From positions 449,001 to 513,000 of the forward strand of contig NZ_CP091716.1 in the NCBI RefSeq assembly GCF_022009635.1: a stretch of DNA of 64,000 bases. The letters run 5' to 3'. This document shows, one piece after another, positions 1 to 64,000 of the stretch; position 1 is the stretch's first letter, and each line of letters starts with the position of its first letter. Made by a program: the position numbers and the translations under genes. The notes beneath the pieces were generated by a model. The model did not search any database and was not told where the DNA came from. It saw only the letters and a program-made list of their open reading frames with translations. Origin of the DNA: Variovorax paradoxus. GTDB lineage: Bacteria; Pseudomonadota; Gammaproteobacteria; Burkholderiales; Burkholderiaceae_C.

Positions 1-1
1 G

Positions 2-199
2 GAAAGTCTGAGCGAACCTTGGCCTGGAGAAGCAGCGTTTGACCTCATGAGCAACTCTTACCAGAGGCTGGTCCCACCTTCCGAGATCTATCTGGACGGT
101 ATCGAGGGCACGGGACTGCGCGATCGGCGCGCCTGGAAGAAGGAGATTTCCAGCCGGTTCTCGCGGGACACATCTGCGGAGCCGATGCCCATGGCGTGA
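2..199 (+). CDS. C-terminal 65 codons of an unrecognised protein
   Basis: An open frame enters from the left edge and ends at TGA 197-199. The 65 visible residues are hydrophilic and contain SYQRLVPPSEIYLDG and end in EPMPMA. I do not recognise the family. It is convergent with the epoxide hydrolase that ends at 242, leaving a short tail-to-tail gap. It could be a chance frame, but no competing frame here looks better and the composition is protein-like. Confidence 0.35.
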   Translation, partial: ESLSEPWPGEAAFDLMSNSYQRLVPPSEIYLDGIEGTGLRDRRAWKKEISSRFSRDTSAEPMPMA

Positions 200-241
200 A
201 GCCCCGTTCGACTTGACGACGAACTGGACGGCTTCGGCGCT

Positions 242-1375
242 TCAGTCCAACTGCTCGCAGAACGCGACCAGGTCTTCGGCAAGCGCCCGCGGGTTTGTCA
301 ATGCCGGATAGTGTCCGCCGGACGCGTGGATCCTGAAGTCTTGAACGTGGTGGAGCCGCTCGGCCCACGATCTGGGCGGCGGCGGAAAGAAGCCGCCGCC
401 GAAGAATGAGAAGCCCACGGGCGTCGACCCTGTTCCCCCGGGTGGCGCGCCAGTGTCGTCGCGACGCCTGCCGGCGGTGTAGACCCAATTGGCCGACGCG
501 ATCGACCCGGTGAGCCAGTAGGCCGTGATGATGGCGGCGAGGTCATCCATCCCCACCAGCGGGTTTTCGACAGCTTGCTCCGTCGTCCAGCCGTGAAACT
601 TCTCGGCGATCCATGCTGCCAGCCCCGCAGGCGAATCGGCCAGTGCGGCGCTGGCCGTGTTGGGCCGCGTTGCCTGGATCTCGCGATAGCCCGCGTCGGC
701 CGCAAGGCGCTTTTGCACCACCTTGATCCATTGCTGTTCGCTGTCTCCAGGTGGCCTCGCGGAGCCATCGAATCGCGGCCGCATCCCCATCATGGAGAGG
801 TGGATCGCAGTCACCATGCGAGGAAAGTCGATGGCGAGCCAGCACGCAACCGTGCTGCCCCAATCGTTGCCATGAACGATGGCATTGCGAAAGCCCAGCC
901 CTTCACCGATCACCTCCGCGATGCAGGCTGCCATCGAACGCGGACCCATGGGTTCCGCAGGTGCATCCGAGAAGCCAAATCCGGGAAGATCGATCAACAC
1001 CGGGTACATGCCTTGCGCGACAAGATGCCTGGCGACATGAACGAATTCGAAGCTGCAACTCGGCCAGCCGTGCAGGAGGACGAGAGGTTTCGCTCCCTCT
1101 ACTTTCCCGACGGGCAAGGTCACATGCAACCGATGTCCGGTGGAGCGGGCACGAACCATCAAGTGCTGTTCTCCGAACCTCTCGATGTCCTCGGACCAGC
1201 AATACGGTCCCGCGAGATGATCGCAAAGGCGATCGAGGTAATCCGCCTCGATTCCCTCGGTCCAGCCTGGACGCGCAACCTTCGGCTTGCGCCTGTCGTT
1301 CAGCCGCCGACGCATGTCCTGCAGCGCAGCAGCGTCGACGGGCAACGACCATTCCTGAACGGCGCCGCCGTTCAT
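242..1375 (-). CDS. epoxide hydrolase (EHN-type alpha/beta hydrolase)
   Basis: This 377-residue protein has the N-terminal epoxide-hydrolase domain followed by an alpha/beta-hydrolase fold. Visible catalytic features are the oxyanion motif HGWP, the nucleophile elbow HGNDWGS with the Asp, and a late GGHYPAL carrying the His. Family members open epoxides to diols in the cytoplasm. The frame extends upstream, but the ATG at 1375 overlaps the stop of the MaoC gene as ATGA, which indicates coupled translation and decides the start. It is the last gene of a three-gene run with an acyl-CoA ligase and a MaoC hydratase. The natural substrate cannot be read from sequence. Confidence 0.85.
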   Translation of the reverse strand: MNGGAVQEWSLPVDAAALQDMRRRLNDRRKPKVARPGWTEGIEADYLDRLCDHLAGPYCWSEDIERFGEQHLMVRARSTGHRLHVTLPVGKVEGAKPLVLLHGWPSCSFEFVHVARHLVAQGMYPVLIDLPGFGFSDAPAEPMGPRSMAACIAEVIGEGLGFRNAIVHGNDWGSTVACWLAIDFPRMVTAIHLSMMGMRPRFDGSARPPGDSEQQWIKVVQKRLAADAGYREIQATRPNTASAALADSPAGLAAWIAEKFHGWTTEQAVENPLVGMDDLAAIITAYWLTGSIASANWVYTAGRRRDDTGAPPGGTGSTPVGFSFFGGGFFPPPPRSWAERLHHVQDFRIHASGGHYPALTNPRALAEDLVAFCEQLD

Positions 1376-1857
1376 GGCGAAGCCTCGCCGCTCGATCGCG
1401 ATTCCAGCGCCATGGCCGATCGGGTCTTGATCCATATTCTCATGATGACCACGCAGACACTGTTGCCGTCCTGCTTCTTCACGTCCCAGCGAATGTCCGC
1501 GATGCCGGATCCGGCGTCGCGTGGCTGCAGCTTTTCGACGGTTGCCACCACATGGATCGTGTCGCCGAAGAAAGTCGGCTTGGGATAGCGGATGCGCTCC
1601 GATCCGTAATTTGCGATCACCGTCTGGGTCTGTGGGGGCACGGCGAGCCCGCCCGCCATGGCGAAGATCATCACACCGGGTGCCACGCGTTGCTTGAAGA
1701 CGCTGGCTTCGGCATACAGCACATCGCAATGGATAGGGAACCAGTCCCCCGTGAACATGCACCACATGGTCACGTCGGTCTCGGTGACGGTCCTGCGCTG
1801 AGTGATCTCGACGTCGCCGACCTTCAAATCATCGAAGCACTTCTCCAGCATCCGCAT
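1372..1857 (-). CDS. MaoC-family dehydratase/hydratase
   Basis: This 161-residue single hot-dog-fold protein matches the MaoC (R)-specific enoyl-CoA hydratase family. The hydratase motif appears as FTGDWFPIH, retaining the catalytic Asp and His, followed by PGVMIFAMAGGL. The start is set at the ATG one base after the ligase stop (TGA-C-ATG). A longer in-frame extension would overlap the ligase gene and is unlikely. Its stop overlaps the epoxide hydrolase start, so the three genes probably form one transcript. It is likely to hydrate the enoyl-CoA made from the ligase product, but the acid is unknown. Confidence 0.85.
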   Translation of the reverse strand: MRMLEKCFDDLKVGDVEITQRRTVTETDVTMWCMFTGDWFPIHCDVLYAEASVFKQRVAPGVMIFAMAGGLAVPPQTQTVIANYGSERIRYPKPTFFGDTIHVVATVEKLQPRDAGSGIADIRWDVKKQDGNSVCVVIMRIWIKTRSAMALESRSSGEASP

Positions 1858-1858
1858 G

Positions 1859-3427
1859 TCAGGCCCCCGAGGCGGCTTGCGCGCCTGCACGAGACAGAGC
1901 CTGGGTCGCACGCGACTGCTCTGCCCGTTTCTGGATCTTGCCTGTGGCGCCGCGCATCAGTGCTTCGCGGAACTCGATCGACTTGGGCCTCTTGAACTGC
2001 GCCAGGCGGGTCTTGCACCAGTCCTTGACGTCTTCCGCATGGAGTGTCGTGCCCGGGCGAACCACGATGACCGCGTGCACCGCTTCGCCCCATTTCTCGT
2101 CCGGCACGCCGAACACACAGGTCTCGAGCACATCGGGATGCGCCGCAATGACGTTTTCGACCTCGATTGGGTAGACGTTGTAGCCGCCCGTGATGATCAT
2201 GAATTGCTTGCGGTCGACCAGATAGAGGTACCCGTTCTCGTCAAGACGCCCCATGTCACCGGTGTGGAGCCATCCGTCCTTCAAGGTCTTGCGGGTCAGC
2301 TCCTCCTCCTTGTAGTAGCCCTCCATCACGAAGTCGCCAGCGACACAGATCTCGCCGACCTGCCCGGTCTCGCAAGGGTGTCCGTCATCGTCGCGGATCT
2401 GCACGCGGGCATGGATGGTGGGCTTCCCACACGAAGAAAGCAGGTCGTCGTTCGACTCCAATGCTCTCCTGTGATCGGTGGCGGACAGTTTGGTGAACCA
2501 ACCGCCCGCGCCCTCCGTGGAGCCGTATATCTGCTCGAATTCGATTCCCTCGAAAACCTTTCCCCCGCGTCGGATCAGCGCGGGAGGCGTGGACGCCGAG
2601 CCATAGAGGATCTTGCGCATGGAAGACACATCGCGCGGCTTGCGTTCGGCCTCTTCGCAGACGGCCGTCAACATGGTGGGAATCAGCAGCGTGGACGTGC
2701 AACGATGACGCTCCATCAAATCCAGGGCGAGGTCCGCCTGGAAGCGCGGCATCACCACCGTCGTGAAGCCGAGCATCACATTCCACGTCGCAAGAACCGA
2801 GGGCACGCCGGCAGCAGGCAGGCAATGGAGGTACACGTCCTCTTCGGACAAGCCGATGTCCAGCAAGGTGAAGCCCATCGCATGGACCACCGAACGATGC
2901 AGCCAGACAGCGCCCTTCGGATTACCGGTAGATCCCGTCGTGTAGCAGATCTGCGCGACGTCCGAACCCGCGACGGGACCGGAATGGGCAGGTGCCTCGA
3001 AGTCGAGCATCGACTCGTACTCGCCAAGTTCTCCTTGGCCGTCGCCGGCATCGACGATGCCCAGTTCGATCGAACAGCCGTCGAGCAGGTTTCTGCAACC
3101 GGTCTCGGCGATCGCAAACCGCGCCCCCGAGTGCGCCACCAGTTTCTGGATATCGGTTGCCGCGAATCTGTAGTTGAGCCCCACCCGAATGGCGCCCAGG
3201 CGCGCCGCGGCGTAGATCACTTCGATCTGGACCGGGCCGTCAGCGACACAGACCGCAACCACGTCACCCTTCGCAAGCCCTTTCTTCTTGAAGGCCGCCA
3301 CCAACGCGTCGACACGTCGGTCCAGTTCCTTCCAGGTCACCGCGCCGCTGGAATAAATGTAGGCTGGATGATTGGGACGTCGCAGGGCATGCGTTTTCAA
3401 GAATTCTGAAATCGTCGTGACGTCCAT
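1859..3427 (-). CDS. acyl-CoA synthetase (AMP-dependent ligase)
   Basis: This 522-residue member of the ANL superfamily activates a carboxylic acid to its CoA thioester with ATP. The P-loop-like motif YTTGSTGNPKG is present, as are the DGWLHTGDMG hinge region and the C-terminal lid with a GATGKI-type catalytic Lys. The start at 3427 is chosen because AAGGAG lies 7 bases upstream. An in-frame extension to 3538 has no such site. It is the first gene of a run with MaoC and epoxide hydrolase genes. Length and motifs are normal. The family covers fatty, aryl and terpenoid acids, so the substrate is open. Confidence 0.9.
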   Translation of the reverse strand: MDVTTISEFLKTHALRRPNHPAYIYSSGAVTWKELDRRVDALVAAFKKKGLAKGDVVAVCVADGPVQIEVIYAAARLGAIRVGLNYRFAATDIQKLVAHSGARFAIAETGCRNLLDGCSIELGIVDAGDGQGELGEYESMLDFEAPAHSGPVAGSDVAQICYTTGSTGNPKGAVWLHRSVVHAMGFTLLDIGLSEEDVYLHCLPAAGVPSVLATWNVMLGFTTVVMPRFQADLALDLMERHRCTSTLLIPTMLTAVCEEAERKPRDVSSMRKILYGSASTPPALIRRGGKVFEGIEFEQIYGSTEGAGGWFTKLSATDHRRALESNDDLLSSCGKPTIHARVQIRDDDGHPCETGQVGEICVAGDFVMEGYYKEEELTRKTLKDGWLHTGDMGRLDENGYLYLVDRKQFMIITGGYNVYPIEVENVIAAHPDVLETCVFGVPDEKWGEAVHAVIVVRPGTTLHAEDVKDWCKTRLAQFKRPKSIEFREALMRGATGKIQKRAEQSRATQALSRAGAQAASGA

Positions 3428-3629
3428 TTCGATCTCCTTCTGCCTCACATTGTTTTCACGGGCGGACCTTGGCCAAGCTGAGCCGCCTTCCCGCTTTCGC
3501 GGGCCGGCGTCGCGGAATACTACTGCAGTTTTTTGCACGATACAGCATTTTTTGTCTCACACAAACCAGGGTGGATTCATCGCTCCGGGCCAGCTCGTCC
3601 AGCTGGTACCGCCGTCGACCCGTTGAGTG

Positions 3630-4288
3630 GTGGTCGTGACCGCCGGACTGCGATGCGCACTTTGCGCACTGCGCTTGGGCGTGCTCACCGACGCTGGCAG
3701 AAACTTCTGTTCCGGCATAGACCTTAAGGCGTCCTGCGAAATGAGTTGCCAAGCGTCGAAGGTCGTGGATTCGGTGGACTCACGCGGAAGCCACCAAGAA
3801 GCCGCTGATCGCCGCCGTCGAAGGCTACGCTCTGGCGCGTGGCTTCGAAATCGTGCTGGCGTGCGATCTCATCGTCGCATCGCGCGTAGCCAAGTTCGGT
3901 TTGCCTGAAGTCAAGCGCGGGCTCGCAGCGAGCGCTGGCGGCATGATGCGGCTTCCGCGCCGCATTCCGTCTCACATTGCCATGCAGTACATCCTGCTGG
4001 GGACACGATGCGGGCTAACCGAGCTGCGGAACTGGAACTCGTGAACGAACTGACCGCCCCCGGCGACGCATTGAAAGCAGCTTTGGTCCTGGCCGCCAAG
4101 CTGCTTGCGAACGGCCCCTTGGGGCTGGCCGCGGCAAAGCGCGTTGTCTGCGACTCGCGAGACTGGAGCGACGCGGATATGTTCGAGCGACAGGCAGCCT
4201 ACTGCGCCGCGGTGTTCGCGTCCGAAGACGCAAAGGAAGTGCGCGGGCGTTCGCTGAGAAGCGCCCGCCGGTCTGGCAAGGCCGGTGA
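3630..4288 (+). pseudogene. decayed enoyl-CoA hydratase
   Basis: Crotonase sequence is readable but spread over all three frames. VLTDAGRNFCSGIDLKA is in the first piece; LIAAVEGYALARGFEIVLACDL and LPEVKRGLAASAGGM are in a second frame. LELVNELTAPGDAL onward returns to the first frame, and the family's usual ending, FAEKRPPVWQGR, is in another and stops at 4286-4288. At least three frameshifts are needed, near 3750, 4010 and 4235, and roughly the first 50 residues are missing. It is oriented against the flanking ligase and thiolase genes. Real decay is likely because the N-terminus is also gone, although individual indels could be sequencing errors. Confidence 0.8.
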
Positions 4289-4373
4289 TCAGGCCCCGCG
4301 TTCAGCTTGAATCGGGCCACCGCGGCCAGCCTTCGAGCGGATGGCGAGTGGTGGCCTCCTGCATCGCGTGGTC

Positions 4374-5558
4374 TCAGGCCCGCTCAAAAATTGCGGCGAT
4401 TCCCTGCCCTCCGCCGATGCACATCGTGACCAGTGCGTAGCGTCCACCGATCCGCTGGAGCTCGTGAATTGCCTTCGTCGCGATAATGGCTCCGGTCGCA
4501 CCCACCGGATGGCCGAGCGAAATGCCCGATCCGTTCGGGTTTACCTTGGCCGGATCGAACTCCAGGGCGCGCGACACGGCACACGCCTGCGCAGCGAACG
4601 CCTCGTTCGATTCGATCACATCGAGGTCCGCCACGCGCAGGCCCGCGCGGCTGAGCGCGAGGCGGGATGCTGGCACTGGGCCCATGCCCATCACTTCGGG
4701 ATCGACCCCGGCATGCGCATAGCTTACGAGTCGCGCGAGAGGCTTCAGGCCCGCGGAGCGCACTCCCTCCCCGGACGCGAGCACCAGCGCGCCCGCTCCA
4801 TCGTTGATCCCGGAGGCATTGCCGGCTGTCACCGAGCCGCCCTCGCGGAAGGCGGCCTTCATTTTTGCGAGTTGCTCGTGCGTCGTATCGCCGCGCACGT
4901 GCTCGTCTGTGTCGAAGGTGACGGTCTCCTTTCGGGTGCGCACCTCCACGGGAACAATCTGGGACTTGAACCGGCCCTCGGCGATGGCCCTCGCGGCACG
5001 TTGTTGACTTCCCAAGGCGAGCGCGTCCTGTATCTCGCGAGTGATCGACTCGCGCTCGGCCACATTCTCCGCAGTGACGCCCATGTGGAATCGCCCGAAA
5101 GGATCCTGCAGCACACCGAGAGTGTAGTCGGTTGCGGTGAGGTCGCCCATGCGCCCACCCCAGCGGGCCGCGTTCATGAGGTACGGCCCTCGGCTCATCG
5201 CCTCCGCACCTGCGCCGATGGTGAACTCGGCCTCGCCGAGCAGGATCGTCTGGGCGGCGGAGACCACAGCTTGCAGGCCCGATCCGCAAAGCCGGTTCAC
5301 GTTGAAGGCGGGCGTTTCGTTCGGAATGCCGGCCTCCATCGCGGCCACGCGCGACAGGTACGCGTCGCGCGGCTCCGTCGGGATCACATTGCCGATTACC
5401 ACATGTCCTATCCGGGCGGGTTCCACGCCGCTGCTTGCGAGAGCGGCGCCGAGGGCAGTCGTGGCAATCTGCGAGAGCGGCACGTCCTTCAGGCTGCCAC
5501 CGAAGGTGCCGATGGCGGTTCGCATTGCGGCGAGAACGAAGACTTCTGGTTGACTCAT
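4374..5558 (-). CDS. acetyl-CoA acetyltransferase (thiolase)
   Basis: This 394-residue thiolase has the acylation Cys at about residue 91 in NRLCGSGLQ, the GHPVGATG His motif, and the C-terminal CIGGGQG motif with the second catalytic Cys. The reaction is thiolytic cleavage of 3-ketoacyl-CoA or the reverse condensation. The start at 5558 is supported by AAGGAGT upstream. The frame stays open further upstream across 5630, but only into the end of an insertion sequence. It may once have acted with the ligase/MaoC/hydratase genes to its left. The IS1182-like element has landed about 75 bases upstream, so its native promoter may be damaged. Confidence 0.92.
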   Translation of the reverse strand: MSQPEVFVLAAMRTAIGTFGGSLKDVPLSQIATTALGAALASSGVEPARIGHVVIGNVIPTEPRDAYLSRVAAMEAGIPNETPAFNVNRLCGSGLQAVVSAAQTILLGEAEFTIGAGAEAMSRGPYLMNAARWGGRMGDLTATDYTLGVLQDPFGRFHMGVTAENVAERESITREIQDALALGSQQRAARAIAEGRFKSQIVPVEVRTRKETVTFDTDEHVRGDTTHEQLAKMKAAFREGGSVTAGNASGINDGAGALVLASGEGVRSAGLKPLARLVSYAHAGVDPEVMGMGPVPASRLALSRAGLRVADLDVIESNEAFAAQACAVSRALEFDPAKVNPNGSGISLGHPVGATGAIIATKAIHELQRIGGRYALVTMCIGGGQGIAAIFERA

Positions 5559-5633
5559 GGGGAAACTCCTTCTAAACGATTCTGCTGGCAGTCTCTGCTG
5601 ACGCGGGAGGAAAGATGCTGCTCTCGGGCCTAG

Positions 5634-7180
5634 GAGTCCGCGCGGCAGAAGTTTTTCTGCGCCGCTGTGACCCCACGTTGAGTTGTGCGCGCCTCGCAAG
5701 CACTCGCGCGGCGCGTTGGCTGTTCTCGAACGACCACAAGGGCGCCTACTCGGCCTGCCGCAGGCGAGCGGCGCGCGGATTCACCCCCGGCCACGGGCCT
5801 CATCTGGCCATCAATGCGCTCATGCGCCGCAGGTTCAGCGCCAGACACACGAGCTTGAACTCGGCCTGGACCTTCTTCAATCCCCGCAGGCTGAACTGCC
5901 TGAAGCCCAGCACGCTCTTGATCCACCCGTTGGGCGCCTCCACGATCCACTTCCTCTTGCGGTAGGCCGCTCGGCCTTGGGGCGTCTTCAGCCTGGCATC
6001 CATCGCTGCGGTGCGCGGGTATTGTTCGGCGTCGATGTCCAGCGCCTGCTTGCCCTCTCGGCCCAGCGCCACGATCAGCTCGCTCGGGCTGTCCTTGAGC
6101 TGCTCGAACACGGCCTCCGAGCGGAAGCCCGCATCCGCCAGCACCTGTCGGGCATCCTCGCCCAGGTTGGCCTTCACCGCGGCCAACAGCACCGGCAGGC
6201 GGTCGCTGTCGGCGGCGTTGTTGCTGAGTTCCGCTGCCACCACGAGCTGCGCGCTCTCGTCCACCGCCGTGTGGGCGTTGTAGCCATAGTCGTAGCCCCC
6301 GCCCGAGCGCTTCATGATCCGACTGTCCGTGTCGGTGAAGCTCTCCTGGGCGCTGTCCTTGGGAACACCGAAGTCGCGCTTGTAGCGCCCGCCCTTGGGC
6401 TTGCCGTCCTTGTCGCGGGGTTTGCGTTCGTCGTCGGCGCTGCGCCCGCGGGCCGCATCGGCCTCGCGCTGGCGCTGCTCCAGGCGCAGCTTGGCCTCAG
6501 TGATCGCCTTGAGCCGGTCCTCCCGGCGCTTGATCTCCCCGGGAACGTCCAGGTCGGGTTCGTTCTTCTCCAGATCGTCGGCGGCACGCGCTCGGTTGAG
6601 CAGGCCGTCGATCTGCGCCTTGAGCTCGCCCTCGGCCTTGACCATCCGGTCATAGCTCATGGCCTTGTGGCGGCTCGCATTCGCCTTGAGCTTGGTGCCG
6701 TCCACCGCCACCGTGCCGAGCTTGACCAGGCCGCACTCACGCGCCAGGCGCACCACCTGCACGAACAGCGCCGCCAGCTCCTGCAGGTGCAGCGCCCGGA
6801 AGTCCGAGAGCGTGCGGTGCGCCGGGTAGTTCTCCGCGGCCAGCACCCGCAGGGCAACGTCCTCGTGCAGCTTGGCCGCCAGCTTGCGCGAGCTGAAGGT
6901 GCCGGTGGCGTAACCGTAAATCAGCACCTTGACCATCATGGCCGGGTGGAACGGCTGGTTGCGCGGCCCGCCCTTGGCATACCGGGCGTGGAAGGCGCTC
7001 AGATCCAGGCTGTCGACGCTGTCGCTGATGAAGTACGCCAGATGCCCTTCGGGCAGCCAGTCTTGAAGGGCGTCGGGAAGCAGTCTTTGCTGCTGCGGTT
7101 CATAGGGCAGGTAGCTCACGGGCATGCGCCAAATCTATCAAGCCTTCGCGCACTCGTCACGCCTTCTGCCGCGCACGCTC
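5634..7180 (-). mobile_element. IS1182-family insertion sequence with CTAG flanks
   Basis: This 1547-bp element carries one transposase gene. The ends are imperfect inverted repeats: GAGTCCGCGCGGCAGAAG at the left and, on the opposite strand, GAGCGTGCGCGGCAGAAG at the right. Both outer sides read CTAG (5630-5633 and 7181-7184), consistent with a 4-bp target duplication. The right side interrupts an XRE regulator gene. The left side does not clearly continue that gene, so either a deletion followed insertion or the CTAG match reflects target preference. Confidence 0.85.
5800..7125 (-). CDS. IS1182-family transposase
   Basis: This 441-residue DDE transposase is uninterrupted. It begins MPVSYLPYEPQQQRLLP and has the family's N-terminal DUF772-like region (HPAMMVKVLIYGY, SSRKLAAKLHEDVALR). 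A charged linker lies around residues 180-250, and the C-terminal DDE domain includes YDYGYNAHTAVDE, DAGFRSE and RKWIVEAPNGWIKSVLGFRQFSLRG. It fills most of the element, as usual for the family. No frameshift is seen, so it may be active. Confidence 0.92.
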   Translation of the reverse strand: MPVSYLPYEPQQQRLLPDALQDWLPEGHLAYFISDSVDSLDLSAFHARYAKGGPRNQPFHPAMMVKVLIYGYATGTFSSRKLAAKLHEDVALRVLAAENYPAHRTLSDFRALHLQELAALFVQVVRLARECGLVKLGTVAVDGTKLKANASRHKAMSYDRMVKAEGELKAQIDGLLNRARAADDLEKNEPDLDVPGEIKRREDRLKAITEAKLRLEQRQREADAARGRSADDERKPRDKDGKPKGGRYKRDFGVPKDSAQESFTDTDSRIMKRSGGGYDYGYNAHTAVDESAQLVVAAELSNNAADSDRLPVLLAAVKANLGEDARQVLADAGFRSEAVFEQLKDSPSELIVALGREGKQALDIDAEQYPRTAAMDARLKTPQGRAAYRKRKWIVEAPNGWIKSVLGFRQFSLRGLKKVQAEFKLVCLALNLRRMSALMAR

Positions 7181-7184
7181 CTAG

Positions 7185-7412
7185 GTGTTCCTGTGCTGGC
7201 GCCATGATTGAGTCGTCCAAAAAGAAGGCCATATCGACGCCGAGGACAGTCGCGATCGATTGGAGTTTTTCCGCCGATGGACGAAGCGACTCACGGTTTT
7301 CAAGCTCCCAGAGATAGCTTTTGCTTAGACCGGCTTCGGCGGCCAACGCGTCAAGCGTCAGCTCCTTTTTCTTTCGGAGGATCTTCAGCTTTTCCCCGAG
7401 TTTTGAAGCCAT
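7185..7412 (-). pseudogene. XRE-family regulator cut by the IS1182-like element
   Basis: The N-terminal 75 or so residues encode a helix-turn-helix of the XRE type (SKLGEKLKILRKKKELTLD, SKSYLWELENRESLRPSAEKL). They closely parallel the complete 107-residue regulator at 23099-23422. Similarity ends at APAQEHLG, exactly where the IS begins, so the usual C-terminal 30 residues are lost. The remaining frame runs 23 codons into the IS. The methyltransferase remnant ends 65 bases upstream in the same direction, suggesting a former methyltransferase-XRE operon. Confidence 0.8.
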
Positions 7413-7477
7413 GTCAGAAATCCTAAGGTTGGCGTGAGTCGATGCAATTTCAGCACAGGTACGCTTGAGGCTCGGCC

Positions 7478-7975
7478 TCATGCAACCTGCCGGAGTGCGG
7501 TCAACAGATCGGCCATGACAGGGGGACAGACACCATTGCCCAGAAGGTGCATCGCGGACCTCTTCACCTTCGGGAGGGCGTAGTCCTCGCGCATGCCCAT
7601 GACGGCCTTGGCCTCGTGGATTTGGAGCATGCGCATGCGGTCGCCGTCGATGACCGCCCAACGGTCAACGGTGGTCAAGGAACCGATGGGGCGGTGGATG
7701 CTTCTGCCGGTCAGGCCGCTGCCCTTGGAGTAGTAGGGCGTGACGAACCGATCACCGAAAGCCGCACGGCCCGCTGCGATGCGTCGAATGGTCGCCGGCT
7801 TGCGCTTCGGCGTGATGATGGGACTCCAGTCCGGATAGTCCCAGTCGATCACGTTGGCCACCGGCTGGTGCTCGCGCTTTGGCAAACGAAGCTGAATCGG
7901 CGACTTGGACCGACTGCAAACCAGAAACACACGCTCGCGGTGTTGAGGCACGCCGCGTTCGGCGGCATCGAGAGA
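7478..7975 (-). pseudogene. C-terminal fragment of a DNA cytosine-5 methyltransferase
   Basis: About 165 residues of a Dcm-type C5-methyltransferase remain. Recognisable are LDAAERGVPQHRERVFLV (the QRRERVF-type motif VIII) and, near the end, HLLGNGVCPPVMADLL (motif X). The catalytic PCQ and ENV motifs are missing because the 5' part is replaced by the IS3-family element ending at 7978. It cannot be catalytic. It was probably part of a restriction or solitary methylation gene next to the XRE regulator. Confidence 0.8.
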
Positions 7976-8060
7976 GCTGGCCCCAGAAAACTGAACAGCT
8001 CGATAAGGGTGGAAACTGCTCCTGAAGGCGAGGACCTCGCCTGTGTTGATTGGAGCGAAC

Positions 8061-8366
8061 ATGAGCAGAAGACCCCGCCGCACGCACTCAGCGGCATTCA
8101 AAGCCAAGGTGGCGCTGGCAGCGGTGCGCGGCGACAAGACGCTGGCCGAATTGGCGCAGCAGCATGACGTGCACCCCAACCAGATCACCGACTGGAAGAA
8201 CCAACTACTCAGTCGGGCAGCCGATGTCTTCGGCGGCGAGCAGGCAACGCCAGAGCCTGCCATCGACCTGAAGGCGCTGCACGCCAAGATCGGTCAATTG
8301 GCGCTGGAGAATGATTTTTTGGAAGGCGCGCTCATCAAGGCCGGCATGCTGAGCGCAAAGCGATGA
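8061..8366 (+). CDS. IS3-family OrfA (helix-turn-helix protein)
   Basis: This 101-residue protein has an N-terminal HTH_Tnp_1 domain (THSAAFKAKVALAAVRGDKTLAELAQ, with DVHPNQITDWK) and a C-terminal leucine-zipper-like segment (IGQLALENDFLEGALIKAG). OrfA proteins bind the IS ends and regulate transposition. Its stop overlaps the orfB ATG as ATGA, which suggests coupled translation rather than an obvious slippery frameshift site. Confidence 0.9.
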   Translation: MSRRPRRTHSAAFKAKVALAAVRGDKTLAELAQQHDVHPNQITDWKNQLLSRAADVFGGEQATPEPAIDLKALHAKIGQLALENDFLEGALIKAGMLSAKR

Positions 8367-9196
8367 TTGATCGAAGCCACGATCTGCCGATCCGGCGCCA
8401 AGCCGAGTTGGTGAACATCAGCCGCGGCTCAGCGTACTACGCGCCCAAACCTGTGTGCGATGCGGACCTCAAGCTGATGCGTCGCATCGACGAGCTGCAC
8501 TTGGAGTTGCCGTTCGCCGGAGCGCGCATGCTGCGCGATCTCTTGCGCGGCGAAGGCGTCGCTGTGGGCCGCAAGCACATGACCACGCTGATGCGGCGCA
8601 TGGGTATCACAGCGCTCTACAGGAAGCCCAACACCAGCAAGAAGAGGCCCGGGCGCACGATCTATCCCTACCTGCTGCGCACGCTTGCGATCACCCGGGC
8701 CAACCAGGTCTGGGCAATGGACATCAGCTACATCCCGATGGCCCGAGGCTTCATCTACCTTGCGGCAGTGATCGATTGGCACAGTCGCCGGGTGTTGGCC
8801 TGGCGGGTTTCGATCTCGATGGACACTGAGTTCTGCACCGATGCTGTCGAAGAGGCAATCGCCCGATACGGCACGCCCGAGATCTTCAACACCGACCAGG
8901 GCAGCCAGTTCACCAGCAGCGCGTTCACTGGCCTGCTGCACGATCACGGCATCCGAGTCTCAATGGACGGCAAGGGCTGCTGGCGCGACAACGTGTTCAT
9001 CGAGCGGCTGTGGCGCTCGATCAAGTACGAGGAGGTGTACCTTCATGCCTACGAGAACGTGAGCCAGGCCCGAAGCGGAATCGGGCGCTACATCGACTTC
9101 TACAACACCCGACGTCCGCATTCGAGCCTCGGCGCCCGAACGCCGGACGTGGTGTACTTCCAGACGCTGCCATGGCCTTCGGCCAAGGCAGCCTAA
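8363..9196 (+). CDS. IS3-family OrfB transposase (DDE integrase core)
   Basis: This 277-residue OrfB has an HTH_21 region and an rve integrase core. The DDE residues can be placed in VWAMDISYIPM (first Asp), FNTDQGSQFTS (second Asp) and DNVFIERLWRSIKYEEVY (Glu). The C-terminus YIDFYNTRRPHSSLG is typical of the family. It is full length and undisrupted, so together with OrfA it could still be functional. Confidence 0.93.
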   Translation: MIDRSHDLPIRRQAELVNISRGSAYYAPKPVCDADLKLMRRIDELHLELPFAGARMLRDLLRGEGVAVGRKHMTTLMRRMGITALYRKPNTSKKRPGRTIYPYLLRTLAITRANQVWAMDISYIPMARGFIYLAAVIDWHSRRVLAWRVSISMDTEFCTDAVEEAIARYGTPEIFNTDQGSQFTSSAFTGLLHDHGIRVSMDGKGCWRDNVFIERLWRSIKYEEVYLHAYENVSQARSGIGRYIDFYNTRRPHSSLGARTPDVVYFQTLPWPSAKAA

Positions 9197-9248
9197 CCCC
9201 GCAGGATCCACTTAAAGAAATCGGAATCTGTTCAAGCCAACGGGGCCA

Positions 9249-9765
9249 GCTCTATCTTCAGATCGACGCCTTGACCAAGGCGGGTTGCCACAGGCTCTTT
9301 GATGACAAGATGAGCGGCAGCCGGGCCGAGCGGCCCGGTCTGGCCAGGGCGCTGGAAATGCTGCGTGAGGGCGACACCCTGGTCGTGTGGAAACTCGACC
9401 GGCTGGGCCGCAGCGTCAAGAATCTGGTGGAGCTGGTCGGCCAGTTGCACCAGCAAGGGGTGCAGTTCAAGAGCCTTACCGATGCCATCGACACAGGAAC
9501 ACCCTCGGGCCGATTCTTCTTTCACGTCATGGCCAGCCTGGCCGAGATGGAGAGGGAACTGACGGCAGAGCGTACCCGCGCAGGACTGGAAGTGGCTCGC
9601 CAATTGGGCCGCAAAGGCGGGCGCAAGCGGAAAATGACCGACAGCAAGATCGAATCAGCCAGGAAACTACTGGCCAACGGCGTGCCGCCGCGCGACGTGG
9701 CCAAGAACCTGGGCGTGTCCGTGCCAACTCTGTACCGCTGGATTCCGGCATCCTCGCAGGCTTAA
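9249..9765 (+). pseudogene. Tn3-type resolvase lacking its N-terminus
   Basis: The sequence LQIDALTKAGC through LFDDKMSGSRAERPGL, LVVWKLDRLGRS, EMERELTAERTRAGL and a C-terminal helix-turn-helix (PRDVAKNLGVSVPTLYRW) is a serine recombinase of the TnpR class. About 20 N-terminal residues, including the catalytic Ser of the GYxRVS motif, are replaced by the right end of the IS3-family element. The stop falls inside a 38-bp Tn3-type terminal repeat (9761-9798). It therefore marks the end of a mostly lost Tn3-family transposon. Confidence 0.85.
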
Positions 9766-9798
9766 CGTACGCTGTGATCCGTTTCCTGAAGTGACCCC
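9761..9798 (-). repeat. 38-bp Tn3-family terminal inverted repeat
   Basis: Read from outside inward on the minus strand it starts GGGGTCACTTCAGG and ends ACGTTAAG, the length and terminal bases typical of Tn3-family ends. It abuts the oxidoreductase coding sequence precisely at 9799. The partner end is not in the window, so this is a solo end left after rearrangement. Confidence 0.8.
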
Positions 9799-10414
9799 TG
9801 TTGCGATGCGCCCAGCCTCCACGAAGTCTGCGCCCTCGGCGCCGACCGCATCCACGATGTTGCGCTGCAAGCTACCTCGCGGATACTGCATGTCGGCCTT
9901 GCGAGAAAACTCTCCCGGCATCGTCTCCTGGGTGTTGACGACCATGCGCGTGCGGCCCTTGCTTGTAGCGGCCAGCGTCTTCGAGTTGCCGGCAACAATC
10001 ATGTCGCACCCCAGTACCAGATTCGCACCTCCGGCCGCGATGCGGATGGTCTTGATGGCCTCGGGCGACTTGCCAAACCGCAGGTGGCTCCATACTGAGC
10101 CGCCCTTCTGCGCAAGACCTGCCATGTCCAGGATGCCACACCCCAGGCCTTGAAGGTGAGCAGCCATTCCGAGAATCGCGCCGATGGTCACTACGCCGGT
10201 GCCGCCCATGCCCGTGACGAGGATGCTGTAGACGCCGCGCTCAAGCGATGGCAGTTCTGGCTCCGGAAGAGCGACGAACAAGCCGCCGGAGTCGGCGACT
10301 CGCTCTGGCTTGCGAAGCGAGCCGCCAAGCACCGTAACGAAGCTGGGGCAGAAGCCCTTCACGCAGGAGTAGTCCTTGTTGCAGGACGACTGGTCAATGG
10401 TCCGCTTGCGACCT
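9799..10414 (-). pseudogene. indolepyruvate ferredoxin oxidoreductase, second piece
   Basis: This piece continues the frame of the 14319-16287 gene exactly across the Tn3-family transposon. Removing the transposon and one copy of the GACCT duplication gives ETELGRKRTIDQSSCNKDYS and then CVKGFCPSFVTV without a frameshift. It contains the gamma-type domain (VTGMGGTGVVTIGAILGMA, GLAQKGGSVWSHLR). It is then cut at 9799 by the end of a different Tn3-family element, so the C-terminal third of this roughly 1150-residue family is absent. Confidence 0.88.
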
Positions 10415-10461
10415 GGGGTTCTACGCCCAAATCCACGAAAATTTCAGAATCCCGCTTTTTC

Positions 10462-11073
10462 TCACCGTTCCAACAGCTTTTGGCCATCTTGGCGCAGTAC
10501 CCCATCTGGCCCAAGATGCCGGTAAAGGGTTTGCCGCGTGACTCCCAACTCCTTGCATAGGTCGCTCACGACCGTTTCCTTTTGGCCCATGGCCGCCATG
10601 GCCAGGCGCAATTTCGCCGACGTCATCTTGTACTGACCGCCCCCATTGCGTCCACGCGCGCGGGCAGACGCCAAGCCCACCTTGGTACGCTCTGAAATCA
10701 GCGCCCGCTCAAATTCAGCCAGGGCCGCAAAGATGCCGAACACCAGTTGACCTTCAGGCGTTCTCGTATTGATGGAGGCGCCATGCCCTGTCAACACCTG
10801 GAAGCCGACACCTTTGCTTGTCAGCTCATGCACCGTGTTGATGAGGTGGCGCAAATTACGGCCAAGACGATCAAGTTTCCACACAAGCAGCGTATCGCCT
10901 GCCCGCAACGCTTTCAGGCAGTTGATGAGTCCGGGCCGTGCGTCCAGGCTTCCAGATGCCAAATCTTGATAAATATGCTCAGCACAAATGCCGGCGGCAA
11001 GCAATGCATCCCTTTGCATGTCCAAAACCTGGGAGCCATCCGCCTTGGAAACGCGCATGTAGCCGATCAGCAT
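10462..11073 (-). CDS. tnpR: Tn3-family resolvase TnpR (serine recombinase)
   Basis: This 203-residue serine recombinase has the catalytic Ser in MLIGYMRVSKADGSQ, then LVWKLDRLGRNLRHLI, the EFERALISERTKVGLASAR helix, and a C-terminal helix-turn-helix (LCKELGVTRQTLYRHL). The start at 11073 is chosen because it gives the standard N-terminus; a 19-residue extension upstream is not family-like. TnpR resolves cointegrates at the res site, and family members also repress tnpA, which is divergent here. Confidence 0.93.
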   Translation of the reverse strand: MLIGYMRVSKADGSQVLDMQRDALLAAGICAEHIYQDLASGSLDARPGLINCLKALRAGDTLLVWKLDRLGRNLRHLINTVHELTSKGVGFQVLTGHGASINTRTPEGQLVFGIFAALAEFERALISERTKVGLASARARGRNGGGQYKMTSAKLRLAMAAMGQKETVVSDLCKELGVTRQTLYRHLGPDGVLRQDGQKLLER

Positions 11074-11237
11074 CGTGTCACCTGAACGAACGTTCGCGTG
11101 ACACACAGCAAATGGGTCGATTGAACACAAAAATATGTCACTTTGCTAGTCACTTAGTCAGTGTATCGTGAACCACCAAAGATATTGACCATATTACAAA
11201 ACCATGCATACCAACCACATTCCTTTGAAAGTCCCAC
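11074..11237. promoter_or_regulatory. tnpR-tnpA intergenic region with probable res site
   Basis: The AT-rich 164 bases between the divergent genes hold an inverted repeat GTGTCA-N18-TGACAC (about 11076-11105). Further GTCAC-type half sites follow near 11137-11170. This is the position of the three-subsite res region and both promoters in Tn3-subgroup transposons. Subsite limits and the crossover point are not resolved by eye. Confidence 0.6.
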
Positions 11238-14200
11238 GTGCGCGGTGACCGCAATGCGCGACTGACCATCCTTTCAGAGGCCGAAAAAACAGCCCTCTAC
11301 GGTATTCCAAATTTCGACGACTTCCAACGCATCGCATTCTTTGCCATGACCGATGCGGAACGCGCCCTCGCATTGGGGCGCAAAAGCGTTCTGGCACAGG
11401 TCTATTGCCTTTTGCACATTGGGTACTTCAAAGCCAAGCAAGCCTTCTTTCAATTCTCTCTTGACGACGTGCAACATGAGGACGTCGATTTCCTTTTGCA
11501 GCGATATTTCCCGGGCCAGACGCTTGTCAATGCGCCGTTACACACCAGCGAATACTATGTGCAGCGCAATAAAATTGCCAAATTGTTTGGCTACCGCATG
11601 TGCTCAGACGACGATCTGCCCGCGTTGCGGGCCAAGGCAACACTGCTGGCACGCACGGACGTAACCCCTACTTTCTTGCTGGCTGAGCTGATGGTATTCC
11701 TGATTGGCCAGCGCATCGTGCGGCCGGGCTACACCACGCTGCAAGACCTGATCACGAATGCACTATCAGTCGAGCGTGAACGCCTGGAAAAACTTGTAGA
11801 AGTGGACCTGACCGATACGGCACGCAAAGCGCTGCAGCAACTGCTGGAACGTGATGACGCCTTGTCCGAATTGGCTGCCCTGAAGCAGGACGCCAAGAGC
11901 TTTCGCTACCGCCAGATGGGCTTGGAACGCCAAAAACGCCTCACCCTGGCTCCCTTGTATGCCATCGCCAAAGCCCTGCTGCCAAGCCTTGATATCTCGC
12001 AACTCAACATCGCCTACTACGCCAGTCTGGCGAACTTCTACACCATCTACGATTTGCGGCGATTCAAGCCCGGTCAGACCAACCTCTATTTGCTGTGCTA
12101 CGCCTGGCAGCGCTACCGACAACTCACGGACAACGTGGTGGAAGCCTTTGGCTACCACACGCGCCATCTTGAAGACGACACCAAAGAAGTCGCGAACCAG
12201 CAGGCCGTCCAAATACACAATGAACGGCAGCAAACCACGCCACGCGTGGGCGAATTGCTCCTGCTGTATGTGGATGACTCGCTCACTGATGTGACGCCTT
12301 TCGGCACCGTGCGCCACCGGGCCTTCCGCATCATGCCCGAGGAGAAGCTGCGCTCGACCGGCAAGCTCCTGACGCAGACGCCTGTCAGCCAGATGGATTT
12401 GCGCTGGCAAGCGGTGGACAAGCAAAGCGGACTTTGCACGAAAAATTTGCGCCCACTGGCTCTCGCCCTGGATTTCGCAAGCAGCAGCGCCAGCGGCAAG
12501 GTCTGGCTGGCAGCGCTGCAATGGATGAAAGAAGTCTTTGTCCGTCAACAGCGCCTTGCCAATCAGCCGCTGGAGGACATTCCACAGCGCACGATACCCA
12601 CCAGGTTGAGAAACTTCCTGCTGAGCTTTGACCAGGATGGCAAGCCAGTGGGCCTGCGTGGCGACCGGTACGAGTTTTGGGTCTATCGGCAACTGCGCAA
12701 ACGCCTTGATGCGGGGGACATTTATCTTGACGACAGTGTGCAGCACCGGCGTTTTGCCGATGACCTGGTATCCCTGGAGGCCAAGGCCGAAGCCCTCAAG
12801 GCGCTGGACATCCCTTGGTTGCGTCAGCCGGTTGACCAAACGCTTGATGCCTTGTTTGTCGAACTCGATACTCAGTGGCGGGCATTCGATTCGGAACTGC
12901 GCAGCGGCAAGCTCAAGCACCTGGAGTTTGACCCAGTCAAACAAACGTTGACGTGGCACCGGCCCAAGGCAGACAAGGACAAGCAACTGCAGCAAGGGTT
13001 CTACGGCAAGCTCCATGCGCGCGACGTTGCCGACGTATTCCGGTTTGTGAATGAAAGGTGCAACTTTCTCTCGGCCATGACACCCTTGCAGCCACGGTAC
13101 GCCAAGAAAGTCGCCGACGCTGACAGCCTGATGGCCGTGATCATTGCGCAGGCCATGAACCATGGCAACTTCAAAATGGCCGAAACCTGCGACATCCCGT
13201 ATCACGTTCTGGAAGCCTCGCACCAGCAGCACCTGCGGCCGGCCACGCTGATTGAGGCGAGCGACATCCTCAGCAACTTCATCGCCAGCCTGCCCATCTT
13301 CCCGTACTACTCCATCGACATGGAGGTGCTGTACGGCAGCGTGGACGGGCAAAAGTTTGCGGCAGCCTCTCCGACGCTCAAGGCCCGCCATTCACGCAAG
13401 TATTTTGGCAAGGACCGTGGCGTTGTCGCCTATACCTTGCTGGCCAACCATGTGGCGCTGCAAACCCAGTTGCTGGGCGCCAACCAGCATGAGAGCTACT
13501 GGGTGTTTGACATTTGCTACAACAACACGTCCGACATCAAGCCAACCACGATCACGGGCGACATGCACAGCATCAACATGGCCAACTTTGCCATCCTGCA
13601 CTGGTTTGGCATGAACCTGGCGCCACGCTTTACCAATTTGCATGCGCAATTGAAGCACCTCTACCGTGGCCCTGGCCAGGAGGGTTATGCTGATTTCCTG
13701 ATTCAGCCAGTGGGACAGATTGACCGTCATCTGATTGCCGCTGAAAAATCCAACTTGGATCACATTGCCGCCACCCTGGGACTCAAGGAAATGAGCCAAA
13801 GTGTGCTGGTGCGCAAAATCTGCACCCTGTCCGGGCACCACCGCACGCGCAAGGCCCTCTTCGAGTACGACAAGCTGATCCGCACTATCTACACGCTGCG
13901 CTACTTGCGCGATCCTCAATTGCAGCGTGATGTCCACCGCTCTGAAAACCGCATTGAGTCCTACCACCAGCTGCGCTCGACCATCGCCCAGGTCAACGGT
14001 AAAAAGGAACTTACCGGGCGTACCGACCTGGAAGTGGACATCAGCAACCAGTGTGGCCGGTTGATCGCTAATGTGGTGATCGCCTACAACTCGATGCTGC
14101 TGTCGGGACTTCTTGGCCGGTGTCTGGCAACGGGGAACGACAAGGCATTGGATTTGCTCAGGCGGATTTCACCAGCGGCGTGGCAGCATCTGCATTTCCT

Positions 14201-14276
14201 GGGGCACTATGCCTTCAGAGACAACCGCAATCCGATTGACTTGGAAGCGATTCTGGCGGGGATTGACTGGGGGTAA
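11238..14276 (+). CDS. tnpA: Tn3-family transposase TnpA
   Basis: This 1012-residue transposase is of normal length for the family. It has the N-terminal end-binding region (ILSEAEKTALYGIPNFDD) and the catalytic C-terminal half with FPYYSIDMEVLYGSVDGQKF (first Asp), WVFDICYNNTSDIKP (second Asp), and SENRIESYHQLR-type Glu region, ending HFLGHYAFRDN. The start is GTG; the ATG at 11204 is in another frame and hits a stop. It catalyses replicative cointegrate formation at the 10415 and 14318 ends. Confidence 0.93.
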   Translation: MRGDRNARLTILSEAEKTALYGIPNFDDFQRIAFFAMTDAERALALGRKSVLAQVYCLLHIGYFKAKQAFFQFSLDDVQHEDVDFLLQRYFPGQTLVNAPLHTSEYYVQRNKIAKLFGYRMCSDDDLPALRAKATLLARTDVTPTFLLAELMVFLIGQRIVRPGYTTLQDLITNALSVERERLEKLVEVDLTDTARKALQQLLERDDALSELAALKQDAKSFRYRQMGLERQKRLTLAPLYAIAKALLPSLDISQLNIAYYASLANFYTIYDLRRFKPGQTNLYLLCYAWQRYRQLTDNVVEAFGYHTRHLEDDTKEVANQQAVQIHNERQQTTPRVGELLLLYVDDSLTDVTPFGTVRHRAFRIMPEEKLRSTGKLLTQTPVSQMDLRWQAVDKQSGLCTKNLRPLALALDFASSSASGKVWLAALQWMKEVFVRQQRLANQPLEDIPQRTIPTRLRNFLLSFDQDGKPVGLRGDRYEFWVYRQLRKRLDAGDIYLDDSVQHRRFADDLVSLEAKAEALKALDIPWLRQPVDQTLDALFVELDTQWRAFDSELRSGKLKHLEFDPVKQTLTWHRPKADKDKQLQQGFYGKLHARDVADVFRFVNERCNFLSAMTPLQPRYAKKVADADSLMAVIIAQAMNHGNFKMAETCDIPYHVLEASHQQHLRPATLIEASDILSNFIASLPIFPYYSIDMEVLYGSVDGQKFAAASPTLKARHSRKYFGKDRGVVAYTLLANHVALQTQLLGANQHESYWVFDICYNNTSDIKPTTITGDMHSINMANFAILHWFGMNLAPRFTNLHAQLKHLYRGPGQEGYADFLIQPVGQIDRHLIAAEKSNLDHIAATLGLKEMSQSVLVRKICTLSGHHRTRKALFEYDKLIRTIYTLRYLRDPQLQRDVHRSENRIESYHQLRSTIAQVNGKKELTGRTDLEVDISNQCGRLIANVVIAYNSMLLSGLLGRCLATGNDKALDLLRRISPAAWQHLHFLGHYAFRDNRNPIDLEAILAGIDWG

Positions 14277-14318
14277 TCCCCGTAGCGGGAAATTTCGAGG
14301 GTTTGGGCGTACAACCCC

Positions 14319-16287
14319 GACCTAGCTCTGTCTCCAGCGGCTGGACCGACACGCAGTTGGACTTCACGCCGCAGTCGCCACACCCTTCGCAGACGAGGTC
14401 GTTGATAAGCAGTCGCTTGGCCGGATCCGGAAATTTGCCGCGCTTGCGCCGGCGTCGCTTCTCCGCAGCGCAGGTCTGGTCGTAGATGAGCGCGGTAGCT
14501 CCCTCAATCTCCCGCAGCTCCTTCTGGATGACGTTGATGTCGTCGCGATGGTGAACGGTCAAACCCTGGGGCCAATTGATGCCAGCAGGGTACTTCTCGG
14601 GCTCGTCGCTGACGACCACGATGCGCTTGACGCCCTCGGCATGGACTTGGTGCGCGATGGTGGGAACGTCAAGCGGTCCGTCGTGGCGCTGACCTCCCGT
14701 CATGGCCACAGCGTCGTTGAACAGAATCTTGTAGGTGATGTTGGTCTTCGCCGCGACTGCGGCTCGGATGGCCAGCAGACCCGAGTGAAAGTAGGTCCCG
14801 TCGCCGATGTTCTGGAACATGTGCTGGCGCTTGGAGAACGGAGCCTCGCCGACCCACGACATGCCCTCAGCACCCATCTGCGTGTACCCGGTGGTGGAGC
14901 GGTCCATCGCCTGGGCCATCCAGCTGCACCCAATCCCAGCGTAGCCCTTGCTGCCTTCCGGGAGCACCGTCGATGAGTTGTGGGGACAGCCGCTGCAGAA
15001 GTAGAAGCTGCGAGACAGGATGTCGATGACGCCTTTTGGGACGCGCATGGAGCGAATCTCGTCGAGCCGTTGGCGCAGGCCTTCAGGCTTGCCGTCGTGA
15101 AGCTGCAGAAGGCGCTCGGCAATGGCGACCGCGATCTGATTGGAGTCGAGCGCCATTTCCGATTGGAAGAGGCTTTGTCCCTCCTCATCGAGCTTCCCGA
15201 TGATGGCGGGCGCGCCGACTTTTCCGTAGAGCTGCTCCTTGAGCTGGGTCTCGAGCAGGCTGCGCTTCTCCTCCACGACGATGACCTTCTGGAGCCCTTC
15301 CGCGAAGCGCACGGCCCCGGTGGGCTCCAAGGGCCAGGTCATGCCGACCTTGTAGATGCGGAGCCCGACCTGGCCCGCCTGCTCTTCCGTGAGGTCCAGG
15401 TCGTGCAGGGCCTGCAGCACGTCGAGGTAGCTTTTCCCGTGTGTAACGATGCCCAGCTTCGCCGAGGCGCCATCCACGACGATTCGGTCGATGGCGTTGG
15501 CGCGCGCGAAGGCCTTCACGGCCTCGAGCTTGTGCCGGTGCAGCCTGGCTTCCTGGGCCTGCGGCGTGTCCGGCTGGCGGAGGTTCAGGCCGTCCGCGGG
15601 CATTTCCACGTTGTCGGGCAGAACGATGCGAACGCGGTCTACGTCGACGTCGATGGAAGCGGTAGCCTCCACGGTGTCCTTGACACACTTCATGCCGACC
15701 CAGCACCCGCTGTAGCGAGACAGTGCCCAGCCGAAAAGGCCGAAGTCCAGGATTTCCTGGACGCCGGCGGGGCTCAGCACGGGAATCATGGCGTCTACCA
15801 TCGCGAACTCGCTCTGATGGCAGGTCGTCGAGGATTCGCAGGTGTGGTCGTCGCCCATCAGGACCAGGACGCCGCCATGCTTCGATGAGCCCGCCAGGTT
15901 CCCGTGCCGGAAGGCGTCACCCGTACGGTCAACGCCGGGCCCCTTGCCGTACCACATGGCGAACACGCCGTCGTACTTTCCTTCTCCGCTGGCCTCGGCT
16001 TGCTGCGAACCCCAGACCGCCGTGGCAGCCAGGTCTTCGTTTACACCCGGCACGAACACGACGTTGTGGGCGGCGAGAGGCTTGGCAGCCTTGTTGAGCT
16101 GCTCGTCAAAGGTGCCGAGTGGCGAACCGCGGTAACCGGTGATGTATCCAGCGGAGTTGAGCCCGAGCGCCCGGTCGCGCATGTGTTGAGTCATCGGTAG
16201 CCGCACCAGTGCCTGGGTGCCGGAAATGAAGACCCGACCATGGGCGAAGGTGTACTTGTCGTCGAGGCTGACTGGGTGAAGGCTCAT
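14319..16287 (-). pseudogene. indolepyruvate ferredoxin oxidoreductase, N-terminal piece (split by Tn3)
   Basis: This is the first 656 codons of a fused 2-oxoacid:acceptor oxidoreductase of the indolepyruvate ferredoxin oxidoreductase type, which oxidatively decarboxylates aryl-pyruvates to aryl-acyl-CoA. TPP-binding features are visible (YITGYRGSPLGTFDE, GIGCSWMAQAMDRST, FNDAVAMTGGQ). A cysteine cluster CEGCGDCGVKSNC follows close to the break. The Tn3-family transposon interrupts it at 14318, and the rest lies at 9799-10414. Because the second piece is also truncated, function is lost even if the transposon were excised. The gene is divergent from a GntR regulator that may have controlled it. 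Confidence 0.92.
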
Positions 16288-16576
16288 TCGGACCTTTCAG
16301 GGTTGAGACCGGACCGAGCGCGCCTCGCGAAGGCGACAAAGGCTCGAGCGCCGAATGCCGCTGGGATAGGGAAACCTCGCATTTGAAGCAGGCCGGTAAA
16401 AGTTCTACAACTCTATGTCGGTACACGTGTCGACACTTATCTTTTGAGCTCATGAATATGCAATCGGCGTCATGGAAATCCCTTGGTAGAAGCTCTCTGC
16501 GCTTCGGGGGCAAGGCGCACGGCTTTGCGGTGGGCGAAGGAAGCGGAATAACGGCGGTCTCGAACCAGTCCAGCCC
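16288..16576. promoter_or_regulatory. intergenic region between oxidoreductase and GntR gene
   Basis: This 289-base divergent spacer should hold both promoters. The clearest element is the perfect 10-bp palindrome GTGTCGACAC at 16427-16436, preceded by ATGTCGGTACAC. It is a plausible half-site pair for a FadR/GntR-type dimer. I see no clear -10/-35 pair and no convincing small gene. Confidence 0.4.
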
Positions 16577-17353
16577 GTGAAGTCCTCGAAGATCAAGCAA
16601 ATGCAGCCTGCGAGAGCTGCGACAGTCAGGGACGAGAGCAACGTGCAGCGGCTCTACTACGAGCTACGCGACCGGGCAATGCGGTACGACTTCAGGCCGG
16701 GCGCCCGAATCAATGAAAAGCAACTCGGTGAGCAGTTTGGTGTTGCGAGGGCCACCCTCCGGGAAGCTCTTAATCGGCTTGCTGCAGAAGGCTTGCTGGA
16801 GTTCGTTTTGAACAAGGGGTTCTACCGCAAGGCGATCAGCGTCGACGAGGTCTTTGACCTCTACCAAGTTCGCATCGCCCTGGAGCGTCGAGCCGTGATG
16901 CTGGCAATCCAGCGCGCATCAGACGCCGACATCGCTTCGGTCAAGGGTTTCTGGGTCGACGTGATGAAGCATTCCGCGGCGATGTCCACCGGAGACATGG
17001 TTCTCGCCGATGAAGAATTTCACCGAAGGCTTGTTGCGCTCTCGCACAACAAGGAGATCATGTCGTTCATGGATATCGTCACGCGTCGAATCCACGTCGC
17101 TCGCCACGTAGACATCGAGCAGCTGTCGTCGTGGAACCTTACGTCGTTCGATGCGCACATGAACGTCATCGACTTCATCGCACTACGAAGGACCGAGGAA
17201 GCGCTACAGACGCTCACCGACCACATCGACATGAGCCTCAAGCGGGCAATCGAAATCACAAAGGAAATGGTTGCCCGCTTCTTCTTGGTTGAAGCATCGG
17301 CATCGCTCCAGGCCGCCGACCGCTCTTCCAAGTCAGAAAAAGTGACTGCGTAG
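16577..17353 (+). CDS. GntR-family (FadR subfamily) transcriptional regulator
   Basis: This 258-residue regulator has an N-terminal winged helix (INEKQLGEQFGVARATLREALNRLAAEGLLE, about residues 45-75) and an alpha-helical FCD ligand domain with metal-binding-type Asp/His residues (DEEFHRRLVALSHNKEIM, SFDAHMNVIDFI). The start used is GTG at 16577; an internal ATG at 16601 is also possible. It faces the broken indolepyruvate oxidoreductase gene and so is probably its former local regulator, responding to an aromatic or organic acid. Confidence 0.88.
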   Translation: MKSSKIKQMQPARAATVRDESNVQRLYYELRDRAMRYDFRPGARINEKQLGEQFGVARATLREALNRLAAEGLLEFVLNKGFYRKAISVDEVFDLYQVRIALERRAVMLAIQRASDADIASVKGFWVDVMKHSAAMSTGDMVLADEEFHRRLVALSHNKEIMSFMDIVTRRIHVARHVDIEQLSSWNLTSFDAHMNVIDFIALRRTEEALQTLTDHIDMSLKRAIEITKEMVARFFLVEASASLQAADRSSKSEKVTA

Positions 17354-17402
17354 CAAGGCTTGGCGTAGTCGTGACCGCGGTTGAGTTCTTCGGGAGATTT
17401 CG

Positions 17403-17889
17403 ATGTCCGACCCTCTACGCATCATTCATGGCCGATTCGGAAGGGCCGTACTCGTGCGCCTGGACCATTCCATGGTCCTCCATGCGCACAGAGAATGTCA
17501 CATCGTTTTCAAGATAGGTGGGGCGGACATTCAGTTTGGCGTCGGTGCCAAGGAGTATCCCGTTACGGCGCAAAGCGCACTCATGATTAACGCGTGGGAA
17601 CCTCACTACTACCACTACAGAGAGACCGGGGCGAAGACCGTCCTGCTCGCCTTCTACCTCAACCCGCATTGGTTGAAAGAGGTTGACCGTCGCTTCGCGG
17701 GAAGCACCCATCCCAAGTTCTTCGAGCGTCCGGTGGAGGTTCTGAGTCCCCGCCTTGCACGAGGACGCGACGACGTCCTCGATGCGCTCGGGCAGCTCGA
17801 GCCGCCGAACGTGCAAGACATGGAGAACCTCATCGCATCCATCTTCTCGGAGATTCTCACGCTGTCTCCTCCTCGAACGCTCCCTCAGC
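17403..17889 (+). pseudogene. AraC-family regulator, N-terminal piece (split by IS66)
   Basis: The first 162 codons encode a cupin-like sensor domain (LVRLDHSMVLHAHRECHIVFKI, INAWEPHYYHY). The frame is interrupted by the IS66-family element at 17890. Removing the element and one CCCTCAGC copy joins this piece in frame to the helix-turn-helix piece at 21060 (reading TLPQLASARVERDYD). The intact protein would have been about 279 residues, a normal length for the family. Confidence 0.92.
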
Positions 17890-17930
17890 GTGAGCGTCCA
17901 GTCCGACCATCTTGACCGGCCGCACGCGGG

Positions 17931-18434
17931 TCACTTGGACTGCAGCTGTGCTCCGACGTAGGCCACACACTCCACGAGGCTGAGGGCGGCCAGCAGCAAG
18001 AACTTCTCGGCGTCAGTTCTCACGCGCAACAGATCGTGCTCGCCGAGATAGCCGTACACGAACGCAAGCAGGTAGCGCTCAGGGTGGTCGACGCAGGACT
18101 TCGTGATCATCTGCTCGACGAGGGCTGGCGGCACGCCTTCGGTGAACTCCATCGTCGCCGTCAGCCGCCGCAAGGAGGTTTCCTGGACGTCTTCAGAGAT
18201 CGTCGGCACGGCGTGCCCGCAGTGCTTCATGGCCTGGAAGGCGACCAGCAGAACGTGGATGGGCACTTCAAGCTGCAGCATGTCGACCCCGTAGCGAGGC
18301 AACACAAGGATGGAGGCCAGCAGGTTGGGCTGCTGGACGTGGATTTCGTCAGCCAGATCAACCTTCTGCTGCGCGCTCATGCGGTCGACGTCGATGTTCG
18401 CCCGGACCATCACGGTCTGCGTGAGCAAGGTCAT
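17931..18434 (-). CDS. unknown passenger gene inside the IS66 element
   Basis: This 167-residue protein is translated from an ATG overlapping the tnpC stop (ATGA), so it is coupled to the transposase. It is predicted mostly helical and soluble, with segments AQQKVDLADEIHVQQPNLLAS, FQAMKHCGHAVPTISEDVQE and KFLLLAALSLVECVAYVGAQL. I do not recognise a domain. Its coupling and position inside the IS ends, between tnpC and the left repeat, make it a fourth IS66 gene rather than host DNA. A role in transposition control is inference. Confidence 0.65.
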   Translation of the reverse strand: MTLLTQTVMVRANIDVDRMSAQQKVDLADEIHVQQPNLLASILVLPRYGVDMLQLEVPIHVLLVAFQAMKHCGHAVPTISEDVQETSLRRLTATMEFTEGVPPALVEQMITKSCVDHPERYLLAFVYGYLGEHDLLRVRTDAEKFLLLAALSLVECVAYVGAQLQSK

Positions 18435-20178
18435 GGTGCTGCGTCGCACGCGGGCTGCCATCGGTGCGGCAGCAAGTCCTCGATCTGGCTGGCGCGCTGC
18501 GTCGGCAGGCGCTGCAGCACGTCGCGCAGGTAGGCCCAGGGTCGTGGCCGTTCAGGCGCGCCGACTGCACCAGGCTCATCACGATGGCCGCTCGCTGGCC
18601 GGCCAGTTCGCTGCCCACGAACATCCATGCCCGGCGACCCATCGCCCACGGTTTGATTTGGCGCTCCAGGTGGTTGTTGTCGATGGCGACCGCGCCGTCG
18701 TTCAGGTGGCGCGTCAGCGCGGTCCAGTGCCCCAGCGTGTAGTCGATGGCCTTGGCCGTCGGGCCGCCGTCGGCCACCAGCCTGCGCTCCAGTTGCAGCC
18801 AGTGCTTGAGCTCTTCCCACAGCGGCCTGGCGAGCTGCTGGCGTTGTGCCCGGCGATCATCGTCGCTGAGGTCTTGGAGCTGCGCCTCGACGCCATAGAT
18901 GCGCGCGAAGCGACGCACCGCCTCCAGGCCCACCACGCTGGTGCCGTCGTGCGTCAACTCTTCGAAGTTGCGGCGCGCGTGCGCGGCGCAGGCGGCGCCC
19001 AGGCGGTCCGGATACAGCCGGGGATCGACCACAGTCTCGTAGGCGCTGTAGCGGTCACTCAGCAGCGTGCCCGACCATCGTCTGCCGTGTCTCTCTCGGC
19101 CTCCCAGGAAGGCCAGCGGGTACTGCGCCCCGCGTCCCGGGCAGAACTCGTAGATCACCCCAGGCACCTTGTCGTGCCAGCTTCTGGCGTAGGCCCAGAC
19201 GTAGGCTCTTCGCGTCTTGCCCGCGCCTGGGTCCAGCAGGGACACGGGTGTCTCATCGGCGTGCAGCACCGCACAGCTGAGGATGAAGCGCCTGTGCGCC
19301 TCGTGCAGCGGCTGCAGCGCCGCGCCGGCCTGGCCGGTGATGGACGCCAGCGTGGAGCGCGGTGTGCACGCCGCTGCGGGCGTTGATGGTCGTTTGCCGG
19401 TAGTACGGCATGTGGTCCACGAAGCGGCTGATCAGCGTGTGCGCGACGAAGCCGCTGGCAGCGATACCGCCTTCGATGACCTCTGCCACGCTGGGCGCCT
19501 GGCGCAGCACCTGGCAGCAGCGGCAGGCCCACTTGCCATAGATGTGGCGGTGCACGAAGAACTCGGCCGGCACGATGTCCAGGCGCTCGCTGACCTCCTG
19601 GCCGATGCGCGTCATCGGGCGCCCGCAGCCGGGCTCCAGGCAGTCGGTGCGCTCGGGCTCGTGGTGGTGTTCGACACGGCGCAAGTGATCGGGAACGGGT
19701 TGCGGCGCGGCCGGCGCGAGGGCGCCTTGGTCGTTGTGTCCGAGGCTGCTGCGGCGGCCGCAGCCGCGGCGGCTTCACGCCGAAGCCGCTCGAGCTGCTC
19801 GCGCAGGCCCGCCTCGTCCTCGGCCAGCGTCTCCTCGAACAGGCGGCGCTGCTCGGCGTTCATGGCCTCGGACTTGGCGCCGAACTTCCAGCGCTTGAGC
19901 CTGGCCAGCTCGAAGGTGATCTTCTCGATCTTGGCCTCGCGCAGGGCGATCTCGCGGTCCTTGCGCTGCAGCAGCGCGTCGCGCTCGGCGAGCGCCTGGT
20001 CGCGCTGCGCAAGGACACGGCCATGCTCGGCCAGTTGCTGCTGCTGGTCTTGCACCCGCTGGAGCAGCTGAGCAACCAGCGCAGCTGTCTCGGCGGACAG
20101 TCCCGAAGGATTCGCTACAGGAAGATCACGCGCACCAAGCATGCGTTGAATGATGCCAGTGCACGCCGATGCCAACAT
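18431..20178 (-). pseudogene. tnpC: IS66-family transposase TnpC, frameshifted
   Basis: The full-length IS66 transposase can be read only across several frames. The N-terminal coiled coil and ARLKRWKFGAKSE lie in one frame. PGCGRPMTRIGQEVSERLDIVPAEFFVHRHIYGKWACRCC and RFVDHMPYYRQ follow in a second. HADETPVSLLDPG, LLSDRYSAYE and AIDNNHLERQIKPWAMGRRAW are in a third, and NGHDPWAYLRDVLQRLPT closes it in yet another. Breaks lie near 19680, 19370 and 18545. The start ATG is at 20178. Indels in GC-rich runs could be base-calling errors, but as given it is not translatable. Confidence 0.85.
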
Positions 20179-20234
20179 CGGCACATCCCCCGTCAACGCT
20201 TGGGGCAGGTGGCGTTGGCGTTGGCGCCGGCTCC

Positions 20235-20573
20235 TCAGGCTCGCGTGATGACGCTCAGCTCGGGAAGCCGCTGCCAGGGCAGGCCCAGGACCAAGGCGTC
20301 GAACTGCGCAGGTGTGAGCGACAGCAAAGGCGTCGCATCGGTCGTGCTGGGCCAGACGAAGCGCCCCGCGTTGAGCCGGCGCGCCGCGCACCACACGCCG
20401 AAGCCGTCGTGCACCAGCAGCTTGACACGCGTGCCGCGGGCGTTCGCGAACAGGTAGCCATGGTGCGCCTGCGCTGCGCCGAAGACTTGCACAACGCGCG
20501 CCAACAGGCGCTCGGCGCCGGCGCGCATGTCGATAGGGTCTGCGGCCAGCCACATCGCGTCGATGCGGATCAT
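20235..20573 (-). CDS. tnpB: IS66-family accessory protein TnpB
   Basis: This 112-residue TnpB has the family hallmarks MRAGAERLLARVVQVFGA, HHGYLFANARGTRVKLLVHDGFGVWCAARRLNAGRFVWP. The start at 20573 overlaps the tnpA stop as ATGA. TnpB is required for IS66 transposition in studied members, with an unclear biochemical role. It is intact here. Confidence 0.93.
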   Translation of the reverse strand: MIRIDAMWLAADPIDMRAGAERLLARVVQVFGAAQAHHGYLFANARGTRVKLLVHDGFGVWCAARRLNAGRFVWPSTTDATPLLSLTPAQFDALVLGLPWQRLPELSVITRA

Positions 20574-20971
20574 CGAAGCAACTCGCGCATCCAGGCCGCG
20601 CACTCGCTTGCGGCGCTCGCCGGCCAGGTCACGGTGACCGCGATCGGCCCACGTCGCAGCTCGATGCGAACGTCCGGGCTATGAGCCGGCTGCACTGGTG
20701 GCGGCAAGCTGACCGGGACGAACACTGTCTTGGCTTCTTGCGCCTTGGGGCCCTCGACGGTGGTCGCGCTGACGACGGTGGTTGCCGAGTTCATCTCTGC
20801 GTCGCGAACCCATCGGCGCAGCAGATTCGCGTTGACGCCGTGGGCCATTGCCACCGCCGCCATCGACATGCCCGGCTGCATGCAGCTGGCCACAGCGTTT
20901 GCCTTGAATTCGTCGCTGTGAATGCGACGTCGCCGGCGTGTGCCGGCTTGCTGATCGGGGATAGTGCTCAC
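20570..20971 (-). CDS. tnpA: IS66-family TnpA (helix-turn-helix protein)
   Basis: This 133-residue protein has an N-terminal helix-turn-helix (IHSDEFKANAVASCMQPGMS, VAMAHGVNANLLRRWVRD) and a variable C-terminus ending CAAWMRELLR. It is the first gene of the IS66 operon and is followed by tnpB with a 4-base overlap. It probably binds the element ends. It is intact. Confidence 0.9.
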   Translation of the reverse strand: MSTIPDQQAGTRRRRRIHSDEFKANAVASCMQPGMSMAAVAMAHGVNANLLRRWVRDAEMNSATTVVSATTVEGPKAQEAKTVFVPVSLPPPVQPAHSPDVRIELRRGPIAVTVTWPASAASECAAWMRELLR

Positions 20972-21059
20972 GTGTCCACCAAGAGTTGTTGATGGGGACT
21001 AGGCTCCTATGCTCCGAGCAGGCTTTCAAGATGGTTGGACTGGACGCTCACCCCTCAGC

Positions 21060-21412
21060 TCGCAAGCGCACGGGTTGAGCGCGACTACGACGCGCGCATT
21101 CGAAAGATTGTCGAACGCATGCTTGGCGACGGTGACATGCTCAGCAGCCCTGAGGACATGGCGGCTTTAGCTGGGTTGTCACGCGCGCAGTTCTTCAGGC
21201 TTTTCAAGAAGTCGACCGGACTGCCGCCCACCTTGTTTCTGAGCATGTTGAAGATGGAAGCGAGCCTGCAGAAGGTTGCTCAGCGCGACATCTCCCTGCA
21301 GGACATTGCCTTTGACCTGGGATTCGATACGGCTGGAAACTTCACGCGCTTCTTCGTTGGGATGCAGGGTTTTGCGCCCAGCAAATACCGCAAACTTCTC
21401 GAGGTCGTTTGA
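21060..21412 (+). pseudogene. AraC-family regulator, C-terminal DNA-binding piece
   Basis: This piece holds the double helix-turn-helix domain: EDMAALAGLSRAQFFRLFKKSTGLPP for the first and ISLQDIAFDLGFDTAGNFTRFF for the second, ending FAPSKYRKL. It is severed from its sensor domain by the IS66-family element and joins it in frame when the element is removed. A downstream internal start (21035 region) lies within the IS end, so a free DNA-binding fragment could be made, but this is speculative. Confidence 0.92.
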
Positions 21413-21532
21413 AGACATCTCGCGGGCGCTCTCCCCTCCGTTTGAATGGGATTGCCTGAGCGAAGGTTCGGCCACTGACGCCCACACTTGGAGCGCCAGT
21501 GCGTGGTTTGCCAACTGGAAGAGCTGAAAGGC

Positions 21533-21892
21533 CTACTTCCACTCCACCAGAATTTCTCGGTAGTCCTCGGTCCCGACGTTCTTTGCTTTGTGTTTTGCTG
21601 GTACTTTGACACCCTTGCCAATCTCCGACATCACCTCAATGGTGCCGTCTTGGACTTTGAGCTCAAAGATGCCGTTGGTGGGAACCGGGAACAGGCCCAC
21701 GTCGTTCCCATGCTCGTCGTAGATTTGAAGAGGCGCCCCCTGGACTGCGAACCACATGTACGAATGGTCATGCGTGTGAACAGGGGTCTCTTCGCCTGCG
21801 GGCAGAACAAAGTCCCAAACGATGATTTTGTCGTTCTCAAAGAGCTTCCTGCTTCCGACTCCGGCCTCTTTGCTCGCTTGCGTTGTCTCCAT
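21533..21892 (-). CDS. small cupin-domain protein
   Basis: This 119-residue single-cupin protein contains the first cupin motif VHTHDHSYMWFAVQGAPLQIYDEHG, with two His and a later Glu for metal binding. A second, weaker motif is KVPAKHKAKNVGTEDYREILVEW. Such stand-alone cupins bind a metal and a small acid, or act as sensors or isomerases. It is convergent with the AraC C-terminal piece. Catalytic role is unassigned. Confidence 0.8.
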   Translation of the reverse strand: METTQASKEAGVGSRKLFENDKIIVWDFVLPAGEETPVHTHDHSYMWFAVQGAPLQIYDEHGNDVGLFPVPTNGIFELKVQDGTIEVMSEIGKGVKVPAKHKAKNVGTEDYREILVEWK

Positions 21893-22116
21893 GATTCTGT
21901 CTCGCTAAAAACGGCTAATAGCCAAGTTTCAGTACGGCACGATGGCCTCCATCTCAGAGTCGCTATCGGCGCATCGGGTGGCAACGCGCGAACCGGGACT
22001 CCGAATCTGAATCTTGGCGCACGAGCACGGAAAGCGCTTATCCAAACCCCTCGCTCCTTGTCGCCCAGGCTCAGGACTTATCGATACGTCTCATGAAATG
22101 ACTTGGTAGTCGACGA

Positions 22117-22218
22117 GGGTGGCGCGTTGGTCAACATACCGACGAAGTCTTGAAGTCGATGCTTGGCATTCCGGTCGAGAAGTTGGCAGAGCTTCGAGCT
22201 CGAGGCATCATCGGATAG
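22117..22218 (+). pseudogene. C-terminal tail of a CaiB/BaiF CoA-transferase
   Basis: About 30 residues read GQHTDEVLKSMLGIPVEKLA then ELRARGIIG and a TAG stop at 22216. This is the conserved ending of class III (CaiB/BaiF) CoA-transferases. Nothing upstream continues the protein, so it is an orphan remnant. The 264 bases after it, up to 22482, show no gene I can support. Confidence 0.7.
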
Positions 22219-22482
22219 CGCGGCGCCACGTCAAGTCGGCGAGCGCGCGAGTGCTCAGGGGCGTCCACTAGATCCCGGCAGGTCTTCGATGTTCCCGGAG
22301 TCGTACCATATTGCTGCTCCGCAGACGTTGGTGACGATGGACATCGCGACCGTCGGCCTACCGATGGAGTTCCGCCAGAGGGCGAATCAACAGTGCTCCG
22401 GGCGTGCCAACTGGACTTCGGCTAAACAATATCCCCGATAAATAGGCTGGTCCGCGGCGGCGGCGCCGCGCGCACAACGCAG

Positions 22483-23027
22483 CTACCGAGTTGCTTCGGC
22501 TAGGGCGCGTTTGATCCACTCTCTGTTGAAGCGGATGCAGTAAACAGGAGTGCCAGGCTGGAATCGCCAGCCCTCAGAGAGAGGACCGACGTCGACCGCG
22601 TCGTAGCCGAACTGATTGTGAAGATCTGCGACGATCTTCTTCGCCTCCGCGTCGTCGCCGCAAAAAGGCAGAGCGCGCCGGCGGGCTCACCATCGCGATC
22701 GAAGTGCGGCATAAGGATCGCGTTGAACGCCTTGACAACCTTCGACCTGGGAAGGTGATTCGCCAACAGCTCGCTGCTGGTCGTTTTCTCGTCTTCAAGC
22801 TCCGGCATTCCAGCGTCGCGATCCGAATAGTAGTTGTTCGTGTCGATGACAATCTTGCCGACCAGCGGCTCCACCGGAACGGCTTGGTAATGTTTCATGG
22901 GGATAGCGACGACAACGATGTCGCCGAACGTGGCCGCTTCGTCGATAGTGCCAATCTCACACCCAATCACTCCGCGATCACTAAACAGGGTCTGCGGGCC
23001 CCGTGAATTGCTGAGCATGACCGTGTT
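22483..23027 (-). pseudogene. NADP-dependent F420-reductase-like oxidoreductase, truncated and frameshifted
   Basis: A Rossmann protein of the F420-dependent NADP reductase-like family is readable from TVMLSNSRGPQTL through GDIVVVAIPMKHYQ, DTNNYY and KVVKAFNAIL. The first about 25 residues with the GxGxxG motif are missing. One frameshift in a T-run near 22665 separates it from the ending DDAEAKKIVADLHNQFGYDA and FQPGTPVYCIRFN, with a TAG stop at 22483-22485. It cannot be functional as it stands. Confidence 0.75.
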
Positions 23028-23098
23028 TTCTCGGATGTCAAAGAAAAAGTTCGGTACCGTGGTACTCTCAACCATCACTGTTGGATAGGAGACGGACC

Positions 23099-23422
23099 AT
23101 GGCGACACGTCTCGGCGAGAAGCTGCATGAGTTGCGTAAGCAGCGCGGGCTGACGCTCGAAAAGTTGGCTGAGCTTGCAGGGCTCAGTAAGAGTTACCTC
23201 TGGGAACTTGAAAACCGCGAATCCCAGCGACCTTCGGCAGAAAAGCTCACGGCATTGGCCGACGCACTGGGTGTTGCGGCTGCTTACTTTCTAGAAGAGG
23301 ATGTACGCGCCCCAGAAGAGCGTCATCTAGACGAGGCTTTTTTCCGCGGCTATCAGAAGCTCGAGCCCGATGCGAAAGAGCAGCTTCGCAAAATACTGAG
23401 CACCTTCAAGAAGAACTCGTAA
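23099..23422 (+). CDS. XRE-family regulator/antitoxin-like protein
   Basis: This 107-residue protein has an N-terminal XRE helix-turn-helix (residues about 5-60: LGEKLHELRKQRGLTLEKLA, SKSYLWELENRESQRPS) and a short helical C-terminus (FFRGYQKLEPDAKEQLRKIL). The ATG at 23099 has AGGAG 6-10 bases upstream. Its stop overlaps the start of the ImmA-type peptidase as TAATG, so the two are translationally coupled. A truncated close relative sits at 7185-7412. Such pairs act as stress-regulated repressor/protease or toxin-antitoxin-like modules; the outcome here is unknown. Confidence 0.88.
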   Translation: MATRLGEKLHELRKQRGLTLEKLAELAGLSKSYLWELENRESQRPSAEKLTALADALGVAAAYFLEEDVRAPEERHLDEAFFRGYQKLEPDAKEQLRKILSTFKKNS

Positions 23423-24288
23423 TGACGGAGGTCTGGACACCGCAACGCGCAGCCAACCGGCTGGCGAAACTGGCCGAGGTGTTCAGCGCCGCACACGGCG
23501 TGGATCGTTTTCCGGTGGATGTGCCGTCGCTCGCGATGGAGGCAGCCCGCATCTTCGGATGGTCAGATCCCATTACCCAAGTGCAGGCAGCGAACATCAA
23601 GGGCTTTGACGGTGCGCTGTTCCCTGGCGATGGGCGAAAGGAGTGGCTGCTGCTCTACAACGAAGCGGTATCTTCACCTGGACGCGTGCGCTTCACGCAG
23701 GCCCATGAGCTTGGGCACTACATCCTGCACCGGCAACTCAGGGAGTCGTTCCAATGCAGCGACGCCGACATGCTGAACTGGTCGAAGGACGACAAGGACA
23801 TTGAAGGCCAGGCCGACCTGTTCGCTTCGTACCTGCTGATGCCGCTCGATGACTACCGCAAGCAGGTCACTGCCGCCGTCGATCTAGACTTGCTTGGGCA
23901 TTGCGCCGATCGCTATGGCGTGTCGCTGACGGCGGCGATCCTGAAGTGGTTGCAGTACACGGATGAGAAGGCCGTGCTCGTGATGTCCAACGATGGCTTC
24001 ATCAACTGGGCATGGTCGAGCGAGCCGGCGGCCAAGGCCGGCGCTTTCTTCCGGACACGCAACAACGTGATTCCGGTGCCGGATGGAGCGCTCGCCGCCG
24101 ACGCAGACATCAAGCACGACCGGCCAGGCACTCAAGTCCCCGCATCAATCTGGTTTCCGCATGCCAGGGCAGATACCCCCCTACGCGAGATGAAAGTTCA
24201 TGCGGAGCAATACGGCGTCGTGTTGAGTTTGCTCCATCTGCCGCGTTCAGCATATGTCTGGCCGCCATGGGCGGAAAAGGAACGGTAG
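23422..24288 (+). CDS. ImmA/IrrE-family metallo-endopeptidase
   Basis: This 288-residue protein has the zinc-peptidase motif HELGH at residues 95-99 (AHELGHYILH) and a downstream IEGQADLFASYLLMP carrying the third ligand. Family members cleave cognate XRE repressors or act as toxins in XRE/ImmA modules. It is coupled to the XRE gene. The C-terminal 100 residues are less conserved. No frameshift or truncation is seen although neighbours on both sides are broken. Confidence 0.88.
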   Translation: MTEVWTPQRAANRLAKLAEVFSAAHGVDRFPVDVPSLAMEAARIFGWSDPITQVQAANIKGFDGALFPGDGRKEWLLLYNEAVSSPGRVRFTQAHELGHYILHRQLRESFQCSDADMLNWSKDDKDIEGQADLFASYLLMPLDDYRKQVTAAVDLDLLGHCADRYGVSLTAAILKWLQYTDEKAVLVMSNDGFINWAWSSEPAAKAGAFFRTRNNVIPVPDGALAADADIKHDRPGTQVPASIWFPHARADTPLREMKVHAEQYGVVLSLLHLPRSAYVWPPWAEKER

Positions 24289-24453
24289 AACGTATATGAC
24301 AGCATTGGTGTTGTCGGGGCGGGTTGAACTTTGACCCACCGGGAATGCTTACTTGAATATATTCCGCCCTCAACCGTTGGCAAGCAACGGTTGCAATAGG
24401 AGCCTACATGACGCTCCAATCGGATCGCCCTCTGATGACGGGGATTTAACGCG

Positions 24454-24561
24454 TCAAGCCCAGTAGGGAACGTACTCGGCGAACTTCTTGCCTGCACCGG
24501 CGTCTTTGCGCTTGATGCGCCCTGCCCCGACCGCATCGCTGATCAGATTGGTGATCTGATT
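24454..24561 (-). pseudogene. C-terminal remnant of an unknown gene, cut by IS1071-like element
   Basis: Thirty-five codons read NQITNLISDAVGAGRIK, then KKFAEYVPYWA and a TGA stop at 24454-24456. The frame is severed at 24561, exactly at the left end of the IS1071-like element. I do not recognise the family. Between the ImmA gene and this remnant (24289-24453) nothing supportable is seen. Confidence 0.5.
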
Positions 24562-27500
24562 GGTGTCCCCTTGATTTCAGTGCAAAAAGTGACGGTTCCG
24601 ATCGCCAGTAGCGGCGCGGCTCTGGTTTTATAAGTTGTTGATTTCAAAAGGATTGCTGTTCACTGCGGCGGGGCGTATCTTTGGCTGCTTTCCGATCCAA
24701 GAGGAGCAGCGGCGATGCAAGGCTGGCAGACATCGTACTTGGGCCTGCGCGACCTCCCGCGTGAACTTACCGAGTTCGAGCTCCAGGCCTTCTTCAGCTT
24801 CAGTCGCGGCGAGCTTGAGCTGATCGCACGGCGGCGGGGCGACAACCACAAGTTGGGGCTGGCGCTGCACATCGGCTTTGTGCGCATGAGCGGCCGGCCA
24901 CTGAACAGCGTGCGCGCGGTGCCAGCGTTGTTGCTGCGTCACCTGGGCCAGATGTTGGACCTCGAGGCGCCAGACCTTGCGTCGCTGCGTGCACTGTACG
25001 CCCGCGGCCGCACCCTGTTCGATCACCAGCAGCAGGCCTGCGAGGTACTGGGCTTCGCCTGGATGACTGAGCACCAGCGCCGCGCGTTGGTACGGATCCT
25101 GCGCGATGAGGTGGCGCACAGCGCCGACCGCGAACGGCTGCTCCTGCATGCCCGGCATTGGCTCTACGAACACCGGCTGCTCATCGTGCACGACCGCGTC
25201 ATCCGCGGCCTGGTGGCGGCGGCACTGACCGAGCTCGAGGCCGTCACGGCCCAGTCCATCCGAGCCGCGGCATTGGCCGTCACCTTGAAGCGTTGGTCGT
25301 TGGCATTGGACTGCACCCGAGCGGACGGTCAGCACTGCCAGAGCTGGCTGTGGAGCGCACCGGCCAAGCACTCCACACGCCAGATCGCCGAGGTGCTCGA
25401 GCGCATCGCGTTCCTGACGGAGTTGGGCATCGATCAACACTTGGGTGATCTCAACGACGTGTTGGTGCGCCGCTATGCGCGGCGCATGGCCAGCAGGCCG
25501 CCCTCGGTCAGCGCCCGGATCAAGGAGCCGGCGCGCACGCTCGAGATGGCCTGCTTCCTGCGTTACTGCCTGCTGACAGCCACCGACCAGCTCATCCTCA
25601 TGTTCCAGCGCCGCGTTGCCGACTTGTGGCGGCACTGCGCCGACGGCGTGAGCGCCACTGTCGACTGGGCCCAGCAGTACCAGCAGTTGCTTCGGGAGCT
25701 GGCCGATCTTGTGGCGCAGGAGACCGTACCGGATGTCGAACTGCGCGCGCGCCTGAGAGATCTGGTCGCGGCCAAGCGTGCCAGGCGCGCACCCAGTCGG
25801 GCGTCGGTCATCCGCCAGCACCTGATCGACGCCAATGCACCGGTGCGCTCGCTGCTGGTGGCCGTGAGCGGGCTGTCCTGGCAGGCCACAGGCGAGCATC
25901 CGGTCCTGGACGCGCTGGACAAGCTGCGCGCCCAGTACGCGGCCGGCACCAAGAGCCTGCCGGCCGAGGTCACGGCGCCGCGCCTGGGCCCGGCATGGCG
26001 AGAAGCCATTGCCGACCTTGACCGCGACCGTGCCTTGCGGGCGCTGGAAGTCGCCACCTTGTTCGCCCTGCGCCGAGCGCTGCGCAACGGCTCGGTCTGG
26101 ATTGAGCATTCCCTGAGCTTCCGCGGCCGCGAGCGGCTGTTCCTGCCCGACGAGCGCTGGAAAGCTGAGGCCCGGCGGCACTACGCCCGGCTGCAACTGC
26201 CGGCCAAGGCGAGCGACTTCCTCGCGCCGCTGCTTGCACGCGTTCGCGCCGGCGTCGACGCGGTGGCTGCCGCCACGCGCGCAGGATTGCTGCGCGTGGA
26301 TGATGAACTGCACCTGGCGCCGCTGGCCGCCGACGAAGAAGATCCGCAAGTCACCAAGTTGCGCACGCGACTCGACCAGCGCATCGGCGAGGTGCAGTTG
26401 CCCGAGGTCATCCTGGCCGTGGATGCGCAGGTGCGCTTCAGCTGGATCATGCTCGGGCGCGAGCCAAGATCAGGCCAGGAACTGCTGATGGTCTACGCCG
26501 GCATCCTGGCGCACGGCACGAGCCTGACGGCTGCAGAATGCGCGCGCATGATCCCGCAACTGTCGGCCACCAGCATCCGCCAAGCCATGCGCTGGGCGGG
26601 CGATGAGCGACGCCTGGCGCTGGCCTGCCAGGCGGTGCTGGAGTTCATGCAGCGCCATGCCATCGCGACGACCTGGGGCCGCGCAGATCTGGCCTCGTCG
26701 GACATGATGAGCCTGGAGACCAGCCGCCGCGTATGGCAGGCACGCCAGGATCCACGGCGTCAGACAGCTTCCATCGGCGTGTACAGCCACGTGCGCGATC
26801 GCTGGGGAATCTTCCACGCCCAGCCGATCGTGCTCAACGAGCGGCAGGCCGGTGCGGCGATCGAAGGGGTCGTGCGGCAGGAACGCATCGAGACGTCCCA
26901 GCTCGCCGTCGACACGCACGGCTACACCGACTTCGCGATGGCGCTGTCGCGTCTGCTGGGCTTCGATCTGTGCCCGCGGCTGCGCGAACTGCGGCAACGC
27001 CACCTGTTCGTGCCTCGAGGAATGAAGATCCCCGAAGAGATTGCCGCCGTGTGCGAGGCTAGCGTTGACACGGCACTGATCGAAACCCATTGGGACAACC
27101 TGGTGCATCTGGCTGCGTCGGTGATGTCGGGCCATGCCAGCGCGGTGGCGGCGCTGGCCAGGTTCGGGTCGGCGGCCAGGGGAGACCCGATCTACGACGC
27201 CGGTGTGCAGCTGGGCAAGCTGCTCAGGACGGCCTTCCTGGCGGACTACTTCGTCAACGCCGGCTTCCGCAGGGAACTGCGCCGGGTTCTCAACCGGGGC
27301 GAGGCGGTGAACGCGCTCAAGCGCGCCATCTACACCGGCCGTGTTGGGCCGGCCCAGGCCCGCCGATCCGACGAGATGCAGGCGGTGGCCGACGCCTTGA
27401 GCCTGCTGGCCAACATCGTGATGGCGTGGAACACGGCGCAGATGCAGTCGGTGCTGGATCGTTGGGCCAACAGGCGCCAGATCGTGCCGCCGGAGCTGAC

Positions 27501-27780
27501 TGGGCGCATCGCGCCGACCCGCCTTGAGGGCATCAACCTGCGCGGCGTCTTCCGCTTCCCACTGGAGCGCTACGCGGGGCAGATCCTGCCGTCGCAAACT
27601 GCGGCGAAAACAAGCACCAGCGGCTGAAATCAACCCAACATTGGTGCGGGCTGCAGCCTGATTGGAGGACCAACAGAAACCCATTGTCTGACAAGCACTT
27701 GCGCGTGACGAACCGCCAGAACCCGCGCCAACGCTCGTCGGTCGAACCGTCACTTTTTGCACTGAAATCAAGGAGACCCC
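24562..27780 (+). mobile_element. IS1071-like element, copy A
   Basis: This 3219-bp Tn3-family element has only a transposase gene and no resolvase, as in IS1071. The ends read GGTGTCCCCTTGATTTCAG on the left and, on the opposite strand, GGGGTCTCCTTGATTTCAG on the right. Identity continues through GTGCAAAAAGTGACGGTTC and similarity extends further inward. The flanking five bases differ, so there is no simple target duplication. The transposase is intact, making this the copy likely to supply activity. Confidence 0.87.
24715..27627 (+). CDS. tnpA: IS1071-type Tn3-family transposase
   Basis: This 970-residue transposase matches the known length of the IS1071 protein. It has the N-terminal MQGWQTSYLGLRDLP end-binding region. 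The catalytic half carries TASIGVYSHVRDRWG, QLAVDTHGYTDFAMALSRLLGFDLCPRL and NRGEAVNALKRAIYTGRVG, in place of the canonical Tn3 wording, and ends NLRGVFRFPLERYAGQILP. It is uninterrupted, unlike the copy at 59529-62440. GGAG lies 5-9 bases before the ATG. Confidence 0.92.
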   Translation: MQGWQTSYLGLRDLPRELTEFELQAFFSFSRGELELIARRRGDNHKLGLALHIGFVRMSGRPLNSVRAVPALLLRHLGQMLDLEAPDLASLRALYARGRTLFDHQQQACEVLGFAWMTEHQRRALVRILRDEVAHSADRERLLLHARHWLYEHRLLIVHDRVIRGLVAAALTELEAVTAQSIRAAALAVTLKRWSLALDCTRADGQHCQSWLWSAPAKHSTRQIAEVLERIAFLTELGIDQHLGDLNDVLVRRYARRMASRPPSVSARIKEPARTLEMACFLRYCLLTATDQLILMFQRRVADLWRHCADGVSATVDWAQQYQQLLRELADLVAQETVPDVELRARLRDLVAAKRARRAPSRASVIRQHLIDANAPVRSLLVAVSGLSWQATGEHPVLDALDKLRAQYAAGTKSLPAEVTAPRLGPAWREAIADLDRDRALRALEVATLFALRRALRNGSVWIEHSLSFRGRERLFLPDERWKAEARRHYARLQLPAKASDFLAPLLARVRAGVDAVAAATRAGLLRVDDELHLAPLAADEEDPQVTKLRTRLDQRIGEVQLPEVILAVDAQVRFSWIMLGREPRSGQELLMVYAGILAHGTSLTAAECARMIPQLSATSIRQAMRWAGDERRLALACQAVLEFMQRHAIATTWGRADLASSDMMSLETSRRVWQARQDPRRQTASIGVYSHVRDRWGIFHAQPIVLNERQAGAAIEGVVRQERIETSQLAVDTHGYTDFAMALSRLLGFDLCPRLRELRQRHLFVPRGMKIPEEIAAVCEASVDTALIETHWDNLVHLAASVMSGHASAVAALARFGSAARGDPIYDAGVQLGKLLRTAFLADYFVNAGFRRELRRVLNRGEAVNALKRAIYTGRVGPAQARRSDEMQAVADALSLLANIVMAWNTAQMQSVLDRWANRRQIVPPELTGRIAPTRLEGINLRGVFRFPLERYAGQILPSQTAAKTSTSG

Positions 27781-27933
27781 TGGGACAGGACCAATACGAT
27801 GGCTTCATGCTGGTCGTCGAACGCAACGGCGGCAAGCTCGGTGGCGTGCCCGTGCAGATCATCAAGGAAGATTCGCAGCTCAAGCCGGATGTCGCCACGC
27901 AGATCGTCCAGCGCCTGATCGAGCGAGGCGGTA
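27781..27933 (+). pseudogene. remnant of an ABC substrate-binding protein (LivK type)
   Basis: About 50 residues starting at the IS edge read YDGFMLVVERNGGKLGGVPV, then KEDSQLKPDVATQIVQRLI, a stretch typical of periplasmic-binding-protein-6 proteins. Both ends are missing: the IS cuts the left, and the right stops before the livF stop codon on the other strand. It is not the same paralogue as the two intact LivK genes in the cargo. It shows that the cargo edge was made by deletion. Confidence 0.75.
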
Positions 27934-27950
27934 TGGGCCACCGAGGGCAG

Positions 27951-28676
27951 TTAAACGGCGAGGTACTGCTCGAGCAACTGCGGCCGGGAGCGAAGTTCGT
28001 CCGACGTGCCGGTCAATACGACTGCGCCCTTGACCAGGATCACGTTGTGGTGGGTGATCTGCGTCACGTGCTTCCAGTTCTTGTCGACGATCACGCTGGA
28101 GATCCCGCTTTCGCGGATCACGCCGCAGATCCGCCAGATCTCGCGGGCGATCAGCGGCGCCAGGCCTTCGGTCGCCTCGTCGAGGATCAGCACGTCCGGG
28201 TTCGTCATCAGCGCCCGGCCGATCGTCAGCATCTGCTGCTCGCCGCCGGAGAGCTGCTGGCCGCCATGGCCCAGCCGCTCCTTCAGCCGCGGGAAGGTCT
28301 CTAGCACGCGCTCGAAGGTCCAGTCACGCTGCCCGCGCGTTCCGGGACGCGCCGCCATCTTCAGGTTCTCCACCACGCTAAGGTTGCCGAAGATTCCGCG
28401 GCCTTCCGGAACGTAGGCGACCCCCGATTGCGCGATCTCGTAAGGCGCGCGGCCGGTCATGTCGCGGCCCGCGATCTGTACGTTGCCCGAGCGCGGCTTG
28501 ACCAGCCCCATCAGGCTCTTGAGCAGCGTGCTCTTGCCCATGCCGTTGCGGCCCATCAGGCCGATGGTCTGGCCGCGGCCGACCCGGAAGTCGACGCCGC
28601 GCAGGATGTGGCTGGCGCCGTAGTAGGTGTGCAGGCCCCTAGCGTCGATCAGGACTTCGCCTGTGGATGCGGCCAT
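27951..28676 (-). CDS. livF: LivF-type ABC transporter ATP-binding protein (set 1)
   Basis: This 241-residue ATPase of the branched-chain amino acid/aromatic acid uptake family has Walker A GRNGMGKST (residues 42-50), signature LSGGEQ, and Walker B VLILDEATEGL. The start overlaps the livG stop as TGATG. It is the last gene of the set-1 run livK-nitrilase-livHMGF. Its neighbours are catabolic, so the substrate is more likely an aromatic acid or nitrile-derived acid than leucine; this is inference from context. It acts on the cytoplasmic face. Confidence 0.9.
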   Translation of the reverse strand: MAASTGEVLIDARGLHTYYGASHILRGVDFRVGRGQTIGLMGRNGMGKSTLLKSLMGLVKPRSGNVQIAGRDMTGRAPYEIAQSGVAYVPEGRGIFGNLSVVENLKMAARPGTRGQRDWTFERVLETFPRLKERLGHGGQQLSGGEQQMLTIGRALMTNPDVLILDEATEGLAPLIAREIWRICGVIRESGISSVIVDKNWKHVTQITHHNVILVKGAVVLTGTSDELRSRPQLLEQYLAV

Positions 28677-29425
28677 CAGTGCTCTTCCCCGAGATAGGCG
28701 GACTGCACGTTGGCGTCGGCCCGCACTTCGGGCGGCGTTCCGCTGGCGATGACCTGGCCGTTGACCATCACCGTCAGCCGGTCGGCGAGCGCGAAGACGG
28801 CGTCCATGTCGTGTTCCACCAGCATGATGGCGTGGTCGGACTTCAGGCGCTGGAGCAGGGCGACCATGCGCTCCGCTTCTGCGACGCCCATGCCGGCGAG
28901 CGGCTCGTCCAACAGCAGAACGCGGGGCTCGGTCGCGAGCGTCATCGCGATCTCCAGCTGCCGCTGCTCGCCGTGGCTGATGGTGTCGGCGATCGACTGG
29001 CGGCGCTGCTGCAATCCGGCCAGTTCCAGCGCGCGCTCCGCCCGCGCATTGATGTCGCCCAGACTCGCGGCGCGGCTCAGCAGGTTGGTCGCATGCGCGC
29101 CGCGGGACTGCGCGGCGAGCCGCACGTTCTCCCAGACCGTGAATGGCAGGAAGATGTTGGTCTTCTGGTAGCTGCGGCCCAGGCCCTGGCGCGAGATGCG
29201 GTCGGGGCCGCGGCCGGTCACGTCGGTATCGCCCAGCGTGACGCTGCCCGAGCTCGGTGCGATGTCTCCGGACAGCAGGTTGGTGAGGGTCGACTTGCCG
29301 GCGCCGTTGGGGCCGATGACGGCGTGGATCCGGCCCAGCCACAGGTCGACCGACACCTGGTTCACGGCCACCAGGCCGCCGAAGCGCTTGGTCAGCTGCT
29401 TTGCGCTCAGGAGCACGTCACTCAA
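28676..29425 (-). CDS. livG: LivG-type ABC transporter ATP-binding protein (set 1)
   Basis: This 249-residue ATPase has Walker A GPNGAGKST, the family's signature region ISHGEQRQLEIAM, and Walker B VLLLDEPLAGM, with the C-terminal HDMDAVFALADRL H-loop. It overlaps livM upstream by 8 bases and livF downstream by one base, so the four membrane/ATPase genes are tightly coupled. It pairs with LivF to power the LivHM permease. Confidence 0.9.
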   Translation of the reverse strand: MSDVLLSAKQLTKRFGGLVAVNQVSVDLWLGRIHAVIGPNGAGKSTLTNLLSGDIAPSSGSVTLGDTDVTGRGPDRISRQGLGRSYQKTNIFLPFTVWENVRLAAQSRGAHATNLLSRAASLGDINARAERALELAGLQQRRQSIADTISHGEQRQLEIAMTLATEPRVLLLDEPLAGMGVAEAERMVALLQRLKSDHAIMLVEHDMDAVFALADRLTVMVNGQVIASGTPPEVRADANVQSAYLGEEH

Positions 29426-30416
29426 GTGCAGCCTCCTTGCGGTTGGTGAATTTCCCGACCAGGCCCAGCAGGCCGCGGGGCGCGAACGTCACCAGCAGCA
29501 CGATGAACAAGCCCATCCACAGCTGCCAGTGCTTGCCCAGGTTGACGCCGCCGACCGTCGGCAGGTCCTTGAACACCAGCAGCAGGTACTCGAACGCGAA
29601 AGCACCCGCGATGGCGCCGGCAAAGTTGCCCATGCCGCCCAGGATGACCATCATGATCGCGTGCGCGCTCATCTGGAATCCCATCAGCTCCGGATTGACC
29701 GAGCCGGTTTTGGCCGCAAAAAGGTAGCCGGCCAGGCCCGCCAGCGCGCCGGCAATGGTGAAGGCCGCGAGCTTGTAGCCGAAGGTCCCGTAGCCCATGG
29801 CGCGCATGCGGTGTTCGTTGACGCGGATTCCGGCCAGCACCCGGCCGAACGGGCTCCAGAGCAGCCGGCGCAGGAAGACATACACCACCACCAGCACGGC
29901 CAGCGTGAAGTAGTAGAAGACCAGCTTGTTCTCCAGGTCGATCACAACCGCGTTCGGCTTGAAGTTGACGTAGATGCCGTCGGAGCCGCCCAGCACCTTG
30001 TTGTCGTGGTACAGGTAGAACACCATCTGGGCGAAGGCCATGGTGACCATGATGAAGTAGATGCCGCGGGTGCGGACGACGAAGAAGCCGATCACCAGCG
30101 CCGCGAGCGCGGACACGCCCATCGCCGCCGGCAGGCTCCACCACAGGTTCACCGGCGTGTCGGCCGGCGTCAGGAAGGCCAGGGTGTAGCCGGCCAGGCC
30201 GAAGAACGCGGCGTGGCCCAGAGACACCATGCCGGTCACTCCGAGCAGCAGGTCCAGGCTCATCGCGAGGATGCCCAGGATCATCATGTGGACCACCATG
30301 CCGGCGTAGTACTCCGACCCGACGAAGGGAAAGGCGGCCAGGACCAGCAGGCCCAGGACCAGCACCGCCTGCAGGCCGCGGGGCAGGGTTTCGAGATTCG
30401 ATCTTGGTGAACTCAT
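29418..30416 (-). CDS. livM: LivM-type ABC transporter permease (set 1)
   Basis: This 332-residue inner-membrane permease has multiple hydrophobic segments. Family motifs are LLLGVTGMVSLGHAAFFGLAG near residues 58-78, IRVNEHRMRAMGYGTFGYKLAAF, and AGLAGYLFAAKTGSVNPELM. It ends in a short cytoplasmic tail. It is followed by livG with an 8-base overlap. It would form the pore with LivH. Confidence 0.9.
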   Translation of the reverse strand: MSSPRSNLETLPRGLQAVLVLGLLVLAAFPFVGSEYYAGMVVHMMILGILAMSLDLLLGVTGMVSLGHAAFFGLAGYTLAFLTPADTPVNLWWSLPAAMGVSALAALVIGFFVVRTRGIYFIMVTMAFAQMVFYLYHDNKVLGGSDGIYVNFKPNAVVIDLENKLVFYYFTLAVLVVVYVFLRRLLWSPFGRVLAGIRVNEHRMRAMGYGTFGYKLAAFTIAGALAGLAGYLFAAKTGSVNPELMGFQMSAHAIMMVILGGMGNFAGAIAGAFAFEYLLLVFKDLPTVGGVNLGKHWQLWMGLFIVLLVTFAPRGLLGLVGKFTNRKEAALE

Positions 30417-30444
30417 TGGACGGACAGCACGGGATTCTTGTTTG

Positions 30445-31308
30445 TCATTGCTTTACCAGCCCTTCGGGCTTCCACAGCAGCACCGCCGCCATCAGCATGT
30501 ACACCAGCATGCCGGCCACCGAGGGCAGCAGCACCTTGCCGAAGGTGTCGACTAGGCCGACGAGCAGGGCCGCGATCAGCGCGCCGCGCACCGAGCCGAT
30601 GCCGCCGATCACCACCACCACGAAGCACATAATCAGCACCTGCGAGCCCATGTTGGGATAGACGCTGGACACCGGCGCGGCCACCATGCCGGCGACGCTG
30701 GCCAGCGCCACGCCCAGGCCGAACACCACGGCGTAGATCAGCTTGATGTTGACGCCCAGCGCCTCGGCCATCTCCCGGTTGAAGGCGCCGGCGCGGATCT
30801 TCATGCCCAGCCGGGTCTTCGAGATCAGCAGGTACAGGCCGACCGCCAGCGCGATGCAGCAGCCGGAGATGAACAGCCGGTACACCGGATAGGACAGGTT
30901 CTCCGTGAGCTGGATGGACGCGCCGAGCAGCTCCGGAATCTTCACGCCGTGCACGTCGTCGCCCCACAGGATGGAGCGCAGCTCCTCGAAGATGTAGATC
31001 AGGCCGAAGGTCAGGAGCACCTGGTCGAGGTGGTCGCGCTGGTAGAAGTGGCGAAACAGCAGCCGCTCCAGCGCCAGCCCGAACACCACCGACAACGCGG
31101 CGCCGCCGAGGATGGCGACCGTGAGGCTGCCGGAGAGGCCCGCCAGCCAGTACGCGAGATAGGCGCCCAGCATGTAGAAGCTGCCGTGCGCAAGGTTGAC
31201 CACGCCCATGATGCCGAAGATCAGCGTCAGGCCGGCCGCCAGCATGAACAGCAGCAGTCCGTACTGCACGCCGTTGAGAAGCTGGATCAGGAAGTTCGCC
31301 AAATCCAT
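30445..31308 (-). CDS. livH: LivH-type ABC transporter permease (set 1)
   Basis: This 287-residue permease begins MDLANFLIQLLNGVQYGLLL. It carries the LivH motifs GVVNLAHGSFYMLGAYLAY, TRLGMKIRAGAFNREMAEALG and VIGGIGSVRGALIAALLVG, and ends WKPEGLVKQ. It starts three bases after the nitrilase stop, so nitrilase and transporter genes are in one transcript. It has about eight hydrophobic segments. Confidence 0.9.
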   Translation of the reverse strand: MDLANFLIQLLNGVQYGLLLFMLAAGLTLIFGIMGVVNLAHGSFYMLGAYLAYWLAGLSGSLTVAILGGAALSVVFGLALERLLFRHFYQRDHLDQVLLTFGLIYIFEELRSILWGDDVHGVKIPELLGASIQLTENLSYPVYRLFISGCCIALAVGLYLLISKTRLGMKIRAGAFNREMAEALGVNIKLIYAVVFGLGVALASVAGMVAAPVSSVYPNMGSQVLIMCFVVVVIGGIGSVRGALIAALLVGLVDTFGKVLLPSVAGMLVYMLMAAVLLWKPEGLVKQ

Positions 31309-31311
31309 CGT

Positions 31312-32352
31312 TCAGCGCGCCAGCGAGAGCGGGGTGAGCGGCAATTCCACCGGCGATTCGGCCTCCAACGCGGCCGGGGTCCCGGCGACGGCGCTGCGAC
31401 TGAGCATCGGCGGCGCGGAATCGTTGACGTGGACCGAGAAGACGTCGGGGCGGTTGTAGTGGCCCGCGAAGTCGTTGATCAATTTCGGGATCATGACGTC
31501 GTTGAGGTCGACGTCGGCATAGACGATGCCCTCGGCGTCTCCGAGCGGCTCGGTCAGCAGCTGCCCGGTCGGCCCGATGATGGACGCGTAGCCGCGGCCC
31601 CTGCACTGCTCCAGGAAGGGGCGTTCTTCGGCCGAGGGCTCGTAGGCGTCGATCGTTGCCTGGTCGAGAACCCCGGTGGCGTTGATCACGAAGCAGCCCA
31701 TGCTGTAGGCAAGGCCGCGGCTCACCGCCGTGATCAGGTCCTCGAGCTTGAGCGCGGGCGAGACGAACGACGGCCAGGCCGCGACGTGGACCAGCGGGTA
31801 CATGTTCATCAGTGCGAACACCGCGAGCGGGTTGGCGTTTTCCGCGCAGACCAGGCCGCTCACGTTGCCGAAGGGTGCTTTGTAGGCCTTGAGCGTGTCG
31901 CCCCAGCCTCCCGTGTGAACGAGCCGCTCGCCGACGGTCGGCACCAGCTTCTGGTGCTTGCCAAGGATCGCACCGTCCGGACCGATGAACAGCTGGGTGT
32001 TGAACATCGTTCCCGTCGTGTCCGGGCGTTTTTCGCACATGCCCACGACCGCCGTCAGGCCGGCCTGCTGGCACGCTTGTCCCAGCCGGTCGGTCGATTC
32101 GCTCGGGATCACCACGGCGTTCTGGAACAGCCGGCGCGACAGGCCGAGGCTGACCCTTCCCGTGGCGGGGCGCACCGTGTACCAGGACGGGTGCGCCGGG
32201 ATGAAGCCCTCGGGAAAGCCGACGACCTTCGCGCCTTGCCTGCCGGCTTCGAGGATCAGGCTGCAAGCCTTCTCCACCGTTGCTTCCCGGTCAAGATGGA
32301 CGGGCGCGGCCTGGACGGCTGCAAGCCTGACGGTTTCGAGCATGTCGCTCAT
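31312..32352 (-). CDS. nitrilase (aliphatic/aryl nitrile hydrolase)
   Basis: This 346-residue carbon-nitrogen hydrolase has the catalytic triad in order: Glu48 in FPEGF, Lys135 in KHQKLVPT, Cys169 in LVCAENANP. The CAENANP wording and the length are those of true nitrilases (R-CN to R-COOH plus ammonia) rather than amidases. It sits between livK and livH and is followed by livH after three bases, so it should supply or process the transported compound. It could provide the acid for the PaaK-type ligase of the same run. Substrate is not predictable from sequence. Confidence 0.85.
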   Translation of the reverse strand: MSDMLETVRLAAVQAAPVHLDREATVEKACSLILEAGRQGAKVVGFPEGFIPAHPSWYTVRPATGRVSLGLSRRLFQNAVVIPSESTDRLGQACQQAGLTAVVGMCEKRPDTTGTMFNTQLFIGPDGAILGKHQKLVPTVGERLVHTGGWGDTLKAYKAPFGNVSGLVCAENANPLAVFALMNMYPLVHVAAWPSFVSPALKLEDLITAVSRGLAYSMGCFVINATGVLDQATIDAYEPSAEERPFLEQCRGRGYASIIGPTGQLLTEPLGDAEGIVYADVDLNDVMIPKLINDFAGHYNRPDVFSVHVNDSAPPMLSRSAVAGTPAALEAESPVELPLTPLSLAR

Positions 32353-32502
32353 GGTTGTTTACCTCTGGAAATAAGTCGGCCGTCACGGTCCCTGCAGCCG
32401 GCGCCGGCGGGCATGTACCCGGGACGACGGCAGCGGTGCCCGTGCGAAGGGAAGCCCTGCGACCCGCACAGGGCGATCCTCGGACGGCGGAACAGGAAAG
32501 TG

Positions 32503-33690
32503 TCAGGCCATCCTGCAGCCGGTGCCGGCGTCCGCCACGGCCTTGGCCGCGATGCCGATCACCTTGTTCTCGCCGTTGGCGACCTGGCGCAGGTACATGT
32601 CCTGGATCGGGTTGTGGGCCTTGCTCATCGTCCATTTGCCACGGGGACTGTCGATGACCGCACCCTCCATGGCGGCGTAGAGCGCCTTCTTGTTGGACAG
32701 GTCGCCCTTGACCGCGTCGGCGCCCCGCATCAGCAGGGTGCCGGTGTCGTAGCCCTGGACCGCGTAGACGTCGGGCTGCATGCGGAACCGCTTGGCATAG
32801 GCCAGGCGGAAAGCCTTGTTGCGCGGCGTGTCCAGCGAGTCGCTGTAATGCAGCGTCGTGAGGATGCCGTCGGCCGAGGCGCCGGCCGCTTCCAGCACGC
32901 CCTCGGTCAGGAAGCCCGAGCCGTACAGCGGGATCTTGCCCTTCAGGCCCGCGGCGGCGTAGTCCTTGATGAATTTCGCGGCGCCGGCGCCGGCGAAGAA
33001 GCAGCAGACGGCGTCGGGCTTGAGCGAGGCGATCTCGGTCAGCAGCGCCTGGAACTCCACGTTCGGGAACGGCAGGCCCAGTTCCTTGACGACGGTGCCG
33101 CCGGCCTTGGTGTAGCTGTCGCGGAAGCCCTCGAAGGCCTCGTCGCCGGCGGCGTACTTCCAGGTGATCCAGACCGCCTTCTTGTGGCCCCTGTCGACCA
33201 TCACCTTGCCCAGCGCCGACGTCGGCTGCGAATTGGTGAACGAGGTGCGGAACACGTTGGGGGCGCACTGCGCTCGGGTCGCGGCGTGGACGCCGGCATT
33301 CGGGATCAGGCTCAGCACGCCGGTGTCGCGGGCCACCTTGTGGATGCCCATCTGCACACCGGAGTGGATGGTGCCGACGATCACGTCGACCTTGTCGCGC
33401 TGGACCAGCCGGGTGGCGTTCTCGACGCCCTTGGACGGCTCGGATTCGTCGTCGACGCGGAACCATTCGATGTCGCGGCCGCCGACCTTGTTGCCGGCTT
33501 CCTCGAGCGCCAGGTGGAAGCCGTTGTCGACGCCCAGGCCGGTCTGGGCGAACGTGCCGGTGGCGGGCAGCATCAGGCCGATGCGGATCTTGCTGCTCTG
33601 GGCGCGGACGATCTGCGGCAGCAGCAGGCCGGTGGAAGCGGCGCCGATCAGGGCGGCGCTGCGGGAAAGAACGAGGCGGCGGGTGGTCAT
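32503..33690 (-). CDS. livK: LivK-type periplasmic substrate-binding protein (set 1)
   Basis: This 395-residue protein has an N-terminal signal with twin Arg (TTRRLVLSRSAALIGA) and cleavage near QIVRAQ. A Peripla_BP_6 domain follows (IGLMLPATGTFAQTG, VDVIVGTIHSGV, YAAGDEAFEGFRDSY). It is a clear paralogue of the set-2 protein at 51817-52989 through most of its length. The 150 bases between it and the nitrilase gene hold no gene that I can support. It delivers the ligand to LivHMGF. Confidence 0.9.
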   Translation of the reverse strand: MTTRRLVLSRSAALIGAASTGLLLPQIVRAQSSKIRIGLMLPATGTFAQTGLGVDNGFHLALEEAGNKVGGRDIEWFRVDDESEPSKGVENATRLVQRDKVDVIVGTIHSGVQMGIHKVARDTGVLSLIPNAGVHAATRAQCAPNVFRTSFTNSQPTSALGKVMVDRGHKKAVWITWKYAAGDEAFEGFRDSYTKAGGTVVKELGLPFPNVEFQALLTEIASLKPDAVCCFFAGAGAAKFIKDYAAAGLKGKIPLYGSGFLTEGVLEAAGASADGILTTLHYSDSLDTPRNKAFRLAYAKRFRMQPDVYAVQGYDTGTLLMRGADAVKGDLSNKKALYAAMEGAVIDSPRGKWTMSKAHNPIQDMYLRQVANGENKVIGIAAKAVADAGTGCRMA

Positions 33691-33742
33691 GGTGTCTCCT
33701 GTGCTGAATTAATGTGCAGTAAGTGCATGTTCGATCGGCGGC

Positions 33743-34504
33743 TCAATTGAAGTGCGAGCCGCCGTCGACCACCAGCGTCTGCCCGGTGATGAAAGACGCG
33801 CCGGCCGACATGAAGAAGGCGACGGCGCCGGGCACGTCGCCGGGGACCATGTCGCGGGCGACCGAGCGGGCGTCGCGCGAGACCTCGCGCAGCTTTTCGA
33901 GCTGCACGGGATTGCCCATCACGCCTTCGCTCAGGGTGAAGCCGGGAGCGACGCCGTTGACCAGGATGTTGGACGGGCCCAGCTCCCTGGCGAGCGAGCG
34001 CGTCATGCCCAGCACCGCCCCCTTGCTGGAGACGTAGTGCAGCATGAAGGGGATGCCCTTGAACGGCGTGCCCGAGATGATGTTGACGATCCGGCCGCCC
34101 CCGTTGGCCTTCATGTGCGGCGCGACGGCCTGGCAGCAGGACATCACGCCGAAGACGTTGACCTCGAACAGCCGGCGCCATTCCTCCAGGTCGATCTGCT
34201 CGAAGGGCCGCGGTACCAGGCTGGAATAGATGCCGGCGTTGTTGACGAGTCCGTCAAGGCCGCCGAGTTCGGCCAGGCAGCCTGCGACCATCGCCTTGAC
34301 CTGCTCCGGCCTGGACACGTCGGCCCCGATGGCGACAGCGGTGCCGCCGGCGGCGCGGATCTCCCGCACCGTCTGTTCCGGCCGCTGGATGTCTGCGCCC
34401 GCCACGTGGGCGCCCTGCGCGGCGAGTTCCAGCGCAATGGCGCGGCCGATGCCGCTGGCCGCGCCGGTGACCAGCACCTTCTTGTCCGCGAGCGGCGCGG
34501 TCAT
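33743..34504 (-). CDS. short-chain dehydrogenase/reductase (SDR 1)
   Basis: This 253-residue classical SDR has TGAASGIG at 13-20, NNAG at 88-91, Ser144, Tyr157 and Lys161. It oxidises or reduces an alcohol/ketone or a cis-dihydrodiol with NAD(P). Its start overlaps the Rieske oxygenase stop as ATGA, so it should act on the oxygenase product or pathway intermediate. It is a close paralogue of SDR 2 (54508-55266), sharing APGFTLS and TGQTL-VDGG stretches. Confidence 0.88.
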   Translation of the reverse strand: MTAPLADKKVLVTGAASGIGRAIALELAAQGAHVAGADIQRPEQTVREIRAAGGTAVAIGADVSRPEQVKAMVAGCLAELGGLDGLVNNAGIYSSLVPRPFEQIDLEEWRRLFEVNVFGVMSCCQAVAPHMKANGGGRIVNIISGTPFKGIPFMLHYVSSKGAVLGMTRSLARELGPSNILVNGVAPGFTLSEGVMGNPVQLEKLREVSRDARSVARDMVPGDVPGAVAFFMSAGASFITGQTLVVDGGSHFN

Positions 34505-35520
34505 GCGGCGCTTCCCTGGTTCTCCTGCGCGACCAGGCGCTGCACGACGCGGCGCGCGTGGATCGAGCCGAAGTCGGCCTTGACGCTGACCTCGATCTTG
34601 TTGCGGTCGTCGGTTTCGATCAGCCGCTGCTGCGCCTCCAGCACTTCCTTGTCTTCGAGGAAGGTGGCCAGGATCTGCTTGTGCACCAGGTCGGTGATCT
34701 CCTGGTCGTCCTGCGCGAAGCAGCGCGTGATGGTCCAGTAGTAGTTGCTGCTGCGCTCGTCGACCGGCGTGATCGAGTTGATGGAGAACCAGCGCAGGCC
34801 CTTGTCCGCGTCCTCCGTCCCCGCGGGGAAACCGCGGGCGTCGATCGACACGCTCGAAGGCGGCTGGAAGCGGATGATCTGCCAGCGGTCGATGTTGCCG
34901 GTGAGGTTGCGCACCCGCTTGAACAGGGGCGGCGGCGGCGTGTTGCGCATCACGCGCTGCACGTGCACCTCGCTGCCTTCGACCCTGGATTCCATCGGCG
35001 TTTCCGCGACGGCGGCGTTGCCGATGGTCCTGGCGTGGACGAAGGTCTCGTGCGTCAGGTCCAGCAGGTTGTCGGTGAGCAGCTGGTAGTTGGCTTGCAC
35101 GTGCAGCACGCCCCCGGTGACGGTCCAGCCCGGCGTGTCGTTGTAGCGCAGGTCGGGGATCAGCGCCTCGTCCGCCTTGGCCGGGTCGCCCATCCAGATC
35201 CACACCCAGTGCCACTTCTGGACAACCGGGTAGCTGCGCGCCTTCATCGCCGCCGGGATCTGCTCCTGGCCGGGGATGCGGACGCAGCTGCCGGCGCAGT
35301 CGAAGGTCATGCCGTGGTAGCCGCACTGCACCGAGTCGCCGATCAGCGTCCCTTTGGACAGCGACGCCCTGCGGTGGGGGCAGCGGTCTTCCAGCGCCAC
35401 CGGCTTGCCGGCTTCGCTGCGGAACAGGACGACCGGCTCGCCGGTGATCCAGCGTTGCGTCAACTCGCGCCCGATCTCGCTGGCCTGGGCGGCGACGTAC
35501 CAACAGTTCTTCAGAAACAT
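34501..35520 (-). CDS. VanA-type Rieske non-heme iron oxygenase
   Basis: This 339-residue oxygenase has a Rieske centre with Cys47/His49 (CPHR) and Cys66/His69 (CGYH). The mononuclear iron site is D154-x2-H157-x4-H162 in NLLDLTHETFVH. The opening FLKNCWYVAAQASEIG and the length place it in the VanA/phthalate dioxygenase-like group, which O-demethylates or hydroxylates aromatic acids as a homotrimer. The start at 35520 gives the standard N-terminus. No dedicated reductase is adjacent; TphA1 (43796) or the Rieske ferredoxin (40397) are the candidates in the window. Confidence 0.88.
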   Translation of the reverse strand: MFLKNCWYVAAQASEIGRELTQRWITGEPVVLFRSEAGKPVALEDRCPHRRASLSKGTLIGDSVQCGYHGMTFDCAGSCVRIPGQEQIPAAMKARSYPVVQKWHWVWIWMGDPAKADEALIPDLRYNDTPGWTVTGGVLHVQANYQLLTDNLLDLTHETFVHARTIGNAAVAETPMESRVEGSEVHVQRVMRNTPPPPLFKRVRNLTGNIDRWQIIRFQPPSSVSIDARGFPAGTEDADKGLRWFSINSITPVDERSSNYYWTITRCFAQDDQEITDLVHKQILATFLEDKEVLEAQQRLIETDDRNKIEVSVKADFGSIHARRVVQRLVAQENQGSAA

Positions 35521-35531
35521 GGGATGAAGGG

Positions 35532-35729
35532 TCAGGCGTTGCGGGCGGCGTATTCGATTTCGGGACGCAGGGCGACGGCTTCGCCGAGGTTCCACAGCGC
35601 CCAGTGGAGTTCCATGTCGGCGTTGCGCAGCATCTTCTCGATCTGCGGGATGTCGCAGCCCTGCATGGCCGATGCGATCTGCTCGCGGGCCTGCTTGATG
35701 CGATCGATCTGGTTGCTTGTGTTGTCCAT
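35532..35729 (-). CDS. 65-residue protein of unknown function
   Basis: This small acidic/basic helical protein (NQIDRIKQAREQIASAMQGC, EKMLRNADMELHWALWNLGE) lies in the 225-base gap between the CoA ligase and the Rieske oxygenase. Gaps are 11 and 16 bases, so it is surely co-transcribed. No cysteine pattern or metal motif is evident beyond one Cys. It may be a subunit or assembly factor of a neighbouring enzyme. I do not recognise a family. Confidence 0.65.
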   Translation of the reverse strand: MDNTSNQIDRIKQAREQIASAMQGCDIPQIEKMLRNADMELHWALWNLGEAVALRPEIEYAARNA

Positions 35730-35745
35730 GTGCTCTCCCGTTGCC

Positions 35746-37128
35746 TCAGCGGTCCAGTGCGCGGCGCAATTCCTTGGGCCGCTGGTCGATGATCCGCTTG
35801 GTCTTGAGCTCGAAGCGCGGCAGGCTCCGGGGCTCCACCGCGACGACGTCCAGCCGCACGTGCAGGGCCTTGTGGATGCGCGCCTGCGCGTCGGCGGCGA
35901 CGCTCTTCCAGCGCGAGGGGTCGACCGTCGGCTCCGGTTCGAAGCGCACGCGCATGCAGTCGTTGCCCTCCTCGTGGGTCAGCACCAGTTCGTAGTGCAT
36001 GCTCACGCCCTCGACCTCGGTGAGGATGTTCTCCACCGCCGTCTGGTAGACGTTGGTGCCGCGCACCGTCACCATGAAGTCCGTGCGTCCCAGCACGGCG
36101 CCTTCGAGCTTGGACCAGGTGCGGCCGCAAGCGCAGCTGCTGCGGCGCCGCACCAGGTCGTGCGTGCGGTAATTGAGCAGCGGCTGCGCGGTGTTGCCAT
36201 AGCCGGTGACGATGTTCTCGCCGATCTCGCTGTCGGGCACTTCCTGCATCGATTCCGGATCCATCGACCAGCTGAAGACGTTCATCTCGTTGACGTGGAC
36301 GCCGTCGCCCAGCGGGCAGCCGGGGGCCATTGCGTCGACCTCGGCGATGCCGAGCAGCTCGCCGGCTTTCGCGCCCCAGGCCTTCTCGATCTGTTCGCGC
36401 ATGCCGGGCAGGGCGGTGGGACCGGGCTCGCCGGCGTGGTAGGTGAACTTGATCGAGCTCTTGGACAGGTCGATGCCCATTTCGGCGGCGACGGCGGCGA
36501 TGCGCATCGCGAAGGTGGGCGTCGAGATCAGCACCGTCGGCTTCATGCGCAGGATGGCCTCGATGTGGCCCTTGGTGTCGAGGCCGCCGCCCGAGATCAC
36601 CCGGGCGCCGAGCCGCCGCGCGCCCCAGTAGGCGCTCCAGAAGCCGGCGAAGTTGCCCCAGCCGAAGGCGAAGTAGAAGGTGTCGGTCGGCCGGATGCCC
36701 AGGCCCCAGAAGCCGTAGACCCATGATTCGCCATAGCGCACGCTGTCGTACATCGAGTACGGGATCGCCAGCGGCACGCCGGTGGTGCCCGAGGTTTCGC
36801 AGTGGTGCGCGACGAAGTCCAGCGGCAGCGCGATGGTGTCGCCGTAGGGCGGGCGCTGCTGCTGCAGGCTGATGAACTCGCTCTTGTCGGTGATCGGGAC
36901 CTTGCGCTTGAAGTCGTCGAGCGAGCGGATGTCCGAGGGCTTGATGCCGGCGTCGTCGAACTTGCGGCGATAGAAGGCGCTGTGCTCGTAGGCGTAGTGG
37001 GTCAGCGCCTGGACCCGCTGCAGGTGCAGCGCGTCAAGCTTGGCGCGCGGCATGGTTTCGGTCAGCCGGTTCCAGAACGGGCTGCCCTGCGACTCGGGGC
37101 TGAGAGCGGTGAAGGTGGACGACGGCAT
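35746..37128 (-). CDS. phenylacetate-CoA ligase-like (PaaK family) acyl-CoA ligase
   Basis: This 460-residue ligase has the PaaK-type P-loop ETSGTTGVP, the YRTHDLVRRRS region, and the C-terminal VRGTNVYQTAVENIL. It converts an aryl carboxylic acid plus ATP and CoA to aryl-CoA. Upstream in-frame ATGs exist (37146 and beyond), but 37146 falls inside the 37143-37164 inverted repeat, so 37128 is preferred. It heads the minus-strand run and is divergent from tetR. The product is the probable substrate of the PaaA-like oxygenase on the other strand. Confidence 0.87.
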   Translation of the reverse strand: MPSSTFTALSPESQGSPFWNRLTETMPRAKLDALHLQRVQALTHYAYEHSAFYRRKFDDAGIKPSDIRSLDDFKRKVPITDKSEFISLQQQRPPYGDTIALPLDFVAHHCETSGTTGVPLAIPYSMYDSVRYGESWVYGFWGLGIRPTDTFYFAFGWGNFAGFWSAYWGARRLGARVISGGGLDTKGHIEAILRMKPTVLISTPTFAMRIAAVAAEMGIDLSKSSIKFTYHAGEPGPTALPGMREQIEKAWGAKAGELLGIAEVDAMAPGCPLGDGVHVNEMNVFSWSMDPESMQEVPDSEIGENIVTGYGNTAQPLLNYRTHDLVRRRSSCACGRTWSKLEGAVLGRTDFMVTVRGTNVYQTAVENILTEVEGVSMHYELVLTHEEGNDCMRVRFEPEPTVDPSRWKSVAADAQARIHKALHVRLDVVAVEPRSLPRFELKTKRIIDQRPKELRRALDR

Positions 37129-37142
37129 GGTTCGCTCGGTTG

Positions 37143-37164
37143 ACATACTGTACGGATAGTATGT
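37143..37164. promoter_or_regulatory. probable TetR operator in front of the CoA ligase
   Basis: The 22-base inverted repeat ACATACT-N8-AGTATGT is perfect in its arms. It lies 15 bases before the ligase start and 38 bases before tetR. The same architecture and half sites recur at 37994-38015, and the two copies share CGGATAGTAT. Position and symmetry fit a TetR dimer that controls the ligase run and itself. Confidence 0.75.
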
Positions 37165-37201
37165 ACATTCAAATCCGTGATCGATCAGGGAAAACCCTCC
37201 A

Positions 37202-37960
37202 ATGACTAAATCAGCGTCAGCGAGCCTCGCGGCGACGCGCCGCCCTGCGGGCAAGAAAGTCGAGCAACGGCAGGCCAGCATGGAACTGCTGCTGGAGGCG
37301 GCTTTGCGGCTGTTCGTTTCGCAGGGCTATCGCTCGACCAACCTCGAGCAGATTTCCGGCGCGGCCCAGCTCACCAAAGGCGCCGTGTATTTCTACTTCC
37401 GCAGCAAGGAAGCGGTGCTGCTGGAACTGCTCCGGCGCGTGCAGACCACGGTCGTCGACCGGGCGATCGAGGTCACCGAGGCCGCTGGCCCGGACCCCCG
37501 GGACAGGCTGGTCGCCTACGTGCATTACCAGGCGAACCTCGGCATCACGCACCGCGACGAAGTGCTGCTGCTGATCCTGATGGCGCTGGAATTCAAGGAG
37601 CGTGAAGGGGAGGCCCAGGCCTTCATCGTGAAGCTGTACGCCAAGCAGTGCGGATTCATCGAGAAGCTGGTGCAGGGCGGCCAGACGGCCGGCGTGTTCC
37701 GCCGCGACGTGCCGACGCGCGAGCTGGCTTCGTTGGTGCTGGCGATCAATGACGGCACCTTCCTCGAGTGGTTCCGCCGCTCCAGCGCGCTGGACGGACG
37801 CAACCTGGTGAAGGCGCTGCGCTCGATGGTGCTGGGCGGTGTGATGGCGCAGGGGTTGAATGCTCCGCCCAGGCGCGCCGTCGCCAAGCCCGTGCTGCCC
37901 AAGCTGGCCGGCGCCGCGGCGCCGCGCAAGACGGCCGCCAAGGCGGCCGGGAAACGCTAG
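37202..37960 (+). CDS. TetR-family transcriptional regulator
   Basis: This 252-residue regulator has a basic N-terminus and a TetR helix-turn-helix (LLLEAALRLFVSQGYRSTNLEQI, QLTKGAVYFYFRSKEAVLLELL, about residues 28-80). A helical ligand domain follows, then an unusual Ala/Lys/Pro-rich tail of about 35 residues (KTAAKAAGKR at the end). It lies between the ligase run and the PaaA-like run. The paired inverted repeats suggest it represses both, perhaps sensing an aryl-CoA as PaaR-type proteins do; that is inference. Confidence 0.88.
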   Translation: MTKSASASLAATRRPAGKKVEQRQASMELLLEAALRLFVSQGYRSTNLEQISGAAQLTKGAVYFYFRSKEAVLLELLRRVQTTVVDRAIEVTEAAGPDPRDRLVAYVHYQANLGITHRDEVLLLILMALEFKEREGEAQAFIVKLYAKQCGFIEKLVQGGQTAGVFRRDVPTRELASLVLAINDGTFLEWFRRSSALDGRNLVKALRSMVLGGVMAQGLNAPPRRAVAKPVLPKLAGAAAPRKTAAKAAGKR

Positions 37961-37993
37961 TGGAAACCCGCGGTTGACGCCGCGATGCCGTCA

Positions 37994-38015
37994 ACATACC
38001 ATCCGGATAGTATAT
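37994..38015. promoter_or_regulatory. second probable TetR operator, in front of the PaaA-like gene
   Basis: ACATACC-N8-AGTATAT has the same arm length and spacing as the repeat at 37143-37164, with one changed base in each arm. It ends 25 bases before the PaaA-like start codon, where a promoter would be. This makes a shared regulator for both divergent runs likely. Confidence 0.72.
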
Positions 38016-38040
38016 TTTAACCGACCCCCCTGGAGCCTCC

Positions 38041-38772
38041 ATGGAAACCGTTGAACACATCCCCGCCGGCACCTACAAGCAGGGCGATCCGGCGATGCCG
38101 GCCGAATTCCGGGACATGCTCGTCAAGCTGCTGCTCGACGAGCACCTCGAGAACAACGGCAACACCGAATACCGCAAGATCCTGGCGAAGATCGCCGACG
38201 CCGGCATGCGCTACGCACCGCATGGCCGCGCGATGGAGATCGAGGCCGAGATCATCCGGCAGGAAGTGCAGCACGGGAAGATCTGCGAGGACCTGCTCAG
38301 GGGCCTGGGCGCGGACCCGAACTGCACCAAGCCGATCAAGCAGTACGCGTTCCACATCCCCTTCGAGGACTGGATCGACCTGGCCTGGTTCCACGCGCTG
38401 ATCGACCGCGTCGGCCTGTACGTCGGCGTCGAGTGGACCGGCAGCCCTTACCAGCCGCTGGCCGAAGTGTCGGCCGGCCTGGAGGCCGACGAGGAGTTCC
38501 ACACCAAGTCCGGCTTCCTGCACCTGCGCGAGATCTGCAGCACGCCCGAAGGCAAGGCGGCCGCCCAGGAGCGGCTGCAGAAGTGGTGGACTGCGGCGCT
38601 GGACATGTTCGGCAAGTCGAGTTCGGTCAACTCGCCCGTGTACGTCAAGTGGGGCATCAAACAGCACAGTAACGAGGAACTGCGCCAGAAGTACATCGCC
38701 GAAGCGCTGCCCGAGATCAGGAAGCTCGGCCTGACGCCCGCCGACAACCTGTTGAACCGTCGCTTCCTCTGA
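38041..38772 (+). CDS. PaaA-like diiron oxygenase subunit (phenylacetic acid catabolic family)
   Basis: This 243-residue ferritin-like protein resembles the catalytic PaaA subunit of phenylacetyl-CoA epoxidase. Both ExxH iron-binding motifs are present: E75-x2-H78 in RQEVQH and E151-x2-H154 in DEEFH. It is therefore catalysis-competent, unlike PaaC-type structural partners. It is shorter than PaaA, which is about 310 residues. No paaB, C, D or E homologue is in the window. It is followed after 10 bases by two enoyl-CoA hydratases and then a Rieske ferredoxin. I infer an aryl-CoA oxygenase using an unusual electron donor. Confidence 0.8.
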   Translation: METVEHIPAGTYKQGDPAMPAEFRDMLVKLLLDEHLENNGNTEYRKILAKIADAGMRYAPHGRAMEIEAEIIRQEVQHGKICEDLLRGLGADPNCTKPIKQYAFHIPFEDWIDLAWFHALIDRVGLYVGVEWTGSPYQPLAEVSAGLEADEEFHTKSGFLHLREICSTPEGKAAAQERLQKWWTAALDMFGKSSSVNSPVYVKWGIKQHSNEELRQKYIAEALPEIRKLGLTPADNLLNRRFL

Positions 38773-38782
38773 GGAGAGATCC

Positions 38783-39556
38783 ATGTCCATCGAATTTTCC
38801 GTCGAGAACGGCATCGGCGTCATCGCGTTCAACCGGCCGCCCGCCAACGCCTACGACCACGCGATGCTGGGCGAGCTCACCGCCGCCGTGCACAAGGTCG
38901 CCGAGGATCCGGCGGTGCGCGTGGCGGTGGTGCGCAGCGCCAATCCCAAGTTCTTCTGCACCGGCGCCGACATCACGACACTGCAGAACTCGACGCGCGC
39001 CCAGTTCGCGAATTTTCTGACGATTGCGCAGGAAGCGGTGGATGCGATCGGCCGCACGCCCAAGCTGTTCATCGCCGCCATCCAGGGGCATTGCATCGGC
39101 GGCGGGCTGGAGATCGCGCTGGGCTGCGATTTCCGCTGGGCCGCGACCGGCAAGTACCGGCTCGGGCTGGCGGAGGTCAATCTCGGCCTGTCGCCCGGCA
39201 TGGGCGGCACGCAGCGCCTGCCCAGGCTGATCCCCAGGAGCAAGGCATTGCAGATGATGGTCACCGGCGATCCGGTCGGTCCGGAAGAAGCGCTGGCGCT
39301 GGGCATCGTCGACAAGCTCGTTGCGGCGGAAAACTTCGACGCCGAGGTGATGGCCTTCGCGCAGAAGCTCGCCGCCGGCCCCACGATGGCCCAGGGCTAC
39401 ATCAAGCTGTCCGTCAACAACGGTCTGGAGACCAGCCTGGCCCAGGGCCTGGCGATGGAGCGGGCGCACCAGAACCAGCTGTTCGCCTCCGAGGACGTCG
39501 CCGAGGGCATCAAGGCCTTCCAGGAAAAGCGCCCAGCCCGATTCACCGGCAAGTAA
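38783..39556 (+). CDS. enoyl-CoA hydratase/isomerase (first of two)
   Basis: This 257-residue crotonase-fold protein keeps both catalytic glutamates: one in GGGLEIALGCDF and one in LAEVNLGLSPGMGGTQRL. Hydration of an enoyl-CoA is therefore plausible. GAGGAGAG precedes the ATG at 38783. In the Paa pathway crotonases isomerise or open the epoxidised ring (PaaG, PaaF), so the two paralogues behind a PaaA-like gene may play these parts. Confidence 0.88.
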   Translation: MSIEFSVENGIGVIAFNRPPANAYDHAMLGELTAAVHKVAEDPAVRVAVVRSANPKFFCTGADITTLQNSTRAQFANFLTIAQEAVDAIGRTPKLFIAAIQGHCIGGGLEIALGCDFRWAATGKYRLGLAEVNLGLSPGMGGTQRLPRLIPRSKALQMMVTGDPVGPEEALALGIVDKLVAAENFDAEVMAFAQKLAAGPTMAQGYIKLSVNNGLETSLAQGLAMERAHQNQLFASEDVAEGIKAFQEKRPARFTGK

Positions 39557-39576
39557 GGCCACCGCAGGATCGCACC

Positions 39577-40374
39577 ATGAGCTATGAATTTCTAGACCTG
39601 AGCCGCGCCGCCGACTCCGCGCACATCGCCGTCCTGCGGCTGAATCGCCCGGACAACCTCAACTCCTGGAACCAGAAGATGCGCGAGGAGCTGCGCGACG
39701 CGGTCGCCGAACTGGTGGACGACGACCAGCTGCGCGTGCTGGTGATCACCGGCACCGGACGCGCCTTCTCGGCCGGCGAGGACGTGCGCGGCATGAAGGG
39801 CCTGGCCGACATCGGCACGCGGGGCTTTCGCCGCGTGGCGCGCGGCATCCACAACGTTTTCGACGAGATCGAGGCGATCGAGGTGCCGGTGATCGCCGCG
39901 ATCAACGGCGTCGCGGCCGGCGGCGGGCTGGAGCTGGCGCTGTCCTGCGACTTTCGCTTCGCCGCCCAGACCGCGAAGATGGGCTTCCCCGAGAACAACG
40001 TCGGCCTGATCCCCGGTTCCGGCGGTTGCTCGCGCCTGGTGACGCAGGTCGGCCTGTCCAAGGCCAAGCGCCTGGTGATGACCGGCGAGATGGTGATGGC
40101 CGACAAGGCGCTGGAATACGGCCTGGTCGACGAGGTGGTCGCGCCGGAGCAGTTGATCGAGCACACGATGGCCTTCGCCCGCGTGCTGGCGGCCAAGGCG
40201 CCCCAGGCCCTGGGCCTGGCGAAAGTGGTGCTGAACAACTGCGCCAAGGTCGATCCCGACACGGCGCGCAACTTCGAGCGCCTCGGCCAGAGCATTCTGA
40301 AGAAGACCGAGGACCATGCCGAAGGCGCGAAGGCCTTCGTCGAGAAGCGGCCGGCGAACTTCACCGGGCGCTGA
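39577..40374 (+). CDS. enoyl-CoA hydratase/isomerase (second of two)
   Basis: This 265-residue crotonase has the oxyanion region TGTGRAFSAGEDVRGM, GGGLELALSCDF with its Glu, and FPENNVGLIPGSGGCSRL with the second Glu. It differs enough from its neighbour to have another function and is not a recent duplicate. It sits 20 bases behind the first hydratase and 22 before the Rieske ferredoxin. Ring isomerisation or hydrolytic opening of an oxygenated aryl-CoA is possible but not provable here. Confidence 0.87.
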   Translation: MSYEFLDLSRAADSAHIAVLRLNRPDNLNSWNQKMREELRDAVAELVDDDQLRVLVITGTGRAFSAGEDVRGMKGLADIGTRGFRRVARGIHNVFDEIEAIEVPVIAAINGVAAGGGLELALSCDFRFAAQTAKMGFPENNVGLIPGSGGCSRLVTQVGLSKAKRLVMTGEMVMADKALEYGLVDEVVAPEQLIEHTMAFARVLAAKAPQALGLAKVVLNNCAKVDPDTARNFERLGQSILKKTEDHAEGAKAFVEKRPANFTGR

Positions 40375-40396
40375 CCGCCCGCTCGAGCAAGTTCAG

Positions 40397-40744
40397 ATGA
40401 GCAGCATCCCCGACTGGAAACCCGCGATCGCCGTCGACCGGCTGAGCGATGACCGCTTCCACGCGGCGCAAGCCGGCGACCACAAGCTGATCGTCCTGCG
40501 CGCGGACGGCGAGATCGTCGCCTACCGCGACGCCTGCCCGCACGAAGGCTACGCGCTCAGCGTCACAGGCGAGCGCCAGGACTTCGTCATCGTGTGCAAC
40601 AAGCACCTCTGGAAATTCGACGCCGCCACCGGCGAGCACATCAGCCGCATCCCGCGGCCGCAGTGCAACCTCAAGCGCTACCCGGTGCGCGAGGTGGACG
40701 GCATGGTCGAAGTGGACGTCAGCGCGCAGCCCGCAACGTCGTGA
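40397..40744 (+). CDS. Rieske-type [2Fe-2S] ferredoxin
   Basis: This 115-residue Rieske protein has Cys47/His49 in CPHEGYALS and Cys67/His70 in CNKHLWKFD. It is small and stand-alone, as in ferredoxin components of aromatic oxygenases. It ends the TetR-to-ferredoxin run. It may donate electrons to the PaaA-like protein or to the VanA-type Rieske oxygenase. No ferredoxin reductase is adjacent. Confidence 0.87.
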   Translation: MSSIPDWKPAIAVDRLSDDRFHAAQAGDHKLIVLRADGEIVAYRDACPHEGYALSVTGERQDFVIVCNKHLWKFDAATGEHISRIPRPQCNLKRYPVREVDGMVEVDVSAQPATS

Positions 40745-40781
40745 CCACGGTCGACGGCGCGATGGCCGCGCACACGAGCGG

Positions 40782-40976
40782 CTACTCCGCCTTGATGCCG
40801 CGGACCTGATCAACTTGCCGAGCGTGTTGTACTCGCGTTGCAGGTGAGCCGCGAATTCCGCCTGGCTGCTCATCACCGGCTCGGCATTCAGCTCGTTCAG
40901 CCGCGCCAGCACGTCGGGCGACTTCAAGGCCTTGCCGAACTCGGTGGTGATGCGCGCCACCACCGCTGCCGGCGCT
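40782..40976 (-). pseudogene. C-terminal remnant of a Bug (TctC-type) receptor
   Basis: On the minus strand, VVARITTEFGKALKSPDVLA and EFAAHLQREYNTLGKLIRS are the typical end of a tripartite-tricarboxylate substrate-binding protein. A single frameshift precedes the usual ending GIKAE and TAG at 40782-40784. The first about 260 residues are missing. It abuts an SDR remnant of the other strand, marking a recombination joint. Confidence 0.8.
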
Positions 40977-41042
40977 TCCGACGAAGCGTCCTTCATCACC
41001 GGGACCACGCTGATGGTCGATGGCGGCCTTCACATCAGGTAG
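40977..41042 (+). pseudogene. last 21 codons of an SDR gene
   Basis: SDEASFITGTTLMVDGGLHI and a TAG at 41040-41042 are the conserved C-terminus of a classical SDR. Nothing before 40977 continues it. It ends 8 bases before the intradiol dioxygenase start, so an SDR gene once preceded that gene and the present joint removed the rest. Confidence 0.75.
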
Positions 41043-41050
41043 CCGCACCC

Positions 41051-42001
41051 ATGATCATCGAGAACCCCGACGACCTCACGCGCGCGGTGCTAGCCGAAGT
41101 GGAGCGCACGCCAGACGCGCGGCTGCGCCGCATCCTGCACTCCGCCGTGCAGCATCTGCACGGCTTCGTGCGAGATAGCGAACTGACCGAGGCCGAGTTC
41201 CGCCAGCTCTGCGGCGCGATCGCCAAGGCCGGCCATCTCACCACGCCCTCGCACAACGAAGTGGTGCTGGCCGCCGGTTCACTCGGCGTCTCGGCGCTGG
41301 TCTGTCTGATGAACAACGGCGAAGGCGGCCGGCGCGAGACCACCGCCAACCTGATGGGGCCGTTCTGGCGCATGGGCTCGCCGGTCACCCCGGACGGCGG
41401 ATCGATCGTGCGCTCGCGCACGCCCGGCGACCCGGTGTTTGTCGACGCCCGGGTGCGCGACCAGGCAGGCCACCCGGTCGCCGGCGCCGAGGTCGACATC
41501 TGGCAGGCCTCGGGCGAAGGCTATTACGAGAACCAGGATCCGCAGCAGGGCGACATGAACCTGCGCGGCAAGTTCGTCACCGACGGCGAAGGCCACATTC
41601 GCTTCCGCACGATCAAGCCGTCCGGCTACCCGATCCCCGTGAGCGGACCAGTCGGCGCGCTGCTCAGGGCCCAGGGCCGGCACAACATGCGGCCCGCCCA
41701 CATCCACTTCATGATCCGCAAGCCGGGGTTCAAGACGCAATTCTCGCAGCTGTATTCCAACGACGACCCGTTCCTGGAGACCGACGTTCAGTTCGGCGTC
41801 ACGCGTGCACTGGTCGGCCGCTACGTGCCGCACGACGGCGCCGCCCCCGATGCCGACGTGCAGGGTCGCTGGTATTCGCTGGAACACGAATTCGTCATCT
41901 CCGCCGGCGACGACTCCTTGCCGCCGCCGCCCATCACCGCGAAAACCGGGGACCCACGCCCGCCGCTCGTGGTGCTGCAACGAAGCAAGGAAGCAAGCTG
42001 A
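41051..42001 (+). CDS. intradiol ring-cleavage dioxygenase (hydroxyquinol/catechol 1,2-dioxygenase type)
   Basis: This 316-residue enzyme has the N-terminal dimerisation domain of catechol-type intradiol enzymes and a catalytic beta-sandwich. Iron ligands can be placed at Tyr in GEGYYENQ, Tyr in KPSGYPIP, and two His in RPAHIHF. The Leu/Arg pattern MNLRGKFVTD and length suit the hydroxyquinol/chlorocatechol subgroup. It cleaves a diol between the hydroxyls to a muconate or maleylacetate. No maleylacetate reductase or muconate cycloisomerase is nearby. Upstream is the SDR scar; the hydratase gene starts two bases after its stop. Confidence 0.87.
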   Translation: MIIENPDDLTRAVLAEVERTPDARLRRILHSAVQHLHGFVRDSELTEAEFRQLCGAIAKAGHLTTPSHNEVVLAAGSLGVSALVCLMNNGEGGRRETTANLMGPFWRMGSPVTPDGGSIVRSRTPGDPVFVDARVRDQAGHPVAGAEVDIWQASGEGYYENQDPQQGDMNLRGKFVTDGEGHIRFRTIKPSGYPIPVSGPVGALLRAQGRHNMRPAHIHFMIRKPGFKTQFSQLYSNDDPFLETDVQFGVTRALVGRYVPHDGAAPDADVQGRWYSLEHEFVISAGDDSLPPPPITAKTGDPRPPLVVLQRSKEAS

Positions 42002-42002
42002 A

Positions 42003-42785
42003 ATGATCGACGACAAGGAGCGGCAGAAAGCCGCCGATGCGCTGCTGAAGGCGGGCCAGGAATGCAAGCCCATCACGCAGGTCAGCAAGACCTGGCCCGG
42101 GATGGAGATCGAGGACGCTTACGCCGTGCAGCAAATGTGGGCCGAGCGCCGCGTGCAGGCCGGCGCCCGCGTCGTCGGGCACAAGATCGGCCTGACATCG
42201 CGCGCGATGCAGATGGCGTCCAAGATGACGGAGCCCGATTACGGCGTGCTGCTGGACGACATGCTCTATGCCGACGGCGCCCGGATCCCGGCTTCCAGGT
42301 TCTCTGCCCCGCGCCTGGAGGTAGAACTTGCCTTCGTGCGGGGCAAGCGGGTCGGCGGCAGGAACGTGACGATGTACGACGTGCTCGACGCCACGGCCTA
42401 CGTGACGCCGGCGCTGGAGATCATCGACTACCGCACCGAGGTGCCGCGCCACATCGTCGACACGATCGCCGACAACGCCGCTGCCGCCGCGATGGTGACG
42501 GGCGGACGCGTTGTGCGGCCGATGGACGTCGACCTGCGCTGGTGCGCGGCCACGCTGTCGAAGAACGGCGTGATCGAGGAGTCAGGTGTGTCGGCGGCCA
42601 TCATGGGTCATCCCGCGATGGGCATCGTCTGGCTGGCCAACCGGCTGGCGCGTCATGACATCGTGCTCGAGCCCGGGCACATCCTGCTGGCCGGCTCCTT
42701 CACGCGCCCGGTGTCGGTGGCGACCGGCGACGTGATCCACGCCGACTTCGGGCCGCTCGGCTCCATTGGCGTTTCCTTTTCTTGA
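42003..42785 (+). CDS. 2-keto-4-pentenoate-type hydratase (HpaH/MhpD family)
   Basis: This 260-residue protein of the fumarylacetoacetase-like hydratase family contains GHKIGLTSRAMQ, EPDYGVLLDDM and RLEVELAFV with the metal-binding acidic residues, and ends HADFGPLGSIGVSF. EPDYG-LLDDM is close to 2-oxo-hept-4-ene-1,7-dioate hydratase. This enzyme belongs to meta-cleavage pathways, which does not match the intradiol dioxygenase upstream. It is coupled to that gene (TGAAATG). Confidence 0.87.
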   Translation: MIDDKERQKAADALLKAGQECKPITQVSKTWPGMEIEDAYAVQQMWAERRVQAGARVVGHKIGLTSRAMQMASKMTEPDYGVLLDDMLYADGARIPASRFSAPRLEVELAFVRGKRVGGRNVTMYDVLDATAYVTPALEIIDYRTEVPRHIVDTIADNAAAAAMVTGGRVVRPMDVDLRWCAATLSKNGVIEESGVSAAIMGHPAMGIVWLANRLARHDIVLEPGHILLAGSFTRPVSVATGDVIHADFGPLGSIGVSFS

Positions 42786-42810
42786 CGGCCCGATCCCCGG
42801 AGAGCTCCCC

Positions 42811-43788
42811 ATGAACACGCTGCACCGCCGCGCCCTGCTGGCCCTCGCCTCGGCATTCGTCACCACGGTCGCCTTCGCGCAGGCGCCCGAATGGGCACCG
42901 ACCAGGCCGGTGCGCATCATCGTGCCGATCGTGGGCAGCACCAACGATGTGCTGGCGCGGCTGGTCGCGCCCAAGCTCGGCGAGGCGCTGGGGCAGCCGG
43001 TCATCGTGGAGAACAAGCCGGGCGCCGGCGGCAACATCGGCGCCGACATGGTGGCCAAGGCGCAGCCGGACGGCCATACGCTTCTGATCGGCTACAACGG
43101 GCCGCTGGCCATCAATGTCACGCTGTTCGACAAGATCCCCTTCGACCCGGTGAAGGACCTGCAGCCGCTGACGCTTGCGGTCAAGTCACCGCAGTACCTG
43201 GTGGTGAACCCGAACTCCGGCATCACCAGCGTGCAGGACCTGGTGGTGTCGGCGAAGGCGCAGCCGGGCAAGTTTTCCTATGCGTCGGTGGCCGTCGGCA
43301 GCGCCTCACATCTCACCATGGAGATGCTGAAGCTGGCCGCCGGCATCCCCATCACGCATATCCCGTATCGCGGCGCCGGTCCTGCGGTCACCGACCTGCT
43401 GGCCGGCAACGTGCAGGCGGCATTCTTCGTGCCGGGCAACGTGCAGCAGTTCGTCAAGGAAGGCAAGCTCCGGCTGCTCGCTTCCAGCGGCACGAAGCGC
43501 TTCCCGAGCACGCCCGAAGTGCCGACTCTGATCGAGAGCGGCTACAAGGATTTCGAGGCGACTTCCTGGATCGGCTTTCTCACCACTGCCAACACGCCCA
43601 GGCCGATCGTCGATCGCTACCACCGCGAGCTGGTGAAGATCCTGCATTCGCCGGAGATCGCGGCGCGCCTGCGCGAGATGGAATTCGAGGTGGTCGCCGG
43701 CACGCCGGAGCAGTTCGCAGGCTGGATAAAGTCGGAGATCGGCCGCTGGGGCAAGGTCATCAAGGCGACGGGCGCCAAGGCGGAATGA
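42811..43788 (+). CDS. Bug-family (tripartite tricarboxylate) periplasmic receptor
   Basis: This 325-residue extracytoplasmic protein has a signal peptide (RRALLALASAFVTTVAFAQA), then RPVRIIVPIVGSTNDVLARL, VENKPGAGGNIGADMVAK and IPYRGAGPAVTDLLAG, all Bug hallmarks. It binds a carboxylic acid for a TctAB-type carrier that is not encoded in the window. It is convergent with tphA1 with only 7 bases between stops. Confidence 0.9.
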   Translation: MNTLHRRALLALASAFVTTVAFAQAPEWAPTRPVRIIVPIVGSTNDVLARLVAPKLGEALGQPVIVENKPGAGGNIGADMVAKAQPDGHTLLIGYNGPLAINVTLFDKIPFDPVKDLQPLTLAVKSPQYLVVNPNSGITSVQDLVVSAKAQPGKFSYASVAVGSASHLTMEMLKLAAGIPITHIPYRGAGPAVTDLLAGNVQAAFFVPGNVQQFVKEGKLRLLASSGTKRFPSTPEVPTLIESGYKDFEATSWIGFLTTANTPRPIVDRYHRELVKILHSPEIAARLREMEFEVVAGTPEQFAGWIKSEIGRWGKVIKATGAKAE

Positions 43789-43795
43789 ACTTCGC

Positions 43796-44794
43796 CTAGG
43801 TCGCCGCAGGCCCCGGCACGAACACGTCGCTAAAGAAGTGCGCCGCATCGAGGCCGAGCTCCTGCACGCAAGCCTTCTTCACCGCCGCCACCATCGGCGG
43901 TGCGCCGCAGCAGTAGACCTCATGGCCCGCGAGGGAAGGGCAGTGGGCGCGGACGGCATCGTCGACGCGGCCATGGAAGCCGCCCAGCGCCTGGGCGTCG
44001 TCCGCGTTCTCCAGCGCCGCGATGAAGCTGAAGCCGGGCATCAGCTTCTTCCAGCGCTCGACCGCCGCCATCAGGTACAGCCCGCCGCTGTTGCGGCCGC
44101 CCCAGACCAGGGTCACCGGACGCTTGACCCCTTTCTTCACCATGTCGTCCAGCAGGGACTTGACCGGCGCGAAGCCGGTCCCGCCGACCACGCACAGCAT
44201 CGGGGCCGAGCTCTCTTCCTTCAGCTCGAAATTGCCGAACGGCAGCTCCACCTGCAGCAGATCGCCCTGCTGCAGCGTCGGCACGATCTGCGTGAACTGG
44301 CCGCCCGGGACGTGGCGGATGTGCAGCTGCAGCGTGTCGCTTTCGTGCGGCGGATTGGCCATCGAATACGAGCGGCGGCTGCCATCGGGCAGCGCGACCT
44401 GCAGGTACTGGCCGGCCTTGAACTTTGCACGCTGGCCGGCAGGCAGCCGCAGCTGCAGCACGCTGACGTCGTCCGCCGCCAGCGTGTTGCGGAACACCTT
44501 GACGGTCAGCTGCTTGCGCGCCGACGGGTCGAAGCGGTGCCAGGCCGTGGGCACGATCTCCAGGTCGCCTTGCGGCAGGCACTGGCAGTACAGCACCTGG
44601 CCCGCTGCCGCGACATCGTTCGGCGGGCACTGCACCGATCCGGAGGCGATGCCGCCGGCGCAGTTCCCGCACACGCCCTTGCGGCAGGAATAGGGCATCT
44701 CGATGCCGGCCTTCAGGCCCGCGTCGAGGATGTTCTGTCCCGGTTCGCAGGAAAAATGCTGGTCGCTGCCGGCGATGCGGATGTCGTAGGCCAT
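43796..44794 (-). CDS. tphA1: terephthalate 1,2-dioxygenase reductase TphA1
   Basis: This 332-residue reductase has an N-terminal plant-type [2Fe-2S] domain (Cys37, 42, 45 and about 70 in YSCRKGVCGNC and VLYCQC). An FAD domain (RSYSMANPPHESD) and an NAD domain (GGTGFAPVKSLLDD) follow. Order, length and wording match TphA1 of Comamonas. It passes NADPH electrons to the TphA2A3 oxygenase. It is the last gene of the operon, 26 bases after tphB. Confidence 0.92.
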   Translation of the reverse strand: MAYDIRIAGSDQHFSCEPGQNILDAGLKAGIEMPYSCRKGVCGNCAGGIASGSVQCPPNDVAAAGQVLYCQCLPQGDLEIVPTAWHRFDPSARKQLTVKVFRNTLAADDVSVLQLRLPAGQRAKFKAGQYLQVALPDGSRRSYSMANPPHESDTLQLHIRHVPGGQFTQIVPTLQQGDLLQVELPFGNFELKEESSAPMLCVVGGTGFAPVKSLLDDMVKKGVKRPVTLVWGGRNSGGLYLMAAVERWKKLMPGFSFIAALENADDAQALGGFHGRVDDAVRAHCPSLAGHEVYCCGAPPMVAAVKKACVQELGLDAAHFFSDVFVPGPAAT

Positions 44795-44820
44795 GGAGTG
44801 GAAATCCGGGGAAGGGGAAG

Positions 44821-45756
44821 TCAGGAGATGCCGGCGACCAGGCGCAGGCTGCGCAGCAAGGCATCGGGCCGGGCCTGGCCCGTGCCGGCGATGTCCATCG
44901 CGCTGCCATGACCGGTGCTGGCCAGCAGCACCTCGCCGCCGATCGACAGGGCGCTGGCCGCCTGCGGCGCCAGCAGCTTGACGGGGATGTGGCCCTGGTC
45001 GTGCAGCATCGCGACGTACAGGTCGTGCTTGCGGTCGGCCAGCAGCACGTCGGCGCCGGCCGGGCCGTCGACGGCGATGCCCTGTTCGCGCAGCCGAAGC
45101 GCCGCCGGCACCACGAGCTCCGCGTCCTCGGGCCCGAACAAGCGGCCTTCGGAGGCGTGCGGGTTGATGCCGAACAATGCCACCCTGGGCTGCGCCAGCC
45201 CCAGCATGCCGCAGGCGCGCACGCCGGCCTGGGTCGCGGCCACGATCAGGTCGGGCGTGATGCGGGCCAGCGCCGTCGCCACGCTCTCGTGCAGCGTCAC
45301 GTGCACGATGCGCAGGCCGCCGCCCACCAGCATCAGGAAGACGCTGTGTTCGTCCTGGCCGCAGGCCCGCGCCACCAGCGAGGGATAGCCGCTGAAGGAG
45401 ATGCCGGCCTGGTGGATCGCCGTCTCATGGTGCGGGCCGGCGACCACGGCGTCGAACTCGCCTGCCCGGCACGCCTGGATCGCCAGCGTGGCCGAAGCGA
45501 CGGCACTGGCGCCGGCCTGCGCATTCACCTGGCCTGGCAGGGCCGCGGCGGCGGGCAGTTCTCCCACCGGCCGCAGCGCCATACCCAGGAAGACAGCTTC
45601 CATGCCGCAGGCTGTGGCCGTGCGCCGCAGCACTTCGGCCGGCCCGAACACCGTGATCTGCAGGCGGTCCTCCCCACGCAGCGCGGCCAGCGCCTTGAGC
45701 ACGATCTCGGGCCCGATCCCGTTCGGGTCGCCGACCGACAGCGCGATCCTTCTCAT
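44821..45756 (-). CDS. tphB: 1,2-dihydroxy-3,5-cyclohexadiene-1,4-dicarboxylate dehydrogenase TphB
   Basis: This 311-residue PdxA-family protein has [48 protein letters not shown] and [20 protein letters not shown]. The His residues of the last two bind the metal. In this operon position the family member is TphB, which oxidatively decarboxylates the terephthalate cis-diol to protocatechuate, rather than the pyridoxine enzyme. It begins 7 bases after tphA3 ends. Confidence 0.92.
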
Positions 45757-45763
45757 GGGCGGC

Positions 45764-46228
45764 TCACAGCGGCAGGGCCATCAGCGTGTCCGTCACGGTG
45801 CTGTCGCACACGGCCACCCGTTCGGCCAGCAGCAGCTTGCCGCCGTCCATCACGAAGCGGTCGTGGTACTCGCCGGTGGCGAACACCATGGTCTCGCCGG
45901 TGGCCATGATCCGCGCCACCAGGAAGGGCGTGCGGGCCACCGCCTGGTCGTCTCTCGCGCTTTCGACCAGCGGAATGCCCAGCAGGTGCCGGTAGCGGTG
46001 GCGCTCGTAGATGTTGGCCTCGCGCAGGGCGGCGATGCGGTCCTCCAGCATGGCGCGCGAGTCGGCGTAGACGATGCCCGAGGGCAGGCCTTCCTTCTCG
46101 TTCTCGACGTTGGTGATGCGGTAGGTGCAGGCTTCGGTGAAGAAGGCCGGCCATTGCTCCAGCGCTTCGCTGTCGATCGCATTGGCATAGGAGGCGTTGA
46201 AGGCGCAAAGCGCCAGCAGGTCGATCAT
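45764..46228 (-). CDS. tphA3: terephthalate 1,2-dioxygenase small subunit TphA3
   Basis: This 154-residue beta subunit of ring-hydroxylating dioxygenases (SnoaL-like fold) includes [22 protein letters not shown] and [14 protein letters not shown]. It is structural in the alpha3beta3 oxygenase. It lies 18 bases downstream of tphA2. Size and order match the Comamonas tph operon. Confidence 0.92.
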
Positions 46229-46246
46229 TGGAATTTCCTTTGCGGC

Positions 46247-47473
46247 TCAGGCGCACATGTGGTGGCGATAGGCCTTCCAGAAGCCGCGCACCGAAGCCTC
46301 GGTGGCGCGCCCTTCGCTGGAAGCCGCCTGGTCGCCGCCCATCTCGATGATGGCTTCCAGCCCCTGGGCCCCGGCGATGCCGCGCTGCACGAAGCCGCCG
46401 ACGGCGCCGTCTTCCATCGAGATGAAGCCGGCCGGCCCGACCAGGTTCTGCTGCTTGAGGCGGACCTTGCGCTGCTCCGGCGTGTCGTCGGTGTAGCCGA
46501 TGTAGGTCCAGTTGAGTTCACTTCGCTCCTGGCCCTTGGGCAGCACCTGGCGCACGGCCAGGCAGTTCTGGATCTGCTGCAGCACGAAGCCGGGGAAGAC
46601 CGACAGGATCTGCAGCGTGATGCCGTCGTCGTACTCCTTGAAGCCCGCCAGCACGCTCGGGTCCTTCAGCCGGTATTTCGAGTCGTCGGAGCGAATGCCC
46701 TGCTGCTTGTACGACTCGTCGGCCGCATCGGGGTCGGTCATCGAGTAGCTCACGTGATGGCCGCCGGACTCGTCAACGATCAGTCCGCCCTTTTGCGACA
46801 GGCGGTTCAGCTCGAAGGTGGTGAAGAACAGGTGCAGCAGGCTGGCGTGGTAGCTGTCCTTGACGTTCTCCATGTACAGCTTCCAGTTGTTCGGCAGGGC
46901 CTGGGTGAAGCGGCCGATCACCTCGACCGGCTTGTGCAGCACCCGCTCGATGCGCTGGCAAATTTCCGGTCCCAGGTAGTCCTCGATGCCTGGCACGTCC
47001 TCGCTGAAGCTGCCGAACACCAGGCCGCAGTAGACGGCGACGCGCAGCTTCCGCGGCCCGTGGTCTTCCTTGCAGAAGCTCTTGGCCATGCCGCCCTGGC
47101 CCTTGACGCCGGCCTCGAAGGCGACGCCGGTCAGGTCGCCCTGGCGGTTGTAGCTCCACGCGTGGTAGACGCACTGGAAGCCGTCGACCTTGCCCGATTT
47201 CTCCAGTGCGATCAACGCGCCGCGGTGGGCGCAGCGGTTCTCGAAGGCGTAGATCTCGCCGTCGTCGTCCTTCACCACCACCACCGGCGTATCGCCGACG
47301 AAGGTGGTGCGAAAGCTCCCACTCTCCGGCAGGTCGGCCTCCAGGCACAGGTAGTTCCAGGTCTCGCCGCGGTAGATCCTCTCCTGCTCCTGCGCCGCGG
47401 CCTGGTTGTCGGTGTAGACCGCGAAAGGCACGCGCGTCAGGCCCGGGCCCTTCCATTGAATCGTTTGTTCCAT
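46247..47473 (-). CDS. tphA2: terephthalate 1,2-dioxygenase large subunit TphA2
   Basis: This 408-residue alpha subunit has a Rieske centre C81/H83 (CAHRGA) and C101/H104 (CVYHAW). The mononuclear iron site is around D206-x2-H209-x4-H214 in [15 protein letters not shown]. Long stretches, such as [20 protein letters not shown] and [18 protein letters not shown], are those of TphA2 of Comamonas sp. E6 as I remember it. It dihydroxylates terephthalate at positions 1 and 2 with TphA3 and TphA1. Start chosen at 47473, the first ATG after the tphC stop. Confidence 0.94.
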
Positions 47474-47478
47474 GATGC

Positions 47479-48459
47479 TTACCCCAGGCTCACGTTGGCG
47501 CTCTTGATCACCTTGTTCCACTTTTCCGACTCCTTGCGGATGAAGGCGCCGGTCTGTTCCGGCGACCATCCGCCCGGCTCGGCGCCCTGTTCGGCGAACT
47601 TCTGCCGGATGTCGGGCAGGGCCAGCGCCGCGGCGATCGCCTTCTGCATCTCCGCTGCGGCAGCCGGCGGCGTGCCCGCGGGCGCCACCACCGAGAAGAA
47701 GGTGACGGCTTCCATTGGCACCCTGGACTCGGTCAAGGTCGGCACCTGCGGCAGCAGCGGCGAACGCTTGTCGTCCGCCACCGCCAGGATCCGCAGCCGG
47801 TTGCCGGTGTGGAACTGCGCCGACGAACTGATGTTGTCGAAGAACACGTCGACGTTGCCGCCCACCAGGTCGACCAGCGCCGGCGCCGTGCCCTTGTAGG
47901 GGATGTGGTTCATCGTGGTGCCGGTGGCCTGCATGAACAGGGCCGCCGTCAGGTGCGACGTGGAGCCGTTGCCCTGCGATGCGTAGCTCACCTTGCCCGG
48001 ATTGGCCTTGAGGTGGGCGATGAATTCCGCCACGTCCTTCACCCCCAGCTTGTTGCTCACGACCAGCACGTTGGGGACGGTGGCGAGCACCGTCACGGGC
48101 ACCCACCTGGTGGGGTCGAACGACAGCGACTTGTACAGGTGGTGGTTGATCGCGATCGGGCCGGGAGGCGAAACCAGGAAGGTGGTGCCGTCGGCATCGG
48201 AGCGGGCCACGAACTCGCCGCCGATGTTGCCGCCGGCGCCGGTCTTGTTCTCCACCAGGACGCCGCCGGGATAGCTGGTGCGCAGCTTCTCGGACACCAG
48301 GCGCGGCAGGATGTCCGCCGTCCCGCCGGCCGGGAAGGGCACGATGAACCTGATGGGCTTGGGGGCCTGGGCGATGGCGGTGCCGGTGGCCGCAAGCGCG
48401 ACTCCCAGCAGCAAGGCGGCGCGCCTGGAGATGTTGTGTTTCATGCGTGAATGTTTCAT
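47479..48459 (-). CDS. tphC: terephthalate-binding receptor TphC (Bug family)
   Basis: This 326-residue protein has a signal peptide ([23 protein letters not shown]) and Bug motifs [34 protein letters not shown] and [17 protein letters not shown]. It precedes tphA2 by 5 bases, as TphC does in Comamonas, where it binds terephthalate for a TctAB-type carrier. An in-frame ATG at 48444 is an alternative start. TctAB genes are not in the window. Confidence 0.88.
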
Positions 48460-48487
48460 GGAGGACTGTTGAATCGTTTCGTGCTGC

Positions 48488-49201
48488 CTAGACGCCCAGG
48501 TACTCGCCGAGGAGTTGCGGTTGTGACCGCAGTTCGTTGCCCGTGCCTTCGAACACCACCCGGCCCTTGACGAGGATGACGTTGCGGTCGGTGAGATCGC
48601 TGACCGCCTTCCAGTTCTTGTCCACCAGGATGGTGGCGATTCCGGATTCGCGGATCACCTTGATGATGCGCCAGATTTCGCGGGCGATCAGCGGCGCCAG
48701 GCCTTCGGTGGCTTCGTCCAGGATCAGGACCTGCGGGTTCGTCATGAGCGCGCGGCCGATGGTCAGCATCTGCTGCTCGCCGCCCGAGAGCTGCTGGCCG
48801 CCGTGGCCCAGGCGCTCGCCCAGCCGCGGGAAAGTTGCGAGCACCCGGTCGTAGTGCCATTCGCGGCGGCCGTCGGTCCCCGGCCGCGCGGCCAGTGTCA
48901 GGTTCTCCCGCACGCTCAGGTTGGGGAAGATCCCGCGCCCTTCGGGCACGTAGGCGATGCCGAGGCGGGCGATGTCGTGGATCTTCATGCCGGCGGTGGG
49001 GCGCCCGAAGGCGGCCACGTCGCCGCCGCGCGGGCGCACGACGCCGACCAGCGACTTCAGCAGCGTGGACTTGCCCATGCCGTTGCGGCCCATCAGGCCC
49101 ACGGCCTCGCCTCGCGCCAGCGTGAAGTCGACGCCGTGCAGGATGTGGCTCTCGCCGTAGAAGGAATGCAGGCCGCGGGCCTGCAGGACCGGCTCAGCCA
49201 T
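48488..49201 (-). CDS. livF: LivF-type ABC transporter ATP-binding protein (set 2)
   Basis: This 237-residue ATPase has Walker A GRNGMGKST, the signature LSGGEQ and Walker B VLILDEATEGL. It is highly similar to the set-1 protein at 27951, especially from the signature to DEATEGLAPLIAREIWRI. It overlaps livG by 8 bases and leaves 28 bases before tphC, so transporter and tph genes appear to be one operon. Confidence 0.9.
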   Translation of the reverse strand: MAEPVLQARGLHSFYGESHILHGVDFTLARGEAVGLMGRNGMGKSTLLKSLVGVVRPRGGDVAAFGRPTAGMKIHDIARLGIAYVPEGRGIFPNLSVRENLTLAARPGTDGRREWHYDRVLATFPRLGERLGHGGQQLSGGEQQMLTIGRALMTNPQVLILDEATEGLAPLIAREIWRIIKVIRESGIATILVDKNWKAVSDLTDRNVILVKGRVVFEGTGNELRSQPQLLGEYLGV

Positions 49202-49955
49202 GCACGTCCTCCTCGGCGCCGAGGTATGCCTGCTGCACCTGCGGGTTGCTGCGGATCTGCTCCGGCGATCCCGTCGTCAGCACGACGCCGTTGACCATGA
49301 CCGTGAGCACGTCGGCGATCGAGAACACCGCGTCCATGTCGTGTTCGACCAGCAGGATCGCGTGCGAGGCGACCAGCCCGCGCAGCAGTTCGATCATGCG
49401 CAGCGATTCCTCGTGGCCCATGCCGGCCAGCGGTTCGTCCAGCAGCAGCACCTGCGGCCGGGTCGCCAGCACGATCGCGAGTTCGAGCTGGCGCTGCTGG
49501 CCGTGGCTCAGTTCGCTGGCACGGCGCTCGGCGACGGCGGACAGGCCCGCGTCGCGCAGCGCCTGGTCCACCACCTCGCGGTAGGGCCCCCAGGCCGCCG
49601 CGTCGCTGAAGATGTGCGCGGCCCGCGGCTCGCGCGCCTGGGCGGCCAGCCGGCAGTTCTCCCGGACGGTGAAGCCGGGAAAGATGTTCGTCTTCTGGTA
49701 GCTGCGCCCGATGCCGATCAGCGAGCGCTCGTGCGGCGACAGGTGGGTGATCTCCCGATCGCGGTAGAACACCTGGCCGGACGACGCCGGGATGTCGCCG
49801 GACAGCAGGTTGATCAACGTCGACTTGCCGGCCCCGTTCGGCCCCAGGAGCGCATGGACCTGGCCGCGGCGCAGCTCGATCGAGATCCGGTCGTTCGCCG
49901 CCAGTCCGCCGAAGGTCCGGCGCAGCGCCACTGTCCGCAACAGCACTTCGTTCAT
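49194..49955 (-). CDS. livG: LivG-type ABC transporter ATP-binding protein (set 2)
   Basis: This 253-residue ATPase has Walker A GPNGAGKST, the family signature LSHGQQRQLELAI and Walker B VLLLDEPLAGM. The start at 49955 overlaps the livM stop as ATGA. It works with LivF to energise uptake. Confidence 0.9.
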   Translation of the reverse strand: MNEVLLRTVALRRTFGGLAANDRISIELRRGQVHALLGPNGAGKSTLINLLSGDIPASSGQVFYRDREITHLSPHERSLIGIGRSYQKTNIFPGFTVRENCRLAAQAREPRAAHIFSDAAAWGPYREVVDQALRDAGLSAVAERRASELSHGQQRQLELAIVLATRPQVLLLDEPLAGMGHEESLRMIELLRGLVASHAILLVEHDMDAVFSIADVLTVMVNGVVLTTGSPEQIRSNPQVQQAYLGAEEDVHG

Positions 49956-50932
49956 GCTGCCCTCCCTTGCCGCAGGCGCTTGACCCGGTCGAACAGCGAG
50001 AACATGCCGCCGGGCAGGAACAGGACGATGAGCACGATCGCGATCCCCAGCCACAGGTGCCACAGCTTGCTGTACGACGACAGCAGCTCCTGCAGCAGCA
50101 CGAAGGTGAAGGCCCCGATCGGGCCGCCCCAGAGCTGGCCCATGCCGCCCAGGATCAGCATCAGCAGCACGTCGGCCGACTGGTGCCAGGACAGCATCTC
50201 GGGGTTGACGCTGCCATTGAGCACCGCGAAGAGGTAACCGGCGAGTCCACCGAACGCGCCGGCGATGGTGAAGGCCGCGAGCTTGTAGCGGAACACCGGA
50301 AAGCCGATCGCCTCCATTCGGTGCTCGTTCTCGCGGATGCCCTGCAAGGCGCGGCCCAGCGGCGAGCGCAGCAGCAGCGCCATGGCCAGCAGCAGCGCCG
50401 CCATCAGAACCAGCACGAAGTAGTAGAGGGTATTGGGGTCGGTGAGCTCGAACGGCACCCAGCCGCCGATCCGGGTGTCCGGCTTGCCGCGCAGGTTCAT
50501 TCCGTCCGAGCTGCCGCCCAGCGCCTTGATGTCGTGGAAGAAGAAATAGAAGATCTGGGCGAAGGCCAGGGTGACCATGATGAAGAACATGCCGCGGGTG
50601 CGCAGCACGAACAGGCCGACCAGGAACGCCGCCGCCGCCGTCACCAGCATGGCGGCGGGGAGCGTGAGCCACAGGCTGTCGGTGAGCTGGTACTTGGTGC
50701 CGAGCAGGGCGAACACGTAGCCGCCCATGCCGAACCAGGCCGCGTGGCCGAAGCTCACGAGGCCGGTGTAGCCGACCAGCAGGTCCAGGCTGATGGCGAA
50801 GATCGACAGGATCATCACCCGCGTGACCAGCTCGGTGTAGAACTCCTGCCCGAACAGCGGAAAGGCGGCCAGCGCGCCGAGGAAGACGGCAATGATGGCC
50901 GCGCGCGAGCGCGAGGTGACGAGCGACATCAT
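49952..50932 (-). CDS. livM: LivM-type ABC transporter permease (set 2)
   Basis: This 326-residue multi-spanning permease has LDLLVGYTGLVSFGHAAWFGMGG, IRENEHRMEAIGFPVFRYKLAAF and AGYLFAVLNGSVNPEML. Its start (ATGATG at 50932) overlaps the livH stop. A longer upstream frame exists inside livH and is rejected. It forms the channel with LivH. Confidence 0.9.
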   Translation of the reverse strand: MMSLVTSRSRAAIIAVFLGALAAFPLFGQEFYTELVTRVMILSIFAISLDLLVGYTGLVSFGHAAWFGMGGYVFALLGTKYQLTDSLWLTLPAAMLVTAAAAFLVGLFVLRTRGMFFIMVTLAFAQIFYFFFHDIKALGGSSDGMNLRGKPDTRIGGWVPFELTDPNTLYYFVLVLMAALLLAMALLLRSPLGRALQGIRENEHRMEAIGFPVFRYKLAAFTIAGAFGGLAGYLFAVLNGSVNPEMLSWHQSADVLLMLILGGMGQLWGGPIGAFTFVLLQELLSSYSKLWHLWLGIAIVLIVLFLPGGMFSLFDRVKRLRQGRAA

Positions 50933-51792
50933 GACTTGAAGAGCCCTTCCGGACGCCACAGCAGGATCGCGGCCATCACCACATAGATGGCGATGCCGGC
51001 GTAATCCGGCACGAACACCTTGCCGAAGGTGTCGGCGAACGCCACCAGCAGCGAGGCCAGCAGCGCGCCCCAGACCGAGCCGATGCCGCCCACGATCACC
51101 ACCACGAAGCTGACGATCAGCACCTGGGTCCCCATCCCGGGCGACACGCTGGAGGCCGGGGCGTTGAGCATTCCGGCGAAGGCCGCCAGCGCCACGCCCA
51201 GGGCGAACACCAGCCGGTACAGCCAGTCGATGTTGATGCCCAGGAGCTGCACCATGCCGCGGTTGGACGAGCCGGCGCGGATGCGCGCGCCGACCAGGGT
51301 GCGCTCGATCAGCAGGTACAGGCCCAGGGCCAGCACCAGGCACACGCCGGACATGAACAGCCGGTAGGCCGGATAGGTCATGACGCTGCCCAGCGGCACG
51401 GAGAAATTCAGCCAGTCCGGCACCTTGACCGAGTAGACCTCGTTGCCCACCAGCACGCTGCGCAGTTCCTCGAAGATCAGGATCAGGCCGTAGGTGAGCA
51501 GCACCTGCTGCAGGTGGTTGCGCCGGTACAGGTGCGAGAACAGCGCCCATTCCAGCAGCGCCCCCAGCACCGCGCTCAGGACCACCCCGATCACGATCGC
51601 CAGCAGCAGGTTGCCGGTCAGCGCGGTCAGGGTGAACGCGAGATAGGCCCCCATCATGTAGAAGCTGCCATGCGCGAGGTTGATCACGCCCATCACGCCG
51701 AAGATGAGGGTCAGTCCGCTGGCGACCAGGAACAGCAGAAGGCCGTACTGGACGGCATTCAGCGTCTGGATCAGGATGAGGGCGAGGTCCAT
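50929..51792 (-). CDS. livH: LivH-type ABC transporter permease (set 2)
   Basis: This 287-residue permease begins MDLALILIQTLNAVQYGLLL. It has GVINLAHGSFYMMGAYLAF, RIRAGSSNRGMVQLLGIN and VGGIGSVWGALLASLLV, and ends RPEGLFKS. It has the same length as the set-1 LivH and is clearly related. It lies 24 bases after livK. Confidence 0.9.
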   Translation of the reverse strand: MDLALILIQTLNAVQYGLLLFLVASGLTLIFGVMGVINLAHGSFYMMGAYLAFTLTALTGNLLLAIVIGVVLSAVLGALLEWALFSHLYRRNHLQQVLLTYGLILIFEELRSVLVGNEVYSVKVPDWLNFSVPLGSVMTYPAYRLFMSGVCLVLALGLYLLIERTLVGARIRAGSSNRGMVQLLGINIDWLYRLVFALGVALAAFAGMLNAPASSVSPGMGTQVLIVSFVVVIVGGIGSVWGALLASLLVAFADTFGKVFVPDYAGIAIYVVMAAILLWRPEGLFKS

Positions 51793-51816
51793 GCGTTCAG
51801 GCGCGGCGTCTTGCCG

Positions 51817-52989
51817 TTACAGCTTGCAGTCCGGCGACGGGTCGACCAGGCCCTTGACGATCACGTCCGTCATCACGTTCTGGGTGCCGCGGGCCACGCG
51901 CACGTAGTAGTCCTGCACGGGGTTGTGCGACTTCGAGAAGCTCAGGGGCCCGCGCGGGCTGTCCAGCTTGGCGTTCTCCATCGCCTTGATCATCTCGGCC
52001 TTCTTCTTCGTGTCGCCCTTCACGGCGCGCATGCCGGCGTCGAACAGCTGGGCGGCGTCATAGCCCTGCACGGCGAACACGTCCGGGGCCGCGCCGAAGG
52101 CCTTGGTGTACGAGGCGATGAAGGCCTCGTTCTTCGGGTTCTTCAGGCCGTCGGCATAGTGCAGCGCGGTCTGCAGGCCGCTGGCCGCGTCGCCCTGGGC
52201 TGCCAGCGTCCCTTCGGTGATGAAGGCCCCGTACAGCGGGATGGACGTCTTCAGTCCCGCGGCGGCGTAGTCCTTGACGAACATCACCTGGCCGGCGCCG
52301 GCGACGAACACATAGGCCGCCTCGGGCTTGATCGTGGCCAGCTCGGTCAGCAGCGGCTGGAACTCCACGCCGGGGAAGGGCAGGTTCAGGTCCTTGAGCA
52401 CCTTGCCGCCGCCCTTTTCGAAGCCTTCGCGGAAGCCCCGCACGGACTCGTCGCCGGCGGCGTACTTCCAGCTGATGGTGACCGCCGTCTTGTGCTTCCT
52501 GGCGGCCAGCAGGCCGCTGGCGTAGCCGGGTTGCCAGTTGCTGAACGAGCTGCGGAACACGTTGGGTGCGCACATGGAGCCGGTGATCTCGCCGGCGCCG
52601 GCATTCGGCACGATCAGCAGCGTATTGGTCTCGCGAGCCACCTTGGCCATGGTCTGCGCGACACCGGAATGGATGGTGCCCACCAGCAGGTCGACCTTGT
52701 CGCGCTTGACCAGCTTGTTGGCGTTCTCGTTGGCCTTGGACGGATCCGATTCGTCGTCCACCGCCAGGTACTCCACCGCGCGGCCGCCCAGCTTGCCGCC
52801 CTGCTCGTTGACGTACAGCTTGAAGCCGTTGGTGACGCCCTTGCCGAGGTCGGCGAAGGTGCCGGAGCTGGGCAGCATCAGGCCGATCCTGACCGGCGCG
52901 GGCTGGGCCTGTGCGGCGACGGCCACGCTGGCCAGCGCCAGCGCCGCGGCTGCGCGCGACACGGCTCGAAGGGAAAGAAGTCTGGACAT
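51817..52989 (-). CDS. livK: LivK-type periplasmic substrate-binding protein (set 2)
   Basis: This 390-residue protein has a signal peptide (ALALASVAVAAQAQP) and a Peripla_BP_6 domain (IGLMLPSSGTFADLG, VDLLVGTIHSGV, YAAGDESVRGFREGF). It is paralogous to the set-1 protein at 32503. Placed between the aldehyde dehydrogenase and the permease genes, it probably binds the para-substituted benzoate that enters the pathway. That substrate is inferred from context only. Confidence 0.9.
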   Translation of the reverse strand: MSRLLSLRAVSRAAAALALASVAVAAQAQPAPVRIGLMLPSSGTFADLGKGVTNGFKLYVNEQGGKLGGRAVEYLAVDDESDPSKANENANKLVKRDKVDLLVGTIHSGVAQTMAKVARETNTLLIVPNAGAGEITGSMCAPNVFRSSFSNWQPGYASGLLAARKHKTAVTISWKYAAGDESVRGFREGFEKGGGKVLKDLNLPFPGVEFQPLLTELATIKPEAAYVFVAGAGQVMFVKDYAAAGLKTSIPLYGAFITEGTLAAQGDAASGLQTALHYADGLKNPKNEAFIASYTKAFGAAPDVFAVQGYDAAQLFDAGMRAVKGDTKKKAEMIKAMENAKLDSPRGPLSFSKSHNPVQDYYVRVARGTQNVMTDVIVKGLVDPSPDCKL

Positions 52990-53032
52990 GAGGTCTCCTG
53001 GAGTTGTTTGGTTGGCGATGGAATGAAGCGGG

Positions 53033-54496
53033 TCAGGGCACACGCGAGGATTCGGACACGAACTTGGTGACCAGGTACCCGTCGAAGGTCTCGGTCCCGC
53101 CTTCGCTGCCCATGCCGCTGTCCTTGACTCCACCCAGCGGCGTCTCGGCCAGCGCCAGGCCGAAGTGGTTGATGGTCACCATGCCGGCCTCGAGCCGGTT
53201 GCTCACATGGTGGGCGGTGGCGAGCGAATTGGTGAAGACATACGAGGCCAGCCCGTAGGGCAGGGCGTTGGCGCGGGCCAGCACTTCGTCGGTGCTGCCG
53301 AAGCGCGTCACCGGGACGACCGGGCCGAACGGCTCCTCGGTCATCAGGCGCGAGTCGTCGGGCGCGTTGGCCACGACGGTCGGCGCGAAGAAGTTGCCCG
53401 CGCCGGCCAGCCGGTCGCCGCCGCACAGGACGGCCGCGCCGCGTGCGCGCGCATCGGCCACCAGCGATTGCATCGCCTCCACGCGGCGGTCGTGCGCCAA
53501 CGGTCCCATCTGGGTCTGCGGCGCCAGCCCGTCGCCGACGCGCAGGCCGGCATAGACGCCGGTGAAAGCGTCCAGAAAGCGGTCGTAGGCCTTGTCGTGG
53601 ACAAAGAAGCGGCTCGGCGCCATGCAGACCTGGCCGGCGTTGCGGGTCTTGGTGCGCGCCAGGAAGCGAGCTGCCGGCTCGACGTCGGCGTCATCGAACA
53701 CCAGCACCGGGGAATGTCCGCCGAGCTCCATGGTCATCCGCTTCATCTGCGCGCCGGCCAGTGCGGCCAGGCTCTTGCCCACGGCGGTGGAGCCGGTGAA
53801 CGAGATCTTGCGCACGATGGGCGATGCGATGAGGTGGCCGGAGACTTCGGCCGGCACGCCCCAGACGACGTTCAGGCAGCCGGGCGGCAGGCCGGCGTCA
53901 TGGAAGATGCGCGCCAGTGCGACAACCGCGCTGGGCGAGTCTTCCGGCCCCTTCAGGACCAGCGTGCAGCCGGCGCCCAGTGCGGCCGCCGCCTTGCGCA
54001 GCGCCTGGTTAAACGGAAAGTTCCAGGGCGTGAAGGCGGCGCAGACGCCGATCGGCTGGCGGATGACCATCTGCCGCACGCTTTCCGAACGCGGCGGGAT
54101 GACGCGGCCATAGATGCGGCGGCATTCCTCCGCATGCCACTCCGCGTGCTCGGCGCAGCTGCTCACCTCCTGCAAGGCCTCGGCCAGCGGCTTGCCCTGG
54201 TCCAGCGTGATGTTGCGGGCGATGGCCGGCGCGCGCTCGCGGATCAGTCCGGCGACGCGGCGCAGGATCGCCGAGCGCTCCATTGGCGAGGTGTGGCGCC
54301 ACGACTGGAACGCCCGGTCGGCGGCGGCCAGTGCGCGGTCCAGGTCCTGCCTGCTCGCGTGCGGCAGCCGGGCGAACGCGACCCCGGTGGCGGGGTTGAC
54401 GACATCCTGCTCGCGCCGGCCATCGGCCGCGACGAACTCGCCATCGATGTACAGCGCGAGCTGTTCGTAGGCCTCGGGGTTGGTCTGTGCGTCCAT
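53033..54496 (-). CDS. NAD(P)-dependent aldehyde dehydrogenase
   Basis: This 487-residue ALDH-superfamily enzyme has [32 protein letters not shown], the general-base Glu in MELGGHSPV and the catalytic Cys in [11 protein letters not shown]. It matches the succinate-semialdehyde/aryl-aldehyde branch in length. It lies 12 bases behind the SDR gene. I infer that it oxidises 4-formylbenzoate (or an analogous aldehyde) to terephthalate. Confidence 0.9.
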
Positions 54497-54507
54497 CGGA
54501 TCGGGTC

Positions 54508-55266
54508 TCAGAGGAACACGCCGCCGCCGTCGACGGCGAGGGTCTGGCCGGTGACGAAGCTGGCGCCGTCGCTGACCAGGTAGGCCAGCGCAGCCACCAG
54601 GTCGGCCGGCACCTGGTCGCGCTGGATGCAGCGGCCGGTAGTGCGGGCGTTGTCGCCGATGCGGTTCTGCAGGTCGCTCTGCAACACGCCGTCGCTCAGG
54701 GTGAAACCGGGGGCGATGGCGTTGACGGTGATCCTGTCCTTGGCCAGCTCGCGCGCCAGCGAACGGGTGAAGGCAATCAACGCGCCCTTGCTGGCCACGT
54801 AGTGCGACATGTTGGGCGGTCCCTTGATCGGCACGGTGGATGCGATGTTGACCAGCCGGCCGCGACCGCTCTTGCGCAGCGCCGGCAGGACCGCCTTGGC
54901 GCAGTTGAACGGGCCGAGCGTGTTGACTTCCATCACCCGCATCCATTCCTGGTTGCTGATCTGCTCGAACGGCTTGAGCGCCAGGGTGGTGAACAGGCCG
55001 GCGTTGTTGACGAGGCCGTCGATGCCGCCGAATTCCTTCAGTGCGGCCGCGGCCATCGCGGCCACGTCGTCTTCGCTGACCACGTCCGCCTGCAGGCCGA
55101 TGGCCTGGTGGCCCGCGCTGCGCAGGCGCCCGGCGGCGGCGTCGGCGCCGCGGAGGTCGGCGATGACGATCCGGTGCCCGAGTTGGGCGAGGTGCTCGCA
55201 GAAGGCGTAGCCGATGCCGCTGGCGGCGCCGGTGACGATGATGGTCTTGGGCTGTTCGGGGATCAT
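54508..55266 (-). CDS. short-chain dehydrogenase/reductase (SDR 2)
   Basis: This 252-residue classical SDR has TGAASGIG at 12-19, NNAG at 87-90, Ser143, Tyr156 and Lys160. Its place between the P450 redox genes and the aldehyde dehydrogenase suggests oxidation of the benzylic alcohol made by the P450. It is a paralogue of SDR 1 at 33743. An in-frame upstream extension is inside the reductase gene and is not used. Confidence 0.88.
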
Positions 55267-55283
55267 GGCTGTCCTGTGTTGGT

Positions 55284-56510
55284 TCAAGGAGCGACAAGCG
55301 CCGCCAGCTTCACGCTGGGGTCGGCGGCTTGCGTGGAGGAGATGGGTGTGCCGGCGGCGAGCAGCTTGCGCGCGGCCATGTGGTCGGCGGCGCTGTTGAT
55401 CGACTCCACGGCCGACAGGCGGCCGTCGCGAAAGCGCAAGACCGAGAACTTGCCGGCGGCCGGGTCGCCGCGTAGCACGGCGCTGTCGCCAGCTTCGGCG
55501 AGACCGGCGATCTGCAGGCGGTTGTCGCCCTGGTCGCTCCAGAACCAGGGTACCTTGGCGTAAGGCTCGGCCTTGCCGACGATGCGGGCGGCGACGCAGC
55601 GGGCCTGGTCGACGGCGTTCTGCACCGACTCGATCCGCACCGGTGCGTCGCAATAGCCGGCGGGATAGCGGGCGCAGTCGCCGATGGCCGAAATGAAGGG
55701 GTCGCTGGTCGCCAGGTGCCGGTCGACGACGATGCCGGCCTGCACCTGCAGGCCGGCGCTGGTAGCCAGTTCCACGTTGGGTTCGACGCCGATGCCGACG
55801 ACCACCAGGTCGGCCGCGACGGACTCGCCGCCGGTGGTGAGGACGGCCTCGACGCGGCCACCGCCGCCGGTGAAAGCGGTGACGCCGGTTCCCATGCTGA
55901 ACTCCACGCCCCGGGCGAGCTGTGCCTGCGCCAGGTAATCGGCCGTCGTCGCGGACACGGCGCGGAGGAGGGCGCGGTCGGCGAACTCGATCACCCGCAC
56001 CTCCAGGCCCAGTTGGCGCGCCATCACGGCGACTTCGAGCCCGATGAAGCCTGCGCCGACCACCACCAGCCGGCGCGCCTCGCGCAAGCGGCCCAGGAGG
56101 GCCTGCGCATCGGCCCGCGTGCGCAGCGCCAGCACGCCCTGCAGGTTCACACCCGCAACCGCGGGCATCCGGGCGCGGGCGCCGGTGGCAAGGACAAGGT
56201 GCTCGTAAGCCAGCGACGCTCCCGAGGCGAGCGTCACCCGACGCGCGCCTCGGTCGATGTTCGTCACCCGGTCCGGCGCGATCAACGCGATGTTGCGCTC
56301 GGCATAGAAGGCGGCCGGCCGCAGCTCGATCTGGCCGGCATCCGTCTTTCCCGCGAGGAAGGACTTGGACAGCGGCGGGCGCTGGTACGGCAGGCCGGGC
56401 TCCTCGCCGACCAGCGTGACGGGGCCTTGGTAGCCCTCGTCGCGCAGCGAGGTCGCGAGCTGGAAGCCGCCCTGTCCGCTGCCGACCACGATCACGCCAG
56501 GCTGTTGCAT
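55284..56510 (-). CDS. FAD-dependent ferredoxin reductase (P450 redox partner)
   Basis: This 408-residue pyridine nucleotide-disulfide-type reductase has an FAD GSGQGG motif at 10-15, [13 protein letters not shown], an NAD motif [12 protein letters not shown], and [11 protein letters not shown]. It resembles putidaredoxin and rhodocoxin reductases. The gene starts 7 bases after the ferredoxin stop. It would reduce the [2Fe-2S] ferredoxin with NADH. Confidence 0.9.
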
Positions 56511-56517
56511 GCGCGCT

Positions 56518-56841
56518 TCAGACCTGGTGCGAGGGGATGTGGACGATGAGTTGCTCGACCCCGGGCTGCAGCACCAGCTGGCAGCTCAAGCGGCTGTTCT
56601 CGCGCCGGCCGCTGGCGGCGCTGTCGAGCATTTCGTTTTCGACCTCGCTGACCGGGTCCACCAGCGCCCGGCTGGCGTCGTCGATGTAGACGTGGCAGGT
56701 GGCGCACATGGCGGCGCCGCCGCACTCGGCGACGATGCCGGGGATGCTGTTGGCAACGGCCGTGAGCATGACGGTGGCGCCGGTGTTGGCGGCAACGGAG
56801 CGGCGTGCGCCGTCCGGCTGGACGTACGTGATCTGGGGCAT
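56518..56841 (-). CDS. [2Fe-2S] ferredoxin (putidaredoxin type)
   Basis: This 107-residue adrenodoxin/putidaredoxin-type ferredoxin has cluster ligands Cys40, Cys46 and Cys49 (ECGGAAMCATCHVY) and Cys87 (RLSCQL). It lies 40 bases downstream of the P450 gene and is its likely electron donor. Confidence 0.92.
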   Translation of the reverse strand: MPQITYVQPDGARRSVAANTGATVMLTAVANSIPGIVAECGGAAMCATCHVYIDDASRALVDPVSEVENEMLDSAASGRRENSRLSCQLVLQPGVEQLIVHIPSHQV

Positions 56842-56881
56842 GGGCGCCTCTGGAGCGGAAGGGGTGGGAAGAAGGAGAAGC

Positions 56882-58108
56882 TCAGCCCGCGCTGATGCTC
56901 ACGGGCATGCTGGTGTAGCCGCGCACGGAGTTGTTGTAGTGGATGACGGGCTTGCCTTCGAGCCGGATGTGCTTGACCCGCCTGGCCAGCGCCGTCAGCA
57001 CGATCTCGCCTTCGAGGCGGGCGATCATCTGGCCGGCGCAGCCATGGATGCCGGTGCCGAAGGCCATGTTGCCGGCGGCGCGGCGGCTGACGTCGAACTT
57101 GTCGGCGCTGTCGCCCCAGCGGCGCGGGTCGCGGTTGGCCGAGCCGATGAAGACGCAGACCTTCTGCTCGTTGGCCATCGTTGCGCCGGCCACTTCCACT
57201 TCGCGGGTGGTGGTGCGGTAGAACGAGTGGAAGGTGCTTTCGAAGCGCAGCACCTCCTCCAGCGCCTGCCGGGCCATCGACGGATTGGCATGCACCAGCG
57301 CCCACTGGTCCGGATAGCGGGCGAACGACAGGATCGCGTTGCACAGCGTAAAGACGGTGGTGTCGAGGCCGGCGGAGAGCAGGGTGCGCACCAGCATCGG
57401 CGCTTCTTCCGGCGCCAGCAGGCCGTCGTCGGCCGCCTTGTACAACTGTGCGCCGAAGCCGTCCGGCGTCAGGTTCTCGCGCTTGCAGACTTCCGTGACC
57501 CACGCGATGGCGCCGGCCTGCGCCTTGTCCAGGCAGGCCTTGAAACGGTCGTTGACCGGGCCGAAGGCGTTGAACACCATGTCGCCATAGGCAAGCAGGT
57601 ACTTCTCGCGACCTTCCGCCGGGATGCCGACGGCGTCGGCGAACACCTTGAGCGGATAGGCCTCGCACAGGTCGGTGACGGCGTCGAAGCTGCCCTGTTC
57701 GAGCACGCGATCGACCAGCAGTTCGGCCTGGTGTTCGAAGGTCGCACGCAGCTTGTTGATCGCGGCAGGGGCCAGCAGGCCGGCCACCACCTTGCGGGTG
57801 CGGCCGTGCATCGGCGGGTCGACCTCCAGGATGATGCTGGGCTTGCGCCACGCCTCCTGCACGTGGAAATTGGCCAGGCCGACACCGCCGCTCGAGCAGA
57901 AGGTGGCCGCGTCGCGCAGCACCATGTCGATCTCGGCGTGGCGTGCGATGCCGAAGGCGTCGTAGCGGCTCAGATAGAACACCGGGCCCAGCTCCCGCAG
58001 CATCTCGTAGTGCGGATAGGGGTCGTCGAGCACAGCGTCCGCATAGGGATCGAAGTCCGTGACGGGGACGGTGACCTCGGTCGGCCGGAGCGTATGAGCG
58101 CTGGTCAT
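56882..58108 (-). CDS. cytochrome P450, CYP199A-like
   Basis: This 408-residue class-I P450 has I-helix AGLDTT at 246-251, ExxR at 285-288 and heme Cys357 in FGTGIHGCAGQ. R88/S91 in RKPS and R241/S245 in RTLLS fall where CYP199A4, as I recall, binds the carboxylate of para-substituted benzoates. That enzyme oxidises 4-methyl- and 4-methoxybenzoate at the para group. The start at 58108 has AAGGA upstream and begins the 15-gene run; the longer frame crosses the promoter. Substrate here is inferred: p-toluate fits the downstream SDR, ALDH and tph genes best. Confidence 0.88.
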   Translation of the reverse strand: MTSAHTLRPTEVTVPVTDFDPYADAVLDDPYPHYEMLRELGPVFYLSRYDAFGIARHAEIDMVLRDAATFCSSGGVGLANFHVQEAWRKPSIILEVDPPMHGRTRKVVAGLLAPAAINKLRATFEHQAELLVDRVLEQGSFDAVTDLCEAYPLKVFADAVGIPAEGREKYLLAYGDMVFNAFGPVNDRFKACLDKAQAGAIAWVTEVCKRENLTPDGFGAQLYKAADDGLLAPEEAPMLVRTLLSAGLDTTVFTLCNAILSFARYPDQWALVHANPSMARQALEEVLRFESTFHSFYRTTTREVEVAGATMANEQKVCVFIGSANRDPRRWGDSADKFDVSRRAAGNMAFGTGIHGCAGQMIARLEGEIVLTALARRVKHIRLEGKPVIHYNNSVRGYTSMPVSISAG

Positions 58109-58229
58109 TGCTGCTGTTCCTTGTCTTGTGCGGTGCCTGTTCGAGCAGCCCGAAGTTTCGTCCCGAGTTTGACCTGGGTCAACGAATTTGCACTTATAGT
58201 TCGCATATCGAACTTTGGAGGCGAAAAAG
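58109..58229. promoter_or_regulatory. divergent promoter region with IclR-type operator
   Basis: These 121 bases separate the P450 and IclR genes and should hold the promoter of the whole minus-strand run. At 58199-58213 is the perfect inverted repeat GTTCGCATATCGAAC, very like the GTTCGATAATCGCAC box bound by PcaR-type IclR regulators. It ends 16 bases before the iclR ATG, so autoregulation is likely. No other copy was noticed in the cargo. Confidence 0.75.
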
Positions 58230-59015
58230 ATGGTGGCCCAGCGCGAGCAGAAGGACCCGGTCAAGGAGGAGAAGGAGTACGTGATGGGGCTGGAGAAGGG
58301 CCTCGCGATCGTCGAAGCCTTCGGCATCGCCAAGGGGCCGCTGACGCTGACCCAGGCGGCGGAGATCACCGGCCATACCAAGGCCGCCGTGCGCCGCAGC
58401 CTGCTGACCCTGTGCAGGCTGGGTTACGCCGCGCAGGACGGCCGGCAGTTCCGGCTGGCGCCGCGCTCGCTGCGGCTGGGCCATGCCTACGTCGCCTCGG
58501 ACCCGCTGACCAAGGTGGCGCAGCCGATCCTGGAGATGACCAGCGAACGCACGAAGGAGTCGGCATCGATCGCAGTGCTGGACGCACAGGACGCGGTGTT
58601 CGTCGCCCGTTCCACGCACCGCCGCAGCCTGTCCAGCGGACTGGGCGTGGGCGTGCGCCTGCCGGCCTATGCCAGCGCGACGGGGCGCGTGCTGCTGTCC
58701 GAGAAACCGCCGGCGGAGGTCGAGTTCATGCTGAACCGGATGTCGCGTCCGGCGCTGACGCCCCATACGCGCACTGCCATGACGGGGATCATGAAAGAGA
58801 TTGCCCGCGTCCGCACGCACGGCTACGCCATCAGCGACGAGGAGCTGGAGATCGGCCTGCGCTCGATCGCCGTCCCGATCCGCACCGGCCGCGGGGAACT
58901 CATCGCTGCGATGAGCCTGTCGGTTGCCACCAGCCGCATGACGCGCGAGCAGGTGATCGAGAAACTGGTGCCGGAGCTGGAGACGGCGCGGCGCACCTTC
59001 GCGGCGCTGCTCTGA
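58230..59015 (+). CDS. IclR-family transcriptional regulator
   Basis: This 261-residue regulator has a winged helix (LEKGLAIVEAFGIAKGPLTL, GHTKAAVRRSLLTLCRLGY) and an IclR effector domain (RRSLSSGLGVGVRLPAYASA, ARVRTHGYAISDEELEIGLRSIAVPI). The closest described group is PcaR/PobR/TphR, which respond to aromatic acids. GGAG lies 8-11 bases before ATG 58230. It probably controls the divergent P450-to-tphA1 run. Confidence 0.9.
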   Translation: MVAQREQKDPVKEEKEYVMGLEKGLAIVEAFGIAKGPLTLTQAAEITGHTKAAVRRSLLTLCRLGYAAQDGRQFRLAPRSLRLGHAYVASDPLTKVAQPILEMTSERTKESASIAVLDAQDAVFVARSTHRRSLSSGLGVGVRLPAYASATGRVLLSEKPPAEVEFMLNRMSRPALTPHTRTAMTGIMKEIARVRTHGYAISDEELEIGLRSIAVPIRTGRGELIAAMSLSVATSRMTREQVIEKLVPELETARRTFAALL

Positions 59016-59024
59016 AGGCGAGGG

Positions 59025-59193
59025 CTATGGCAGCGCCGGCAGTCCGAAGTCCGGCACCTCGCCGCGGCGCAGCAGGTGTTGCGGCCCGAGATCGTCGACG
59101 CGGTTGACCCCGAGCAGACCGAGGTCGCAGTCGATCTCACGCAGCAGGATGTTCACCGCATGGGCGACCCCCTCGGCGCCGGCGATGCTTGCG
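59025..59193 (-). pseudogene. C-terminal remnant of an FMN-dependent 2-hydroxy-acid oxidase
   Basis: Fifty-five codons read EGVAHAVNILLREIDCDLGL, then RVDDLGPQHLL, and end in TAG at 59025-59027. This is the typical tail of L-lactate/(S)-mandelate dehydrogenase-type flavoproteins. It is cut at 59194 by the IS1071-like terminal repeats. The catalytic part is missing. Confidence 0.75.
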
Positions 59194-59466
59194 GGGGTCT
59201 CCTTGATTTCAGTGCAAAAAGTGACGGTTCGACCGACGAGCGTTGGCGCGGGTTCTGGCGGTTCGTCACGCGCAAGTGCTTGTCGGGGTCTCCTTGATTT
59301 CAGTGCAAAAAGTGACGGTTCGACCGACGAGCGTTGGCGCGGGTTCTGGCGGTTCGTCACGCGCAAGTGCTTGTCGGGGTCTCCTTGATTTCAGTGCAAA
59401 AAGTGACGGTTCGACCGACGAGCGTTGGCGCGGGTTCTGGCGGTTCGTCACGCGCAAGTGCTTGTC
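59194..59466 (-). repeat. triplicated 91-bp IS1071 terminus
   Basis: The outer 91 bases of the IS1071-like end, from GGGGTCTCCTTGATTTCAG to CGCAAGTGCTTGTC, occur three times head to tail at 59194, 59285 and 59376. The units look identical by eye. The third unit runs on into the element. Copy A has the unit only once. This is a duplication at the cargo-facing end and not a CRISPR array, since there are no spacers. Confidence 0.92.
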
Positions 59467-59528
59467 AGACAATGGGTTTCTGTTGGTCCTCCAATCAGGC
59501 TGCAGCCCGCACCAATGTTGGGTTGATT

Positions 59529-62440
59529 TCAGCCGCTGGTGCTTGTTTTCGCCGCAGTTTGCGACGGCAGGATCTGCCCCGCGTAGCGCTCCAGTGGGAA
59601 GCGGAAGACGCCGCGCAGGTTGATGCCCTCAAGGCGGGTCGGCGCGATGCGCCCAGTCAGCTCCGGCGGCACGATCTGGCGCCTGTTGGCCCAACGATCC
59701 AGCACCGACTGCATCTGCGCCGTGTTCCACGCCATCACGATGTTGGCCAGCAGGCTCAAGGCGTCGGCCACCGCCTGCATCTCGTCGGATCGGCGGGCCT
59801 GGGCCGGCCCAACACGGCCGGTGTAGATGGCGCGCTTGAGCGCGTTCACCGCCTCGCCCCGGTTGAGAACCCGGCGCAGTTCCCTGCGGAAGCCGGCGTT
59901 GACGAAGTAGTCCGCCAGGAAGGCCGTCCTGAGCAGCTTGCCCAGCTGCACACCGGCGTCGTAGATCGGGTCTCCCCTGGCCGCCGACCCGAACCTGGCC
60001 AGCGCCGCCACCGCGCTGGCATGGCCCGACATCACCGACGCAGCCAGATGCACCAGGTTGTCCCAATGGGTTTCGATCAGTGCCGTGTCAACGCTAGCCT
60101 CGCACACGGCGGCAATCTCTTCGGGGATCTTCATTCCTCGAGGCACGAACAGGTGGCGTTGCCGCAGTTCGCGCAGCCGCGGGCACAGATCGAAGCCCAG
60201 CAGACGCGACAGCGCCATCGCGAAGTCGGTGTAGCCGTGCGTGTCGACGGCGAGCTGGGACGTCTCGATGCGTTCCTGCCGCACGACCCCTTCGATCGCC
60301 GCACCGGCCTGCCGCTCGTTGAGCACGATCGGCTGGGCGTGGAAGATTCCCCAGCGATCGCGCACGTGGCTGTACACGCCGATGGAAGCTGTCTGACGCC
60401 GTGGATCCTGGCGTGCCTGCCATACGCGGCGGCTGGTCTCCAGGCTCATCATGTCCGACGAGGCCAGATCTGCGCGGCCCCAGGTCGTCGCGATGGCATG
60501 GCGCTGCATGAACTCCAGCACCGCCTGGCAGGCCAGCGCCAGGCGTCGCTCATCGCCCGCCCAGCGCATGGCTTGGCGGATGCTGGTGGCCGACAGTTGC
60601 GGGATCATGCGCGCGCATTCTGCAGCCGTCAGGCTCGTGCCGTGCGCCAGGATGCGGCGTAGACCATCAGCAGTTCCTGGCCTGATCTTGGCTCGCGCCC
60701 GAGCATGATCCAGCTGAAGCGCACCTGCGCATCCACGGCCAGGATGACCTCGGGCAACTGCACCTCGCCGATGCGCTGGTCGAGTCGCGTGCGCAACTTG
60801 GTGACTTGCGGATCTTCTTCGTCGGCGGCCAGCGGCGCCAGGTGCAGTTCATCATCCACGCGCAGCAATCCTGCGCGCGTGGCGGCAGCCACCGCGTCGA
60901 CGCCGGCGCGAACGCGTGCAAGCAGCGGCGCGAGGAAGTCGCTCGCCTTGGCCGGCAGTTGCAGCCGGGCGTAGTGCCGCCGGGCCTCAGCTTTCCAGCG
61001 CTCGTCGGGCAGGAACAGCCGCTCGCGGCCGCGGAAGCTCAGGGAATGCTCAATCCAGACCGAGCCGTTGCGCAGCGCTCGGCGCAGGGCGAACAAGGTG
61101 GCGACTTCCAGCGCCCGCAAGGCACGGTCGCGGTCAAGGTCGGCAATGGCTTCTCGCCATGCCGGGCCCAGGCGCGGCGCCGTGACCTCGGCCGGCAGGC
61201 TCTTGGTGCCGGCCGCGTACTGGGCGCGCAGCTTGTCCAGCGCGTCCAGGACCGGATGCTCGCCTGTGGCCTGCCAGGACAGCCCGCTCACGGCCACCAG
61301 CAGCGAGCGCACCGGTGCATTGGCGTCGATCAGGTGCTGGCGGATGACCGACGCCCGACTGGGTGCGCGCCTGGCACGCTTGGCCGCGACCAGATCTCTC
61401 AGGCGCGCGCGCAGTTCGACATCCGGTACGGTCTCCTGCGCCACAAGATCGGCCAGCTCCCGAAGCAACTGCTGGTACTGCTGGGCCCAGTCGACAGTGG
61501 CGCTCACGCCGTCGGCGCAGTGCCGCCACAAGTCGGCAACGCGGCGCTGGAACATGAGGATGAGCTGGTCGGTGGCTGTCAGCAGGCAGTAACGCAGGAA
61601 GCAGGCCATCTCGAGCGTGCGCGCCGGCTCCTTGATCCGGGCGCTGACCGAGGGCGGCCTGCTGGCCATGCGCCGCGCATAGCGGCGCACCAACACGTCG
61701 TTGAGATCACCCAAGTGTTGATCGATGCCCAACTCCGTCAGGAACGCGATGCGCTCGAGCACCTCGGCGATCTGGCGTGTGGAGTGCTTGGCCGGTGCGC
61801 TCCACAGCCAGCTCTGGCAGTGCTGACCGTCCGCTCGGGTGCAGTCCAATGCCAACGACCAACGCTTCAAGGTGACGGCCAATGCCGCGGCTCGGATGGA
61901 CTGGGCCGTGACGGCCTCGAGCTCGGTCAGTGCCGCCGCCACCAGGCCGCGGATGACGCGGTCGTGCACGATGAGCAGCCGGTGTTCGTAGAGCCAATGC
62001 CGGGCATGCAGGAGCAGCCGTTCGCGGTCGGCGCTGTGCGCCACCTCATCGCGCAGGATCCGTACCAACGCGCGGCGCTGGTGCTCAGTCATCCAGGCGA
62101 AGCCCAGTACCTCGCAGGCCTGCTGCTGGTGATCGAACAGGGTGCGGCCGCGGGCGTACAGTGCACGCAGCGACGCAAGGTCTGGCGCCTCGAGGTCCAA
62201 CATCTGGCCCAGGTGACGCAGCAACAACGCTGGCACCGCGCGCACGCTGTTCAGTGGCCGGCCGCTCATGCGCACAAAGCCGATGTGCAGCGCCAGCCCC
62301 AACTTGTGGTTGTCGCCCCGCCGCCGTGCGATCAGCTCAAGCTCGCCGCGACTGAAGCTGAAGAAGGCCTGGAGCTCGAACTCGGTAAGTTCACGCGGGA
62401 GGTCGCGCAGGCCCAAGTACGATGTCTGCCAGCCTTGCAT
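59529..62440 (-). pseudogene. tnpA: IS1071-type transposase with one-base deletion
   Basis: The protein is the same as copy A except that GATGCGGCGT near 60655 replaces GATGCCGGCGT, shifting the frame after LLMVYA. The first part stops 7 codons later (after residue 603), and the remaining 360 residues continue in another frame to the usual end. The catalytic region is thus disconnected. A homopolymer-type sequencing error is possible. Confidence 0.85.
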
Positions 62441-62692
62441 CGCCGCTGCTCCTCTTGGATCGGAAAGCAGCCAAAGATACGCCCCGCCGCAGTGAACAGC
62501 AATCCTTTTGAAATCAACAACTTATAAAACCAGAGCCGCGCCGCTACTGGCGATCGGAACCGTCACTTTTTGCACTGAAATCAAGGGGACACCTTCTTGG
62601 TCTGGTGCATGTTCGGGTCGTGTATTGCGGAAACTTCGTAGGTCACTTCGTATTGCAATGCCTGGAAGTTTCTGCATGCGCGTGACAGTCCG

Positions 62693-63254
62693 GTGATGCG
62701 GGGCTTTCTTGCGCGCAATCCGTCGCTGGACGTCAGCGTGCTGATGCGGTCAGTGGCAAGACACCATCAAGGATGGAGTGGTCGCACTCCGCCTGGGCGA
62801 GTTCGCGGACCCAGCGGCCACCACGCGCCTGATCGGCCAGACGAACCCAGTGGTCGTGGCCTTGCCGACTTATCGAAGTCGAATGGACTGCCTCGAATGC
62901 CTGACGACTTGGCTGCCCGCGCGGCCATTGTCGAGGATGCCGCCACGAGAGCGGGAACATGGTCATTTCGGAGGGATGGCCACAACGTGTCGGCCCGCAT
63001 CAATAACCGGCAACCTTCACGGTAACTATGCGGCCGCAGCCGCTGCCGTGGCGGAAATGGCTGATGCGACCACAGCGCTGGGCTTGCCCTTACTCACCCG
63101 CGGCTTATTGATCCAACTGGGTTCCAATTGGATGATGGGTGAGGTTGAGGCCCGCAGCATAATTACGCCGGGCCGACGACCGATGTCCTCGGCTCGCGCG
63201 CAGGTCAAGTATCTGATTGCGGACTGCGTCGCGAGCGCGTTGTCAGCCAGGTAA
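62693..63254 (+). pseudogene. decayed LysR-family regulator
   Basis: Effector-domain sequence is spread over frames: FLARNPSLDVSVLM, then LRLGEFADPAATTRLIGQTN, then MPDDLAARAAIVEDAATRAGTW, then NYAAAAAAVAEMADATTALGL. The ending RPMSSARAQVKYLI stops at 63252-63254. At least three frameshifts are required and the DNA-binding half is missing. In 62594-62692, between the IS end and this remnant, I see nothing that I can name. Confidence 0.7.
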
Positions 63255-63545
63255 CTTCGCCGCGAGCAGATCGATCTTCTCGATGTTCGGCGGGGTGCTA
63301 AGCAACGCGGCTGCATTGGCCATCAGCGCCGCGGCGATCTGGCCATGCAGATGGGCTTCCCGGCCTTCCTCGTCAGCGAAGGTATCGAACACACCAAACG
63401 TCGACGGGCCGAATTGCAGGGCGAACCAGGTGGTGGTGCCCGACTCGGCGTTGGCGAGCGGCAACGCGCCAGCCAGGAACGTGGCAACAGCGGCCTCCTG
63501 GCCGGGCTTGGCTTCGAGACGGACGAACAGGGCAAATTTGGACAT
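63243..63545 (-). CDS. putative quinol monooxygenase (ABM-domain protein)
   Basis: This 100-residue protein of the antibiotic-biosynthesis-monooxygenase fold contains MSKFALFVRLEAKPGQEAAV, TTTWFALQFGPSTFGVFDTF and EEGREAHLHGQIAAAL. The conserved His sits in the last of these. Relatives include YgiN-type quinol monooxygenases. The start at 63545 gives the standard N-terminus; a longer upstream frame is not family-like. It overlaps the LysR remnant tail by 12 bases. Confidence 0.8.
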   Translation of the reverse strand: MSKFALFVRLEAKPGQEAAVATFLAGALPLANAESGTTTWFALQFGPSTFGVFDTFADEEGREAHLHGQIAAALMANAAALLSTPPNIEKIDLLAAKLPG

Positions 63546-63623
63546 TGAGGGCGTTGGTGCATGGATACTGCGCAGGCGTTCTGTTAGGCTCGCGGCCCTG
63601 ATAAAAAGACCGCCTCCCGCCAC

Positions 63624-64000
63624 ATGCCCAACAAATTCAACGCCGATCACCGCCATCATATTCCGAAGATGCGGCACTTCGTGCGTAACTGGCCCGAATA
63701 TGAATCGGGACTTCGCAACCGTGGCAGCCTGACGTTCTGGGTTACCCCGCAGGCGATGCAACTCTGGCCAGCCCAAGCGCGCAGCACACCAGGCGGGCAG
63801 TCCATCTATTCGAATCAGGCCATCCAAACCAGCCTGATGCTGCGCCTGGTATTTGGCCAAGCCCTGCGACAAACCGAGGGTTTGATGAGGTCGATTTTCC
63901 AGCTTCTCGAGATTGATCTGAAGGCCCCCGACCACACTACCTTGAGTCGCCGAAGCATGACCCTCAAGGCTTTGCCACGCCAGTGCGCGCTGCCCGCCGG
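63624..64000 (+). CDS. IS5-family transposase, N-terminal part (runs off the window)
   Basis: An open frame from ATG 63624 to the window end encodes MPNKFNADHRHHIPKMRHF, then WPEYESGLRNRGSLTFWV, IQTSLMLRLVFGQALRQTEG and KAPDHTTLSRRS. This is the DUF772-like start of an IS5-family DDE transposase. The catalytic residues and the right end lie outside. The inverted repeat was not located with confidence. Confidence 0.85.
   Translation, partial: MPNKFNADHRHHIPKMRHFVRNWPEYESGLRNRGSLTFWVTPQAMQLWPAQARSTPGGQSIYSNQAIQTSLMLRLVFGQALRQTEGLMRSIFQLLEIDLKAPDHTTLSRRSMTLKALPRQCALPA

Follow-up and report, generated by a model that had tools for sequence, protein, structure and literature searches.

Why should a cytochrome P450 gene stand at the head of a set of terephthalate genes? 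In the 64,000-nucleotide stretch of Variovorax paradoxus DNA analysed here (the window), 15 genes follow one another on the minus strand from 58108 to 43796, in the order P450, ferredoxin, reductase, SDR, ALDH, LivKHMGF, TphC, TphA2, TphA3, TphB and TphA1 (Table 1). The initial annotation had described this order on one strand with gaps below 45 bp. Both points were borne out: all 15 reading frames are open and, with start codons placed at 52989 (ATG) for LivK and 48459 for TphC, the spacings at the 14 junctions are 40, 7, 17, 11, 43, 24, -4, -4, -8, 28, 5, 18, 7 and 26 bp, a range of -8 to 43 bp. Spacing and strand agree with one transcript. A scan of 43700-59100 for sigma-70-like promoters gave no site (1.0 expected by chance), so the operon's own promoter was not revealed by it either; terminator-like sites in the same scan were at chance level (6 observed, 6.8 expected). 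We also observed a divergent IclR-type gene upstream of the P450, absent from the initial annotation.

Table 1. Features of the operon region, with positions in the window
Feature	Position	Strand	Remarks
CYP199-family P450, 408 aa, proposed p-toluate methyl hydroxylase	56882..58108	-	heme motif FGTGIHGCAG, Cys357
[2Fe-2S] putidaredoxin-type ferredoxin	56518..56841	-	cysteines 40, 46, 49, 87
NAD(P)H-dependent ferredoxin reductase	55284..56510	-	Pyr_redox_2 + Reductase_C
Short-chain dehydrogenase (SDR), proposed 4-hydroxymethylbenzoate dehydrogenase	54508..55266	-	present in 32/32 relatives
Aldehyde dehydrogenase (ALDH), proposed 4-formylbenzoate dehydrogenase	53033..54496	-	present in 25/32 relatives
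LivK-type periplasmic binding protein	51817..52989	-	Peripla_BP_6
LivH-type permease	50929..51792	-	BPD_transp_2
LivM-type permease	49952..50932	-	BPD_transp_2
LivG-type ABC ATPase	49194..49955	-	ABC_tran + BCA_ABC_TP_C
LivF-type ABC ATPase	48488..49201	-	ABC_tran
TphC, terephthalate-binding protein, tripartite transporter type	47479..48459	-	matches 8hka, 7ndr
TphA2, terephthalate dioxygenase alpha subunit	46247..47473	-	N224, S243, R309, R390 equivalents all kept
TphA3, dioxygenase beta subunit	45764..46228	-	
TphB, cis-dihydrodiol dehydrogenase, PdxA family	44821..45756	-	match to 4aty
TphA1, [2Fe-2S]/FAD/NAD oxygenase reductase	43796..44794	-	
Divergent IclR-type regulator, PcaR/PcaU/PobR subfamily, TphR-like in position	58230..59015	+	287.4 bits, cut-off 284.75
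Intergenic region, regulator to P450; probable operon promoter (inferred, without consensus site)	58109..58229	.	
Tn3-family unit, right copy	59376..62593	-	one base shorter than left copy, transposase frame split
Tn3-family unit, left copy	24562..27780	+	intact 970-aa transposase, inverted relative to right copy

The operon probably encodes a route from p-toluate (4-methylbenzoate) to terephthalate and on to protocatechuate, opened by the P450 and passing through 4-hydroxymethyl- and 4-formylbenzoate. Electrons from NADH would reach the CYP199-clade P450 by way of the reductase and the ferredoxin; in the P450, R88, S91, T242 and R241 would anchor the substrate carboxylate, and the para methyl group would be hydroxylated to give 4-hydroxymethylbenzoate. 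From this the SDR would form 4-formylbenzoate, and the ALDH in turn terephthalate, which TphA1A2A3 would dihydroxylate and TphB would rearomatise to protocatechuate. Ring cleavage would fall to genes elsewhere on the chromosome, where a pcaGH-type pair is present (a PcaH-type gene above cut-off, immediately followed by another intradiol-type match). Import of the acids may be the task of the Liv transporter and TphC, and the divergent promoter may be controlled by the IclR regulator. The analysis shows what each gene is by homology, that key residues and the linkage are conserved, and to which clade the P450 belongs; the individual reactions and their sequence, the substrate, transcription as one unit, the specificity of the transporters and the regulator's ligand are all inferred. 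A broken pathway was rejected, all frames being open and key residues in place. TphA1 was thought unlikely as the P450's electron donor, because a dedicated ferredoxin and reductase adjoin the P450.

Judged by its sequence, the P450 is a CYP199-family member. CYP nomenclature puts a protein above 40% identity to a named member in the same family and one above 55% in the same subfamily; over aligned columns the window P450 is 51% identical to CYP199A2 and 48% to CYP199A4, which is above the family threshold. Against the CYP199A subfamily speak this 48-51% and a clade separate from A2/A4 in a tree lacking PbdA, but named CYP199A members share as little as 51% identity (PMC11530827). The nearest solved structures are CYP199A2, CYP199A4 and PbdA (47-50% identity, rmsd 1.2-1.6 A), and the model (pLDDT 87.8) fits 2fr7 with an rmsd of 1.2 A over 396 residues. 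The "CYP199A-like" label of the initial annotation is supported in so far as the P450 is CYP199-like, and needs correcting on the clade, which is separate from CYP199A2/A4 in this PbdA-free tree. With these three enzymes the window P450 shares the fold, the D251/T252 acid-alcohol pair (I-helix motif AGLDTT) and a putidaredoxin-type ferredoxin; the best solved match of this ferredoxin, 4ltu, carries just the name Ferredoxin. Its heme cysteine motif is FGTGIHGCAG (Cys357). It differs from the known CYP199A enzymes in its genomic linkage to SDR, ALDH and tph.

Alignment against CYP199A2/A4, one of the proposed checks, placed R88, S91, R241 and S245 on R92, S95, R243 and S247 of CYP199A4, as claimed. 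The claim missed a further contact: S244, a direct hydrogen-bond donor to the substrate in CYP199A4 and PbdA (PMC11854964, PMC11530827), is T242 in the window P450. Of the pocket's carboxylate contacts Arg92, Ser95 and Ser244, the first two are kept (R88 and S91), and the site of the third has Thr242, which retains a hydroxyl. V295 and Q296 of CYP199A4 are replaced by F and H; none of the three substitutions was in the initial annotation. This T/F/H signature occurs in 32/32 linked-clade loci versus 0/27 other rows, CYP199A2/A4 included. Para-alkyl hydroxylation lies within the family, since CYP199A4 and PbdA hydroxylate p-ethylbenzoate; characterised CYP199A enzymes favour 4-methoxybenzoate, and known members are mainly 4-methoxybenzoate O-demethylases (PMC11530827).

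TphA2 is 81% identical to 7vju and keeps H210, H215 and D356 as well as N224, S243, R309 and R390, the substrate contacts of the solved terephthalate dioxygenase (TPADO) (PMC9060491). These four contacts are kept in all 22 P450-linked loci whose TphA2 spans the sites (three further loci, L014-L016, have a cut-off TphA2); five relatives at 45-46% (L099-L103) keep R309 and not N224, S243 or R390. The best matches of TphC are solved terephthalate-binding proteins (8hka, E 4e-134; 7ndr, E 6e-129), the next family member scoring E 3e-60. TphB matches 4aty, a named terephthalate 1,2-cis-dihydrodiol dehydrogenase, which four sequences named 4-hydroxythreonine-4-phosphate dehydrogenase outscore. As in the tph operon of Comamonas sp. 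E6/KF-1, TphC, A2, A3, B and A1 are accompanied by a divergent IclR regulator (TphR in Comamonas); unlike that operon, the one here is extended upstream by the P450, ferredoxin, reductase, SDR, ALDH and Liv transporter.

The upstream extension can be compared with the TsaMBCD system of Comamonas testosteroni (4-methylbenzenesulfonate/4-methylbenzoate), whose first step belongs, as the initial annotation stated, to the Rieske oxygenase TsaM, paired with the reductase TsaB, and in which TsaC and TsaD oxidise 4-hydroxymethyl- and 4-formylbenzoate (PMC10579966). According to the available text of that source, the predicted chemistry is the same (the methyl group becomes an alcohol, which an SDR oxidises to the aldehyde and an ALDH to the acid, with protocatechuate following), and the SDR and ALDH steps here would copy the TsaC/TsaD logic; however, a P450, ferredoxin and reductase replace TsaM/TsaB. 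The SDR is also closer to several other SDRs than to TsaC (8sy8 ranks 14th), so its specificity is not derivable from homology.

The linkage was then followed in 49 public loci, 32 with a P450 at least 57% identical and 17 more distant (cut-offs: SDR 57%, ALDH 60%, TphA2 55%, TphA3 43%, LivK 60%; absence refers to the available stretch, and some loci are short). Ferredoxin and SDR adjoin the P450 in all 32, and tphA2 or tphA3 is present in 26; of the remaining six loci, four are cut short where the contig ends, one is followed by tph further along in its genome and a single one is truly without tph nearby. ALDH at 60% or more is found in 25/32 and is missing from seven, including the two closest (L009, L010); LivK reaches 60% in only eight, and a ferredoxin reductase of at least 40% is absent from three (L020, L034, L037). 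SDR, ALDH and TphA2/A3 at the same cut-offs occur in 0/17 distant loci, the nearest SDR being 48% identical (L042). The search for P450-SDR-ALDH-liv-tph synteny proposed in the initial annotation bore out SDR and tph, with ALDH and LivK less often present, and a P450 joined to tph, which according to that annotation would be new, is not peculiar to the window. A chance neighbourhood was rejected, since the linkage recurs in 26/32 relatives. P450-ferredoxin-SDR-tph linkage is conserved well beyond the window, in alpha- and betaproteobacteria. The relatives retrieved in the locus search include Ramlibacter albus, Hydrogenophaga palleronii and Celeribacter baekdonensis.

A P450 of at least 58% is found in 4/399 family genomes, one of which (G267) may have a damaged P450, and all four carry TphA2 (at least 65%) within 9.6 kb, versus 25/399 overall (chance 1.2e-5; 3/3 and 1.9e-4 with the own genome excluded). 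Widening the search to order level, over 399 genomes, contributed little: two have the P450 (E 1e-130 or better), each together with TphA2, and nine have TphA2 at E 1e-150. Ramlibacter rhizophilus (L013) carries the P450 cassette without tph in the locus and tphA2 elsewhere in its genome; in the genomes of L012 and L035, metagenome bins that may be incomplete and whose P450 is 84-86% identical, no match to TphA2 was found at E 1e-100. The regulator is 57-91% identical to that in 20/32 P450-linked loci, only 38-42% in five others, with none in the remaining seven, and 41-50% identical to the 12 beside tph genes in P450-free family genomes.

In the P450 tree the tph-linked P450s lie in one clade (support 98/94) apart from CYP199A2/A4; the 57% cut, the clade and the T/F/H signature all measure relatedness and are not independent tests. 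The alignment leaves out five loci with P450 below 38% (L051, L053, L055-L057, still counted among the 17), and the tree also lacks L058 and L059 (duplicates), L052 (partial), L071 (44%, divergent) and L060 (whose match ends at residue 359 and in which no heme Cys was found). The TphA2 partners of linked P450s do not form a single clade (p-AU 2e-5), so the association must have been gained or lost on more than one occasion. A first TphA2 tree omitted L014-L016 (cut off), L055 and L056 (23-26%, unrelated) and L077, L094 and L097, whose 4-kb loci would have been mislabelled; with the last three restored as P450-linked (L094 although its adjoining P450 may be damaged), the tree still rejects one clade, at the p-AU just given. 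The E6 row, for which no such P450 is known, was labelled "no P450"; the other such labels denote genomes without a P450 match at 58% or more.

Could the substrate of the P450 be a different para-substituted benzoate, also converted to terephthalate in the end? Candidates would be 4-hydroxymethylbenzoate, an acid with a longer alkyl group or, by O-demethylation, monomethyl terephthalate. CYP199 enzymes accept several para substituents (PMC11854964, PMC11530827), but longer alkyl groups would not reach terephthalate by SDR and ALDH alone, ester demethylation would give the SDR no role, and V295F should make the pocket smaller; we regard this as improbable. Marginally less probable still is a 4-methoxybenzoate O-demethylase yielding 4-hydroxybenzoate, placed beside tph only because both feed protocatechuate. 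Such is the reaction of the structurally characterised neighbours CYP199A2/A4/PbdA (PMC11530827), but it leaves the SDR and ALDH idle, the 17 distant loci have neither these nor tph at the cut-offs above, and the clade departs from CYP199A2/A4 at all three signature positions. Least probable is that a P450 cassette and a tph operon, each transcribed on its own, were set side by side by transposition: the region sits between Tn3-family units and the order of cassette and tph varies among relatives (opposite strands in L018, L036 and L037), but the gaps here are small, no promoter-like site lies inside (a weak test) and the association recurs in both proteobacterial classes.

The two Tn3-family units flanking the region, near-identical and inverted, were not mentioned in the initial annotation. 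A textbook composite transposon was not accepted as proven, because no target-site duplication was found outside the two copies (outer flanks TGATT and TTCTT differ). None of 1258 plasmid records with a P450 match reaches 60% identity. In a search with the operon no plasmid record spans 80% of it; the highest coverage, 29%, comes from a record of Variovorax paradoxus. Scanning the window for tRNAs and, at the gathering cut-off, for Rfam families gave no matches.

Neither a P450 joined to tph nor a CYP199 acting on p-toluate was found among the matches listed from the open-licence PMC literature, which excludes subscription journals. CYP199A4 turns over 4-methylbenzoate, an activity not found in the open-licence PMC papers searched. 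The P450-tph linkage is not reported in the available portions of PMC9060491, PMC11854964, PMC11530827, PMC10579966, PMC6987047, PMC6562992, PMC10433879, PMC13101518 and PMC10825196.

That related bacteria keep this P450 beside terephthalate genes suggests a natural p-toluate route. On balance we lean towards a distinct CYP199 clade specialised as natural p-toluate methyl hydroxylase, whose P450-ferredoxin-SDR cassette would have joined terephthalate dioxygenase genes on more than one occasion among alpha- and betaproteobacteria. The outcome would be a P450-based equivalent of the Tsa route with its Rieske oxygenase, lying here within about 38 kb between the two Tn3-family units. If so, CYP199 enzymes would gain a physiological role beyond methoxybenzoate demethylation, and the p-toluate-to-terephthalate step would have been solved in nature by two unrelated oxygenases, the Rieske enzyme TsaM and a P450. 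Terephthalate manufacture yields p-toluate and 4-formylbenzoate as by-products, and one operon for both and for terephthalate would be relevant to waste-water treatment. It may also bear on biological terephthalate production, for which a shikimate route via p-toluate has been proposed, with the required activities stated in the available text as not identified (PMC6562992).

The fifteen genes assigned to a single operon by the initial annotation do all lie on one strand, with junctions of -8 to 43 bp (Table). The P450, ferredoxin, reductase, SDR, ALDH, TphC, TphA2, TphA3, TphB and TphA1 products belong to the expected Pfam families; of the five Liv products, one is a binding protein (Peripla_BP_6), two are permeases (BPD_transp_2) and two are ABC ATPases. 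A paralogous second Liv set lies at 28-34 kb of the window (72-84% DNA identity in aligned pieces). The predicted operon shares a stretch bounded by two Tn3-family units with a second aromatic-acid cluster. The units are 99.97% identical; their only difference is one base of length, which breaks the transposase frame of the right unit. A search for a target-site duplication around them gave none, and their closest plasmid relatives, ~80% identical, are carried by Methylibium petroleiphilum PM1 and Aquincola tertiaricarbonis.

Features of the predicted operon and its surroundings (window positions)
Feature	Position	Orientation	Basis or content
Predicted fifteen-gene operon	58108-43796	minus	
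IclR-type regulator	58230-59015	divergent from operon	287.4 bits vs PcaR/PcaU/PobR subfamily cut-off 284.75
Second aromatic-acid cluster	27951-43788		
Second cluster, minus-strand genes		minus	Liv-type transporter genes, nitrilase-like protein, SDR, VanA-type Rieske oxygenase, PaaK-like ligase
Second cluster, plus-strand genes (1)		plus	TetR, PaaA-like protein, two enoyl-CoA hydratases, Rieske ferredoxin
Second cluster, plus-strand genes (2)		plus	intradiol dioxygenase, HpaH-type hydratase (above cut-off), Bug protein
Tn3-family unit, left	24562-27780	inverted relative to other copy	99.97% identical to right unit
Tn3-family unit, right	59376-62593	inverted relative to other copy	transposase frame split
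Extra tandem copies (two) of right unit's inner 91 bp	59194-59375		directly before unit's end at 59376
Remnant-like pieces adjoining inner transposon ends	59025-59190; 27781-27940		by eye: FMN-dependent hydroxyacid dehydrogenase-like gene 3' end; LivK-like piece

The synteny search proposed with the initial annotation showed that the linkage of P450 and tph is real and conserved. Scanning one genome per species gave 49 loci, 32 with a P450 of at least 57% identity and 17 below. In all 32, ferredoxin directly follows the P450 and an SDR lies within 2.5 kb; ALDH (at least 60%) directly follows the SDR in 25 (overlapping it in L015), and TphA2 (at least 55%) or TphA3 (at least 43%) is present in 26. 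At the same cut-offs, SDR, ALDH and TphA2/A3 were found in 0/17 of the more distant loci, where the closest approaches were an SDR of 48% (L042) and TphA1-like genes of 38-39% (L041, L050). Among the six tph-less loci, L012, L022, L034 and L035 each stop at a contig edge; L011 is part of genome G146, whose 4-kb locus sits within L011 and where TphA2 comes 9.5 kb after the P450; L013 has the P450 cassette and lacks tph nearby. Whole-genome searches for L012, L013, L022, L034 and L035 placed TphA2 elsewhere for L013 (82% and 59%), L022 (69% and 68%) and L034 (58%); at E 1e-100 none was obtained from the metagenome bins of L012 and L035. Gene order differs between groups: Ramlibacter and Polaromonas have IclR, P450 cassette, Liv, TphC, TphA2, Hydrogenophaga has TphA2A3A1, P450 cassette, TphB (in L023 with a DctP-type binding protein between ALDH and TphB), and roseobacters have TphA2A3BA1, then P450. 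Cassette and tph occupy opposite strands in L018, L036 and L037. One oxygenase core is accompanied by varying uptake genes.

Among 399 genomes of the host's family, P450 matches with an E-value no worse than 1e-100 occur in 14, and in four of these the identity is at least 58% (next 51%). All four have TphA2 (at least 65%) within 9.6 kb, a gene found at that level in only 25/399; the chance of this co-occurrence is 1.2e-5, or 1.9e-4 with the host's own genome excluded. In one of the four (G267, locus L060) the P450, 76% identical, ends its match at residue 359 and the heme cysteine was not found, possibly a damaged, decaying copy; it adjoins LivF, TphC and TphA2. None of the four other host-genus genomes listed in the sample has a P450 match at E 1e-100, which fits acquisition.

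In a P450 tree of 59 rows, all 28 tph-linked rows fall in one 35-row branch (support 98/94), together with the six tph-less loci and L049 (P450 53%, cassette absent). A separate 22-row branch (98/91), which has no tph-linked row, holds CYP199A2 and A4. On that side, Liv-type ATPases (38-41% identical to the window's) stand beside the P450s of L039, L040, L041, L050 and eight of the 13 loci L062-L074, and most of these loci also have a ferredoxin and a reductase. Within the stretches covered, SDR, ALDH and TphA2 gave no hit at 38% or more. These are perhaps methoxybenzoate uptake and demethylation units.

The 26 P450-linked rows of the 53-row TphA2 tree do not form one clade (log-likelihood 101 lower when forced together, p-AU 2e-5). 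Either the cassette therefore met tph at least twice or it was repeatedly lost, and the tests fit both. In the first TphA2 tree (50 rows), the window, L009, L010 and L017 share a group (95/95) with the Comamonas E6 enzyme and with family members that have no P450; TphA2 of linked Hydrogenophaga, Noviherbaspirillum, Neopusillimonas and alphaproteobacterial loci is only 59-67% identical to the window's.

In the TEREPHTHALATE core, TphA2 matches terephthalate dioxygenases 7vju (E 2e-233) and 7q04 (E 4e-232), the next structure scoring 2e-86. N224, S243 and R390 are described as particular to terephthalate dioxygenase (TPADO) among five characterised homologues, R309 holding the substrate's other carboxylate (PMC9060491). 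Equivalents of all four are present in the window's TphA2 and in 22/22 P450-linked loci whose TphA2 spans these sites (cut off in L014-L016, left out of the scoring); five relatives of 45-46% identity (L099-L103) have R309 and lack the TPADO-only set. TphC matches solved terephthalate-binding proteins far better than it matches other Bug proteins, and eight TctA-type matches above cut-off in the host genome could serve it. TphB matches 4aty, a solved terephthalate cis-dihydrodiol dehydrogenase, although higher scores go to four sequences that bear the name 4-hydroxythreonine-4-phosphate dehydrogenase (8zj3 and kin). Elsewhere in the same genome, a PcaH-type gene above its cut-off lies at C1:6190148, immediately followed by a second intradiol-type match; four LigB-family matches are also above cut-off, so ring opening may be by 4,5-cleavage.

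The simplest route using every enzyme, well supported as a prediction from sequence, would convert p-toluate to 4-hydroxymethylbenzoate (P450), 4-formylbenzoate (SDR) and terephthalate (ALDH), then to the diol (TphA) and protocatechuate (TphB). TsaC and TsaD of Comamonas carry out the same two middle steps, whereas the Tsa route starts with a Rieske oxygenase in place of the P450 proposed here; TsaC alone is also described as yielding some of the acid (PMC10579966), which may explain how 7/32 relatives do without a linked ALDH. Against the route count the preference of characterised CYP199A enzymes for 4-methoxybenzoate (PMC11530827) and the finding of no assay of the window P450's clade in the openly licensed literature; the lack of TphA2 matches in the L012 and L035 genomes slightly lowers confidence.

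The divergent regulator occupies the position of the IclR-type TphR of known tph clusters (PMC6562992). In 20 of 32 P450-linked loci (L010 to L044) the regulator is 57-91% identical to the window's, and the 12 found adjoining tph in P450-free family genomes are 41-50% identical. These identities suggest that the regulator may have changed inducer together with the P450.
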